Assembly (NCBI GenBank): GCA_963575645.1
Contig: OY754469.1
Location: 17,006,001-17,070,000, forward strand
Origin: Xanthostigma xanthostigma
Lineage: Eukaryota; Arthropoda; Insecta; Raphidioptera; Raphidiidae
Reading direction: 5' to 3'
Length of the DNA: 64,000 bases
This document shows, piece after piece, positions 1 to 64,000 of the stretch (positions are counted from its first letter, which is position 1; each line of letters opens with the position of its first letter). The notes beneath the pieces are model-generated. The model made no database searches. It was not told the origin of the DNA and saw nothing but the letters and a program-made list of their open reading frames with translations. A program made the position numbers and the translations under genes.

Positions 1-495
1 TTAACTAACAAATGCTACACGTCACATCTATAGGCTGTGTGCAGGAAGCCTATTAGCGCCGCTAGTGGGTAATAGAGAGTTATTGAACTAATTTTTTATG
101 GAAATCGCGACATGTTTCTAAGATGATAAGTCAAAAACTTTAGTTGGCCACGATGTGTCAAAAAAAAATGTAATAGGGAAAACTGATGTTAATTTGTTTA
201 CGCTGACAGCGGAACGTCAAATCAGTGCGCCAATGGTCTTTATTTTACTTAAATCGCCATCAGCGCAACAGCCCGGAACACAACAAGCATTTCCAGATCG
301 CTTAGTTTTCCTATGTTTTCTTTGTAATTAAAAAACTTTATAAAATTATAACTAAGTAGTTTCACCTTTAATAAACATCGCTCACTGACATAAGGAAAAT
401 TGGAGTTCGAAGTTTCCCCTAGTGCTCACCACAAACGCTCGCATCGAAAAATTTGTAACTCCGCCTCCGTGCACATAGCCCATAGGTAATATACA
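1..495 (+). repeat. Dispersed repeat family Y, copy 1 (MITE-like)
   Basis: Matches 36545-37000 in the same orientation and 27275-28560 in reverse. The ends look like imperfect inverted repeats: TAGGCTGTGTGCA near the left end against ATGGGCTATGTGCA read from the right end. It lies in the M6 intron upstream of the first visible exon. No coding capacity is seen. Confidence 0.75.
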
Positions 496-682
496 CAAAC
501 ACAGCTTTGACCTTGAAATTGCTATATTCTCGAACACAATATAATAATTCGACATTGAACGCTCTATCTGGTTGCAAAAAATGAAAGTACATAAAAAAAG
601 ATTTCACCAATTTCACTATAAGACTACGCCTCCTTGTCAAATTCCTATAGATTTTATTTTTAATTCAACATTTTACTCACAG

Positions 683-3372
683 GTTAGAAGCGGTTCAGAT
701 GGTTTTTGTTGTGATAGGAGCATCAATGGCAGCTTTAGGTTTTATGATTTTATGTGTCGGTTTTTTGGCAACCGGGGCGACTAGACATCGAGTTTATAGA
801 GCGTGGCGAACAAGAGTAGGTGGTAGAATCTCGTGTGCCGTGGTAAGTGTCAATTTCAGAAACTGTGATGGAATCTCTGACACTATGATTTTGATTATCG
901 TAATGCGTTATTATTAATTTTATATTTATGTTTCCTAAGTTTTAATTTAATGATGCATGTCTAGTTTATATCAGTAAGTAAAAAATATTATTATGCTAGG
1001 GCGTTTCATACACTTTCCCTATATTAAGCAGGCTATTCATTAGGTAATACTTGCGTAAACTTGCCCCACTACTTCTATTGCCCGTCTGCAGTCGGTAAAT
1101 AGTTTAAAGCCAAATGTGATGAGTTGTTGACGTCGAATGTTTGTATCATCGTGAAAAGATTCCAGCTATTTGGGCGACGGAACCAATCCAACTTTAAAAA
1201 TATTGACCTACATAATATGTTTCATGTCATGTAAAAATTAATCAAAGCACGCTTAACTAATTTCTTTCTGACAGATCTATAGAACAAAAGAACAGCTGAT
1301 TTTTTTTATTTTCAAAATATTTCCGAAACTATAAAGTTAAGAAAAAACATTTTTTAACGAACTTGATTGAAAAAATAAATAGATTAATAAACCGTTATGA
1401 AAAGTATACCATTATTATATAAAATACGTTATAGCATATATGTCTTTTGCGCATGCGCCGATTTTTCCGAAAACAATAGGGCTCTTCATATTTGCATATC
1501 AAACATTCTCCCAAAATTTGGTTTAAATCCGTTTATCCATTTGATCTGTATCGTGTTCACAGACAAACAGACGCACCGATTTTTTCCAAATATTATTTTT
1601 TTTGAATTCAAGGAACCTCAAAACGAAAAAAAATATTGTACGAACAAAGCTATTATAAAGTTACGTGGCAAATACCGCCTAATGCCCTAATGTATAGATG
1701 ACTTTACATTATAATAAAAATCGAAATAGTGATCATGAGATTTCCATTATTAGCGATGCTAGTGTATTTATTGGTAGACAATAAATTTATAATAATTTTA
1801 ATTTTATTTTAGTTCATGGCGATCACTTACATTCTTGAAATTGCTTGGTTGTTAATGTTTTGTTTCCTTGTGATTGTTACATTCGTTTTCACAACATTTT
1901 GGTCCATGTGTACACTGCCGGAAGTACAAGCATTGAATAAATGTATTGATTTTACCCAATTTAGTAAGTAAACAAATTTTTATCACGGTATTATTATGAT
2001 GCTAATATTGCTTTAGAATTCCGTTTGGTAACATATATTTCTTTTGAGTCGAGTGTCCACTGATCCAATATGACAAGCGACTTCCAATCAACACTCAAAC
2101 TAACCGATACTTGAAACAAATTAATCGACGTCCACCGAACTTGATTTGTTTACGTTAGTTTAGTGATTTAATCTGAAACTGCGTGCTGGTTGCATGTCGC
2201 TTTCCAGATCGCTCCGTCACAGCAGTTCAGATGAAATGTTGATTACAGACGCTAGCCTTTAGCGGCTAAGTGGATGCTCAGTCTTAGATAGCGCTAGCAA
2301 TCTTTTTACTGCTGCAGATTTGTATATGAAAATATGATTCGGTTTTTCATTGTTATCTGTTCCTATTAGGCTTCATGTTCCCAGTCAATACGAGAGTAGA
2401 AGACATGCAAGTCTGCGGATCACAAGAAGTTAAATTGTTTTGTAAAGACTACGTTGAAAAAGCTGAAGTTATGTTTATTTTAGCTACAGTTTCAAGTTTA
2501 TTAGTAATTTTGAGTTTGGTATGTATAATATTATTAATTAATATTGTTTATTATAATGCGTATTTTTTTATCCTTGTTATTAATCGCTTATGCTGTATTG
2601 CAGAAAGGATTGTCAAAAAATCTGATTTGACAATGACCCTAAGATTGTAAACATACATATTTCTCCATATGAAAAATATAATAGAGTTTAAAATCGATCC
2701 TGCTCGAAATAGTATTTATGTATTAAGCATAGTTTTTTTGTAGTTTCCATTTCGAAACAACGTTTTTCTACGCATTTTGATCAAAATTTAGCTTGGAAAG
2801 CGATTTTTTTCTATGTGGAACAATCACTTGTTTTTGTGTGAGTACAATCTAATGTTCTAGATGACTGGGAGTTAGAATACGACATTAAGACTGCTCCTGG
2901 CATATGGAAACTGTAGTTATGTGATCATAATCTAAGGTCATTATCAAATCACAATTTTTGACAATTCTTTCTGCAACCGACTAGACTAATATTTTCAACA
3001 TAAATTAGTTTATATGTTTTTAGTTATTTGTTTATTAACTTAGTTTAATTTTTGCTAAAGATGGAACAGTAGCTTTTGAAATATACATTCAATAATAAAA
3101 TTGTCATAGTTATTGTTTTTTGTGTGTGTTAATTAATAACTACAAAATATTTTGATACATTACGCGTTGCGATAGCAGTTCTGTGAAATTAAATCGATTG
3201 TTGTTTCATATATTATGAAATTGATTTTATATTGCGTCTTTTTTAGGTCCATTATTTAATGTGTTTGGCAGCAAATTACGCACACATTAGAGATCATGAA
3301 AAATTCCAAGAACTTCAGGAAATGCAGTATTTGGCCGAACCTGAATTGGCTGCAAGTAAAGATCGTTTCTAG
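683..3372 (+). CDS. M6: Neuronal membrane glycoprotein M6 (proteolipid protein family), 3' exons
   Basis: Four-pass membrane protein of the PLP/DM20/M6 family, at the plasma membrane of neurons and epithelia. Exons read with GT-AG borders: 683-842, 1813-1963, 2370-2518 and 3247-3372, ending in TAG. Exon 1 seen encodes LEAVQM then the second membrane segment (GASMAALGFMILCVGF) and the basic loop RHRVYRAWRTRVGGRISCA. Exon 2 holds a third segment and the start of the large extracellular loop (CIDFTQF). Exon 3 has the loop cysteines (VCGSQEVKLFCKDYVEKAEV) and the fourth segment. Exon 4 is the cytosolic tail ending ASKDRF. Reading phase is kept across all junctions. The first exon seen begins in phase after an acceptor, so the N-terminal exon with the first membrane segment is outside the window. 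The family assignment rests on protein motifs I recognise; M6 is the insect name. Confidence 0.93.
1380..1640 (+). repeat. Fragment related to repeat family X
   Basis: Lies in the first visible M6 intron. It contains the TTGCGCATGCGCCGATTTT unit and the TTTGCATATCAAACATTC stretch also found at 25826-26030, 35820-36000 and 54450-54880, so it is a fragment of that dispersed family. The chance ORF across it is not a gene. Confidence 0.65.
2683..2990 (+). repeat. Dispersed repeat family R, uninterrupted copy
   Basis: In the last M6 intron. The same sequence occurs in reverse at about 55440-56400, where it is split by two MITE insertions. This copy keeps the uninterrupted sequence (GTACAATCTAATGTTCTAG), so it acts as the empty-site reference for the insertion at 55551-55961. 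Confidence 0.75.
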
Positions 3373-4146
3373 GATACAGCCCAGGAGATTTATAGTGACC
3401 TTTAATATACTACAATACAGAACAATCGGTTAAACAAAAAAAAAAAAGAAACAATTTGAGAATCAAACGGCAGCTGATATGATTTTTTTTTAATGCAGAA
3501 TGCTCCTTCATTTTTTTGATTAACGATTATTTCTTTATTTTTTAAACAGAACAGCTGCCATTCATTCAAAAATATAAATTAAATATGTTCTGAAATTATT
3601 GTGGTGTTTTTAAAATCATACTTGTATTGTTGAAAAATTGTGTAGCATAATAATGGTTACTGAAATCTCCTAGTGTCTCCATTACAAAATATTTCTTTCT
3701 AAATCACCCATATGGTAAGTTCTTTTTAATTGTATATGCGCATTTTTTTAAAAGTATTTTGGTGATGGAGACAATATTATGTAAACGTATTTTTAGATAG
3801 AAAAACACGGACTGTTTTGTTTTTGTTATTAAAACATCATTTTTTTTGTTAGAAACTTGTTATTCGGTTATATGAAATGGATTGAGCTAGTCTATTTTTG
3901 GAAAAGGCACGCTATATATATCTTGTTTAAGAAAATATTCTTTGATAAAGAAAAAATAAAGTGTATTTTTCTTTTTGAACAATTTGTAACAGTAATACTG
4001 AGCAGTATTTTTCTGTGGTGGCTCGCTGATTGAGCAGCAGAATGTGAATGAGTATGATTACTTTTTTTCTAAACATTGTATACAGTAGATTCTGTATACA
4101 GTTAGAACTTTCGGTTCCAAAAGATTATGGTCATTGAATACAGAGC
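3373..4146 (+). other. M6 3' UTR and downstream spacer
   Basis: No further coding exon after the TAG at 3370. AATAAA-type signals occur, including one at 3955-3960 that would give a 3' UTR of about 600 bases. The transcript end is inferred, not shown. Confidence 0.45.
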
Positions 4147-4460
4147 CTGGGAGCGTATTCTCAGCTTTTTTTTGGTATAATAGCGAATTCGTTATATTGC
4201 TAGCACTCGTTATAATTAGTCAGAAGAGGGGATTTTCAGCGGTACGCAACTTCGACTAGTAGATCCATTAAAAAAGTTCAATGCGCATGTATAAAAATAT
4301 AATAAAATATATAAAACCTTATAGAAGTTATATATTTAATAAAAATCTACTAGTCAAGTTGAGTACTGTTGAAAATCCCTTCCACCGACTAATTATAACG
4401 AGTGCTAGTAATATAACGAAATCGCTATTATAACGAAAAAAAGCTGAGAATACGCTCCCT
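4147..4460. mobile_element. Fold-back MITE with TIR GGGAGCGTATTCTCAGC
   Basis: The left end (GGGAGCGTATTCTCAGCTTT) returns as its reverse complement at 4440-4459, and pairing continues inward for about 110 bases with small differences. It has no coding capacity. The duplication at the insertion site is unclear because CCTGG flanks both ends. Confidence 0.8.
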
Positions 4461-4927
4461 GGAGGGACATTAATGTCATATGTTGCTACAATGTCTGATG
4501 ACAGAATTTGAATTTCGCCAAAAGTATTTTTTAAATGTGTTACATATTTTTATGAGTTGGTAGGTAACTTTTTTTTGTATTCTGTAACAGGATCAACTGT
4601 ATATAATATATATTTTATATTAGCTAGGGTAATAAACATGTAGTTTATCGATCATTAATTTAGATTTAACACTACTATGCCTTTTGCCTATTATATTCGG
4701 TGTCAAAAGAAAGTTATGTTTTACCTTTTCTTACTAGTAGGTAAGTCTGACGACAGAAATTTTGAAACTCTATACCCTCCCTAAGCAAATACAGAGTAGC
4801 AAGTAAAAAAAAAAAAAACAATTCATCAGTAAATTGTACAACCCGGTTTATTCGATTTCAGAGTAATACCAATAACTTTTTTTTTAATTGTATATTTGAT
4901 ATCGCGTTCATTGTGATAATAAAAAAA

Positions 4928-5582
4928 AAAATTGGTTGTAAAGTCGGTTTATGGACGATAGTTTTACGTGATAACGTATTCCGTAATACATAACCTAAAC
5001 CTCCCAAAATTTGGTTTCAATCCGCTTATCCTTGGTGTCGGAATGATAAGAAATGTCAAAAGTGACGTTTGCAACTGTCAAAGTATTATGTTCTAATAAT
5101 AATTAGTTATTCCAATACTTAACTTAGAAGGCGTTGCATTTCACAAGATACTAATGTCAAAAAATTGAATTAAACATTAGAAATGCAGCCGTTTTCATGT
5201 TAAGACAAGACACGTTATTTTCTAATTTCCATGTACGGCAAACAAAGACGACCGACCGCGTCGCGCCATGCATTAGACAACATTGCATTTATACAGCTAT
5301 TTTTCTATATAAATTTGTATAAAAAAACTGTTTAGGCAAATTCTGTTATACGAAATCTATGTAAAATGTTCTCCTCTTTCGTTTAAGACTGGTTTCAAAC
5401 CGATCTGATTTAAATTGAGCGAGAAATTAGCAAAAAGCACGCACAGGGTCAGGCGGAACGTTACGCGTTACGAACGTTAGGATTTAGGAACGTTACACTT
5501 TTTCGTGCATGCAGCCGGTGTTTTATCAATTTATAAGATTGGTGATTCATCAATTTATAAGACGTTATCACGTCAAAAAAAA
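4928..5582 (+). repeat. Dispersed repeat family X, copy A
   Basis: Begins near TTGTAAAGTCGGTTTA with ACGTGATAACGTATTCCG and ends near AGACGTTATCACGTC, so ACGTGATAACGT appears inverted at both ends. Full copies occur at 25617-26625 and, reversed, at 27430-28110; a diverged copy lies at 53795-54900. This copy lacks the GCGCATGCGC tandem units seen in copy B. No protein-coding frame is seen. Confidence 0.75.
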
Positions 5583-6797
5583 TCGCAGGTATCTGGACTA
5601 AAGTATATTAGATTTATTGATTGTACAGCGATTTGTCGATATGTTTAGACTTTTTCAAGTACTGCAGAATAAATAATAATATAGACGAAACGTCATATAA
5701 TAAATAAATCTACATAATATATTTTTGTCTACATAACTGTGATTTTTTCGTATTTTTTTTTTATAATTTTAACATAATTAGAGGATTTGGGAACTTTATA
5801 CGGTATCATCCAATTCAAATTTCAAACGAATTAAAAACTATAAAAATGACATTTCGCAACATGATCTCTAGTTTGGAGTGGTAATATTATCCCCCAGTTT
5901 TTTTTTTTGTCGTCAGACCAGTTTTCAGGGAATGTATGCTGTCAGTGTAAAATAATATAATTTATGTTAAACAGCAAGTTGAAAGCAGATAAAGTTTTTA
6001 TTTAGGGAAGTGATTTTAATTTATACGAATCTATCAGTTTAACTTTTCAATCTATGTTCTTGGATTAATTTTTTTATCATTTACTTATATGTGTCTTCAT
6101 ATAAAAAATTAATGTAAATGAAGTAAGAAAATTATTTTCTTTTGTGCACTTTGCTTTCGGACATTTTTGAGTATTTAATAGCTCATAATATTTCAAAAGT
6201 GCGACAAAATCCGATATATGCTAGGCGTTGAAATGAGGCTACCGGAAAATTTCTTAGTGGGTTCATAGGACAGCAAGAAAAGGTTAACAGCTGTGTTTGA
6301 AAACGGGTGCCTTTTAATTTTCCGGGTTAGTTTTATGTGCCTCATACTTCAACCGACCATATCTATATTAATTATATTATACAAAGCGATATGAAAATCA
6401 TAGGGCAACCAAAAAGGGATTTTTTTTATTATCTTTAAAAATGTGTCGCTAATTTTGGTTTTTTCTATTATTTCCGAATCACTTTGTTTTGATAATCGTG
6501 AACTATCGAACAAAAAGCATGAAAAACTAAATACATGCCATGTGCCAATTTTTAACAACTAAATATTTTAAACAATGGCGTTTTAATTTGACACCCATAG
6601 CTGTATCACTACCAGTGCATTTATTTGATATACTTATTGTAAAATTGTATGTGGGTGGACAAGGACAATTGTCAGTACTTTTTCTTACTCTCTTACATTT
6701 ACAAGAGATGTTATCTCACATTAGATCATTTAATATTATTATCTGGAAAGAATAAGAACACGTACTGTTCATTGCTATTTTTTGTTGTCAATTAATA
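5583..6797. other. AT-rich spacer, no gene seen
   Basis: Both strands carry only short chance frames without recognisable domains. There is one GACGAAACGTC string at 5694, but without the hairpin and core described for the hammerhead-like motifs. Confidence 0.5.
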
Positions 6798-7052
6798 GAT
6801 GTGTTTGTTCGTAAATTCTGAACTCTCAAAGCATCTGATGACATTATAAATCTCTTCGGACACAAATGCGTTTGACTTCATCAAATTCCCGAACCCTTCG
6901 AACTTGGTTTAGCAGTTCTAAACTCTTAGAACTGCTAGAACCAAGTTCAAAAAGTTTGAGTATTTGATCAACAAACACACGGCTGTGTCCGAATTGCCAA
7001 CATATGCTTAAGCAGTTCAGAACCAGTTCAAAACTTGCCAACAAACACAACT
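6798..7052. mobile_element. Degenerate inverted-repeat element (GTGTTTGTTSG ends)
   Basis: GTGTTTGTTCG at the left and CCAACAAACACAAC at the right form imperfect ends. A central hairpin AACTTGGTTTAGCAGTTCTA against its complement lies at 6902-6950, and a second pair involves GGACACAAATGCG and ACACGGCTGTGTCC. Non-coding; probably an old MITE. Confidence 0.6.
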
Positions 7053-7612
7053 TATATATGCGATTATCCGACAAAACTCACAATAATTATTGCGTCCAAT
7101 AAAAAGGTTGAATTATTGCAATTTTTATTAATAAAAAAAGCACATAATATATTAATTTATTTAATTGATTATAGTATTATATTTTACGTTATAGTATTTC
7201 ATATAAAATTTTTCCATATGTCACATATCCACATTTTGATATCTTAGATTATATTTAGTATTTGCTAAGATTTACAAAAAAACATTTTTTATATAAAATA
7301 TTTTGTCATTTTTCTGTATTACAAAAAATAAATACTATATTTTTACATTATAATTTGTTTTAATGGAATTTGGAATTGATAGGGATTGCATATATCACAG
7401 AAAGAAGTAGTTGATCATTTCGAAGTGGGATGGCGTCTAAAAATCTACAATCTGATCTAATCTTGTGAAGAAGACACTGTAAGACTTGTGAAGCTTTTGC
7501 TTATAAATAGTGGAACATAAGGGCTTTTTCATAGTTTTACGCGCAAGCGTCGTCGCCATTGTTATGATCACGCTATTTAACAGTTTTGGGCATCGTTTTT
7601 CAATGTTAATTC

Positions 7613-8156
7613 CAGTGGCGGGTTTGCCCTAAGGTCCGGGCCTAGGGTGGCCAGATATTAGGGACGGCCAATCGTGACAAAACATATTATGGCGTATGGT
7701 GGGCCGCACTGCATGGTGCAGTCTGCACCGCATTGTATAACAATAATCTTCCGAAAAAAGTGTTCAGAATATCTAATTTAGATCAATATTTTGGACACTT
7801 GAGTTTTTTTTTTCAAATGAATTTAAAACAGACAATTTATTAAAACCAACAATGTTGAGCTATTGTCGAGGATTTTTTTTATATATTTGAGATTAGGTCA
7901 CATAACGCTCTTCTAAGATGATTTTACGTCAGCTTTGTTGATAGCGCGCAACGTCTGCAATTATTTCTGAAACCTCGGAAAATATTACAAACTAGCAGCT
8001 ATTGTAGTTAACAACATTTCTGAATCGATTTCGATAAAAGTTGTCAATAAAGTAAATTTATTATGTAGTCTATATGATGAGTGTTCAGAAAGGGGCGGCT
8101 GGTACTTACTACATGGCCTGGGGCCTAGGGCGGCTAAGATTGCAAATTCTCCACTG
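7613..8156. mobile_element. hAT-type non-autonomous element
   Basis: It starts CAGTGGCGGGTTTG and ends TCTCCACTG. An exact 8 bp duplication GTTAATTC flanks it at 7605-7612 and 8157-8164, as hAT transposases leave. The ends also share GGCCTAGGGYGGC internally in inverted orientation. No transposase is encoded, so it depends on a helper. Confidence 0.88.
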
Positions 8157-8432
8157 GTTAATTCACATTAAAATATTACTGACGATTTCAAATTAATGCA
8201 CTAAACAGTAGAACACGCTCATGTTCAATTGAAACGGTAGTTGAAGTGCCACGGTCGGAAAAACTGATGGAAGTTAACCAAAACTGTTCGAAAGGTTACA
8301 GTCCTATCTGTCATGAATCGCTGACTGTCAAAAAAATTATCTTTAAACTGACTAATTTCAATCTGATGACATTTGCTGTCGAGCGTCTATAACCTACAAA
8401 CTCTCTCCATTGAGTTTACCCAAAGATATAAA

Positions 8433-8598
8433 GTTCGTTCCACTCAGCCGTGAACGGTAACAAAACCGTACACAGTCTTGTTACTGCGCAAGACTGTCTT
8501 GCGCAGAATCGATTTTTGATCTAGTGCGCAAATTAGTCTTGCGCAGTGACAAGACTGTGTACGGTTTCATTACCGTTCGAGGCTGCTTGGAACGAACC
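8433..8598. mobile_element. Palindromic MITE, GTTCGTTCCA family, diverged copy
   Basis: The arms pair along nearly the whole length: GTTCGTTCCACTCAGCCG and GGCTGCTTGGAACGAAC, then ACCGTACACAGTCTTG against its complement. The ends match those of the elements at 11219 and 50301 but the interior differs. Confidence 0.82.
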
Positions 8599-10450
8599 TA
8601 TTATATTTCATGCCTAGTAACGCTAAAAGTTATGTTTTGATTAGCGAAATTAATATTTCAAAGTAATAATTATTGGCGATGATTGATTAAATGAACGGCT
8701 TTGTAAAATAAAACAAATGTTTTACAAAACATTTGCTGCTCGTTAGGAATTCTAAATATTTTTAGATACTATATGTGCAATGCTAAAACCAAAGCCAAAA
8801 TGAGGCAATTGTTTTATTGGCATTAGAAACAAATGAAGTTTAAAACAAATACATCACACATTATATAATTTCCTAATGTATGTTTGCCTTTCCAGGCCCC
8901 CGTTGACTTAGGAAGCTGAAATTTTGCACTTATAGTATAGGACACGAGACAGAACCTCTCGGAGCAGGATTTTCGATTTTGTCTCCGGGAACAAAAATAG
9001 AGGGGGTTTTCGAAAATGATACAATAATACCGACAATACAGACATGATAGGTTTTAATTGATATAAATTATAAAGGTGGTAGCTCGTTGTTTAGTTAATA
9101 TGAAATAGAGTATCATAACTCAGTTCTCCATTTTGCCAAACTAAAAACTGTTCGATAGAAACGCGAATCAGAAATTTAATAAATTTTAAAGAAATATTAA
9201 ATTAGAGCCCAACATAATATTGTCATTCGAATTTTTATGAAAAGACATTAAAATATGAAAAATACTAGCATCGGTTTTGGATATACAAGGTAACAAAAAT
9301 CTATGCTTTGGAAAATAAAAAGAATAATATGCATAGCTACATTTAATAATGTAAAATTTGTCAGATGCCAGCATCAAAGAATATGTAATACAAATAATGC
9401 ATTAAGAACTTATAATAATTAACATAACTGAATTATACTTTCATCTTCTTATATACAATAATCAAAATCTATTAACATTAATTAATTATTTAATTATAAT
9501 TTCTATAATATATACTTTTGAAATGTATATTATCAAATTTTTTTAACAATTCTTGTCAATTTATATCTTCGACCACACACTCTGGAACTGTTCAAGCCAT
9601 ATATCTCATTTAATATAAACACGTGCAATCAACATTGCAGTGTTATATTATTCTTTTTTTTAATCAGTAATAAATAGAGGTAGGTACTCCATTTTAAATG
9701 TCAAAATGAGTAGTTGTGTAATTGCGAGATTCAACCGATATATACAGAATGATCTCTTGGTTATGGCCGATGCTTCAGATTCGAGCAGCCCTTGAGTGTA
9801 TGGTTGAAAGCGCCCTAGATACATAGTAACTATGTGCAGGATGTCGACAAGCAAAACAAACTATCATTCGCTATCATTCATCATACACGGGCGCGTTTGG
9901 TTTGCTGTTGGCTGTTCATGAACGAAGATTTCTAATTCAATGGAAAACATTGCTTGCCATGAACATGGTTCGCTTCAACAGAAATTATACTAACTTCGTT
10001 TGTGAACCACGTATTGGAACATTGTTGCTATGCGTATAGGGCGCTTTAAAGTTATCTTATGAAAAACAAATCAAATTTTCTGTCCGTTAAACAAAATTTT
10101 AAATTAATAAAATAAGATAACGCAACAATTAGAACAAATAAAAATAGAATTAATAATACTTCCAATTAGAAACTCCAACTTATTACAAAAATAAGTCTCT
10201 GTTTGCGTATTGCACAATCCAGAACTGAGTAATCTGCTTTAAAGAAAACATTTCATCGAAGTTAAATTGCCATGGTTTGAGATCACAAAAATAAATTGTA
10301 AAACTAATCAATGAACGAATGCATAAATAAATCTGATGGAAAAAATTTGACACATAAAACAAAATCAAATCAGTTGATTATTAAAGATCACTTTTGTTTT
10401 GAATATATCAAATTTCTATTTTTAAATGAGTTGTGAACTAACCTAAAATA
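8599..10450. other. Intergenic spacer 3' of PLK4
   Basis: No exon-like sequence is recognised. M6 and PLK4 converge here, so the right part probably includes the PLK4 3' UTR. Short frames at 9186-9377, 9660-9854 and 10183-10368 look like chance. Confidence 0.5.
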
Positions 10451-13400
10451 TCATCGAATATGTTTCAATCTCGCAGCAGCAGCGTTTGTTTCCGTACTCA
10501 TCAGATGCTGGATGATGGTTGGTACTTGTGCAAGTTTATTTCTCACATGTTGAGGTATGATGTCTGCTTGACTGTAGTGTTGGTAGGAACCGCCCTGTGG
10601 TTTAAATTTAACGCCACTGTTGTGATTCTTTGAATCCAAAGATAAAAGTGAACCGTCTTGGTAATGTATTTGCACTTCTCCTGACGATAACTAAACGAAT
10701 AACAAATTTGAGAAAATTTAATGAGGGCTACTAGGCTTTTTTCTGTCATCTGATAGCATCACTGGCTAGTGAGGTATACGTCAATATTATTCAATAATCA
10801 GTACTGATTATACAGCAAAATTCATTTTATTGATTTGGTAGTTATCGAAATAATTAATTTAATCTCTAATAGTTTAACGGTAGCTACGGAAATAATTAAT
10901 TTAATCAGTAAAAGATTAACCTTAGATTTTGACGCACACCTTACTTGCCACTAGCGCTATCTGACGAATAAGAAAATGTTAGTAACCATTGGTCTAACTC
11001 TACTGTATGAAAACTAATGAAATGTCTTTTTTAGAATACTAGAACTGATCGAGCAAATAGAGCAAATCGTGTTTAATCGGGACATTGACTCAAGCTCACT
11101 TTAGGCCGATATAAAGTTCCATATAGAGCTAAAAAGGTATAAAACAAACAATTGCATAACAAAGATACAGTAAATGCATTCTGGAATAAATGATACAAAT
11201 CAAACGAAAAATATGAAAGTTCGTTCCAAGCAGCCAGCGAACGGATTCGAAACCGTCACCCGCATGCGCAGTAGGTAAAACGAATCTGTTAGTGGCGATT
11301 TTACAACACGTTTTACCTACTGCGCACGCTGGTGACGGTTTCGAAACCGTTCGCTAGCTGTTTGGAACGAACCTATAAAAAACAATTTAACATCAAAATA
11401 CCTGAATAGCAGTTCCGATATTTGGTATTACAGCTTTTCGTGGTTGCGTAACCATCTCATTGCGGGGCGTTTGTACGCGGAATGGTTTTAACTGAGTCAC
11501 CGATTCGGACGTCATCGACATATTAAATGTCGACATTTGCTAAAACGTTAAAAGTTTACAATCTAGAGTGGAATTAAATATTTTGCTGAGTCTGACGAGG
11601 TGTGACATAATGCAAAACGTAAGTTTTGACAGTGACGCGAGTAATATTACCGTTGTGCCTGATATATATTTTTTGCACTTACTTTCCACAAAATAGCTAC
11701 TTTTCATGTCATTTTTAGTATGTTTTGAACATTTTACTTTTTATCAAACTGCACTTCTAATACGCCGAGTAGCAGTCACAAGAATATTCACCTATAATTT
11801 ACTATTGAAGTAGTATAACGCGCCTAATTTTGTTTTTTTATACAGCGCTAGTGTGTTATGGAGATGTAAAGCAGCTATTTTATACGAGGTAGTGAAAAAA
11901 ACAACAACGCATAAACGTTTTCTACTGTAAAGTGGAAAACTAAATTCAGTTTTTATAAACTTACTGGAGTTGAAATAAGTGGCGTCCGAGGACTTCTTAT
12001 GTTTTCTTTTCCTTTTTCAATTGTGTGGGCAGGCCTTCGGCCTACGATAATAGGAAAAGAAATCTGATTGTCCGATGAATCGTCAGACAAATTCGTTAAA
12101 ACACTTTCGAGCTTTAAACAGTGCATGACGCATTGATCTGCGTGATTTAATAAATTCGTGATTGTAGCAGGCAAATGCGGATCTGGCACGGCCCATGATT
12201 TACCTTCGGGGTCTATAAGTTTCATACCTTCAGCTACACAACGCGATATTTTGGTACCTGTTGAATAAAAAAAAATTGTAATAAATGTTTAAGATTTTTT
12301 GCGTTTTGTGACCTGACAACCCGAAAATTTTTTATCTCAATAACTGAAGTTTTTGAAATGCTCGTAATTTATAAGTTTTCAGGCTTATAATCCCTTGAAT
12401 TCAAGTACAGTAGAGACGCGTTAATCCGAACCTTCATAATCCGGATTCTTTGGTAATTCGGACAGTCGTTTGATAGTATTATGTACATTGTAGTTCGGAT
12501 TTTTCCAGTTTCAGTAATCCGGATCATGATACTTAGTTATTGAGTAGCTGTACCGGCACTATTTGCGTCAACACTATTGGCCGGCGGTGTGTTACAAACA
12601 GTTACATACATATTTGTTGTCAGAGAAGTGAGAGAAGTTAGGTGGTTTTAGTATGTATGTAGTCGTTGTCAAACTCAGATAGAATTACATAGAGAACGTA
12701 CTATGGCGCCGCGTAAACTATCACACGTTACTTTATCACTGCAAGTAAAAAACGAAATTCTTGACAAATTAAAAGTTTTATTTTTTACGTATGAATAAAT
12801 CCTTTGAGCACGCATTTGAGTTTGTTTTATTGATAATTAAAATTACATCCAGTAATCCGGACATTTTGATAATCCGGATCAGCTGTGTTTTAATTAGTCC
12901 GGATTATCGCGTCTCTACTGTATCAATTAAATCAAAAATATGAACACTAACTGCAATAAGTTTCGGGGAATGAATGAATGCGTGTTGAGAACTATTTACG
13001 TACAAAAACTGCAAATTGAATTTTCGGTTTCTGAGGTTATAATTTTTATTTAATGTAAAGAATACGAAATTACCATCGTAAAAGCAAACTTCAAAATCGG
13101 TTAAATTTTCCATCAGTAAACATTTAGCTTTATTACTATAATAAGTTACTTTTGGTGTCTTTGCTTTAACCAAATCAATAAACCTCACAGCATACTGATA
13201 TTTTTTCCAGTGTTTTGTCGGAAGACTTTCATAACTAAATATGCCATCGGCACCTTCTGTTGGCAACGGTGGTGGTGAGTCACCCGGTTTTGTGCCATGC
13301 CCTGAATTCGGCTGATAAATTACAATTCGTAAACCATCACTGGATATTCTACAAACATCGATAATTCTTTCTTCTCTGTATCTACTTTTGTATTTAATGA

Positions 13401-16400
13401 ATTCTAAACAAACTTCTCCATTATCTAAAATACTGAGAATGGCATTTTTCGTTCGATGTCTTGTCGGTTGAAGACGTATCGTAGTTAACGGAGGACAACC
13501 AATTCCTTCATTATAAGGAACACTACTGGCTAAATTATCTAATGCCTGAGCATTTTGAAATTCTACTGCGTTTTGTTCTTCTATATAATTATGAGCCTCT
13601 GCATTCTGTGAACCATAATGTTCCTGTCCACTTCTTTTGAGGGTACCCTGTGATTCATGACTTTGCTGTTGAGAAATTCGACAACAATCTATTTTTTCAT
13701 TGTCGCCTTGATGTGTTCTGTAATAAGCTTCCTCATTGTTCTGTACTGGCATAGCATTATGATTTACTCTAAAATTTTCTTGTAACACATTTTCGGTTTG
13801 AGGAAAATCTCTAATTCCTAAATTGGCTTTTAATTTTTCCATACTTGTCACCAATGGCGTTGTAGGATAAGTATTCTGAACATTTCTGTTTTCTGACAAA
13901 TGTAAATATTTTTCACTGTCAATATAATTTTCTTGACCGTGCTTATAACAATTTGTATTGTGATCATTTGATTCATAGTTTGGTAAATTGTTGCAAGCTG
14001 GTATTTGATGTTGGCAGCTATGATTTTGTGTGCAACAATCATCTTGATACATTCTATTGGCAATCATCTGATTTTGAGAGCTTGAACGTGAATACATTGG
14101 TTGTGACTCGCTTCGGCAATTATTAGTACCGTTGAAACAATTTTCGTCAGCGCCTATTCTTAAACCCGATAATACACTGCAAATCGACTCTGTAGGGTTT
14201 TGATTTATATTCGGTTGCAAGGCCGATCTGTCACCAGGTCTATCATTAAAATCAAACGGAAGTCTGTTGGACCCATTTACATAAGCGCCATGATTGCCAC
14301 TGCAGTTCGAGTTTGGTCTCGAACCAATCTGGTGATATCTTTGTTGTTCATTAGAATGGCTTGGCTGTGCATATTTTTTGACAAGGGCTGTTATCCCGTT
14401 TGTATCATGTCCATCACTTAGTGATGAAACATGTGGTTGATTTCTCGATGGTTTAATGAACTGTTCGTATGCATATGTTGGATCGTTGATACTTGGTGGT
14501 TTTTGTGTCGGAGTATAACGATCTAAATGTCCATATCTCATTGGCTGTGTACATCTGTCTTCAGACCTACAAAATCAATGATATATAATTTACAAAAAAA
14601 AAAAGAATTAATTTGCAACGTGACAACCCCGCACATTAAAATTTTGATATTTGAATAAATGTAGGTAGGGTTAAATTTTGGAATACAAATTGAAACATAT
14701 TTTAGATTATGTAATTTTGGTATTTTAAGGAAAAGTGATATGTATAACATGACAGGATTCTGCTCGTCACATATTATGTACAGCACAGCATTTAAAGGTA
14801 GATTTTGGTTTGATATTTCAACAATTAAAAAAAAAATAGACGGGATTGCTCCACTGTTACAATAAAAAAAAAAAAATAAATACCTGGATCTTACACGCAT
14901 TTTGTCACTAACAGTAGATTTTTCAGGTAAACTTTCAAATACTTGTCGATGAGATAATTTTTGATCATAACTATTTCTAAAATTGGAGTTATTCTCTGTC
15001 GACATAGTGTGAACGCCACTATCATTTGCAATAGTCCCTTGTGAAACATGTGAATGTGGTAATGCATTTTCATAAAGCCTCATAAAAGGATGATTCAAAA
15101 TTTGATCTAATTTGATTCGATCTTTGGGATTTTTCTTAAGTAACGACTCTATGAGATCTTTTGCTTCAGTCGAAATATGTTGCGGTATTTTGTAATCCGA
15201 CATCACGACTCTGGTTAGCGTGCTTTTGATTGCTTGGGTGTCAAATGGCGGGCGTCCCACCAATAAAGTATAGAGCAAACAACCCAATCCCCAAACGTCC
15301 GCTTCCAAACCGTGGGAGCTGCGAGAGGCTACTTCAGGTGAAATATAATTTGGTGTTCCACACATTGTTAAATGTTTTTCATCTGGTCGAGACAGTTGTG
15401 TTGCTAAGCCGAAATCACCTATTTTCTGTAATTTAAGGTTTGTTAATAGATTTTCAGAGCAACATATTGTATTTCAATTTTAATATTGTGGTATATTTAA
15501 AATGTAACTTTGTAAACCCCTGTTAATTTTATGTATTATGCAATTTAATCAATTACGTTAGCCATAGAATGATTTTGATTTTTTTCAATTTGATGGGCAT
15601 TCCAAGATTAGACTTTTCTACATTAACACTAAATTAATTTGTACAATAATTGCAATTTGTTTAAATAAAAATATTTTTGAGATCAATAAAATAACTTTCT
15701 TTTATTACAAAAATATTACAAATATATATATAACTGTTTTCAACCCTGATTTTTCCATCTGGCAGAGCTAGATTTTACTGGCTTTTCTTGGCATTTTGTA
15801 ACTATCGATAACTCTTTTTTAAAAAGTTGGTTTTGAAATATCTACGCTTTTCGTCTATTCAATTCTTTGGTTCCCTTTGACAGTAACTATTCTGTCAAAA
15901 ACAAATTCAGTATTTTTCATAAGAACTCTTGAATGGACGCGCTGCCCAGATGGCTGATTTTACTGACCGCCTGATCAAAATTTATGCAAATCGAGCGGTA
16001 TTATACAGCGACCTTAACTAGCATTGAATTCAAAACACTATACTGCTATTATTTATTAAACTGATTAGTGATTATGTAATACATTTTTACTCTAGGTCGC
16101 TGTCACTCAACTACTTAATAATGCAACTCGATTGTGTGAATCAGTCTATAAACGGCTTTTTTTTTATCAATGGAATGATATCTGTCTCTATGTTTTTTTC
16201 GAGTGGCTGACGGTTACTAACGTCTATGCGCTAATAATAACATGTCTTATTACACCGGTCACAAGATTAAAGTTGACGCTAGCAGATATAAATATTTAAA
16301 AAATGTGTCTTCATAAATACTTAAAGTATTGAAATATAATAAAGGGCATTGTGTTGTGCTAATTATTTCTAATCAAAAACAATCATATATTATTTTTTTT

Positions 16401-18260
16401 TAATTTTTGAAGTAAAACCTTTTTGGACACGCTAGGGGAGTAAAGTGACGAAAAGTGAAACGTTTCCCCTTCTCCGATTTCAACTGACAGAACGTTGAGA
16501 GGAATAAGTGGGAGAATCATTTCTACTCTCTCTGTCAAAGCGTCATGCGCAATCTACACGCATGTGCAGTGCGTACACATAACAAATTATACCATTTCCT
16601 AACCATATACTTAATTGTGAAAAAATAACTCTAATAATTTAGAGTGATGATGATCCTGTTTCAATGTTGGAAGATTAAAAAGGAAGAATCCTGGTGGCAT
16701 AGGATCGATGAAACAAAGCAAATACTGAAGGTTTTTATTGCATTTTATTGCCTGACGTTTCGGCAATCTTTATGACATCTTCGGAGAATCTAGAAGATTC
16801 ATATATGAAAAGTTATAAATTATTGTTGTTACAGTTGTTATTGTTAAAGTTAATTGTTCTTAAAGTTGTTGTTGTTAAAATTAAAGTTAAAAATTGGAAG
16901 TAAAATAATAAAACTTACCAATGCTGTCTGTTTTCTCAGTATTGTTGTTATGTATAAAATAAATAAAAATATAAAATGTCATCAAAAGGTATTAAAATTA
17001 CTATTTTTCTTGAAAAACAACTTGATTTTTACTAAAAACTGTATAAATGTGTTTATGTTACTTGTTTAAAATTATACTTTTCATATATGAATCTTCTAGA
17101 TTCTCCGAAGATGGCATAAAGATTGCCGAAACGTCAGACGATAAAATGCAATAAAAACCTTCAGTATTTGCTTTGTTTCATCGATCCTATGCCACCAGGA
17201 TTCTTCCTTTTTAATCCAACATATACTTAATACTCCTATATTGCCAGTTCCCATTGTTCACAAAGAAAGACAATAACTGCATACTTCTATCTCACTTATT
17301 TATACTTCTGTATGCCTGCACAGTTGGATCGTCATCCTTTTCCAGACCCTTGCTAGCAATATAAGAGTATTAAATATATGCTCCTAACTCTGAAAGAATG
17401 AACTCGTCAACAAATGCTAGAACCTAAGAAGTTTCACTTTTAACGCGCGAGTGTCACGCATACTTTTTGTTTATAACCTTCATTGATTATCCAGTAATTT
17501 ATCGATATGAAATGAGATTCTATGATAGATCGATATATATTGTATATCGTATGCTTATACTTACAACTTGCATATCTTTCGTTAAAAGCAAATTGGATAA
17601 TGATATATCTCTATGGATAATGCTGTGCGAATGTAAATACTGTAAGCCGCTAACGACTTGACGTAATATTATACTTGCGTTCGCTTCCGTTAAGACCTTA
17701 AATATAAATAAAACAATTTTCAATAAAAAAATGGTACAATTGAATGTTAACAATGTTACTTTAATAAATACATGCCGTTTTATTATTTCGAAAATATCTC
17801 TGTAATTCTCCATTTTCACATAATTCCAAAACCAAATAAACGTAATTGGCGTCTTCAAAAAATGTGTACAGTTCTAAGACAGAAGGATGTTTCAGTCGAG
17901 AGTGAATTGCTACTTCTTGTCGTACTCGACCAACCATACCTGCTGCTTGCATTTGTTTCTTATCGATCTATATATAAAAAAATGAAGTACGAATTAAGAG
18001 TTTGTTTCTGCTTATTCTATAAAAACACAATTTTTACATACCATCTTAATTGCCACTTTACCGTTTGTTTTTGTATAAATTGCACTATAAACACTAGCAA
18101 ACCCTCCCTTCCCGAGAAAATCACCGACATGGTAATCCTGAAATGTATAATAACTTTCTTAGTATCAACTTAATTAGTTTAATTAAACAAATATAAGCAA
18201 TAAATAATACTTAAAACTAACCTCTATTTTGTCACTAAAACCTACTGTACCGCACTGCAT
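10451..18260 (-). CDS. PLK4: Serine/threonine-protein kinase PLK4 (SAK), complete
   Basis: Kinase that triggers centriole duplication. Nine exons on the minus strand: 18222-18260, 18042-18137, 17776-17967, 17565-17696, 14884-15425, 13074-14566, 11965-12257, 11402-11539 and 10451-10690, about 1,054 codons. The start [13 protein letters not shown] is in frame with the glycine loop GKGGFASVY (about 22-30), VAIK lysine 44, HRD aspartate 139, DFG 157-159 and the activation loop to [17 protein letters not shown] string at about 288-293 matches the DSGxxT degron that the Slimb/beta-TrCP ligase reads in PLK4. A long Asn/Gln-rich linker leads to the cryptic polo box ([20 protein letters not shown] onward) and a C-terminal polo box ([14 protein letters not shown]). 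Human PLK4 is about 970 residues and the fly protein about 770, so this one is long, mainly through the linker. Exon 3 seems to use a GC donor. Several transposons sit in its introns. Confidence 0.95.
11219..11373. mobile_element. Palindromic MITE, GTTCGTTCCAAGCAG family
   Basis: Almost a perfect palindrome: GTTCGTTCCAAGCAGCCAG at the left and its near complement at 11354-11373, with CGAAACCGTCACCCGCATG paired inside. It is very similar to 50301-50457. It sits in the PLK4 intron between the last two exons. Confidence 0.88.
12408..12920 (+). mobile_element. Tigger/pogo-like element, internally deleted
   Basis: TIRs CAGTAGAGACGCG...CGCGTCTCTACTG are flanked by TA (12406-12407 and 12921-12922), as for Tc1/mariner-pogo insertions. 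At 12703 an ATG opens [20 protein letters not shown] and continues DKLKV, like the N-terminal CENP-B type helix-turn-helix of Tigger transposases, then stops after about 32 codons. The rest of the transposase is deleted. Inserted in a PLK4 intron. Confidence 0.87.
12703..12798 (+). pseudogene. Tigger-like transposase N-terminal remnant
   Basis: This short frame is missed by length filters. [20 protein letters not shown] resembles the first helices of the DNA-binding domain of pogo/Tigger transposases. It runs out in TTTTTTACG and a stop, with no DDE domain, so it cannot be an active transposase. Confidence 0.7.
15426..16664. other. PLK4 intron, no recognised element
   Basis: Left part of the largest PLK4 intron (15426-17564). 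It is AT-rich with no coding exon. A sequence at 16440-16570 is somewhat GC-richer (CATGCGCAATCTACACGCAT) but I could not assign it. Confidence 0.4.
16751..16787 (-). ncRNA. Hammerhead-like motif A-left
   Basis: Read on the minus strand: TCT, core CCGAAGA, extra T, GTCA, 7-base loop, TGCC, GAAAC, GTC, AGG. Helix II has one mismatch compared with the right arm (GTCA for GGCA). The second core base is C where hammerheads have U. Confidence 0.5.
17102..17138 (+). ncRNA. Hammerhead-like motif A-right
   Basis: TCT (17102-17104) pairs with AGA (17136-17138) as helix I. The core is CCGAAGA, then one extra T. Helix II is GGCA (17113-17116) with TGCC (17124-17127). Then come GAAA, the ACGT palindrome and the GTC triplet. 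U4 is replaced by C, which would weaken or abolish cleavage. Confidence 0.55.
17223..17376. mobile_element. Short MITE, ACTTAATACTCCTAT ends
   Basis: ACTTAATACTCCTATATTG at the left and CAATATAAGAGTATTAAAT at the right form TIRs. The same ends flank 22068-22821. The interior includes ATCTCACTTATTTATA, also shared with that copy. Confidence 0.7.
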
Positions 18261-18724
18261 TTTTAACTTCAGCTATTTTTATCACTTATAAAAGTACTAT
18301 CCGAGGCAAATATCCGTAAAATTACTTCACATAAAATTATTCCGTCATAATAGTATTACATGTACAAAAAAATACATATTAAGTAAAAACAAAAATAAAT
18401 CTTGACAGCAAAAGTTTTAAAACAGACGCTGAATCGTTGAACGTAATGTCACCAACATAAAGAAATAAAATTAATATAATTTACACTTTGACTAAAGAAT
18501 TTGCAGTATTTTTAAGCAAACTGTCTGATACGGTCTTTTTATGTGATAATTAAAAATCAAATTTCATATTTAAGAAGCATTTTTTTGTGACTGATGTATT
18601 ATTGTTACATTTTTTTTAGGTTTATTGTACTGCAAAGAAGTGTCACTTGACTGTCAAAATTTTACATGATAAAAGCACAAAAGGCGGCAATAGGACGCAT
18701 AATTTATAGTTGTTTCTTTTTGGA
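18261..18724. promoter_or_regulatory. Divergent promoter region between PLK4 and HPF1
   Basis: Only 464 bases separate the PLK4 ATG (18260, minus) from the HPF1 ATG (18725, plus). Both 5' UTRs and promoters must lie here unless there are upstream non-coding exons. I see no strong TATA box; position of the start sites cannot be read from sequence. Confidence 0.6.
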
Positions 18725-21700
18725 ATGGAATACTTTAATAATGAAGATGATTATGAAAGAGATTCCCGCCGGCCTTGTCAATATGGTGAAAAATGTTATC
18801 GTAAAAATCCAGAACATTTGAGTGAATATAAGCATCGTCGGATAAGGGACAAAAAACAGGTTAGAGCTGGACTTTACTTTTTGCTGTTACAGCATGTGTG
18901 TTAAAAACTGCAGTTTCTGACATTAAGGGCATCTACATACGATTGCCGACTTGGCACGTCATCACTCATTATGAATTAGAATTCATCGATTATAAGAAAA
19001 TACGGTCAAATCGTATAGGCTTAATATGACGGCTACCATATCTTGCGCACATTCTAATAGATTCATTTTACTTATATTTGTGAACAAATGTAGGCGCGAC
19101 ATTCTTATTAATGATAAATTGTCTTCTGTAGCCGTCAAGGGACTGCTTTCAAAACTTTGAAGTGATCACTGGCGGCCTACCAGGTCTTCGAGATCTTTAT
19201 CAGAAAAGATAGAAATATCATTCTACAGTTTCAGCTTTTTCAAAATTGCTTACAAAATAAGTTCATTAGCTCTTGGGCTATTAGATTTCTCGGAGCTCTA
19301 GATAGATTTTTCAGAAATCGAAAATCTTACCGGCTTTTTTTTAAATTTTGTTTTTACAAGCAAATAAAATTGTAGGAAACTGTAACTCCTCCAGCTAAGA
19401 AAAGAAAAATTAGCGACTTTTTTATTAAGAAACCTCTTCGACCACAGGGCGATGGTAAAAATGATTGTGGAGAGTCATCCAAAGAAAAATTAAAAGACGC
19501 AGATGTGGCTGCGCACAAAAAGAGAGAAATTAATTCTAAACAAGCAAGTCCAAAGAAACAAATACTGACTACTAAAAATGATACGCCAAATGATATTGAT
19601 TCTCCAATAAGGAAGTTTTCACCAGAAAGTTCAAAAAAAGAAAGAACCGACAAAGAAAGTGGGAACAGTAAACATGTAGACTCTCAAATAGAAAAATTAA
19701 ACTTAGAGACAGTCGATTTTAATATAACGGACGCAGATAAACAGTTTATAAGAAAAAAATTTTTAGTGTCAATGCCAGACGATTTTTATGCGTTTTGGCA
19801 TTTTTGTGAATCAATACATAAATCAGATCCGCAACAAGCTTTAAAAAGTATTGTTGAACTTTTATTAGTGGGACCATTTGATGTTTTAGCAAAAAAATTT
19901 GAACACGTTAATAAATCAGACGAGGAATATTTAAGACATTGGAGATATTATTATGATCCCCCGGAATTTCAGGTACTTATTACGTATGGTTTATATTTAA
20001 GTTGTTTTGAAGTAAATGTAGCACTTTTGAAAGATCTATGACTTGAAGAGATTTGGAGTAGATATGAAATCAGCTTATGATTGCATGCATGACTCTAATT
20101 ATAAATTAAATATTCATAATAAAGTAGGTATAGAAGCCGAATCTATGAAATCTGTGGACAAAATATTAAAAATAAAATAGATATTTGAAAAATAAAAAAT
20201 CAAAACGCTGTAGTAATTATATTAGTGGCAAAGCAGCCGTTTTCTAATGTTTATTCCAACTCTTAGATTATTTATTTAGAGGAGCCTTAGATAAATATCA
20301 CGATGCTTTTACATATATTTGGGTACTTCTACTAGAATAAGTTGTGTTTTTTTTATTATTAAAAAAGTTTTAAATTTTAATTTGTTTTTTAGACAGTAAT
20401 CAAGGGAGATGACAAAACCGGGTATCATTTGGGTTATTTCAGAGATGCTCCTGATCAGTTACCCGTATTTGTTGCATCTAATCATGCCTTGAAAGATGGT
20501 GTCATCACTGTAATGGCTGAAAATATTTTTGGAGCTGTTTTGTATGTAAAATATAATCAGCTCTTTACTAGAAACGACGCTCCTTCTAAATTTTTCCGGA
20601 CTACAACCATAAAACGTAATTAAACCGTTACTACACAAATCCAGGAGTTCTTTCTCTGACCTAACCATCCCTTCGGGCTGAATATGGAAGGTTTGTTCCT
20701 ACAATCACATATAAACTAAATAGGTAACCTTAAATACTTTCGTTGAACCCTTTACAGTTCTACTGTAACCAGTCACGACACGCCGCACGGCCATTACGCG
20801 GATTATCTAATGCGCATGCGTACTGTCCGCAAACTTTTCTTACTCTCAGTGAACTGTTCTGGGTGAGATGGCCGTTGGACCAATAAAAATTTCACTACTC
20901 ACATTTTTGACGTCGATGGACGGTTTTGGATTTTTGTAGGAACAAACCTATTAGCTCTGCCACACTTTTCAAACATCCGTGTGGGAATACTCGCCAAGAA
21001 GAATGATTTAAGTTCCAAATTGTCGTTCTTAATGAGAGTTGACTGTTTTTTAAATAACATATTTTCACTTCTGTATTTCATTAATATATTATCTTGTTTT
21101 CATTGTAGCGCTTACACAAAATCATATTTAAAAACATGTAATCCATTTAACAAAACAAAAGTATCGCATTTTTTGACCCAAATTGAGAACTGGTCAACAG
21201 CTCATAATATAACACTTCAAGGTATCTCGCCAGCGATGAAATCTCGAAGTGCTAAAATAGTTGCAAAAACTTTCAATAAGGTTGGAATAGTTGTTCCTTA
21301 CAATAGGAAAACTCAACTGGGATATCGACCCCTTATTGAATCAAATGGTAATACTTTTTCGTGATTTATGGTCATTTTATTATAAGCCATGTACTCTAGA
21401 TCATCGCAATATCTACTAAGTTTATTAAAAATGGTTTTCTAAAACAATATTTTGTGACACGAAACCGCTGGCGGAACGTTATAATGCAATAATGTATAGA
21501 AATACAGATTGGCAAACATAACACGATGCTGAGTACTAGCGAGGTATATTACTGCCAATATTAGAAACTGACTGTTTAAGTTTGTAACTAAAGACAGTTT
21601 GTAATTTTTTTTTTACTTTCTTGTATGATAGTCCCTCAATAGTAAGGAAAATTTAACTAAACACTTACCATTTACGTTGCGTCATTCGAATCTGAAACAA

Positions 21701-23466
21701 AACAATAAAACAATAATTAGAACGCTATTTAAACAAATGAATAGTGTTCGGGTTGTACCCTATTGATCAATCCCATAGTTTACAATTTCTAATACAAAAG
21801 GCAGAACAATGAAAAGCTTTTTCTCATGGACATATTGAGTCGGTATATGCTTTGGTATAGCTTAGCAGTGTCGGATTAGCCATATAGCAGGAGTAACAAA
21901 TGCTATGGGCTCCACCTTTTCGGAGGCCCGCGTTTAGAACCCAAATTGTTTAGCTTGTAAAATTCAGTTTAATTTTTTTTCAACTGTATTTTTTTTTAGT
22001 AAAAGATACATTTTCTGATAAATTTTAAATCTTTTTTCCTCATTAGAGCAGCATAGACGCGTGACTATATACTTAATACTCCTATATTGATAGTTCCCAT
22101 AAGTGAAAGTGCTGCCCACCAAGAGCTGCATAATTCTATATCACTTATTTATAGTCGATCCGTCATGCGCAAGCGTTGCGACTGTAATGGGGAAGTGGGC
22201 AAGTGCATGCTATGTTCTCGGACATGCGCATAACATTCGAGGTTTAAATGACGCACCGTTCTCGTCGTCATTCTTTTCCAGATAGGGTTGCAACATCGTT
22301 TATAAAAAACATTGATGTTTAAACGTCGATGTTTTTGAACGATATATCAATGTTTTTACGATGTTTTCCTAGACTACCTCGCACTGCTTTGAAACAGGGA
22401 AAAAACGCGTTTTCTTATTGTATAAATATTTATACATCGGTGTAATATGGATATAAATGATATTTTAGCTAGTAATTAGGAGTAAAACACATTAAATACA
22501 AATTAATCATATTATATTTAATTAGTTTTTACAAAAAAGTTAGTAACACTAACGTAACTTATTTTAACCTTCGTATAGTCGCGCCAAATTTTGTAATGGC
22601 AACACCTATTTTAGCAAGTATACGAACCAATACATAGATGGCGCTGAGGAAACATCGTTCATAAAACAACGTTCTTAAGAACGATGTTTCATCGATGCTA
22701 ACAGTTTCAACATCAATGTTAAAACATCGATGTTTATGAACGATACATTGATGTTTTTAAAAATCGATGTATCGTTTGCACCCCTATTTCCAGATCCCTA
22801 CCAGCAACGTAGGAGTATTAAGTGTGTGGGTAATATTATCCTGATCATTATAGGAATAAGAGAACATAATTTATGAGCTTATGTCTAACTGGAAACTGTC
22901 TATTCACACTTCACAAATTATCTTTTTTTTCTAAGTGAATTTGTAAAAGATCCTAGGCTCTTGGTAATATTTGTTACAGGTCTCGTACTGGTTAAATCCG
23001 GCATTGTAGCTTAGAAGCGCATTTGTAAGCTATTAAAGTATACAGTAAACAGGGCGCATTGTTGAGGAGAGCCTAGATTTTGCCACTGTAAATTGTATTT
23101 AATTTGTGTAGTGTTTAGAAAAAATTAAACCCTTATCCTGCAGTTTACTATCTTTTTGTTGTAGCTGAAATAAAAAGTCTTTTAACAAAAATAATTAACG
23201 CCGATAATGATAAAGACAAGGATGTCTATTTATCTAAACTCCAACCTGTCATCACAATGGCAAGCATTGCTCTAGATGAGTGCGACTTTGGAACTGGATT
23301 AGAGCTGGGATTGAATTTGTTTGCATTTGGTGGAGAAGTGTTTCATAGCACAATTTTAAGTCTCTTAAATCCAGCTTACAGTTTATTGGGGAGACATGAT
23401 TTCAATGCTATTATTCAGGCTCATCTTAAAGATCGAAAAAAAGGAGTTCAATTATCTATTTTGTAA
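18725..23466 (+). CDS. HPF1: Histone PARylation factor 1 (HPF1), complete
   Basis: Partner of PARP1/2 that completes the active site and directs ADP-ribosylation to serine at DNA breaks. Exons: 18725-18859, 19376-19972, 20393-20541, 21109-21347 and 23165-23466, 473 residues with phase kept throughout. Residues 18-38 form a PBZ zinc finger (CQYGEKCYRKNPEHLSEYKH). A lysine-rich disordered linker with KKRKISDFF follows. The HPF1 fold begins around FLVSMPDDFYAFWHFCE and includes LLVGPFDVLAKKF, HWRYYYDPPEFQ, GYHLGYFRDAPDQLPVFVAS and GIVVPYNRK. LDECDFGTGLELGLNLF holds the Asp-Glu pair equivalent to D283/E284 in human HPF1, the glutamate that joins the PARP active site. The human protein lacks the N-terminal zinc finger; insect homologues have it. 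I chose ATG 18725, in frame with the PBZ; the codon series upstream has no ATG. ATTAAA at 23509 may be the polyadenylation signal. Confidence 0.95.
20690..20949. mobile_element. MITE with GGTTTGTTCCTAC ends
   Basis: Left GGTTTGTTCCTACAA and right TTTGTAGGAACAAACC are inverted. The ends resemble the GGTTCGTTCCA family. The interior holds TGCGCATGCGTACTG. It lies in HPF1 intron 3. Confidence 0.7.
22068..22821. mobile_element. MITE with ACTTAATACTCCTA ends, split by a hAT
   Basis: TIRs ACTTAATACTCCTATA and GTAGGAGTATTAAGT. Without the inner hAT it would be about 240 bases, similar to the copy at 17223-17376 in ends and in an inner stretch. Located in HPF1 intron 4. Confidence 0.75.
22283..22786. 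mobile_element. hAT-type element nested in a MITE
   Basis: Ends TAGGGTTGCAA and TTTGCACCCCTA with an exact 8 bp duplication TTTCCAGA at 22275-22282 and 22787-22794. Both subterminal regions are rich in ACATCGATGTTT-like palindromic units. No transposase frame. Confidence 0.9.
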
Positions 23467-23800
23467 TAATTTATATTGATTTTTGTGTGTTTGTTTTTCT
23501 GTAATTTTATTAAAACTCAGTACAAAATTATTTTTGTTTTATTGATTTTTCCGCAAGAGTTACTGTTTGTGTCGAAAACGCACGAATTGGGATTTTTGAC
23601 GATAATTGATTACTCAGCGACTTGAAAGAGTGTAGAAACAGCTAACGATATCCAAGCTACTTAATCGCAAAATCGTGTGACAAAAGGTAGCATGTGTGCG
23701 TTAGCCCTAAAAGAGTTTTTTCAAGAACCTAATCACCTATAATTACAAATTTGCTACCCTTGTCGCATTTTTATGGTGGACCTTCTAGCATATTGAAAAT

Positions 23801-24038
23801 TAAAAAAAGTACGTCAAGTTAGATTTCCCATGACAGAATTTTGAAATTTGTTTTATGCCAATCGTTAGTGCTACTAAATCCCAAAATTATTTCGATAGTG
23901 CTCAAAAAATGTCAAAGTTGTGGACATTTTTTGAGTACTAACGAAACAATTTTGGGATTTAGCAGCACTAACGATTGGCATAAAAAAAATTCAAAATTCT
24001 GTCATGGGCAATCTAACTTGACGTACGTAATTAAAAAA
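23801..24038. mobile_element. Palindromic fold-back element
   Basis: GTACGTCAAGTTAGATTTCC at the left and its complement near 24006-24026; pairing runs through CATGACAGAATTTTGAA and GCCAATCGTTAGTGCT to the centre around 23910. Over 90% of the length can fold back. Non-coding. Confidence 0.85.
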
Positions 24039-24642
24039 GAAATGTTTCATAACAACAATAGCAACTACTGCTATTTTGTATACAAATATAATACCTTTTC
24101 GAATGAGGAAAGGACACGAAAAAGTGTTGTGAAAATACTTATTTAACACAAAAAACGACAAAATCAAGACATTGAAGATAGACATTTTGAAATGTCACTT
24201 ATCTAACAATTTTGCTAGATGGGTGAATATGAAAAATAAGGTTGGGGAAAATATATTAATGTTGAGTGGAGTAATATTTTTAACTTGAGTAAAAGTTGAT
24301 TTTATGTTCTTTTTTTCAGAATTAAAATAATTAAGTACCCGTAATTAATTAAAATCAGGGTTTACAATGAAACCAAAAACTTATTTAAAAAAAAAAACTT
24401 TAAATATTTAAATTAATTCGGTCATCTGGCGTATCATTTTCAATCGAGTAATTCCGACAAACCAGTTTGGTTTTTTAGTGTGCTGTTTAAATTTCAATAA
24501 AATCGGTCCAACAGAAGATTAGTTTGCGGATACGGGGTTATTTACTGAACGCTGTATTTAATTTGGTGCAGATGTTAGACCGATATTTTGCAAAATAAAA
24601 TAATAATTAAGAAATTGTTCAAAGAAAAAAGAAACAACTTAA

Positions 24643-24906
24643 GGGAGGCACCTAGTGTGACAGCTCAAAAAAATTTATGATTTTTTTTGCATAAAAATGT
24701 TCAAAATCTTATGTGGAATATGCCTACAAAATTTCAAAACGATATTCGTTACGATATTAATTGATCATTACCTACACATTTTTTCACTATCAAACCTGAT
24801 TTTTTTTGACGCATTTTTCTCAAAACATCATTTTCGAAGTTTAGCTAGTCTAAAAATAAAATGTTTGAAATAAGCTTTTTTTTAGCTGTTACACTAGGTG
24901 CCCCCC
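24643..24906. mobile_element. TTAA-flanked MITE
   Basis: TIRs GGGAGGCACCTAGTGTGACA and GTTACACTAGGTGCCCCCC are each bordered by TTAA (24639-24642 and 24907-24910). A TTAA target is typical of piggyBac-type insertion, but the terminal bases are not the usual piggyBac ones, so the superfamily is left open. Confidence 0.75.
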
Positions 24907-25522
24907 TTAAGTTTACATTATAAAGCCACAATACCTGTATTAACAAATTCACTGTATTGTCTGCAGTGCTTGACATTGCGTCCCGAGTTTTTTAAATTTT
25001 ATTTTAACATTAATTGCCTATTACCAATTCAGTTTTCATTTTTTTAAATGATAAATTATAAATATAATAGGTTCTTTCGCTAATTCTTGGATTAAAATCT
25101 GGGAACTGGGGGTTTGGAATATTGACGATCATATTTTATGAAAACTTAGGTAAGTACATCCTTAGTTCTCTGGAATGATGGTGCATTGCAGTCTGTCTTG
25201 ACTTGCACGTATGTGACTTTTCTATTGATGTTTTATTTTAGATTTAATGTTTGAACTCTGAAGATATTTTTCTATTGACTGAAAAACATGTACTGTATTT
25301 CATATCTCTGTAGTCTAATATATATGTTCGTGCATAATATATTGTCTGTTAAGTCATATTTTTCGTTAAAATACACTATTTAAAATTGATTTACAATTTT
25401 TGTTCAAAATTAAGGTCGAAAAAAGTTTTCTATCTTCGTTTTGTAATAAACATTTATAATACCTTTTCAATTATTATTAATAATGGGAATGCGGACACAG
25501 GTATATAATTCTTTCCTTTATT

Positions 25523-25559
25523 GCTAACGTTTCGTCAATAATTTTGACTTTTTCAAAGC
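25523..25559 (-). ncRNA. Hammerhead-like motif B-left
   Basis: Identical in the key parts to 26726-26762: GCT/AGC helix I, core TTGAAAA, helix II GTCAA/TTGAC, GAAAC and GTT. The core departs from CUGANGA at C3 and G8, so I expect it to be inactive. Confidence 0.45.
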
Positions 25560-25616
25560 TCAAGAAAAAACAATTTTTTTAAATTAGAAAATAAAATGAA
25601 ACATAAAAAAAAAAAT

Positions 25617-26625
25617 TGGTTGTCTGTAAAGTCGGTTTACGGACGATAGTTTTACGTGATAACGTATTCCGTAATACATAACCTAAATTTATATAATAAT
25701 TATAATAATTCGAATCTATGATATTGCATCTTTCGCTTCAAATTTAGGTAAATTTTATTAAGTAGAATAATAAAACACTATAAAAAGTACACTATTATTA
25801 TATAAAAAACAACTATGGCATGTATCTCTTTTGCGCATGCGCCGATTTTCCCCAAAAAATTTACAAAAATTTCTAGTAAAAATAGATAGAGTAAAAACCG
25901 TTTTAAAAACTATATTATTATTATATAAAACATCATTATAAGAGATATATTCTTTTACGCATGCGCCGATGTTCCCCAAAAACAATAGGCCACTTCATAT
26001 TTGCATATCAAACATCCTCCCAAAATTTGGTTTCAATCCGCTTCTCCTTTGTGTCGGAATGATAAGAAATGTCAAAAGTGACGTTTGCAACTGTCAAAGT
26101 ATTATGTTCTAATAATAATTAGTTATTCCAATACTTAACTTAGAAGGCGTTGCATTTCACAAAATACTAATGTCAAAAAATTGAATTAAACATTAGAAAT
26201 GCAGCCGTTTTCATGTTAAGACAAGACATACGTTATTTTCTAATTTCCATGTACGGCAAACAAAGACGACCGACCGCGTCGCGTCATGCATTAGACAACT
26301 CACAACATTGCATTTATACAACTATTTTTCTATATAAATTTGTATAAAAAAACTGTTTAGGCAAATTCTGTTATACGAAATCTATGTAAAATGTTCTCCT
26401 CTTTCGTTTAAGACTGGTTTCAAACCGATCTGATTTAAATTGAGCGAGAAATTAGCAAAAAGCACGCACAGGGTCAGGCGGAACGTTACGCGTTAGGAAC
26501 GTTACGCGTTAGGAACGTTACGACCGTTAGGAACGTTACACTTTTTCGTGCATGCAGCCGGTGTTTTATCAATTTATAAGATTGGTGATTCATCAATTTA
26601 TAAGACGTTGTCACGTCAAAAAATT
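25617..26625 (+). repeat. Dispersed repeat family X, copy B
   Basis: Starts TTGGTTGTCTGTAAAGTCGG and ends GACGTTGTCACGTC. It includes two units of about 134 bases with TTGCGCATGCGCCGAT (25826) and TTACGCATGCGCCGAT (25960), which copy A lacks. A GGAACGTTACGCGTTA satellite-like run lies near 26490-26530. Non-coding. Confidence 0.8.
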
Positions 26626-26725
26626 ACAATTTATTTTCCATTTTTTTATAAAAAAAAGGAAAATAAATTGTAATTTTTTTTTGTTTAATTTTATTTTCTA
26701 ATTTAAAAAAATTGTTTTTTCTTGA

Positions 26726-26762
26726 GCTTTGAAAAAGTCAAAATTATTGACGAAACGTTAGC
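26726..26762 (+). ncRNA. Hammerhead-like motif B-right
   Basis: Helix I GCT (26726-26728) with AGC (26760-26762). Core TTGAAAA, extra A, helix II GTCAA (26737-26741) with TTGAC (26747-26751), then GAAAC and GTT. The pairing is kept although the stem differs from all other copies. The core has two substitutions. Confidence 0.5.
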
Positions 26763-27274
26763 AATAAAGGAAAGAATTATATACCTGTGTACGCATTCCC
26801 ATTATTAATAATAATTTATTGAAAATAAATACTACGGACTTTAAATGGAAAATAATAATTTATAATACCTTTACCTCCACCACCTATACCCGTTCCTCTT
26901 CCACCATCTATACCCGTTCCTCCACCACCATAATTTTACTTACGACTGATGACTAAAATAATTGTTACTTGTCAGTGCTGTCACATTTATACTTCACAAT
27001 TTAATATAAGCGACACATTTTTTATACATGTAAAAAAATGCATAAAAAACTGCCGTTTACATTATGTGTTATGTGAAGTATAACTCTTTAAACCCGGCAA
27101 AACTTCTTTTGTTTTTTGTTGTATATTCGAATTATTTAGGAATCAAAGAACCTAGAAAATTATAAAAAAAAAATTGTACCACTGCTTAACCGTGAAAATA
27201 ATCCGCGCTAAGCCGGTAGCGTTCACAAAAATTAATCTGTTTCGCGACAAATGAAAAAAGTGTCGATCGTCACG

Positions 27275-28560
27275 ATCGTATGGGCTATGTGCAAGGGTGG
27301 AGCTACAAATGTTTCGACTTTCGATGCGAGCGTTTGTGGTGAGCTTAGGGGAAACTTCAACCTCAAATTTTCCGTATATCAAAGAGCAATGTTTATTAAA
27401 AGTGAGTATAGTTATAATTTTATGAAGTTTTTGACGTGATAACGTCTTATAAATTGATGAATCACCAATATTATAAATTGATAAAACACCGGCTGCATGT
27501 ACGAAAAAGTGTAACGTAACGTTCGTAACGCATAACGCATAACGCGTAACGTTCCGCCTGACCCTGTGCGTGCTTTTTGCTAATTTCTCGCTCAATTTAA
27601 ATCAGATCGGTTTGAATCCAGTCTTAAACGAAAGAGGAGAACATTTTACATAGATTTCGTATAACAGAATTTGCCTAAACAGTTTTTTTATACAAATTTA
27701 TATAGAAAAATATTTTATACAAATTTATATAAAAAAATAGCTGTATAAATGCATTGTTGTCTATTGCATGGCGCGCGGGCGACGCGGTCGGTCGTCTTTG
27801 TTTGCCGTACATGGAAATTAGAAAATAACGTATGTCTTGTCTTAACATGAAAACGGCTGCATTTCTAATGTTTATTTTTTGACATTATTATTTTGTGAAA
27901 GCAAAGCCTTCTAAGTTAACTATTGGAATAACTAATTATTATTAGAACATAATACTTTGTAAGTTGCAAACGTCACTTTTGACATTTCTTATCATTCCGA
28001 CACCAAGGATAAGCGGATTGAATCCAAATTTTGGGAGGTTTAGGTTATGTATTACGGAATACGTTATCACGTAAAACTATCGTCCGTAAACCGACTTTAC
28101 AGACAACCAATTTTTTTTTTATTTACAAGGAAAACATGGGCAAAACTATAAGCGATCTGGAAATGCTTGATGTGTTCCAGGCTGTTACGCTGATGGCGTA
28201 TTATGTAAAATAAAGACCATTGGCGCCATAATTTGACGTTCCGCTGTCAGTGTAAACAAATTAATTATTTATATATTGTACGTCATAATTGATAAATAAA
28301 TCATTCTCACGTACCTTTTATGTTACTCCATTTATATAACGGTTTGCAATCTGAATTTTATGGTACCTATATAAAATTAACATCAGTTTTCTTTATTACA
28401 TTTTTTTTACACATCATGGCCAACTAATGTTTTTGACTTATCACCAATCACCATAGAAACATGTCGCGATTTCCATAAAAAGTGAGTTCAATAATTCTCT
28501 ATTACCCACTAGTGGCGATAGTAGGCTCCGTGCACGCAGCCTATAGGACCGGTTGTAAAG
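27275..28560 (-). repeat. Repeat family Y, reverse copy split by family X
   Basis: Reverse match to 1-495 and 36545-37000: ACCACAAACGCTCGCATCGA lies, complemented, near 27320. The match stops near 27430, resumes near 28120 (TTTACAAGGAAAACAT) and reaches GGCGATAGTAGGCTCC at about 28520. The gap is a copy of X. Confidence 0.75.
27430..28110 (-). repeat. Dispersed repeat family X, copy C
   Basis: Starts GACGTGATAACGTCTTATAA and ends CGTAAACCGACTTTACAGAC, the reverse of copy A. It sits inside a Y element, so X was mobile after Y had inserted. Confidence 0.78.
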
Positions 28561-28786
28561 GGATAAGTGTGACGTCATTGCCAATTATTTTGGAACCGTA
28601 CTATAACTTATTATGAATAACATCGAATATACAAAAACGGTTGTCTGATCTATAATCTGTTCAGGACTTATGCGTTTCTATGCCATTCATTCGATTACGA
28701 TGCAAAATGGTGAGTCGTGCTCGCGCCCGCGATAGTTCCTGGCCAAAAGAAAATGTAAAATATTGTCTTTTCAAGTGTCACTGCTA

Positions 28787-28998
28787 TACGGTAGAGCCGA
28801 GGGCTCTACTACTGTTGTCTCTGTCGAGCGGGACTCTGTCCCGCGAGGCAAGACTATAATAGTCCACACTATTGTCGCTGCCGAGCGGAGCGCAGCTTTG
28901 TGAGGCAAAAGTGTAATATGGTAGAGCCGAGGGCTCCACTACTATTATCGCTGCCGTGTTTCGTCTCAATTGCGTGCGAAGCCACGGGTAACGGCTAC
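28787..28998 (+). mobile_element. Helitron-like 3' end fragment
   Basis: Ends GCGTGCGAAGCCACGGGTAA then CGGCTAC, closely matching the 3' hairpin end of the Helitron at 61598-62021. Upstream are two GGTAGAGCCGAGGGCTC units about 135 bases apart. The last base of the CTAG end is changed and no 5' end is seen. Confidence 0.6.
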
Positions 28999-31285
28999 TA
29001 TTATGATATATTTGGCTACAAAAACCAAAATTTCGACGAGACAAGAATGCTGTTTAAGGATGTTTGAAAGTGTAAAAGAAGCTTCCAATATATGGAAAAG
29101 CAGTATAATAAAGTTTTCGTGTACTAGTAGTGGAATGGCACTAATAATGTTTTTATTCAAGTACTGTTCATATTAGAAGCTTGTTTGCTACTTTTGTTAG
29201 TCGTAGTGGTACTTCTTTTTATACTTTATTTTTGATTGGGTAAAATGAATTTTAAATTTTTCATAAAATTATTTATTTATGAATGTCTCATGTTTGCATA
29301 ATTATTATATTCTCAGTAAATCGCTAATCCGAATTATTCTAGTTATATTGTCATCCGGACTAACAAGGTCATATTGTACCTACTTGTGAAATTAAGGTAG
29401 TTCACTCGTGAGACGGCTTTTCTTAGGAATTTAATAAAATTGAAGTATAAAGTTAATAAAAGTGCCTTATATTTAATTAAAAAAATGATATTTTTTTCAC
29501 TGTCTGTAAAACGAGATATTAACAATCAAAATGTGCATAATTAACATGCTGGAGGTAGGTGTGCCACGTATAAAGAAAACGAGTACATTCCAGTATATCT
29601 CGAAAACGGTTCTTAGTATATTTCTTAAAAACTAATGCATTGTAAATTCAAAAATTATAAACTTTTTGAAAAAATTTGAATTTTTTACCGATTTGTTATA
29701 AAAATATGGATTTTAAAACTTAAAATATTTTTATTGTAATTGTATAGGAGAGTATTTGCATAATAAAAGCTTAGATGTGTTGGGTGCAGTCTCTCACAAA
29801 AATGCACTCTCTAAAAAGCGTAGGTATAGTTAGGTAAACGTAGAATAAGCATAGATATGGTGGAGGTACAGTCGAAAATGGTGGAAGCAAAGGTGTTATA
29901 TTTACAATTTTAACGTAATAGCATCGTCACGATTAGTACGTTAGGGTACTATATAAATATGCAAATAGATACCTACGGTTTTGATTTCATTAGAATCGGG
30001 TTTAAGTTTCGATAGTGATATTATTTGAATAATAAATTTGTCTAATAATGCATTGTAACGTTTACAAAGAGTATTTCGTAACAATAATGACAGAAAAACT
30101 GTAGAGTTATCTGTTTGTTTATTTTTATGTAATTTTATTTTCCCGCACCAATTCATATTTTTAATGATTATCATTATATTTAATGATAAATCAAAAACCC
30201 ACATGATAGTTTCACCAGTTCTCAAATTAGAACTTGTGAATGCTGTAATAGACAACCCTTGGTTAAAAACAGCATGCCAGAGATTTCAACTATTCCCAAA
30301 CCTGCTATTCTTATTATTTTTTAATTCATAGTATACAGTAGGATCTAACTCATTCAGTTTGTTAGGTTCCATGCTCTCGCCGAAAAGTGAATTATATTTT
30401 TTTTTATTTGCGAACATCTATAAAAACTTGTTAATTTGTTTATACTATTATAAAACTGACAAGGTAAGTCTAAAAAAGGCGTCCGACGCTCTACTTGGAC
30501 TTGTCGTGCCCAAACACGCTGAAGACGTGCCAAACACAGTAAACATTAAACATTGATATAATTGAAAATCGTCGCATCAGCAGAAAGATGAGAAGCGAAA
30601 CACTGAAGAGAGAAACGTCAAAAAACTGAACATTGATAATAAGAGCGTCGACAAGCGAATCGGAAAGCGGGGCCTTACTGTACACATTGTCCGTATATTG
30701 ACTGCAATGCAATGTTCAATACCAGGGTCGCCCAAGTCAATCGAGGCTAGGCAAAATAGTTTCAAAGCTGGAACAAACATTAAAAGTTTCCTTTGTTGAG
30801 CAGAACTAGATCTCGGAAACATGTCCGTGATATTACCTAATTCCACTGTTTTACTGACATTTTTGTGTTGAAGAAAAGTAAGGATTAATATTTTTCATTA
30901 GTTCTAGTTGTAATAGAAAATCTTTCTACCCTTTATTTTCCCTGGTCACTTTTTTATAGACGTGTTTAAAACTAGATTCAGATAATGATCTCTTCAGTTA
31001 TGGGATTTGTTACTAAAATAGCTAGATTAATTTTTAGTTGGGACCGTTTTGAATACGCATGAAAAGCGGATATAAATTTATAAGTGTGCGAAGATAGATT
31101 TTGGTGTATATAGTCGTGCTATAGTGTATATGGACATTCAGTCGTATTATAGTGTTGTATGTATATGGACTTTCAGTAGTGACGTGTTTTGTTTAGTTTG
31201 TTCGTTTGTTATCTGTTTTGTGAACGTTTTTATAAGTATAAAGAAATATTCTCCACCACAGAAAGACAAGTTACAGTATTTTTCT
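28999..31285. other. Intergenic spacer, no gene seen
   Basis: Short frames (29343-29525, 29941-30255, 30577-30846) have no domain, no splice context and no codon pattern that I trust. Some moderately GC-rich sequence at 30470-30850 could be an old repeat but I cannot assign it. Confidence 0.45.
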
Positions 31286-31443
31286 CGATCCGATGTCGAC
31301 CAACGCTAGCCGACATCGGGAGAAAAGCAAAAACCAAAAATGTAGGCGCTTATACTGGAAAGGAAATCGAGCTTCCCTTTCCAATGTAAGCACCTACATT
31401 ATAATCCTAGTATTTGCTCCGATATCGTCCGACATCGGATCGG
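31286..31443. repeat. Palindromic repeat
   Basis: CGATCCGATGTCG at the left pairs with CGACATCGGATCGG at the right, and AAATGTAGGCGCTTATACTG pairs with its near complement at 31380-31399. A small fold-back MITE with no coding capacity. Confidence 0.7.
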
Positions 31444-32022
31444 AAGAAATACGAATCAAACGTAGGTGTAGCCTTATATGGGAAAGTAAAATGTAGATTT
31501 GAATCTCAATCAAGTTGATCATCCCTGCAATATATTGTAACTTTTCAGTATCAATTGAAAATGGTATGGTGACGGTTTGCTGCAGTATGTATGTGCCTAT
31601 AGAGGATTAGGGAGGCGCTTACGAGAGGTACTCTTGTCCCCACGGAGAATAGACCAGAGCTACTTGAAATCTGCTTGTAGTCGTGATCGTGCCTGAGTGC
31701 CGACTAACGGGTAAACCTAATGGGATGGGGTTGCTATTTGTGGATTGCTGTATGTATTTATTGCAAGCATTGATCTACTTCATCATTTTCTTGCTCCACA
31801 AATCACTGTATCAAACGTTAACACTTGTCCGTCGTGACATCAACACTTCTACATACATAGCATATATAGCGATTATATATTAGAGATTGACTATTCTGTT
31901 CAAAGACGAAACGGAATCTGTTTTTGTGGGACTCATTACAGTAATTTATCCATATATTGAAAGCAGCCGATGTGCTCAAGTATCTATTCAAAACTCGAGT
32001 CAACTTTTTAAGGTGTAAACAC

Positions 32023-32389
32023 TAGAGCTGTAAAAGTAACGAGAAATTGTGTACCCGTATGTATTCGTTACTTAAAGAACCAGTACCCGTTACTTTCGTA
32101 TCGTTACCTTACTCGTTACTTTTCATACGGCATACAATCGTGTATAATAGCACCAAGAAGTGTATGTTCTCTGACATCAAGCATGTACCATCCCATCGAG
32201 GCGCGTCGCATCGTGATACGGTATGACTTCGTTCGTATAACCGCATCAAATGAGTCGAACTGACTCCATTTCTGTTCGATACGACAGATGCGAGTAACGA
32301 AATGAATTTGTAAGTAACGATTCGGTACTTCGAGTCAGACGATGTACCCGTTACTCAGTAACGAACACATACGGTTTGTTACAGCTCTA
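32023..32389. mobile_element. hAT-type element
   Basis: Ends TAGAGCTGTAAAAGTAACGA and GTTTGTTACAGCTCTA; exact 8 bp duplication GTAAACAC at 32015-32022 and 32390-32397. The interior is rich in GTAACGA units, consistent with subterminal repeats of hAT elements. Confidence 0.9.
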
Positions 32390-32731
32390 GTAAACACCGC
32401 CCCCAAACTGTTCGAGTGACTTGATGAAATGTTATGGAAGTGGTGTATCGTGGAAGTGACGCTAAACTCCACTACCAGCTGGTGACTGCCATCATATTCT
32501 AATCTAAATGTCTTGAGAGTACTACCGGAAGCGTATATCCGTTTGGCGTTTTCAGTAGGAGGCACGATTGCCTCCAAACAAACACGGTTCTAATGCAATA
32601 TAACTTACAAAAGTGTATTCAATAGGAGATACTATGATTGGTTTACTTGACTGAATTCTTCGACTTCTTTCTTTAGAGCGAGCGATCGATACACTTACAG
32701 TGCTTTTTACTGGAAACGCTTTTATAAATTA

Positions 32732-33346
32732 ACTAGCGGTCCCGCCCGGTTTCACCCGGGTGTAAAAGAAGGAGGAACATGAGTACACACATTCATCTTA
32801 GTTTACCGAGATGAATGTTGTGTCCAAATTTTATGATGATCGGAGTTACAGTTCAAAAGTTTTTGTCGATAAAAAGCAGTATTTATACTTTTTATAACTA
32901 ATAATTTTTTTTCATTAATTAAATAAAATTAAAATAAATTTAAATGTAAGCCTTAGAAGAAAGCAATGTAGAAAATACAAAAAAAAAAAATAAAAATATA
33001 TTCGCCCAACGTAGGGCTCGAACCCACGACCCTGATATTGACAGTCGTGTGCTCTACCGATTGAGCTAGCCGGCGTTGTATTCTGGCAACGCTTATATGA
33101 GTATATTTAGTTAGTGCATTTCACCTGAATAGAAGCTTATTTTTGAGATACATTTTGCAACATTTTTCATTAATGCTCCGCTCCTAATGGTCGTAGTCTG
33201 ATTGTATATAGCCTATAGCCTTCCTCGATAAATGGGCTATCCAACAAAAAAAATTTTCAATTTGAACCAGTAGTTCCTGAGATTAGCGCGTTCAAACAAA
33301 CAAACAAACATACAAACTCTTCAGCTTTATATATTAGTATAGATAT
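32732..33346 (+). repeat. Dispersed repeat with CCCGCCCGGTTTCACCCGG head, copy 1
   Basis: Begins CTAGCGGTCCCGCCCGGTTT and ends CTTTATATATTAGTATAGAT after a CAAA-rich tract. Copy 2 lies at 34322-34728 with the shared inner phrase GATAAATGGGCTATCCAAC. It looks like a short retroelement or the tail of one. A tRNA-like sequence is embedded on the minus strand. Confidence 0.65.
33003..33076 (-). pseudogene. tRNA-like sequence (pol III A and B boxes)
   Basis: On the minus strand, TAGCTCAATCGGTAGAGC is an A box and D arm, and GGGTTCGAGCCC is a B box in a paired T arm. The anticodon stem does not pair (CACGA with TATCA) and the acceptor stem has mismatches, so a functional tRNA is unlikely. The loop would read GTC. 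Overall it most resembles a tRNA-Lys-type SINE head. Confidence 0.65.
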
Positions 33347-33790
33347 TGTAAACAAGCTTGTTTTGGAGGCTACTGAATACACAAACGGAAATACGCTACC
33401 GGGAACTCACTGTTGGCTCTTATAAAATTTGATAACACGATTTCTGTTCAAAGGCAAAGCGACAGGTATTTTTATAGGAACTTCAAAGTAAATTATTTAT
33501 ATAGGTATATTCGAATGACCCCAATCAAAAATTATAACGAAACTGAACTGCCTAAAATCTGTACAGCACAACGTGTATTCTACTAAGTTCGACTCTGAAT
33601 GGTACTCTGACTACTCTGAAAGAAATAATAGTTTCATTCACTCAAAAAAATGTATTGTCGTTGTGACATATTCAATGATCGGAAGACAATTTGTTAACTA
33701 AACCCGTATCGTAAATATGAAAACAAATATATTTTCTGAGAAATTATAAACAGTTTCATTAATACGTGCCTTTCTTGAAAATTCATGTTC

Positions 33791-34202
33791 TTAAGAGTAT
33801 TCGTCCCTGCAAATACCCCCTGTACCCTTTATCTCAAATATTTTCCCCTCCCGACGCTATTTTTAAAGTTAGAGGGTTCTGGTAAACGCCAAATGAAAGA
33901 CAAAGAATCAGACAACAGATCCTTCAGGCGAATTTTTTGAAAAAAATTTCCTGAAAAAACTTACAACCTTTTGAAAAACAAAAAAATAATAAGTTACGTA
34001 ATATTTCACACGTAGGCGAAACTGTTTTTCAAAAAATTCGCCTGAAGGATCTGTAGTCTGATTCTTTATCTTTCATTTGGCGTTTACCAGAACCCTCTAG
34101 CTTTAAAAATAGCGTCGGGAGAGCGCGAACCGTTTTTAGGCGAGGGGAAAAGATTTGAGATAAAGGGTGCAGGGGGTATTTGCAGGGACGAATACTCTTA
34201 AT
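33791..34202. mobile_element. Long fold-back element
   Basis: TTAAGAGTATTCGTCCCTGC at the left returns complemented at 34183-34202. Arms of about 150-160 bases (GAGGGTTCTGGTAAACGCCA is paired as well) enclose a short AT-rich loop. No coding frame and no hammerhead-like motif. Confidence 0.85.
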
Positions 34203-34321
34203 TTATGATCTAAAAATCTGCGCCAAAACATTAATTTTATAAGTAATTGCTCTCGGAAATTTGTTTGAATATTTACGTCTTATAAAATACAAATTTTAAA
34301 CTGCTGTGTTTTATCGTTCCT

Positions 34322-34728
34322 ACTAGTGGTCCCGCCCGGTTTCACCCGGCTGCAAAAGAACGATAAATGGGCTATCCAACAAAAAAAAAATGTACCGTTA
34401 TATTGCCATCTTGCTACCCTACTGCGCATCTGTGGATGAAAGCAAAAATACTAATATTGCTATTAAAAAGTAGGAGTTGGTGGTAGAACGGTGAAAATTT
34501 AGGGTTATAAGTATTTTTAGCGGCAAATCATAAAAAAATTTGTCCCAAAAATAAAAAAATAAATTCTGAAGAGGGTCACCCTGATCACCTAGGGGTATAA
34601 AAAATAGCCTATGACCTATTCTCAGATCTACCAAGTATACACAAAAAATTTCATAAAAATCGGTCACGCCGTTTCGGAGGAGTTCAATAACAAACACTGT
34701 GCCACGAGATTTTTATATATATAGATTT
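34322..34728 (+). repeat. Dispersed repeat with CCCGCCCGGTTTCACCCGG head, copy 2
   Basis: CTAGTGGTCCCGCCCGGTTT at the start and TTTTTATATATATAGATT at the end, shared with 32732-33346. It lacks the tRNA-like segment, which suggests that segment is an insertion or a variable module. Confidence 0.65.
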
Positions 34729-35755
34729 ATAGAAATAGTCTTTGTGATTTTGTAATATGTGATGATGGCTCCGGTCGATTAAAAACAACAATAAAATATA
34801 ATAATAAAATATTCTATATTTATTCAGTATAATAGCTTACCTAAATATTTTTCAAATAGTTTTTGATTACAAGTGTGGCTTCGCGGCACCTAAACAGATC
34901 CTAAAGGCAGCAGGGTATTTTTGTTCCAAAGTAGAGAAAGATAGATTGCAACTGAGCTCATTAGAGTCTGTTTTTGACTGTACACATAATATAAAATAAC
35001 GTGACATAGATTCAGCAAACTTATCATCGTATTCTGTATGAATAAAACTTATTCACAATGAAATATAAATCACTGAAGTTGTTCTTAGTGTACTGACACA
35101 GATATCTCGTATCTGACAAATTATTGTAATGTAAGGCGTATTATGTAGTGGTTAATTGTCGGTATAGAGTTGTTCAAATTGCGACATGTGGAGGCTGCTA
35201 CTAAAATATCTGTTAAAATAAATACTCGCTGTGATTTTGCATTCTTTTCGTCAATAAGAAAATAGATCACTTCTAATCATAATAAATTCACAACTTGGGT
35301 AGTAATAGTAAGGCTAGTATTTAACGCGGCGACAAATTAATCTGAATTAGGGATTAAATAAAATTAAAGTGGGTAGCAAAAATTGTAGATTGGTAGCTAC
35401 TGAGGAGGATAGTATTAAGTAGTAGTAAGTATAGCAGCTTAATAATCAGTTGTAAGCTTTGTTTTAATTTAAACTGGCATCGAGTTTATTGTTAAGCGGA
35501 AACTTGACGGTGGATAAAAAATAGAAAATGCGGGCATTCCTAAATTATACAATTGAGATTCTGTCATATCTTTAAAGTTATAATCAAATAATAAATAAAG
35601 GAACAACATTCAGAACCGTAATATAAAAACGCCATCGCATCGACACGACCCCGTAATTGTTTTTTTAAAGATCTCCCTCCAAACGCCCTCCCCGTTTCAC
35701 TACGCAAAAAAAAAATGCTATCGCATCGACACGACTCCGTAATTGAACAAATAAA
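34729..35755. other. Intergenic spacer, no gene seen
   Basis: AT-rich with two similar phrases, GCCATCGCATCGACACGACC at 35630 and GCTATCGCATCGACACGACT at 35717, about 87 bases apart. No coding frame of note. Confidence 0.45.
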
Positions 35756-36060
35756 CAGCTCTTATTTCTTATTTTTCAAAATATTTCCGAAACTATAAAG
35801 TTTAAAAAAAATAAATAGAATAATAAACCGTTATGAAAAGTATACCATTATTATATAAAAAACAACGTTATAGCGTATATCTCTTCTGCGCACGCGGTGG
35901 TTTCTCTCCAAAACAATAGGGCTCTTCATGTATTTGCATATCAAACTTCCTCCCAATTTTTTTTTTCAATCCGCTCGTCCGTTTAACCTGTATCGTGTTC
36001 ACAAACAGAGTAACGTAGCCACAGACTTTTTCAAAAAACATATTTTTTGGATTTGGAGCA
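35756..36060 (+). repeat. Fragment related to repeat family X
   Basis: TTCCGAAACTATAAAGTT and ACCGTTATGAAAAGTATACC match 1320-1420, and the CTCTTCATGTATTTGCATAT stretch follows as at 1480. The GCGCATGCGC palindrome has decayed to GCGCACGCGG here. Confidence 0.65.
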
Positions 36061-36344
36061 CCTCAAAACGAAAATATATTGTGAGATTTTGAAAAGCGAA
36101 TTTTATCTAAATTAGTGCCATTCCCCACTTGCGGGGTTGGAATGGTAATAATACTCATTCGAATATTCAATAAAATATTCGTATTCGGCTTGATTTTAGC
36201 CGAAACCGAAGGTTCAATTTTTGATCGAATGTGGCCGAAGCTTTGATTCAGACACTAGTGCTCAAGAATATTTATACGCATTCGCTATATCTGAATAGAA
36301 TGATAAATTGTAATTAATTGTTGCTTCGAGGAATGTAGGGGAAC

Positions 36345-36502
36345 AGAAAGGTTTGTTAATACACCTTATTATTTTACCTTGTAAAGAATTTTGTAATAAT
36401 TATTATCTTTGTATTTCCATAGATCGCCTGAAGAAGCAAAAATATATCTGCGAAACGTCGCAGAAATTAATAAGGTGTATTAACTTACTTTTCTGTTCCC
36501 GT
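36345..36502. mobile_element. Compact element C with one hammerhead-like motif
   Basis: Short TIRs: GGTTTGTTAATACACCTTAT and AATAAGGTGTATTAACTTAC, plus GAACAGAAA/TTTTCTGTTC outside. Unlike fold-backs A, B, D and E its interior is not a palindrome and it holds only one motif, with an intact core. Confidence 0.75.
36426..36461 (+). ncRNA. Hammerhead-like motif C
   Basis: Helix I GC (36426-36427) with GC (36460-36461). The core CTGAAGA is a full match to CUGANGA. One extra A, then helix II GCA (36436-36438) with TGC (36449-36451), GAAAC and GTC. Helices are short; the core is intact. Confidence 0.6.
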
Positions 36503-36544
36503 ACAGTCCTCGGAGCAGCAATTAATTACAACTATTTGTGATCG

Positions 36545-37000
36545 GAACCTATAGGCTGTGTGCATGAAGCCTACTAGCGCCGCTAGTGGGTAATAGGGAA
36601 TTATTGAACTCACTTTTAATGAAAATCGCGACATGTTTCTAAGGTGATAAGTCAAAAACTTTAGTTGGCCATGATGTGTAAAAAAATGTAATAAGAACAC
36701 ATGTTAATTTGTTTACACTGACAGTGGAACGTCAAATTAGGGCGCCAATGGTCTTTATTTTACTTAAATCGCCATCAGCGCAACAGCCCGGAACATAACA
36801 AGCATTTCCAGATCGTTTAGTTTTCCTATGTTATCTTTATAATTAAAAAACTTCATAAAATTGTAACTATTTTCACTTTTAATAAACATTGCTCACTGAC
36901 ATGCGGAAAAAATGAGGATGAAGTTTCCTCTAGTGCTCACCACAAACGCTCGCATCGAAAAATTTATAACTCCGCCTCTCTGCACATAGTCCATACCTAT
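36545..37000 (+). repeat. Dispersed repeat family Y, copy 2
   Basis: Same orientation as 1-495 and clearly similar over the full length, e.g. CGCCGCTAGTGGGTAATAG and CCACAAACGCTCGCATCGAA. Complete by comparison, no nested insertion. Confidence 0.8.
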
Positions 37001-37572
37001 TAGAATGATAAATTATTAATCACTAACGATCTTAGTTATCGAGTGTCTATAGTTAACGATCTGATAATCGTTTCTGGAACAGTTTGTATAGTTTACCAAT
37101 CACCGCATTCATATCTTGAAACCGGACTTTACTGTTTGTAACGAGCTCTCCTCCTCAAGTAATGAGGGGTTATTCAGGGGGCGCAAAAGGGGCGATGCAT
37201 CAAAAGAGAAGATAAAGAGTTGGCAAATAAGTACGCATGACATATACCTTCCCACTGACAAGTTTAGAACATAAAATGTCTTCTTCGGCTTGCTTCGTCA
37301 GTACGTCACACATTTGGAGAGTTGATGTCATCCTCTCATATTATGCCTACTTGTCATGAAACGTACGAACGTTGAAAGATGGCGCTGTTGCGAATCGTCC
37401 GTTAAAATGAAATTTGTTCGTTATTTTAAATTTTAAATACGTGTTACCTTCTGATAATAATTGGATATTATCCGCAAACGATAACATGTAAGTTCTTTTC
37501 TTTTATAAATATGTATTTATTTATTTTTAAGATTGTGTAAAGTTCTCCATGTTATGTTCACGTCCAATAATC
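37001..37572. other. Spacer between repeats
   Basis: No coding exon, no clear repeat. Contains a locally GC-richer part (37140-37400) without recognisable motif. Confidence 0.4.
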
Positions 37573-37632
37573 AATATCAATCTATTTTTTTACGGGAATG
37601 TGGACAAAATTACATAAGTTACACTATTGTGT

Positions 37633-37678
37633 AATTGCTACGTTTCGTATATTTTATTTTATACTTCCTCAGGCAACT
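37633..37678 (-). ncRNA. Hammerhead-like motif D-left (best copy)
   Basis: On the minus strand: helix I AGTTGC with GCAATT (six pairs, one G-T), core CTGAGGA (full CUGANGA match), extra A, helix II GTATA with TATAC around an 8-base loop, GAAAC and GTA. All three hammerhead parts fit except the extra A after the core. Confidence 0.65.
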
Positions 37679-37854
37679 GAAATAATTACATTAACATAAA
37701 ATGAGAACAACAAAATATTGCAAAAGTTCATAACAGTTTTTTTTTCAGAATGACACACAGTTAACCTGTGAAGGTAATATTTGAAAAAAAGCTTATTATG
37801 AACTTTTGCAATATTTTGTTGTTCTAATACTTATTATGTTATTGTAATTATTTC

Positions 37855-37900
37855 AGTTGCCTGAGGAAGTATAAAATAAAATATATGAAACATAGCAATT
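37855..37900 (+). ncRNA. Hammerhead-like motif D-right, decayed
   Basis: Same layout as D-left with the core CTGAGGA and the AGTTGC/GCAATT helix I, but ACGT has become ACAT and the last helix II base changed to T, as expected of CpG decay. Confidence 0.5.
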
Positions 37901-37957
37901 ACCAATTAGTTTAACTTGTGTAATTTTGTCCACATTTCTGTAAAAAAGATTGATATT

Positions 37958-40900
37958 ATTTTAATTATTTGCAATTTTTTATTCTTTATTGTAAATTTAT
38001 AAAACACTTTTTATTTTCTTACACTTAATTTTATAACGATTCTTTGATATTTCACACAACAAAGTAGCTTCTTCAGACAAACACTTAAACGTAACCTGGT
38101 GGAGGCGCGGAGGTACTGAGTTGTGTGAAACAACAAATTGTAAAAAAGGTTCTTAGATGTAATTAAAATAAAACGTTGTGCTTTATCAAATTTTAAATGT
38201 ATAATATTAATTTACATCAAGCAACGACCGTATATTGAATTTGTTTGGTCGTTAGTTTTCAAATGATTTATAAAAATAATAAAAAATGTGGAAACCGGTT
38301 GATATGTAGGCCAACTCAAAAACTTCCCGCAATGTGTTAAATACGCAACATTAACTTGATACGGTGTTTATAACACTTTAAAGAAGGTGAAAAAAAACGT
38401 GAAAACATTTTAACTTTTGTTCATTGAATAACCTTGAAATTGCTTGAGAGATTGACTCCAAAATCTAATCAGAACGAAGTCTCAGTAAACTCTCTAGAAA
38501 AAAAAATTGTTTACAAATACACACATACGGACGTTCATCCAAAAATACTCAGAATAGCTTCCTAGGACCCCAAAACGTCGAGATCTGTTGAAAATCAAAT
38601 CAAAACCAATAACTTCTCATTTTTAAAAATTTTCCATAGCGGGATGTTAAAAATAAAATAGATAGCGCTTTTCTTTTTTAAAAACGTTTTTTAAAACACG
38701 AACAAATAAAACGGTATTTTTACATGGTTACGAACAGTGTGTAAACAGTCGCATTACGAGTCGTACGTGGAAAAAGTTCCTTTTCGAGACGGGTTTATCT
38801 TTCTCTCACTTTTTATACCCGTTGTCACTTTTATCGCATATCCGTTTACATGTCCTCGTAAAAAATATCGTGCGTGGCAAGTGTGAGAAGCTGCCTCCTT
38901 TTTTAAACATGTGCGATGCTTTTGAATATCGCATTTGTTTTAAAAAAGGTACTTTCTCACACTCGTTACGTAATATACCTACTATAAACTATAATTAATG
39001 TCGTACTGAAAGTTTTTTTTTTTTTAAGTTTATGTAAATAATCTATACACGGTTTATATATTTTTTATAGTTAATATTCAATATACCATATTTTTTCATT
39101 AAATGCGACCACATTTTTTAATGAAAAAATATGGTATAATCGTTGCTAACTAGAAAAACATTTTTTTTTTTAATTCTAAATTAATACCGTAGATCTCTTT
39201 TATATACTTTAATACATTTTTTATCAAAATATTGTTTTTTACCATGCCAGATTCAATTTTTAAGCGCCGTGACAGCGTTTTTTCATAAACAAATCAGCTT
39301 TTACAAGGGCCGTGTCAAAACACCACCTTAATTTTTTTCTGAAAGAAGGTTTGACATCTATTTTCTGCATAAAAATTGGTCTGTCAGCGAAAAAATGTTT
39401 TTTACTATGACAGACTTCATAAAAAAAAAATTATAACAAATGAAGTCTTACAAATTTATTAACAAAAATTGTCAGCCAGACAAGTTGTATTAGATAGAAC
39501 TTAGAAGAAATCTTAAACTTTATTTAAAAAAAAATTCAAGAAGGTGTTATGAAATGTATTTTCATAAAAAAAATAATTTATAACAAATGAAGTCTGACAA
39601 ATTTATTAACAAAAATTGTCAGCCAAACCAATTTTTTCAAAAATGGTACATAATTTTCTACAAATTGTATAAATTTTAAGCAGGTGTTTTAAAATTTAAA
39701 AAATCATAAAAAATAACAATTAACAAATTTTTACTAGTTTGGCGAGCGTAACATGTTTCTTACATGTTTTTCAGCCATTTTCACTTTATAATTTTGAGGT
39801 GTTCGTATAGGGGTAACTTTTTCTGTCATGGGAGCTTGGACTATAGGCAGCGTTTTCGATGGAAGCTCCCAGTCGGCTTGATTTTTTCCGACATATTCAA
39901 CAATCATCGTCATATTTCAACCAAATTACACAAAACACATAAACCTTTCTCTTGAATTACTCCGTCCAGTGGTGAAAACCGTATCAAAAATCCGTTCGGT
40001 AGTTTTTGGTTTATCGCGTTCAGACAAACAGGCAGACGCGACGGGTGGACTTCGTTTTATAATATTATGTAGTGATAAAATCTTCAGCTTTGCAAAGAAT
40101 TGGCCGTAAATCCGGTTTTTACAAATTTAAATTTCCAATAAAAGAAGCACATATTTTCTTGTATAATAGGTCATATGCATGAAACTCCAAATTGGTTTAA
40201 ATTTTTATTTCGAAATATATTTTAGTTCCTAATCATATCGTAATGGTTATTTTATTAATCTAATCAATGAAAAAAATACAAATAATAAAAAAGAAATGTA
40301 GAAAATACGCGCTATTTTCGAATTTTCAAAACACAGCGTGACGTCAGAGTATATATCAATTCCATGACGACTGTGTCGTCTCACAGTAAGATTATGTCAG
40401 TATTTAGAGAAAACAACAAATAAACTTCATTTAGAACATTGCCAATTTGACATCAAGATTGACATGCATCATATATCATGACGTCACATAAGCCTGCTAA
40501 CATGGCCGATTGTTTAAACTGTCTATTTTTGAATGTGAAATTTAATATTTTTTTTCTTATGATAATATTACATTTTTAAATGATTATCAATTTTTTCCCG
40601 TATTATGTTTGACTAAATAATCTATTAAAAATTTAAAAAAAATACATGCATATGACCTATTGGAGAGAAAACTTAAATTATTTCTATGTTTTTGCTTTTA
40701 TGTAAAAGGGAAACATTTTGATGGAAGGTCCGTTTTTACAGATTTTTCATCATGATAATTCGGTATGGATTATTTAATCTGCTATTGCAGACTATACTTT
40801 TTCTACTTTTGTGCTGTAATTTTACAAATTCAGAATATCAGTGAGTATTTATAATCAATGTGAAATTTTAAGGAAGACCCCCGTGGTACAGAATCAATGT

Positions 40901-41145
40901 TAAAGCAATATATATTGATGTTTATAATCGCTTTTAATATACTAATTGATGTTTATAATTGCTTTTAATATACTAACGTATCGATACTCTTATAATATTA
41001 AATGCAATTTTAAATATTAGTATTACTTTATCATTGATCTTTTGCCAACAAAGGTCGTTCTTTAAATTTCGCACTATAATCATTGTAAGAATAATAATTT
41101 TAGTTCTTCAGAGTCAATTTGACTATCATTTGTTGTCAATATCAG
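37958..41145. other. Intergenic spacer with local repeats
   Basis: No gene seen. AAAATATGGTATA and its complement form a hairpin at 39090-39136. A direct repeat of about 55 bases (ATAACAAATGAAGTCT to AAAATTGTCAGCC) occurs at 39433 and 39578. At 40005-40075 there is a tail-like piece (CGCGTTCAGACAAACAGGC, TTTTATAATATTATGTAG) of the repeat type at 32732. Confidence 0.5.
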
Positions 41146-42206
41146 CAGGGCCGTAACTATAGGCAGAGGTAACAGGGGCACGTGCTCAGAGGCCAAACGG
41201 AAAATGTTCCAGAAAGATCCCAGAAAGATCGAAAAAATTTGTATTATATTAAAAAACTGCACGCCTTTTAATAACTTTTTGGGTACCTGTCTAAAAATAG
41301 TAGATCACCCATGATGCGTTTGAGTAACATAATAGCTTAAAAAAGTTAATAGTAAAAAAAACATATTTGAAAACAAGCCTTTGTTTAAATGCTCTAAAAA
41401 GAAGAAAATAAACTTTAAATTGAATGAAATCCAACCGTTCGTTACATTATACAATTTATATGATATAAAAGCTTGTCGCGAAACTTTTTTGTGTAAATAA
41501 ACAAAAGTAAACTATGTAACTTGATCTTGACACAAGTAATTCTACGAAAAAATGTATGTATTTCATAAAATATATTTATTACAGAGGAAAATCTTGCGAC
41601 AAGCTTATATAAATTATATTCAAAGTTTATTTTATTCTTGTTTGAGCATTTAAATAAAAGCTTGTTTTTAAAAATGTTTTTTTACTATTAATTTTATTTT
41701 TAAGTTTTTAGAGTGCTTTATTAAAAGTGCAATTTGCATCCGGACGAAAGCGAGACCAGTCAGTTAGTTATTATAATATAGTATTGTCATCGGAACTACA
41801 TACGTATGCAAAATTTCAACTCAATCGGATAACAGAAAGTAGTTAAAAGTGCAATTTGCACCCGGACGAAACCGGGACCGGTCAGTTAGTTATTATAATA
41901 TAGTATTGTCATCGGAACTACATACGTATGCAAAATTTCAGCTCAATCGGAAACCAGGAAGTAGGTCAAATCTAACTTGTAAAATTTGATTTTTAGACAG
42001 ACAGACAGATACCGGAACAGGTGAAACTAAAAATACACGTAAATTTAAAAATATCTCTCTCCAAAATTTATTTTTCTGATTGTACTACTGGTTAAAACTA
42101 TTATTTTGGGGAAATAAGTAGCTTCATTTAATTCATAAAATTTATTGTAGGGGGGCCCAGTGATGAGGTCTTGCCCAGAGCTTCAAAAAATTTAGTAACG
42201 GCCCTG
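41146..42206. mobile_element. hAT-type element, 1.06 kb
   Basis: Ends CAGGGCCGTAACTATAG and TTTAGTAACGGCCCTG. Flanks AATATCAG (41138-41145) and AATATCAA (42207-42214) match in seven of eight positions, so the duplication is old or slightly mutated. The interior has no transposase; it contains a tandem duplication. Confidence 0.8.
41726..41966 (+). repeat. Two-unit tandem repeat, about 120 bp period
   Basis: GTGCAATTTGCATCCGGACG and GTGCAATTTGCACCCGGACG start two near-identical units including CATCGGAACTACATACGTAT. It is followed by CAGACAGACAGA. The unit looks like the tail of another retroelement captured in the hAT. Confidence 0.8.
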
Positions 42207-43360
42207 AATATCAAAATCAATAAATAAAATGACAACCTGTCTGCAAATTATTGTTCGGCTTTAATGAAATTCAGACGTCTACATATAGTTTCTAGGATAC
42301 TTAACTCGTTATATCAATTTAGAAATTTCCACAATTTTTGTCGGTCCGTCTGCTTGATAGCGTTTACGAAGCTGAGCAGCAGACAAAAAACCGAACGGTC
42401 GAAATAGCAGTTTGATGTATCTCGCATGTAAATGCAGTTATTATATGTTACGAGTTGAGCGAGTTTAACAATCACACGTACAAGATACATATTACAATTT
42501 TTGCACGTACCTCCAATAACATAGCTGATTTTTACATCATAATAAGCATATTTGTAACATTCAACAGTTCACGTTCCGCCATATTGGTATTTGTGAGTAC
42601 TTGTCAACATCTACTCTGCTCTCTACTGCTCTTTATGGAATTAAATGACAACTGACAGAGATATCACTATTGCATTGGTAAAATCGCATTACTTTCGTTT
42701 TACTTTATGTACTAGTGCGAAAACTAGTCATTTTATAACCGTTATACGGGCATGAAAAGCAACTATTTTATAGTGGGTCGTGCAAAAAAGTATAATATTT
42801 TTTTTTGAATAGCTTCCTGCATTAATTTATAGCAACTCTTTAATTTTATAAATTCTTGGAACTTATTATCAAACTAAATAAGGCGCTTTACTTTACGCTA
42901 TTCGCGCCTAAAAAGATAAAGTGATATTTCGTAATTTATTTGCTTATATTAAATAATTATATATAGAATACAGTAGAATGTAGAACATAGTATTGTCTCT
43001 TTAATCTGCTGCTCGATTATCCGACAAACTTTGTACTCCGCCGTTTTCTTAATTAGTTGAAGACGGATGATCTGATGCTTTTTGGAACACCACTTCCAAC
43101 TTTTCACGAACATTGCAAAACATAAATATATGCATCTATTTCTCAATAAAATATATCTAGTTCTTTCCTTTTGTCAAATATACACTCTAATCCGTCACTT
43201 CTACTAATTCGACAATAGCTTGACTATCAGAGTACTGTACTAAATATATTTCAGTTAAGATATCCTAGAATGATTGTAATTCAATATCAACGATGTTAGA
43301 AAACAATCAGTTTAATTTACTGCTGTATACAAAACATAATTGAGAAATGTACTGTTTTAG
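42207..43360. other. Region 5' of the first recognised chloride-channel exon
   Basis: The channel gene must continue upstream, but I find no signal peptide or N-terminal exon here by eye. Short frames are unconvincing. Confidence 0.4.
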
Positions 43361-46300
43361 AGTGAGCTTAACATTCAATGATCTTCTTCCGGAAGATCCT
43401 AAGCTTTACGATAAAATGCGACCTCCAAAAAAGGAAGGTCAACCAACTACAGTGTATTTCCATGTAACCGTTATGGGCTTAGATTCTATTGATGAAACTT
43501 CAATGGTACCTACATAAATTATTGTTATTTAATTAATACTTCCATTTCATATTTTTAAGATCGATAGTGATTTATGGCATCATTGTAGACTTATGCTGCG
43601 GATATATTTTTTGCACAAACATGGAAAGATCATAGACTCCGACTTCCAGAAAATATGACATCGGAATACAGGTTTGATTTATAATAATGTTATTAATCTT
43701 TATTCCATAAAAAAATAGTGTAGGCCTCTCGTTAACGACAACGGATAACGGCCCGATTTTTATGACGGGCGGTGGGCCGACGCGCAGTGTTCAATAGGTT
43801 AGTGCAGGTGTTTGTTAACGCAACGGGCATGTAATCGTTGCAACAAAACTCACCAGATACCCGCACGTCGCCCCTCGGCGCGACGGTGGTCGGTCCGATG
43901 CAGTGGACCACGTAATTTCATAGAAGTCTGTTGACGACGACAGATGTGCGCGCACGTTTTTACCTATACCTACCTACCTACCTTGTGCTGCTCATTGTGA
44001 ATATGGAGTTTAAAATTGATATTGATATGGATTTATTAATTAGCCTTGTTCATAATAGGCTAGTGTTGGGACAAGACCAGGGCTGCCAGATTTCTCTCCT
44101 CAGAAATCCGTCGGTAAGGCGAAAAGTGGTGGGGGAAGTGGTCTGAAAAATCCGTTTCCATCCGTTCGCCCGGTTCACCCATTAATGCAATGAGTGTGAG
44201 AGAGATAGAGAGTAAAGTGAAGTATGCGGTACCATAAACGACACATCGACGTGTTTCCACCATGGACATAGGTATTCCTTTGTCCATGGTTTCCACCTTC
44301 ATTATGGCTTTATTATTAACATTATTAAATGAATTTCGTATAAGACGTTGAATTTACTTTTATTTACAAACAGACTTTAAATTGGATAGAAATGATTCAT
44401 TTTTTCACATCCAATGAATCGATTATTTAGTAGATTTTTCACATTTTTATGAAATAAAAATATTATATTGACTGTTAGAATGTTGCGATAGTAACAAACG
44501 CGGCAGTACAATCAGTTAAATCATCAATGTGTTCCGTAAATCCGTGTAACTCGAAACACTTCTTGACTCCAGTTGTGTGAAAAAAACGCATCAGACAAAG
44601 ATAGCGAGTCGATATTCATCGATATAGGTGTGTGTTTCGCGAACACATTGTTTCATACACTCTCTTATCTTTTTCTACCCAAATAGAGAGAGGAGTAGGA
44701 CAGAGGTAGTGAAAGAAACGTGCTCAGATATGCTCGAATGTGCTAAAAATACCCGAATGTCCCCAAATTATCGATTATCGAGTGAAGTTTGAATTTATAT
44801 GTAGTAAAAAAGGTAAAAAATTCGGAAAAGTTAGAAAATCCGTTAAATCCGTTCAGATATATGAAATCCGTTCCATTATCCGTTCAAATTTATTTCTACT
44901 CGAAAAATCCGTTTGGAACGGAAAAATCCGTTCATCTGGCAGCCCTGGACAAGACTTTAGAAAATTACTAAAATAAACAAACAAGACATAACGTACTTGC
45001 ACTTCTTCGTCCTTCAAGTATAGAACTGATATCGATAACAACGGACGCGCTCACGTATATTAGCGGATCGTGTACAAAGGTAACCGTTTCGCGTCGGCCC
45101 GTTACCCGTTGTCTAAAACGGTCGTTAACAAGAGCCTACGGTATAAAATGTGTCAACAAATATAAAATTCATATGAGGCAAAATTTAAATATTAAAAAAA
45201 ATTTTAAATCAGTTTGTTTAGCAGTCTTTTAGGCCTAGCACACATGAAGAGCGTTCAACGCGCGTTGGCCCAACGCGCGTTTATAATTTCTATACAATTG
45301 TGTATAACTGTTTATATGATAACGCGCGTTGGCGGCGCGTTGAACACGCGTTATCATATAAACAGTTATACACAATTGTATAGAAATTGTAAACGCGTGT
45401 TGAACGCTCTTCATGTGTGCTAGGCCTTAATATTGCTTTTAAATGTTAGATTAAATTGGCACTTCAATTAAAAATAAATAATAATCCTCATTAACCCTTT
45501 TGTTATAAAATAAGTACCTACAATAATACATTACACTTTTGTATATTGTTACATGTTGTTTTTTTATGTACCTACATTGTTTTATTGCATTTTTTATTTG
45601 TTAGAGTAATTTTCTTGTTACATTCTCAAGAATAGATATTTTTATATCATGCATGGAGAGCTTATATCAGTGGCGTACACATTTTTTCCGTTTTTCCCCA
45701 AATGAGCGTTATTTCAATATTTCAAAATTCTTGTATGATGCAAGAGAAATAAAATTTTAAATATTTTAAGTAACTTTTTTATCAAAACTCAAAAATAAGG
45801 GAGAAACAACCGTTCAAAATTTAATTAAATTTATTAAATGTTATTTAATTAATTCAAAAGCCCAGTTAACACACGCGAAGAAATAATAGCACGAATCGGA
45901 AATGCATCCCTAATAATTCGCGAAGGCCTTTATCGCTACTACAAGCATGTACAGAAGCATGGCTACAAAGATGCGTGCGTCGCGACGCACGCATCTTTGT
46001 GTCCAAAAAAGCGGGGATAACTTCGAACAATTTCTGTGAATACTTGATAATGACATAACATATTTTCATAGTGACATAACATAACGCCAGGACCCGGCCA
46101 GGGCTGACCTCAAAATTGGATAGAATTTAATAAAACTTTGAAAGCCCCCTTCTCTCTCATTTTTGAATTTTGATAAAAAAGTTGTACTCGAATTATTTTT
46201 TCGTCTATTTGATTTCTGCACGCTGTTAAAAAAAATCAACTTAAGAATCACCTGTATTAGAAACATATTATTATTTCCTGGTTAACCGCGGTAAACTTTG

Positions 46301-49294
46301 TTGAGATATAATTTAAATATGGCTATTTTAAATTAAAGTCCAAAAACACGACGCAGAAAAATAGGAAATGTTTAAGACAGAAATACTTATCTATGCAAAA
46401 AGTTTTCAAATGTGCTTAAAGAGCATTTAATTAAATTTTGTGTAAATATTCTTTATTAAAAGCCCGACGAAAATTATTTTGTTTCCAGTAAACAGGGATT
46501 TTGTAATATGTATGCATCCGCTCGCGTAAGCTTTTAATTATAGTGTTATTATCTGTACGATGCTCTCTTTCTACCGGGTACAGATTATTGTGTACCTACT
46601 ATACGAAGAACTTTGGAAAGAAACACTAGTAGACATTTATTAATATTCATATAAAACAGTATCAATTTTATAAAAGGATAGGCATTTCAAACTAATTAAT
46701 AAAATAATTGAATTTCGATATTCAACTTTGAAATTACTTTATTGATTATGTAATTGCCAATATTAAGTGGAAGTTTATTTAAATTGATGTTGCAAACGAT
46801 GTACAATTATTAAAAAATTCAAATCTTCTTGGTTTCCGGGCTTGTATGCCGTGGTCCATTAGTATTTCTACCTGAAGTTTCGTCTACAACTGCGCGGGTA
46901 GACATTATCAAAGGCGATGTGGTAGCGGGCGAAGTGTCTTTCTAGGCTGCTCACAGGTAAGTGTGTCGACAACCTTTATCTTTGCGGTTGAAATTATTTA
47001 TGTGTTTCAACCGCAAAGATGAAGGTTGTCGACACACTTACCTGTGAGCAGTCTAGAAGGACACTTCGCCCGCTACCACATCGCCTTTGATAATGTCTAC
47101 CCGCGCAGTTGTAGACGAAACGTCAGGTAGAAATACCAATGGACTACGGCATACAAGCCCGGAAACGAAGAAGATTTGGATCAATACCGGCCGTGAAAGT
47201 CTACACACTTGGATAAAGTCTAAAAATATGCTTTTTATGTTATTCAAAAGATTACATTAAATTCGCTGTAATCTGAAAACATAAATTATTAATCAGTTGC
47301 TTATAGTCTATCCTGAAATAGTGTAGTGCAGGGATGACCAATTAGTTTCATTGCGGGTTCGTTTAAAAAAAAATATACATCTCTCGCAGTCCGTTTGGGA
47401 GATGATGTCTATAGCAACCAAGATTTATAATATCAATTAAAAAATAAAACGAAATAACTCTGAATATTTTTTTATTGGATACCTTTAATTAAAAAATCAT
47501 CCGTCCGTCGCCGCGTGACTATCCGATGAGCGGCAGAGACAAGACAAAGCGCAGGATAAACTGGATTACTACAAATTTTTATATTGATATTCTTAGATTC
47601 TTCTGGGTCCGCACAAAAATAGGTTGGCGGTACGGATTCGGACCGTGGTCCGCCGTTTGGTGACCCCTGGTGTAGTGTAATAAATTATTTTGGTTTGAAG
47701 TTTTTCGACACATTTCAGTAGTACCATCGTGCATCCTTCCTTTAAACATTTCTGAATTAAGGTAAATACCTATAACAGCCAAAAATAACATCCTTATAAT
47801 TATAATCAAAAGACTACCCGCTCAGAACAGTCTTAAAGTTTATTGGTTATTAAATCTGTACTCGAATTTGGGAATGACATAAAAGAAGGCTAGGTACCTA
47901 CTCTATGGTGTCACTGGAATATGTCAAAAACACAACAACCGTCAATATTTTTTATTACTGTACACTATTTCAGTATAAATTATAATTCAAATTGATCGTC
48001 TTTCAGAAGAAAATAAGAAGAACCTCCCTTGATAATAAGACATAGCTTTATATACACAAAGTTTGCTGTTTCAAACTTCAAAAATACTGCAAAAATAATT
48101 TGTTGACGCTCACGTTAAAAGAAAAGCAATGTATTTTGGAAGTAAAATAGTGAAAAATGTTTCTTTTAGATTACTCGAGGTCGATTGGTTAAAAAATATG
48201 TGGAGACCTGATTCGTTTTTCAAAAATGCTAAATCGGTTACTTTTCAAACAATGACAATACCGAATCATTATTTATGGTTGTACAAGGATAAAACTATTC
48301 AATACATGGTTAAGTAAGTATTTCCAGTCCTAGATACCCATAAGTAAGTTTAAACCTTGTGCATATTTTTTACTGATAGTTAATTTTAGGCTTACGCTGA
48401 GACTTTCATGTGCTATGAATTTTTTGATATATCCACACGATACTCAAGAATGTAAATTGCAAATGGAGAGCTGTAAGTTTATTCAACTTTCTTAGATCAT
48501 TCAGATTTGAGAATTTTTAGTTAAAAGTTTATATATTTCAGTGTCACACACCACAGATGATATGATTTTTCAGTGGGATCCTGAAGTGCCGTTAGTTGTT
48601 GATGAAAATATTGAATTACCTCAATTACAGCTGGTTAAAAATTATACTGCTGATTGTACGCAAGTTTATTCGACAGGTTGGTGTTTTAGATTTGCTTGAG
48701 AGATACTATAACTTTTTTGAAAAAAAATTAGCATTTCGTTCCTCATATAAAGATATAGGGGTGGGAGGGATCATAGTGGGGTACTTAGCTACCTACCTAC
48801 CTACCTATGCCCCCCTCTCTATCTAAAAAATGAGAAACGTCACCGCGTGAAGATTCGCCCTTAAGCTTGATTTTCTTCTTATACGAAATGGAGTATCTAC
48901 TTAGAAAACTGTCTGCCAGTCAAAATCCTTATAGTCCCCGTTATGATTTATTTACATTACCTTTACCTCACTCCTCTCAATTTCAAAAATCCTTTTCATA
49001 TGTAGCCCCAAAACTTTTAAATGACATGTCCCAATCACCTGACTTGGCAGATATAACAAACAAAATTTTGAATCTGAAACCAGCCAAACTAAAAATACTA
49101 ATAAAACAATTTGTTTATAAAAGGCAACTAAATACCAACAATTTTCGTGCCTGTGTGTTAACCAACTAGATTTAATTTTTCTTCTTTTTGTAAATATGAT
49201 TTTATAAAGTTTTATGTACAGGGGCAGGAGGAAGATCAAACTCTAGTTTGATCCTGTCCCTATTGCCTAAATTTGTACATTTAGAGCATTAAAC

Positions 49295-49330
<36 letters not shown>

Positions 49331-52300
49331 AATCAACGGTAAATGGCAGATAATTTATATGTCTTAACATGAGATGAGTGACGATCTTATTATGAGATAA
49401 TATTCATTCATATTAATACAGTAGAATCTCACTAATCCGGCACTTCAATAGTCCGGTACGTCCAATAATCCGGCAACCTCCGCTCAAGTCTCCCTCACCC
49501 CTCCCTACTGTTATCTTTTTATGAAATGCTTTATTTATTTACATATTATGGATTTTTCTATACAATCCAATAATCCGAACATTCCAACAGTCCGGCACCC
49601 CCAATTTTTTGATAGTGTCGGATTAGTGAGATTCTACTGTATTGTGAAATAGATTTGTTAAACATTTTATACTGTCAATGATTAATTGTTAACTAAATAT
49701 TTCATTTACGTAGCCTTAAAACATTGCTCGATACCAATAAGTATAGTTGTAAAGGTTGTTTTAACTAGGGAAGTTAATGCCGTGAAAAGTTAATAATAAA
49801 ATTATGAAGAAGTTATTCTTATAAAAATAATGTGTGTATTATTTTTTAGGAAATTTTACATGCTTGGAAGTTGTGTTTATTTTGAAAAGAAGACTTGGTT
49901 ATTATTTATTTCACACTTACATTCCGACATGTTTGATAGTCATTATGTCTGTAAGTAACAAAATATAATTATAAATCACCTGTTTACGTTAAAATATTAT
50001 TTTCCAATTAAATTATTTTAACATATACTCGATTTTTTTTCTACATTTGAATAAAATTATATCACGATCAGCAGCACTCTCCGTTACGGACGTAAGCGCA
50101 TTCTTATTATGTCATTATATTTTTGAAAAAATAAAAATTCTAGCAGGAACTACTTCGATTATTTGAAAAGCAAAATGCTGGTACAGAGCCGAGAAGGTGA
50201 AGTGAAATTCGTCAAAAAAAAAAAAAAAAATCGAGACTTTTTGAGACTTTGGTGACGCGACTTACCAATAACAATCCTACAAATATATCAATAAACTATA
50301 GGTTCGTTCCAAGCAGTCAGCAAACGTTTTCGAAACCGTCACCCGCATGCGCAGTAGGTAAAACGAAGCTGTTAGTAGCGATTTTAAAACACGTTTTAGC
50401 TACTGCGCATGCGGGTGACGGTTTCGAAACCGTTTGCTGGCTGCTTGGAACGAACCTTATATAAACGAATCCATTCATTTTATATAGATTATTATATTAT
50501 TGATATAAGCTTTGTTCGCACAACAATCCCAAACCGTCAGCAAACTGACAACGCATGCGCATTTGCTTAAAAGCGTTCACATAATTTTAAGCAAATACGC
50601 ATGCGTCATGAGTGTGATAATTATAATTATCAATTATATCGCTAGAAGTTTCTTATTTTGCTCGAGCGTACCCATAGAGATATTACAATAGAGTACGCGA
50701 GAGAGCAGTGAACGTGTCTGCAATTAAGAGAAAGAACAGTCCCTTATTTTTATGGCAACTAATGATGCAAAACAATGGTGATTTGAGTAAACACATTTCT
50801 GTTTTTTTGTAGCGTTCTCTCTCTTAACTGAGGACACTTTCACTTATGGCAAGCATATACGCACTAGCGTACTCTACTTACTTATATCTCTACGAGCGTA
50901 CCACGACACATGCCTTTTTCATTAAAAATTATGATTTAACAAATATTATTGAATTTTATCTTAAGTGGGTGTCATTTTGGATAAAACCGGAAGCTGCTCC
51001 GGCGAGAGTTACCTTAGGTGTCACATCTCTTCTAACACTATCTACCCAGCATGCCAAGTCTCAGGCTTCTTTGCCACCAGTTTCCTATCTTAAAGCGGTC
51101 GATGCGTTTATGTCGGTTTGTACCATGTAAGTACCAACAATTTATTATTTTTAGTATGTTCTATTTAATGGTAGTGATGTGTCGCTCCTGAGCACGTCGT
51201 TCCTTTCTCGGAGCGAAGCGAGTCGCTCTTTTTTTTGTGAATGACTCACTCCGAGCGCCATTGCTCTGTGCTGAGCTATTCTGTACTGTTGCATTCGCAC
51301 ATTTACAGAGCGCACACAGCACAGGCCACGGAGGCACTAGTGAATTTTGCACGTCGGAGTTATCTTTGCTGAGCATTTAATGTTGAATGACACACTGTAA
51401 GTCTAATAGTACTAAGCTTACAGTGACTTAAACCATCCCATTGACGTCGTTGCCAAAGATATAATATTGTAACAATAAACATTATTACTGTTAAGCTTTT
51501 ATTATATTTTATCAGAAATGCGAATAATATAAGATCAGAATCATATTAAAATGAGCTCAGAGCTGAGTGCGTGTATTGTGCTGTGCATTGTGCAATGCTA
51601 CATGTATAATGACAGTTCACATCTCTGCAGTATGCACTCTTGTGTAGTGCGTACTGTCTAGTGTCGCTCTTTTGAACGACTCGCTCTGAGCGACTCTTTT
51701 TAGTGAGCGGAGCGCACGGAGCCATCTCCCAATAAAGAGTCATGTGGACACATCACTATTTTAATGGTACTGTTTTAGGTACACACCGTCAATCTATTAA
51801 ATATATACGACTCATCTGACACAATGCAATGCCTTGAATTTGTAACCAATTTTGTGTTCTATCTAGTTGTACATTAAACTCTCCAAAACCACCACTATCC
51901 CGACGCTTATGAAAACTGTATCAGCAACAGCTATGATGACGTGTTTTTTGGGGTTTCGTACCCGGAGGGTGCCCAACGGGACCCTATTACTAAGCTTCTT
52001 CTGTCCGTCCATTTGTCTGTCAGCGGGCTGTATCTCATGAACCGTAATAGGTAGAGAGTTGAAATTTTCACAGAGTGTGTTTTTACATTGTCGCTATATA
52101 ACAACAATATTTTATACTATACAGTATACATGTTACGGTTAATACAAGAAAGTAGTTAATTCGCGAATTAATCGGCTAATTACCCGAATTAATCAATTCT
52201 TGACGTTGGTTAATTCGGGTATTAGCCGGTTAATTCGCCAATAAACTACTTTCTTGTATTAACCGTAACATACATACACAAACCGCAACAACGTGCTACG

Positions 52301-55300
52301 CAGGTACGTAGTGACAGTTCTAATACAAAACAAGCGTCTGCTAACGGTGCGTTTATACAGCAGTATACTCGATCACTTATTAAAATATAATTATGAGAAC
52401 TTTTGCATACAGCACGCTACGACCACTAGGCTATCAGATATAGCTACGGTGTACAGTACAGTTCAGATAGTTCATTTTAACTCATTGCAATTATACACTT
52501 AGTTGGTAAACTGACCGCGATCTATGTCGATGTATGGGGACAACAGTTTTCCAACGGCAAGGCGGGCAAAATCTTTGAGACTCGATTCCCGTGACGGACA
52601 AACTATTTACGTACTTACAAGTTTGTACGGAACCCTCGGTGCACAGGTTCGACTCGCACTGGGTCGGTTTTTTATTTATTCATTTAATTAAAAAAGAAAA
52701 TTCATGAAAAATGATTTTATTTGGTTTAACAAATTCAAGGTACCTACAAAGTATTTGATGTGTGGCTACGTGCAAAAAAAATAAAAGCTTTCTAATTTTC
52801 TTGTCTAAGCGCAGGAAAATAAGAATAGAAATAGCGAGGAAAATTACACTGAACGGGCTTATAGATGTTCTTTTGTTAATATCCGTAGACCATAGCTGAT
52901 GCGACGTAAAACCACTGATAATTTTTTGTGAAAACGGCAAATAATAGAAAATAATACTCACATTCATTTTTGAATTAACCGTTTTGTTATCAAAAATCCG
53001 TGATGTATATGTTACGGTTAATACAAGAAAGTAGTTTATTCGCGAATTAACCGACTAATACCCGAATAACCAACGTCAAGGATTGGTTAATTTGGGTAAT
53101 TAGCCGATTAATTCGCGAATTAACTACTTTCTTGTATTAACCGTAACATATACATTTTCCAAACTGAGAAACTTTGACTTCTAGTAATTTAGTGTATTTT
53201 TAAATCTTTCACAAGAACACAAAATTAAAAGAAAAGTGAATAGTACACAATTAAACGCACTTACACAAAACTTTAGAAACATTAATAATCGGAGTAACAA
53301 ATTCACAAATGTTGTACAGTTTTATAAAAAATGCATGCTTCAGAAATTCGACACTCGGGAAAATGGTTAGCGCGTGCAGTCTGCGCGCTTCTGCACAATT
53401 TCTGTTAGCTTTACCGTAATTATTTTTTGTAAAATACGGCATACTGTTTTATGACTATCACGGTAAAGTAATCGGTAATAACTGATTTATAAAATTGTGC
53501 ATTTGATCTAAATTTTAAAGCAGTTACATAATCAGTGATCAAGCTGTGTCTTTGAGTGCATAATACACTATGAAATTATCCAGTGGAGGGTACACAATTA
53601 TTTTTCATTTTTTTTTCTACAAAATAAACCTTCCGATATCTTTAACACTTAAGGATAGGGATTATTTAAAATTATTGAAGATTTGTTGAATTTTTTTTAA
53701 CTGTTTCTGAATGAAAAAGAAACGTAATAAACACTTTTACATTTAAATTGAAAACCTCAAAAGTTGAAAATTTGTGATATCATGTCATATTTTTTATTTT
53801 TAGGCGCGATTAGCGTAAGCTAAAGCGCCTTATATGTACTCGCTTTGTCTGTGAATCTGTGAGTCACGCTTTTTGTATCCAGCGTACAGCCCAAACGCCT
53901 TAACCGATTTTAAAAAACTTTTTTTTGTTCGATTCGTCTCCGGGTAACTTAAATCCTAACGTCGCCCGATTTTTGAATTTTGACCCCAGAGGGGAGCAAT
54001 AAAGAAAAAACAAAGTTTTTTGCTTATAACTCACTCAATTTAAATCAGATCGGTTCGAAACCTGTCTTAAACGAAAGAGGAGAAAATTTTACATAAATTT
54101 CGTACAACAGAATTTGCCAAAACAGGTTTTTTATACAAATTTATTTAGAAATAAATTCAATTTGATATAATCGATGGCAAACATCTTTCGGTTATCTCTC
54201 TCTGTTGCACGGTTTAATATGGTAATATAAAGATTACGTTTGTTCTGTCTTAAATTAAAACGATTGCATTTGTTCAAAAACGGATGGCATTTCAAATATT
54301 TGTGAAATGCAACGCCTTCTGAGTTAACAATATGAATAACTAATTATTAGAACATAATACTTTGACAGACGCAAACGTCATTTTTGACATTTCTTACCAT
54401 TCCGACACCACGGATGAGCGGATTGAAACCAAATTTTGGGAGGATGTTTGATATGCAAATATGAAGTGGCCTATTGTTTTTTGGGAGCATCGGCGCATGC
54501 GTAAAAGAGTATATCTTTTATAATGTTGTTTTATATAATAATAATATAGTTTTTAAAAAGACTTATTATTTTATCTATTTTTACATGAAAGTTTTGTAAA
54601 TTTTTTGGGGAAAATCGGCGCATGCGCAAAAGAGATATGGGCTATGACGTTGTTTCTTATATAATAATGCTTTACATTTCATAAGGTTGATTATTCTATC
54701 TGTCTTACAAGAAAGTTTTGTAATTTATTTTTGGGGAAAATCGGCGCATGCGCAAGAGATATTATGTGCTATAACGTTTTTTATATAACAATGGTAAAAT
54801 TTTTTTAGCGGCTTATTATTCTATCTGTTTTACAAGAAATTTTTATATTTTATTTCGGGAAAAATCGGCGCATGCGCATCAGAGATATATGTTATTACAA
54901 GAAAAATAAAATAATAATAAAAAGAAAGTTTTTATTGAAATGTACCAAAATGGAAATATAATTATTTTAATAATTTAGGGTAATAATTATAAAAAAGTTG
55001 GTTGTGACTAATTATTAATAAATTATTAAAATGATTTTTTCCTTTCTGTGTTTCAATATTTTCAACTGTAATTTTTTTCGTAGAATAAGTTAATTAAATT
55101 ATATTATTAAGCTCAAAGTGTCGTTAAAAATATACTACAATTTTCAAACATAACGCCGGGGTATATTTTATAGAATTTCGCGCCTTGTAATTCTTGAATT
55201 ACTTGTGTCTTCAGACAATATTTTTCTTTGTGTTTATGTTTTAGATTCGTGTTCATGGCTCTGATGGAGTATTGTTTGGTTAATATTGTACTGGGTGACC

Positions 55301-56656
55301 ACGATGCACCTAAACCGCCAGGCGAACCAGCTAAAGTGGATAAAATTTATGATTTGGCTTCTAAAGTAAGTATAGTATGTTTTCATAAAGTGTTCATAAA
55401 TAATTAATTATTATTATTGATACATGAGTCGGCAGTGTTGATTTGACAAAGACTTTAGAATGTGATCATATGATTACAGTTTCCATACATCAAGAGCACT
55501 CTAATGTCGTATTCAAACTCCCTGTCATCTAGATTCTAGAACATTAGATTGGGCGTGTTTGGCCGAAGTAAGTACTTACTAAACTTAGTAAGCCAGTTAG
55601 CATAAAAAAATTAAAATCTTACAAGCTGATTATAGCGCTTTTCGGCCAGGACAGACTTATATTGGCTTAACATAACACAAAACACCGGTTTACGTTATAT
55701 CCCGTACATAACCTCATAGACTGAATATAATTGACAGTACTAAATTTATCAATTATTAATTTATATTGAGTGCTTGTGTATCTGAACAATGACAGGTCTG
55801 TTCCTGTCTGTTTTGTTTACATCAACAATAAGCAAAATGGCGTCTTATATTAAGTCATGCTTACTGCGTTAGCACTTATTTTGTGTCCCGGCCGAAAATT
55901 TTGTAAGTATAGTGAGTGACTTACTAGATTTAGTAAGTACTTACTTCGGTCAAACACGCCCATTGTATTCACCCAAAAACAAATGATTGTTGTACATAGA
56001 AAAAGACTTTCCAAGCTAAATTTTGATCAAAATACGTATAGAGAAATGCTGTTTCGAAAGGAAACTGTACAAAAAATACATGCATATGTTACGGTTAATA
56101 CAAGAAAGTAGTTAATTCGCGAATTAATCGGCTAATTACCCGAATTAACCAATCCTTGACGTTGGTTAATTCGGGTATTAGTCGGTTAATTCGCGAATAA
56201 ACTACTTTCTTGTATTAACCGTAACATATACACACAGTTTAAGAGAAATATCGTTTCGAACGATCAATTATTTTTCGAGCAGGATCGATTTAGAACTCTA
56301 CAATGCTCTTCATATGGAGAAATATGTAGGTTCACAATCTAAAGTTATTGTCAAATTAGCTTTTTTGACAGTGCTTTCCGCAACTGAGCATTAACGTGTT
56401 GATTGTATTTTCGAAACAGAATGAACTGTACAGAACTTTTTGATACATGGATATTGGTAACTTAGTGGTGGTTTTGTTTTAGGAGAACGCATTGTTGCTA
56501 ACCGGACAACCAAAACCTAAACCGGTGAAGTTAACACCAGCTCAAAGAAGCCGCAATAGAGCCATTAATATCGATCGCTTTTCAAGAGTATTTTTTCCTT
56601 TCCTGTTCGCAGTTTTAAATGGAACTTACTGGGTTATGTTTGCTGAATACATCTAA
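43361..56656 (+). CDS. Cys-loop ligand-gated chloride channel subunit (GlyR/pHCl/CG12344-like), missing N-terminus
   Basis: Pentameric anion channel subunit of the plasma membrane. Exons: 43361-43505, 43589-43671, 48170-48313, 48390-48472, 48542-48676, 49850-49950, 50966-51126, 55245-55365 and 56483-56656, about 382 codons, phase kept. The ligand-binding part includes WLKNMWRPDSFFKNAK. The Cys-loop is CAMNFLIYPHDTQEC with 13 residues between the cysteines. A second pair, CTQVYSTGNFTC, is typical of glycine, glutamate and histamine chloride channels. M1 spans YIPTCLIVIMSWVSFWI; M2 starts with PAR (PEAAPARVTLGVTSLLTL), the anion-selectivity signature; M3 is AVDAFMSVCTIFVFMALMEY; the M3-M4 loop is short; M4 ends WVMFAEYI. 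The M2-M3 phrase STQHAKSQASLPPVSY recalls the insect CG12344/hodor group, but ligand (protons, zinc or amine) cannot be read here. The 5' exons are not found. Introns of 4.5 and 4.1 kb are filled with transposons. Confidence 0.93.
43722..45141 (+). mobile_element. PIF/Harbinger-like element with MADF fragment, split by a hAT
   Basis: TIRs GTAGGCCTCTCGTTAACGAC and GTCGTTAACAAGAGCCTAC. Reading across the inner hAT, a frame at about 44003 gives an N-terminal piece like the MADF domain encoded by PIF/Harbinger partners (MDLLISLVHNR, then DKTLENY), ending in a stop. Remnant only. Lies in the large intron of the channel gene. Confidence 0.7.
44078..44947. mobile_element. hAT-type element nested in the Harbinger-like element
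   Basis: Ends CAGGGCTGCCAGATTT and ATCTGGCAGCCCTG, exact 8 bp duplication GACAAGAC at 44070-44077 and 44948-44955. Subterminal AAATCCGTT repeats at both sides. No transposase frame. Confidence 0.92.
45232..45426. mobile_element. Tourist-like palindromic MITE
   Basis: GGCCTAGCACACATGAAGAG and its complement at the right end, arms paired almost throughout (GTTCAACGCGCGTT, ATAACTGTTTATATGATAAC). A 3 bp TTA duplication at 45229-45231 and 45427-45429 fits PIF/Harbinger mobilisation. Confidence 0.87.
45427..46820. other. Channel-gene intron sequence
   Basis: No exon. A hairpin CAAAGATGCGTGCGTCGCGA with its complement lies at 45966-46003. Otherwise AT-rich, with no assigned element. Confidence 0.45.
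46870..46915 (-). ncRNA. Hammerhead-like motif E-left
   Basis: Minus strand; as E-right, but the ACGTC after GAA is ACTTC, breaking the palindrome. Helix I and the six-pair helix II are unchanged. Confidence 0.5.
47083..47128 (+). ncRNA. Hammerhead-like motif E-right
   Basis: Helix I GCCT (47083-47086) with AGGT (47125-47128). Core TTGATAA, extra T, helix II GTCTAC (47095-47100) with GTAGAC (47111-47116), GAAAC and GTC. It has the longest helix II. The core differs from CUGANGA at C3 and G8. Confidence 0.55.
47329..47669. mobile_element. hAT-type MITE
   Basis: Ends CAGGGATGACCAATTAG and CCGTTTGGTGACCCCTG; exact 8 bp duplication GTGTAGTG at 47321-47328 and 47670-47677. Non-coding. Confidence 0.9.
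48840..49328 (+). mobile_element. 5'-truncated non-LTR retrotransposon (CR1/Jockey-type), 3' end
   Basis: A frame at 48867-49169 encodes a tail like those of LINE reverse transcriptases (SQFQKSFSYVAPKLLNDMSQ), followed by a 3' UTR with a hairpin (GATCAAACTCTAGTTTGATC) and an (ATT)n tail at 49300-49328. The 5' border is uncertain. It inserted in the sense direction in a channel-gene intron. Confidence 0.82.
48867..49169 (+). pseudogene. LINE reverse transcriptase C-terminal fragment
   Basis: About 100 residues; the HSSQFQKSFSYVAPKLLND phrase is characteristic of the end of the CR1/Jockey ORF2, before the stop and the UTR. The polymerase palm and the endonuclease are absent, so it is dead. Confidence 0.8.
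49419..49639. mobile_element. Tigger/pogo-like MITE
   Basis: TIRs CAGTAGAATCTCACTAATCC and GGATTAGTGAGATTCTACTG flanked by TA. Inner TAATCCGGCA-type repeats. Related in style to 12408-12920 but with different ends (AGAATCTC against AGAGACGC). Confidence 0.87.
50301..50457. mobile_element. Palindromic MITE, GTTCGTTCCAAGCAG family
   Basis: GGTTCGTTCCAAGCAGTCAG and GCTGGCTGCTTGGAACGAAC are the ends; closely related to 11219-11373, with CACCCGCATGCGCAGTAGG inside. TA flanks the ends. Confidence 0.88.
50510..50910. repeat. Two small inverted repeats
   Basis: GCATGCGCATTTGCTTAAAA with TTTTAAGCAAATACGCATGC at 50545-50605, and GCTCGAGCGTACCCATAGAG with an imperfect complement near 50875-50900. They occupy the intron just before the M2 exon. 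Origin unknown. Confidence 0.55.
51172..51758. mobile_element. Probable hAT-type element
   Basis: Ends TAGTGATGTGTCGCTC and GTGGACACATCACTA. Flanks read TTTAATGG and TTTTAATGG, an 8 bp duplication with one extra base. Inner GAGCGACTCGCTC-like repeats. No transposase frame. Confidence 0.72.
51941..52672 (+). repeat. Dispersed element starting TTTCGTACCCGGAGGGTGCC, split by a MITE
   Basis: Starts GGGGTTTCGTACCCGGAGGG and ends TACGGAACCCTCGGTGCACA, GGTCGGTTTTTT. I recognise this head and tail as a repeat type that is very common in moths and butterflies; it also occurs in other insects. The middle holds palindromic MITE P1 (52131-52270). Confidence 0.65.
52131..52270. mobile_element. Palindromic MITE P1, copy 1
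   Basis: TGTTACGGTTAATACAAGAA and the exact complement at the other end. The entire 140 bases fold back, with ATTCGCGAATTA and GGTTAATTCGGGTATTAG inside. Flanked by TACA on both sides. Confidence 0.92.
53010..53148. mobile_element. Palindromic MITE P1, copy 2
   Basis: 139 bases, nearly identical to copies 1 and 3; flanked by TATA on both sides, suggesting a TA-centred target. Only 740 bases from copy 1. Confidence 0.92.
53795..54900 (-). repeat. Repeat family X, diverged reverse copy D with tandem GCGCATGCGC units
   Basis: Matches the X interior (TTTAAATCAGATCGGTTCGA, AACGAAAGAGGAGAAAATTT) in reverse. The right half has four units of about 125-135 bases, each with ATCGGCGCATGCG at 54488, 54615, 54742 and 54868. 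It begins with a GGCGC hairpin at 53803. Lies in an intron of the channel gene. Confidence 0.75.
55551..55961. mobile_element. MITE with GGGCGTGTTTGGCCGAAGTA ends
   Basis: TIRs of about 45 bases, GGGCGTGTTTGGCCGAAGTA and its near complement. ATT occurs on both sides (55548-55550, 55962-55964), while the uninterrupted paralogue at 2683-2990 has a single copy, so the duplication is 3 bp. Non-coding. Confidence 0.87.
56087..56226. mobile_element. Palindromic MITE P1, copy 3
   Basis: Third near-identical copy within 4 kb; TGTTACGGTTAATACAAGAA ends; flanked by TA. Inserted in the R repeat of the last channel intron. Confidence 0.92.
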
Positions 56657-57860
56657 ATTTTTCGTTTACGCTAACAAAATGTATAATATTAAAGTTTTTA
56701 TTTTTCATGAATAGACAATATTTAGAACACCGCGGTTGCTTGTATTCCAGACTTCAAAGAAAATAAATTTTATTTTCATTTTTCTTGTGATAGTTTACTT
56801 TGCGTTTCTTTTTGAAAATAACCGATTTATTTCAAAACATTTTGAAGTAGGTAATTAGTTTTATTTATTGCAATAGCTGATACATTTCAAGTTAAAAACT
56901 AGATTGAAATAAACAACAATTTGTAGTTTTTGCTATTAAAATAATTTTTCAAAGCTTGAACTAGATATGCTAACCGTTTTTACTGTTTCTATTTATAAAT
57001 AAGTTATAAACAACTTTTCAAATATTGCTGCTGTCAATGCATTTTAATAATAATGTAGTTTAATTAAAATCAGTATTGTTATCAAACTCTGAAAACACGT
57101 GAAGACATTTTAAGAGAACTCGAAGTCGAAAAATTTATCATTCCGAAACTTTTTGATCAATATATTTTTTAATTACAGTAATATTCAAATTTATATTTAT
57201 ATTAAAATTTGGTCTCAGAAAAGTATTCACTCTTTCTATTTTCAATTTCAATTGAAGGATTTCTCAAAAGTTAAAAATCTATAGATAAACTATAAACACA
57301 TGATTTTGCTGAGGCTATAAATTTTCTTGCTATTTTTCATTAAAACAATTATTTTTCCTTACTATTTTGTTTAAAAAAATGGCAGTTTATTAAACCAAAA
57401 CAGAACCTCTTAATTGATTACTTTAAAACTTTTTATCTAATATAAAAAACTAAGCTCATCAGATAATGACAAAGAATCTTTATGTTAATTGTGAAACAAT
57501 GGTTGACCGCTTCGTTGAAACCATTTATTATATAACCATGATAATAATAATTAATTATAGTCACCGAAGTGTAGATATACCTACTTAATTATATTATTTT
57601 ATTTTAAGAGTATTTGTAAAATTTAAAATCTCACTGTTTCAAATTATTCCAAGTTAAAAAAGATACGCACTGTTTTACTCAATATATGAGATGCAAAACT
57701 ATAATAATCTATCAACATGTAACTATTAAAGAGAAAATAATATAAAATATTATAAATGAAAAACCAACTACGCTACTTGACATTTATAGTTCAGTCAGAA
57801 TGTACTTTGAGATTGGAAAGTCCCATTATGTGAGTGCCCTTTTGGGGTCTGATGGGTGGC
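56657..57860. other. 3' UTR of the channel gene and spacer
   Basis: AATAAA at 56762-56767 would end a 3' UTR of about 110-130 bases. The remainder is AT-rich, without gene or clear repeat. Confidence 0.5.
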
Positions 57861-58045
57861 GGGTCACTCTTGAATATCCTGACAAACTATCTGCAAAATC
57901 TGCCGCAGGCTCTTGCCACTATCTTGCAGAAGGGTTTTTTTGAAATTTCGACTCGTATTGGTTATATATAAAAATTAAAAATGGCGACGAAGATCGGTAG
58001 CGTATTTTGCAGAAAGATTGTCAGGATATTCAAGAATGACCCTTC
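57861..58045. repeat. Imperfect inverted repeat
   Basis: GGGTCACTCTTGAATATCCT and its near complement at 58017-58042 (TTGTCAGGATATTCAAGAAT) with inner CTGCAAAATC/GATCGG-type sequence. Probably an old MITE. Confidence 0.6.
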
Positions 58046-58186
58046 CTATCAAACTTTAAACGGTCGCTCTTTAAGCTGTAAGAAATAAATAACAGAATTT
58101 AGTTTTTATAGAAAATATATTTCAGTTCATTAATACAATCGATGCGTATTTTACCCTGTCTCAACACAGAATGCCATCTGTATATA

Positions 58187-58347
58187 TGCTACGGTAAATG
58201 TAAACTCTTGGGAAATGTACACTTTTACCGTAAAATGTGCCGGACAATGTGTACATTAAATGTAGATATTGCGGCAAATGTACACATTGTCCGGCACATT
58301 TTACGGTAAAAGTGTACATTTCCCAAGAATTTACATTTACCGTAACA
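58187..58347. mobile_element. Palindromic MITE P2
   Basis: TGCTACGGTAAATGTAAACT and its complement at the end; GTGCCGGACAATGTGTACAT paired at the centre. TA-flanked. Terminal bases TGYTACGGT are shared with P1, so the two families may use the same transposase. Confidence 0.88.
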
Positions 58348-58448
58348 TATGTATTTTGTTATTTCGTGCCTCTTTTAACATGCACGGTTATTTGTATAAC
58401 ATAACAATTAAGTATAGATTAAACATTTGCATGGAGACACATAATATA

Positions 58449-59653
58449 GGGTGTATTCGTTTTGGGCTCTTCACGCTTTCAGCGCTGTCAAGCGGTGCTT
58501 TTAGTGTTTAAGTTGATACTGTAAGCGCTGCAAAGCGCGCTTATGCTTGAGTTCAAACGATCGGCACAACGTTCACAAATGCTTTACCTCTCGAGTTAGT
58601 GCAGCAAAAGCATCAGCGCCAAATCGTACTAACTACTAAAACGAACACAGTATTAAGTGTTTTGAGCGTTTATTCGTGTCATATTTAAGGCATCTTAACC
58701 TCAATTTTGTGTGTACTGATAGCAAGTGAAACTTAAAATTATTTTTTCTTTGCAAAATGGCAAATTCATTGCCATTAATTTGGAAGATCCATTATTGCTT
58801 TAAAAATTTCTAAATTATTTACATTTGCCTTTACATTTGCCATAATGATGCCAACTGACGTTTACTCGCGCTTATCGCAAAGCATAGATCCCAAAGCGAA
58901 CGGTATTTTAATGAGTAAGCCGCTGGTCTGCAATAAACGCCGTAGGTCGCATACAGCGTCACGCCATACGCCGCGTCTGTATGCTTACTATGGAAATGTA
59001 TACATACGGTCTCTTTTTCACGTTAAACGCAGCGTCCAAATGCCATCCGTCGTACCTAAATGTTGTAGGCAGCGTCTTTAGTTATTTTCGAGCATTGTAG
59101 CGTCACGGACGCTGTGAAATACGCCGCGCAATGAGTAGATTTGATAAAGACAAGGACGAGTTGTACCTATTGATATGTCATTTTTAACTAGTTTCAACAC
59201 GCTCATGAACTGTTCCCTTGACAAACGAAGATATTCCACAAACTTGATATTTTTGTTATTTATGTGTTTCAGCAACATGTTAAAACACCCTTCAGTATCC
59301 CTCCTCACAAATAATTCGTGTTTTCTTCGTCCCTTTTTGGGCAGTGACATTCTTAGGAGGTCATCGTCATCTTCCTCGAGTAAAAGAAGCGTTAAAATTG
59401 TTTTAGCATCCATTTTTTAACAAAACTAGTTGAAAGATCGAACTATACCTACTGACGACGAGCGATCTCCGCGCATGACGTTCTCTTTTTATAGTGACCA
59501 CTTAAGTCGCGAGTGACGTACTAACGTTGTACGCTACGTCAGCGAACGCTGGACGCAGCGCATGGCGTAAAAATTGCAGACCAGCGGCTAACAGTAGCGT
59601 TCAAAAGCCAAGACGAATGTCAATAGATCGCGCTGAAAGCGTGTAATGCACCC
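58449..59653 (-). mobile_element. PIF/Harbinger-like element, internally deleted
   Basis: TIRs GGGTGTATTCGTTTTG and GGGTGCATTACACG (read from the right), with CACGCTTTCAGCGC shared just inside. ATA lies on both sides (58446-58448, 59654-59656), a 3 bp duplication. It carries an N-terminal transposase fragment on the minus strand. Confidence 0.78.
59078..59413 (-). pseudogene. HARBI1/ALP1-like transposase N-terminal fragment
   Basis: 111 residues: after an acidic stretch (LEEDDDDLLRMSLPKKGRRK) comes FNMLLKHINNKNIKFVEYLR and LSREQFMSVLKLVKNDI, like the start of Harbinger (HARBI1/ALP1) nucleases. The DDE catalytic part is missing; the frame ends in unrelated sequence. The enclosing TIRs support a deleted Harbinger copy. 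Confidence 0.75.
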
Positions 59654-59656
59654 ATA

Positions 59657-61597
59657 GTTTACTATATAATATACATCATGTAACTTTCGACCAAAAACTG
59701 CATACTGACTGGACCTATGGCTTGTGCATATAGTTCATATTTTTCCTTGCCATTCACAAATATACCTGATAAAAAATTAATTTATTCGTCATAATTACTA
59801 TTCATAAGAAATAAACCAGTAGATTTCATCAGATTATAAAACTAATAAGGCCCTCCTAGGGTTGCCACGTCTCCGGGTCTCTGGTCAATCACAAACTTCT
59901 GCAGGATAAGGGGTTGTGCAGATATTTTTTTAAAATTTTTTTTCAAATTTAGCCAAGAAAAACTTAAAAAACGATGTACAGCTGCGACCATAAAAAGTGA
60001 TCCGTTCGAAAACTCCAGCATTCAATTACAGCTGTGAAAGAATTATTTTCAAGTTCGTTTATTCCAATTGGAATTTTATATATTATTAATGTATGCAATG
60101 TTAAAAAATTCCATGGTTTAAAATTCGAGGTTTTGAAAATCCCGCTTTCAAATTGGACGTGTGCGACCGTGTTTCCAGGTCGCGAAGTAATTTCAGTTGC
60201 ACGGTTGCTCGTTATTCTGTAGGTAGAAGCAATTATCTTTACTAATTCAGATTCAGTCGCAGTCGTTTGTGGATAAATCACCTCAATCGATTACAAACCA
60301 ATTGCACCCGAATTGGTTTGAAACGCAGCTTGCGAAACTGTTGACCCGTGTGCGGAGGGCCTAAGTGTTATAATAAGCGCTATTAGGTAATTTAGAGATA
60401 ATCTTTATATAATTAATATAATGTATACTTACTCTTCGCAGATATCTAATTGTTTGAGATCTCTACTTAACAATAATCAAAATGCACATTGCTATAGGAA
60501 AATATTAAGCAATGCATTGGATGAATTGATATTGCCTCGGATATTTTTAAACGCTCGGCATATAGCCTAATTAAAATAAAGTTGTGTTGTTTTATTATAA
60601 TATATAATCATACAAATTTCGCACCCGCTTAAATAGAAATCCTAGTTCGGTAAAGGTCAAACGTATAGCACAAGATGGTTGATATGCCGCTATTTTTATT
60701 AAAATAACTATTTTGAACTTCACATAAAATATATTGTTGAATTGAAAAACTTCCTGTGATTTATAAATAATACAGTTTTCAAATGAATGTTGAAATTGTG
60801 TCTTGTTCATCATAATGTAAAAACATATTAATGACATAACAACAGAGATCATTAGCGATAATGACGTGTATTATATATACTGGTACAAATATCTATGTAA
60901 TTTTTTTTCAATGTTAATATTTTGTTATTTGGCTATTTTTGGTTTAATTAAACATATCAACCAAAAATTTTGAACGCACTTAAAATGGAGCACCTCAGCA
61001 CAGGTTATAAACTATTAGTAAAATGATTGTAATCTGTATATTATGCTGTACTACTGTAATTACACATAAATATGTTCTATTTACTACTCCATTAGTTTAT
61101 GTACATAATAATTATAACGCAAGAAAAAGCACGATTTTAAAATATTTTTCTTATTGTTGAAATGGACATTACTTATATAAAATAAAATATGAATTTTAGT
61201 ATAATATTAAGCAAATAAAATTTATTTCAAATTTGTTGTTTTATTTTTCTCTTACAATATACAAAAAAAAAAAACAATGTGAAGAAAATATTTTTTTCAC
61301 AATTTCGAAAAATACTTTTAGCTATAATTTCCGTCTGTTGTTTATTTGTTTTTGATACCTATGTGTAATATTCTTCTGCTTGACTCATTATAGGATCAAA
61401 TTTAAGCCCGAACTAAAAACAAAAAACAATCATATTTAATTCTAAACCAATTTTTTTGTTTGGTAAAAAGGAACGGGAAAGCTAGGTCTAGATTTGTGTC
61501 GTATCACGATCGCGTGTCGTATCTGCGTACAAATTGATACAGACACGGTATGATAATTATCCACTTAGACTTGGTTTTCACCGAAACATTAAATAAA
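59657..61597. other. Intergenic spacer, no gene seen
   Basis: Longest frame is 59964-60281 (minus, 105 residues), with no domain I recognise. 60300-60360 is GC-richer and might be the trace of an old repeat. Confidence 0.45.
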
Positions 61598-62021
61598 TCT
61601 ATATATATAAGCGAAATACCATTTACTGACTGACTGACTGACTCATCACGAGATCTCCAAAACTATTGATTGACTTGAAATTTGGCACAGTTATTCCTTT
61701 CTCGACGTAGACACTCTTAAAGAACGGATTTGATGCAAATCTTATTCAAAACGGATTTTTCATCTACCATCACGCATATACTATGGATGTGAGTTGTTAC
61801 GTGGGTGGGGGGTGTGAATGGTTGCGTAGATGGGAAGGTCAATATAATATTTCCAGAGGGAGAGAGGATGTGGCGGTAGATGAAAAATTCGTTTTGGATA
61901 GGATTAGCATAAAATTCGTTCTTAATGGGTGTCTACGTCAAGAAAGGAGTAAGTATGCCAAATAATGTGAACGCATCCGTGTTTCATCTCAATCGTGTGC
62001 GAAGCCGCAGGTAACGGCTAG
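61598..62021 (+). mobile_element. Non-autonomous Helitron with both ends
   Basis: Starts TCTATATATATAAGCGAAA directly after an A and ends in a hairpin (GCCGCAGGTAACGGC) followed by TAG, then T, i.e. CTAG with insertion between A and T and no duplication. The interior holds a large palindrome: CCTTTCTCGACGTAGACAC at 61696 against GTGTCTACGTCAAGAAAGG at 61928, and GATTTTTCATCTACC against GGTAGATGAAAAATTC. The 3' end matches 28950-28998. Confidence 0.82.
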
Positions 62022-62394
62022 TTATATATAAAACGATAGCATGAGATGGGACAAGACTGCACTTTTTTATCTCTACAGAAAACAATTGGGAATTAAAATT
62101 GTGCTAGGTGAGAAACCTAAATCAAAAGTAGGTATAACGAATACGGGGAAAACCCTCGACGCATAAACGTTGAGCATGTCATGAAAGAATAGCGAATAGA
62201 GTTGACACAAATATGAAGCTTAAAAATCTACCTCAGAAGCATGTTGTGTGAAACAAAGTGTTAATTTCATTGCGAGTTCGCATTCATCGTCGATGTTAAT
62301 TACTGAAACAAATAATAATTATTTAATTTATATAAGAAATTCTAACAACAATTTGTGGTTATACAGTTGAACTTTATTAAGTAGAATCTCGAGG

Positions 62395-62640
62395 ACAGCG
62401 TGGTGTAATGGTCAGTGTGCTGGCCTTTGGATCGTACTGTTGTGGGTTTGAATCCCACCTCTGCTCATGGATATTTTGTGTTTGTCGTTTAGACCCAGCT
62501 TTGATATTTAATTATACTATGGCCAGATATCAAGAAGTAGTGCCACCCCCCAAGTGATATTCTCTTATATAGATCGGTATGTGCATATTATGCTCTATAG
62601 TCTATACATATATGTGGATACAATTGGATATATAGAATCT
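62395..62640 (+). mobile_element. tRNA-derived SINE
   Basis: The head GCGTGGTGTAATGGTCAGTG is an A box as in tRNA-Gln/Glu types and GTGGGTTTGAATCCCACC is a B box with a full T arm. The rest (CTATAGTCTATACATATATG) is a tRNA-unrelated body. The anticodon stem is poorly paired, so this is not a functional tRNA. Confidence 0.72.
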
Positions 62641-62714
62641 CATGGAGAATGATAGTTACGGAAGTAAAAAAAGAGTACAGAAAAAAACTGGTATAAGTAA
62701 TTGTAAAAAATAAA

Positions 62715-62790
62715 TAAAAAACTAATAATGGCACCAACCGCCGAGATCGAACCTACGACCTTAGGTTACGAGGTGTAAATTATGATCTGC
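62715..62790 (-). repeat. SINE-like fragment with B box
   Basis: On the minus strand GGTCGTAGGTTCGATCTCGG contains a B box (GGTTCGATC); the A box half is degraded. Probably a truncated tRNA-derived SINE. Confidence 0.5.
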
Positions 62791-62842
62791 TTTGTTCGTT
62801 GCCTATTTCTTTATAATACATAATCAGTTCAAACGTGTATAC

Positions 62843-63137
62843 CAGTGATGTCAAAGATACGGCCCGCGGGCCGCATCCGACCCTCAACCCATCTCAATAT
62901 GGCCCGCGACCAGAATCTATCCAGTGAGGATTTTAGACGGCATTCGATGTCACTACGTATTTTTAAAATTGTGGGATCCTCAAGCTCTTTACTACCTTTA
63001 TATGAAAATTGATTTAAACTAAATAAATAAAGATTTCAATTTAGTATAATGTATTTTAATTTTGAATTTAGAAACTGGCCCGGTAACACCCTAAATGTTA
63101 TAAATGGCTCTTTAGAAAAATCAGTCTGACTGCCCTG
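62843..63137. mobile_element. hAT-type MITE
   Basis: Starts CAGTGATGTCAAAGATACGG and ends CAGTCTGACTGCCCTG; exact 8 bp duplication GTGTATAC at 62835-62842 and 63138-63145. GGCCCGCGGGCC lies just inside the left end. Confidence 0.88.
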
Positions 63138-63655
63138 GTGTATACCTAAATAAATTATAATTGTTACGTAATAAATTATCACATTTCCTTTCTTAAAAAA
63201 AATTAAATCGTTTAAAGTGGGTCAAAATCGAGCCCAATGAAGTCGGTTACAACATAAGCGTGTTTACATACATACATACATACATATGAAGCTAATATAA
63301 AGTGTGTAAAAAAGATAATTTGATTTAGAACTAAACTTTTGAGATAATTGTGTATTATATGCTGAATAAACGAACAGACACTGAAAAGAGCAGATCGAAG
63401 TAAGTATTAGCTTCCTCGCAGCCCTCTTAGTTTAATGTTCTACAGCCGGTATTTATAGTAGATATACGTGCATTGCGACACGTTCGTTACATTTTTAATC
63501 TCAAGAATGAATTATACCCTACCGTGCCAAAAGAAAATAAACTTCAATAATCAAAAATCATGGTAAAAATTCGGCTTGGAAAATAATTCTACTTACGAAA
63601 ATTGAACTGTATTTGAATAAGTATATACATCGGCAGAATCGAAAAATGAAAATAC

Positions 63656-63932
63656 CTGGTTTTTCACATCTTTCAGCTAGCATTTTTAATCTCTTGAAGG
63701 CTTTCTGGGTTTCCAAATTATCTGGGATCATTTCAAATAGCGCATCTTTATTATATTTTTTGTCTGAATCAATCTGAAATATTTCATACAAAAAATAATA
63801 TTTTTAATATTGGATTGCCAATTTTTAAAACTTTCAAACTTACCACACCGTATTCCGACAACATACAAGCTAGAAAACATTTACCAGCTCGTGTTGTGGG
63901 CAGTTTACCTTCTCCAAGTGCTTCTATTTCAT
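63656..63932 (-). CDS. Odorant-binding protein (PBP/GOBP family), two internal exons
   Basis: Small secreted carrier of hydrophobic ligands in sensory lymph. Two exons on the minus strand, 63844-63932 and 63656-63773, joined in phase (CMLSEYGV then IDSDKKYNKD). Together they read DEIEALGEGKLPTTRAGKCF to MLAERCEKP. KCFLACML gives the C2-x3-C3 cysteines of the family, and AERCEK the fourth. The sequence style is that of general OBPs such as OBP28a. The first cysteine exon and signal peptide are off the right edge. The exon with the last two cysteines should lie to the left, within the window, but I did not find it. Confidence 0.85.
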
Positions 63933-64000
63933 CTGTTAGAAAGCAATTCATTCAATAGTACATTACACCACAAGGGCCGAAAGTGTGATATCTTGCCCTG

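Follow-up and report, generated by a model that had tools for sequence, protein, structure and literature searches.

Minimal type I hammerhead motifs in head-to-head inverted pseudo-LTRs of Penelope-like elements in Xanthostigma xanthostigma

Five loci in a 64-kb stretch of the Xanthostigma xanthostigma genome (the window, 64,000 nt, to which all positions below refer) are most probably insertions of five families of Penelope-like elements (PLEs; probability about 0.93). Each consists of two pseudo-LTRs, inverted head-to-head, with a minimal type I hammerhead, a self-cutting RNA, which is assigned here by its structure and would cleave in parental tandem elements. The assignment to the minimal type I hammerheads of PLEs is based on the number of motifs in the genome, the pairing of helix II, the joint change of core positions 3 and 8, the presence of the motif at GIY-YIG loci and the structure of one locus, L060. 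Motifs of this kind are known, and the present example is a rich one.

An earlier note had described five such sites. All five were found in the window, with strands, helices and triplets as described, and the statement that the triplet is never GUG holds for these sites; the patterns used for the genome demanded H in the GUH triplet. The five sites were too few, however. A covariance model (R2, trained on ten sequences, five of them from loci A to E) found nine motif copies at E values of 4.4e-5 or better, all within the five loci: in both arms of elements A, B, D and E and in the right arm of C. The next best match had an E value of 0.24. The core CUGANGA...GAAA...UH is exact in C and D, carries a compensated U3-A8 in B and E, and U4C in A. 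GAAACGUH, with its self-complementary ACGU, is present at all five reported sites. Helix III is missing in the motifs. In folding predictions with the length of the arm, both helices were formed only for B, helix II without helix I for D and E, and neither for A and C.

A search of the window with Rfam, at gathering cut-offs and up to an E value of 5, gave no hammerhead and no match overlapping any motif. Annotation by Rfam would, therefore, overlook all nine motifs. The matches obtained were mostly long palindromes scored as miRNA precursors below the cut-off, including miRNA models at the palindrome centre of element E, besides weak tRNA, PK-repZ and snoRNA matches.

In the 623-Mb genome, the motif pattern with one extra A or T separating core and helix II had 21,849 matches compared to 25 in the reversed control. 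G directly after the core gave 475 matches (control, 47), and many of the rows listed can be read as having G as the extra base. As a rule, therefore, motifs in this genome have one additional base ahead of helix II. The pair at core positions 3 and 8 was C-G in 15,881 matches (by subtraction), U-A in 4,825, C-A in 445 and U-G in 698. The two positions change together across thousands of copies, and mixed pairs are rare. A class with a purine at position 3 and a pyrimidine at position 8 was not found in the genome (43 matches, control 18). In B and E, C3 is replaced by U and G8 by A, which is a single compensatory pair change, and the two states present in the genome amount to a natural test of the catalytic 3-8 pair.

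The earlier note had held two features against its own reading. The core substitutions in A, B and E are present, and both U3-A8 and U4C are known from natural hammerheads, according to sections of PMC3088659. The extra base, observed at all five sites, is general in the genome as seen from the 21,849 matches, and parts of PMC10085705 describe known alignments in which CUGAnGA is separated from its stems by one or two inserted bases. These caveats dissolve in part.

Helices I and II are conserved as pairs and not as sequence. Among 100 genomic matches, listed without requiring the tested pairs, helix II positions 2 to 5 were paired in 92, 93, 96 and 88 cases. Together with the joint change at positions 3 and 8, this result bore out the covariation over many genomic copies that the earlier note had set as a test. 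Double changes in aligned motifs numbered 38 versus 12.6 after shuffling for 10 sequences and 156 versus 59 for 40 distinct sequences; in choosing or aligning both sets, the structure was taken into account, except for pair 3-8. Some measures were not above the shuffles, namely the number of pairs with double changes (117/500 and 465/500) and the pair types (320/500). A second class of motifs carries AUGU, which is self-complementary with two wobbles. The broader pattern had 4,530 matches versus 706 in the control, and among the 100 rows listed, the non-C class was largely one AUGU family plus background. With about 21,800 pattern matches and covarying helices in one genome, the minimal PLE hammerhead is an RNA structure under constraint.

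The motif was present in 28 of 30 GIY-YIG loci fetched from the same genome, of which 18 look like one family, some are overlapping neighbours and five had supplied training sequences. In 27 it was located on the GIY-YIG strand, downstream of GIY-YIG, while L010 had it solely on the opposite strand; two loci lacked it. L060 harbors an 804-aa frame with RVT_1 (RT) and GIY-YIG, with the motif both before and after the frame. In this genome, the motif has its seat in the pseudo-LTR of an element with RT and GIY-YIG. The presence at GIY-YIG/RT elements and the covariation support what the earlier note had inferred, that the sites are hammerhead-derived motifs of PLEs. A coding PLE sharing sequence with families A to E was not found: the arms gave short, weak matches only against 48 PLE loci, and the peptide of element E had no match among them (best E value, 0.44). 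No frame of at least 90 aa overlaps the five loci, and E keeps 43 codons. The five loci are pseudo-LTR-only copies and not autonomous PLEs.

Target-site duplications and other repeats are given in the following without strand. Element A is flanked by duplications at 16604..16615 and 17220..17231 (12 bp exact or 14 bp with one mismatch; the 14 bp are above the 95% control level of 12 and below the control maximum of 15). Its left arm (minus strand, 16664..16865) is an inverted pseudo-LTR and is 98% complementary to the right arm (plus strand, 17009..17222) over 16673-16813; a 3' tail of 48 nt (minus strand, 16616..16663) is found on the left arm only. The motif of the right arm (plus strand, 17097..17143) has the core CCGAAGA and helix II GGCA/TGCC, and the second copy (minus strand, 16746..16792, 37.2 bits) has a disturbed helix II. 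Element B has a duplication of 17 bp with one mismatch (25452..25468, overlapping the first bases of the arm, and 26858..26874). Its left arm (minus strand, 25464..25624) is without tail, and the right arm (plus strand, 26659..26825) is followed by a 32 nt tail (plus strand, 26826..26857) found on this side only. The motifs of both arms (minus strand, 25518..25564; plus strand, 26721..26767) are identical in sequence, with the core TTGAAAA and helix II GTCAA/TTGAC. Between the arms of B lies another repeat family (25606..26625) with related copies near 4916-5580, 27425-28122 and 54343-54637.

Element C lies between two copies of TAGAATGATAAATT (36296..36309 and 37001..37014), a duplication found by eye with no control of its own. 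The short left arm (minus strand, 36308..36375) ends before the motif; the right arm with tail (plus strand, 36376..36548) was given an inner border from the end of the left arm. The motif (plus strand, 36420..36467) has the core CTGAAGA, and its helix II is reduced to GCA/TGC. Relatives of C (L002, L003, L005, L006 and L008) have a helix II of five pairs, and no hammerhead fold is predicted for C, another fold scoring better in the context of the arm; site C is, therefore, a decayed copy. Repeat X (36549..37000), unrelated to C, is nested near its 3' end; other copies are found at 28-484 and, rearranged, within 27278-28547. The relatives L002-L004 continue a few bases past the right arm of C and then diverge. 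Co-insertion of X with C was considered and dropped because X was absent within 1.5 kb from seven loci of the C family, and L002-L004, judged by eye, run past the border of X. For the same reasons, X looks like a later insert nested in C.

Element D comprises a left arm (minus strand, 37569..37751) with a motif (minus strand, 37631..37680) of core CTGAGGA and helix II GTATA/TATAC, and a right arm (plus strand, 37779..37960) with a second, decayed motif (plus strand, 37853..37902, 31.7 bits). In element E, the left arm (minus strand, 46817..46993), without tail, harbors the second motif copy GAAACTTC (minus strand, 46866..46919). The right arm (plus strand, 47005..47181) harbors the reported motif (plus strand, 47079..47132) with the core TTGATAA and helix II GTCTAC/GTAGAC, and is followed by a tail on this arm only (plus strand, 47182..47216, its end placed by means of family copies). 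A frame open for 55 codons, of which the first 43 span 47093..47221 (plus strand), has its ATG at the border of core and helix II, which is the start position of the published Poseidon frame (PMC11167929). The search for target-site duplications at D and E gave none above the control (D, 11 bases versus a 95% level of 11; E, 10 versus 12).

All five loci of the window are head-to-head inverted repeats, as were all 39 inverted groups formed by copies of A, B and E. Five further groups of family B were same-strand pieces. The orientation of neighbours among the first 100 pattern matches was -+ in 20 cases, ++ in 2, -- in 2 and +- in 1. Target-site duplications, found for A, B and C, have a length of 12-17 bp. 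The tail is one-sided, being on the left in A and on the right in B, C and E. In all 19 inverted groups listed for family B (window B included), one side reached into the tail (query end 180-184) and the other ended at 139-161. The nine of 12 family E loci with an inverted partner (window E included) were all one-tailed, with query ends of 206-218 versus 174-183. Family A showed the one-tail pattern in 10 of 14 groups, a weak measure as the query was without tail; two groups reached 214 on both arms and two stopped at 208 on both. Window A is among those reaching 214 on both arms, yet lacks a tail on its right arm. As the rows contain the copies with the best scores, pairs without any tail may be missed; pairs with two tails, which should have scored highest, were absent from the rows listed for B and E. 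It is possibly new that none of the inverted pairs, 19 in family B and 9 in family E, is tailed on both arms.

We considered whether short AT-rich words had assembled by chance, or whether selection for another structure acts at the same place. The single words indeed occur near their expected counts: GAAACGTH was weakly enriched in the window (14 versus 8.9 expected; 4 of 100 shuffles reached 14), YYGANRAWG showed no clear enrichment (42 versus 34; 10 of 100 shuffles), and C folds better otherwise. The strict motif (core, helix II of at least three pairs, GAAACGTH and helix I of at least two pairs), however, had 6 matches in the window compared to 0.03 on average, and never more than 1, in 200 Markov sequences. 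When core positions 3, 4 and 8 were freed and the G-C closing pair was made obligatory, the same 6 matches were obtained and none in 60 controls. The counts in the genome refute this reading, and positions 3 and 8 change together in a way peculiar to the hammerhead core, which leaves chance or another structure a vanishing probability.

Inverted arms, short flanking duplications at three of the five loci and the lack of a long coding frame inside would also suit miniature inverted-repeat DNA transposons (MITEs) with a hammerhead-like sequence in their terminal repeats by chance. We rejected MITEs, for which the chances are very slim, because of the one-sided tails, which make the arms unequal, and the inner ends, which vary between the copies of a family in place of matching terminal inverted repeats; the same motif also adjoins GIY-YIG/RT frames, and an inverted partner within 1.5 kb was lacking at three of 12 E loci. 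Metazoan retrozymes also carry type I hammerheads; these small, non-autonomous elements, which spread in the form of circular RNA, share with our loci the shortness without a long frame, the type I strand order and the high copy number (first-look candidates in the genome: E, 2,457; A, 1,426; B, 342). According to sections of PMC7229834 and PMC7761336, retrozymes are arranged as tandem repeats and have canonical type I motifs and loop-loop contacts, whereas the arms here are inverted and helix III is absent, and this reading was rejected on these grounds. The ATG of E at the Poseidon frame start (PMC11167929) also argues against retrozymes, which we regard as quite improbable.

Insertions of PLE families probably arise as follows. 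The PLE protein (RT plus GIY-YIG nuclease) would cut both strands of AT-rich DNA, and each 3' end would be extended on PLE RNA from an internal RT start, for which two sites spaced by about 30-50 nt would be available. Once the two cDNAs are joined, the 3' ends of the arms would point outward, one arm would carry a tail and the target would be duplicated over 12-17 bp. An internal RT start and cutting and extension of both strands are published (PMC11167929). The hammerhead of a parental tandem element would cleave the transcript, probably in the form of a dimer joined via the self-complementary ACGU and perhaps aided by protein; the PLE hammerhead assayed in PMC11167929 cleaved only with protein and was dispensable for insertion in vitro. 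A read-through transcript of an inverted copy would contain one sense and one antisense motif, which may pair with each other, and inverted copies are, therefore, probably silent as ribozymes.

The tails may even reflect a rule, by which every inverted PLE insertion uses both internal RT start sites, one per cut strand; this suggestion is tentative, and we give it somewhat less than even odds. In the in vitro study, the strands did not differ in their start site (PMC11167929). If the rule is general, an asymmetric PLE dimer would prime the two strands differently and in a coupled manner. Inverted copies preserve a fossil record of PLE insertion, and the one-tail pattern makes a question of PLE integration testable.

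Minimal type I PLE hammerheads (Cervera and de la Pena 2014, Lunse et al. 2017; via excerpts of PMC6155905, PMC7761336 and PMC6466107) have the same strand order, core and helices I and II as our motifs. Both are without helix III, are located in PLE pseudo-LTRs and have thousands of genome copies, and no fundamental difference was seen in these excerpts. The missing helix III, which the earlier note did not discuss, is published for PLE hammerheads, described as minimal in parts of PMC6155905 and PMC7761336. The natural U3-A8 hammerheads show the same compensatory 3-8 change as B and E; sections of PMC3088659 speak of "several" examples, while we found 4,825 matches in a single genome, spread over several families. 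Inverted pseudo-LTRs, a one-sided tail and target-site duplications are shared with the Penelope elements of Adineta vaga, for which parts of PMC3846280 describe head-to-head as the most frequent inverted arrangement and a 31-bp tail on one pseudo-LTR. In the cases shown there, coding sequence lies between the pseudo-LTRs and the duplications are 8-10 bp, compared to pseudo-LTRs alone and 12-17 bp here. The frame of Poseidon of Anolis (PAc) starts at stem II, as the ATG of E does, and the cut site follows the frame start by 26 bp in PAc and, as predicted from the window, by 32 in E. PAc occurs in tandem repeats, whereas our five loci are inverted and no longer have the frame; a "tail" between two RT start sites is a feature of PAc that is shared here (PMC11167929).

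The earlier note had reported five hammerhead-like sites, at 17102, 26726, 36426, 37633 (minus strand) and 47083, and a direct check of the window sequence confirmed them in the five elements A to E. A scan for the whole motif resulted in six matches, whereas 200 Markov sequences averaged 0.03, and the same six matches were again obtained when core positions 3, 4 and 8 were freed (0 in 60 controls). The single extra base separating the core from helix II turned out to be the rule: exactly one was present in every match of a relaxed window scan, which permitted 0 or 2 extra bases as well. The covariance model R2, trained on the motifs of A–E and five motifs from GIY-YIG loci, recognised the motif nine times in the window: in each of the two arms of A, B, D and E, and in the right arm of C. 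Their E-values ranged from 7.2e-10 to 4.4e-5, and the next best match had 0.24; these values are rough, and A–E were among the training sequences.

In the genome assembly (623 Mb, 28 contigs), the pattern YTGANRAWG-N5-25-CGAAACGTH had 10,898 + 10,951 matches, compared with 16 + 9 for the reversed pattern. Helix II positions 2-5 were paired in 92, 93, 96 and 88 of the first 100 matches listed, for which the pattern fixes only the outermost G and C of this helix. Neighbours within 1.5 kb among these first 100 matches were mostly oriented -+ (20), with ++ in 2, -- in 2 and +- in 1.

Screening the genome for the Pfam GIY-YIG domain yielded 37 matches among 150 scored of 521 candidates. The motif was found at E 0.01 or better in 28 of 30 GIY-YIG loci fetched, and in 27 it was located downstream of the domain and on its strand; 18 of the 30 loci (L021-L038) resemble one family, some neighbouring loci overlap (L018/L020, L025 to L027, L035/L036), and five supplied training sequences. 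L010 had the motif on the opposite strand only, and L012 and L017 had none at this threshold. Locus L060 harbors RVT_1 and GIY-YIG in a single 804-aa frame, with same-strand motifs both before and after the frame; this order is the pseudo-LTR arrangement of Penelope-like elements (PLEs). The GIY-YIG loci and L060 link the motif to PLEs and are in line with the reading in the earlier note, hammerhead-derived motifs of PLEs. Counting against this link, none of families A–E could be connected by sequence to a coding PLE among the 48 loci compared. L021-L038 represent a large PLE family whose GIY-YIG scores are nearly equal, and many of its copies have GAAAUGUA instead of GAAACGUH, which suggests recent spread.

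At core positions 3 and 8, pattern counts in the genome were 4,825 for U-A, 445 for C-A and 698 for U-G, leaving 15,881 for C-G by subtraction from total pattern matches. By eye, the mixed rows among the matches listed mostly resembled sporadic mutants from families with C-G or U-A, whereas U-A made up entire families (B, E, L010/L011 and others). The 40 distinct aligned motifs comprised 23 C-G, 14 U-A, 1 U-G and 2 others. A purine-3/pyrimidine-8 class was near background in the genome (43 vs. 18). As the copies are related, neither the genome counts nor those of the aligned motifs represent independent events. According to PMC3088659, U3-A8 is already known in natural hammerheads and active in vitro, and a U4C viroid variant is mentioned, the same change as in element A.

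Ten families, with sequences taken from the finding itself and from a scan that demanded at least three helix II and at least two helix I pairs, showed 93.9% pairing in helix II and 70% in helix I, with 38 double changes vs. 12.6 after shuffling. For the 40 distinct motifs, aligned to the covariance model, pairing was 91.5% and 67.5%, with 156 vs. 59 double changes. Measures counting pairs or pair types were not always above the shuffles (117/500 for the ten families; 465/500 and 320/500 for the 40 motifs). Pair 3-8 lies outside both the scan and the model used for these sets.

The repeat search placed the motifs of A, B, D and E within inverted-repeat arms, and alignment of the flanks of C revealed a shorter inverted pair around its motif. 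All five loci have the left arm on the minus and the right arm on the plus strand, so that the 3' sides face outward. Duplications and tails (3' extensions on one arm) were searched within 90 bases on each side of the element. Element A has a duplication of 12 bp exact, or 14 bp with one mismatch, and a 48-nt tail on the left side; B has a duplication of 17 bp with one mismatch and a 32-nt tail on the right side. For random pairs of window stretches, the 95% level was 11-12 and the maxima ranged from 15 (A, C) up to 77 where repeats were struck, and the best flanking matches of D (11 bases) and E (10 bases) did not exceed this control. The right arm of E extends beyond the left-arm end into a tail common to family copies. 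For C, TAGAATGATAAATT was seen by eye on either side, without a control of its own, with the unrelated repeat X (36549-37000) near the 3' end of C. Repeat comparison revealed further copies of X at 28-484 and, rearranged, within 27278-28547. The ends of X resemble short inverted repeats by eye, and X is perhaps a MITE nested in C.

Element A is located between two exons of a gene for Polo-like kinase 4 (12904-17873, minus strand; Pfam Plk4_PB1, Plk4_PB2, Pkinase), and its left-arm motif is thus on the strand of the gene. Two plus-strand frames (19376-20041 and 23119-23466) match histone PARylation factor 1 (HPF1) in Pfam. The window also contains inverted repeats without the hammerhead motif (58209-58325, 33848-34121, 4146-4462) and tandem repeats of 122 bp (41721-41964) and 124-125 bp (54477-54895). 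A 112-aa minus-strand frame at 59078-59416 had no Pfam match; by eye it is reminiscent of a PIF/Harbinger transposase.

PMC7761336 and PMC6466107 describe PLE hammerheads as minimal motifs that lack helix III and whose cleavage may take place in dimers. The ACGU stretch separating the core from the cleavage site is self-complementary, as dimer formation would require. The hammerhead of Anolis Poseidon cuts only with protein, and its mutated form still allows insertion in vitro (PMC11167929). Secondary-structure predictions, made without dimers or protein, gave a helix II probability of 0.77-1.00 in A, B, D and E with ten flanking bases, and none in C. In arm-length context, predicted values were 0.77 for B, 0.79 for D, 0.48 for E and 0 for A and C, and helix I was retained in B only. 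In the whole inverted-element transcript, pairing of the arms brought the predicted probability of both helix I and helix II down to 0.00 in all five. Given these predictions, the most fitting reading of the five loci is that of insertion products with probably masked ribozymes.

The inverted form may arise by either of two published routes. According to PMC11167929, both strands are cut and extended, and reverse transcription begins at two internal sites; for head-to-head copies, PMC3846280 favours self-priming on an antisense template. A tail on one arm was seen in 19/19 inverted groups of B, 9/9 of E and, by a weaker measure, 10/14 of A; since 40 candidates per family were scored, of 1,426 (A), 342 (B) and 2,457 (E) first-look candidates, these counts describe the best-scoring copies. 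This pattern is an argument for a coupled use of the two start sites, possibly one per cut strand. A strict one-tail rule was not found in a literature-search listing, in PMC11167929 or in the available parts of PMC3846280 and PMC12910113, a thin basis for claiming novelty. The system in the window is of a known kind, possibly with a new regularity in its tails.
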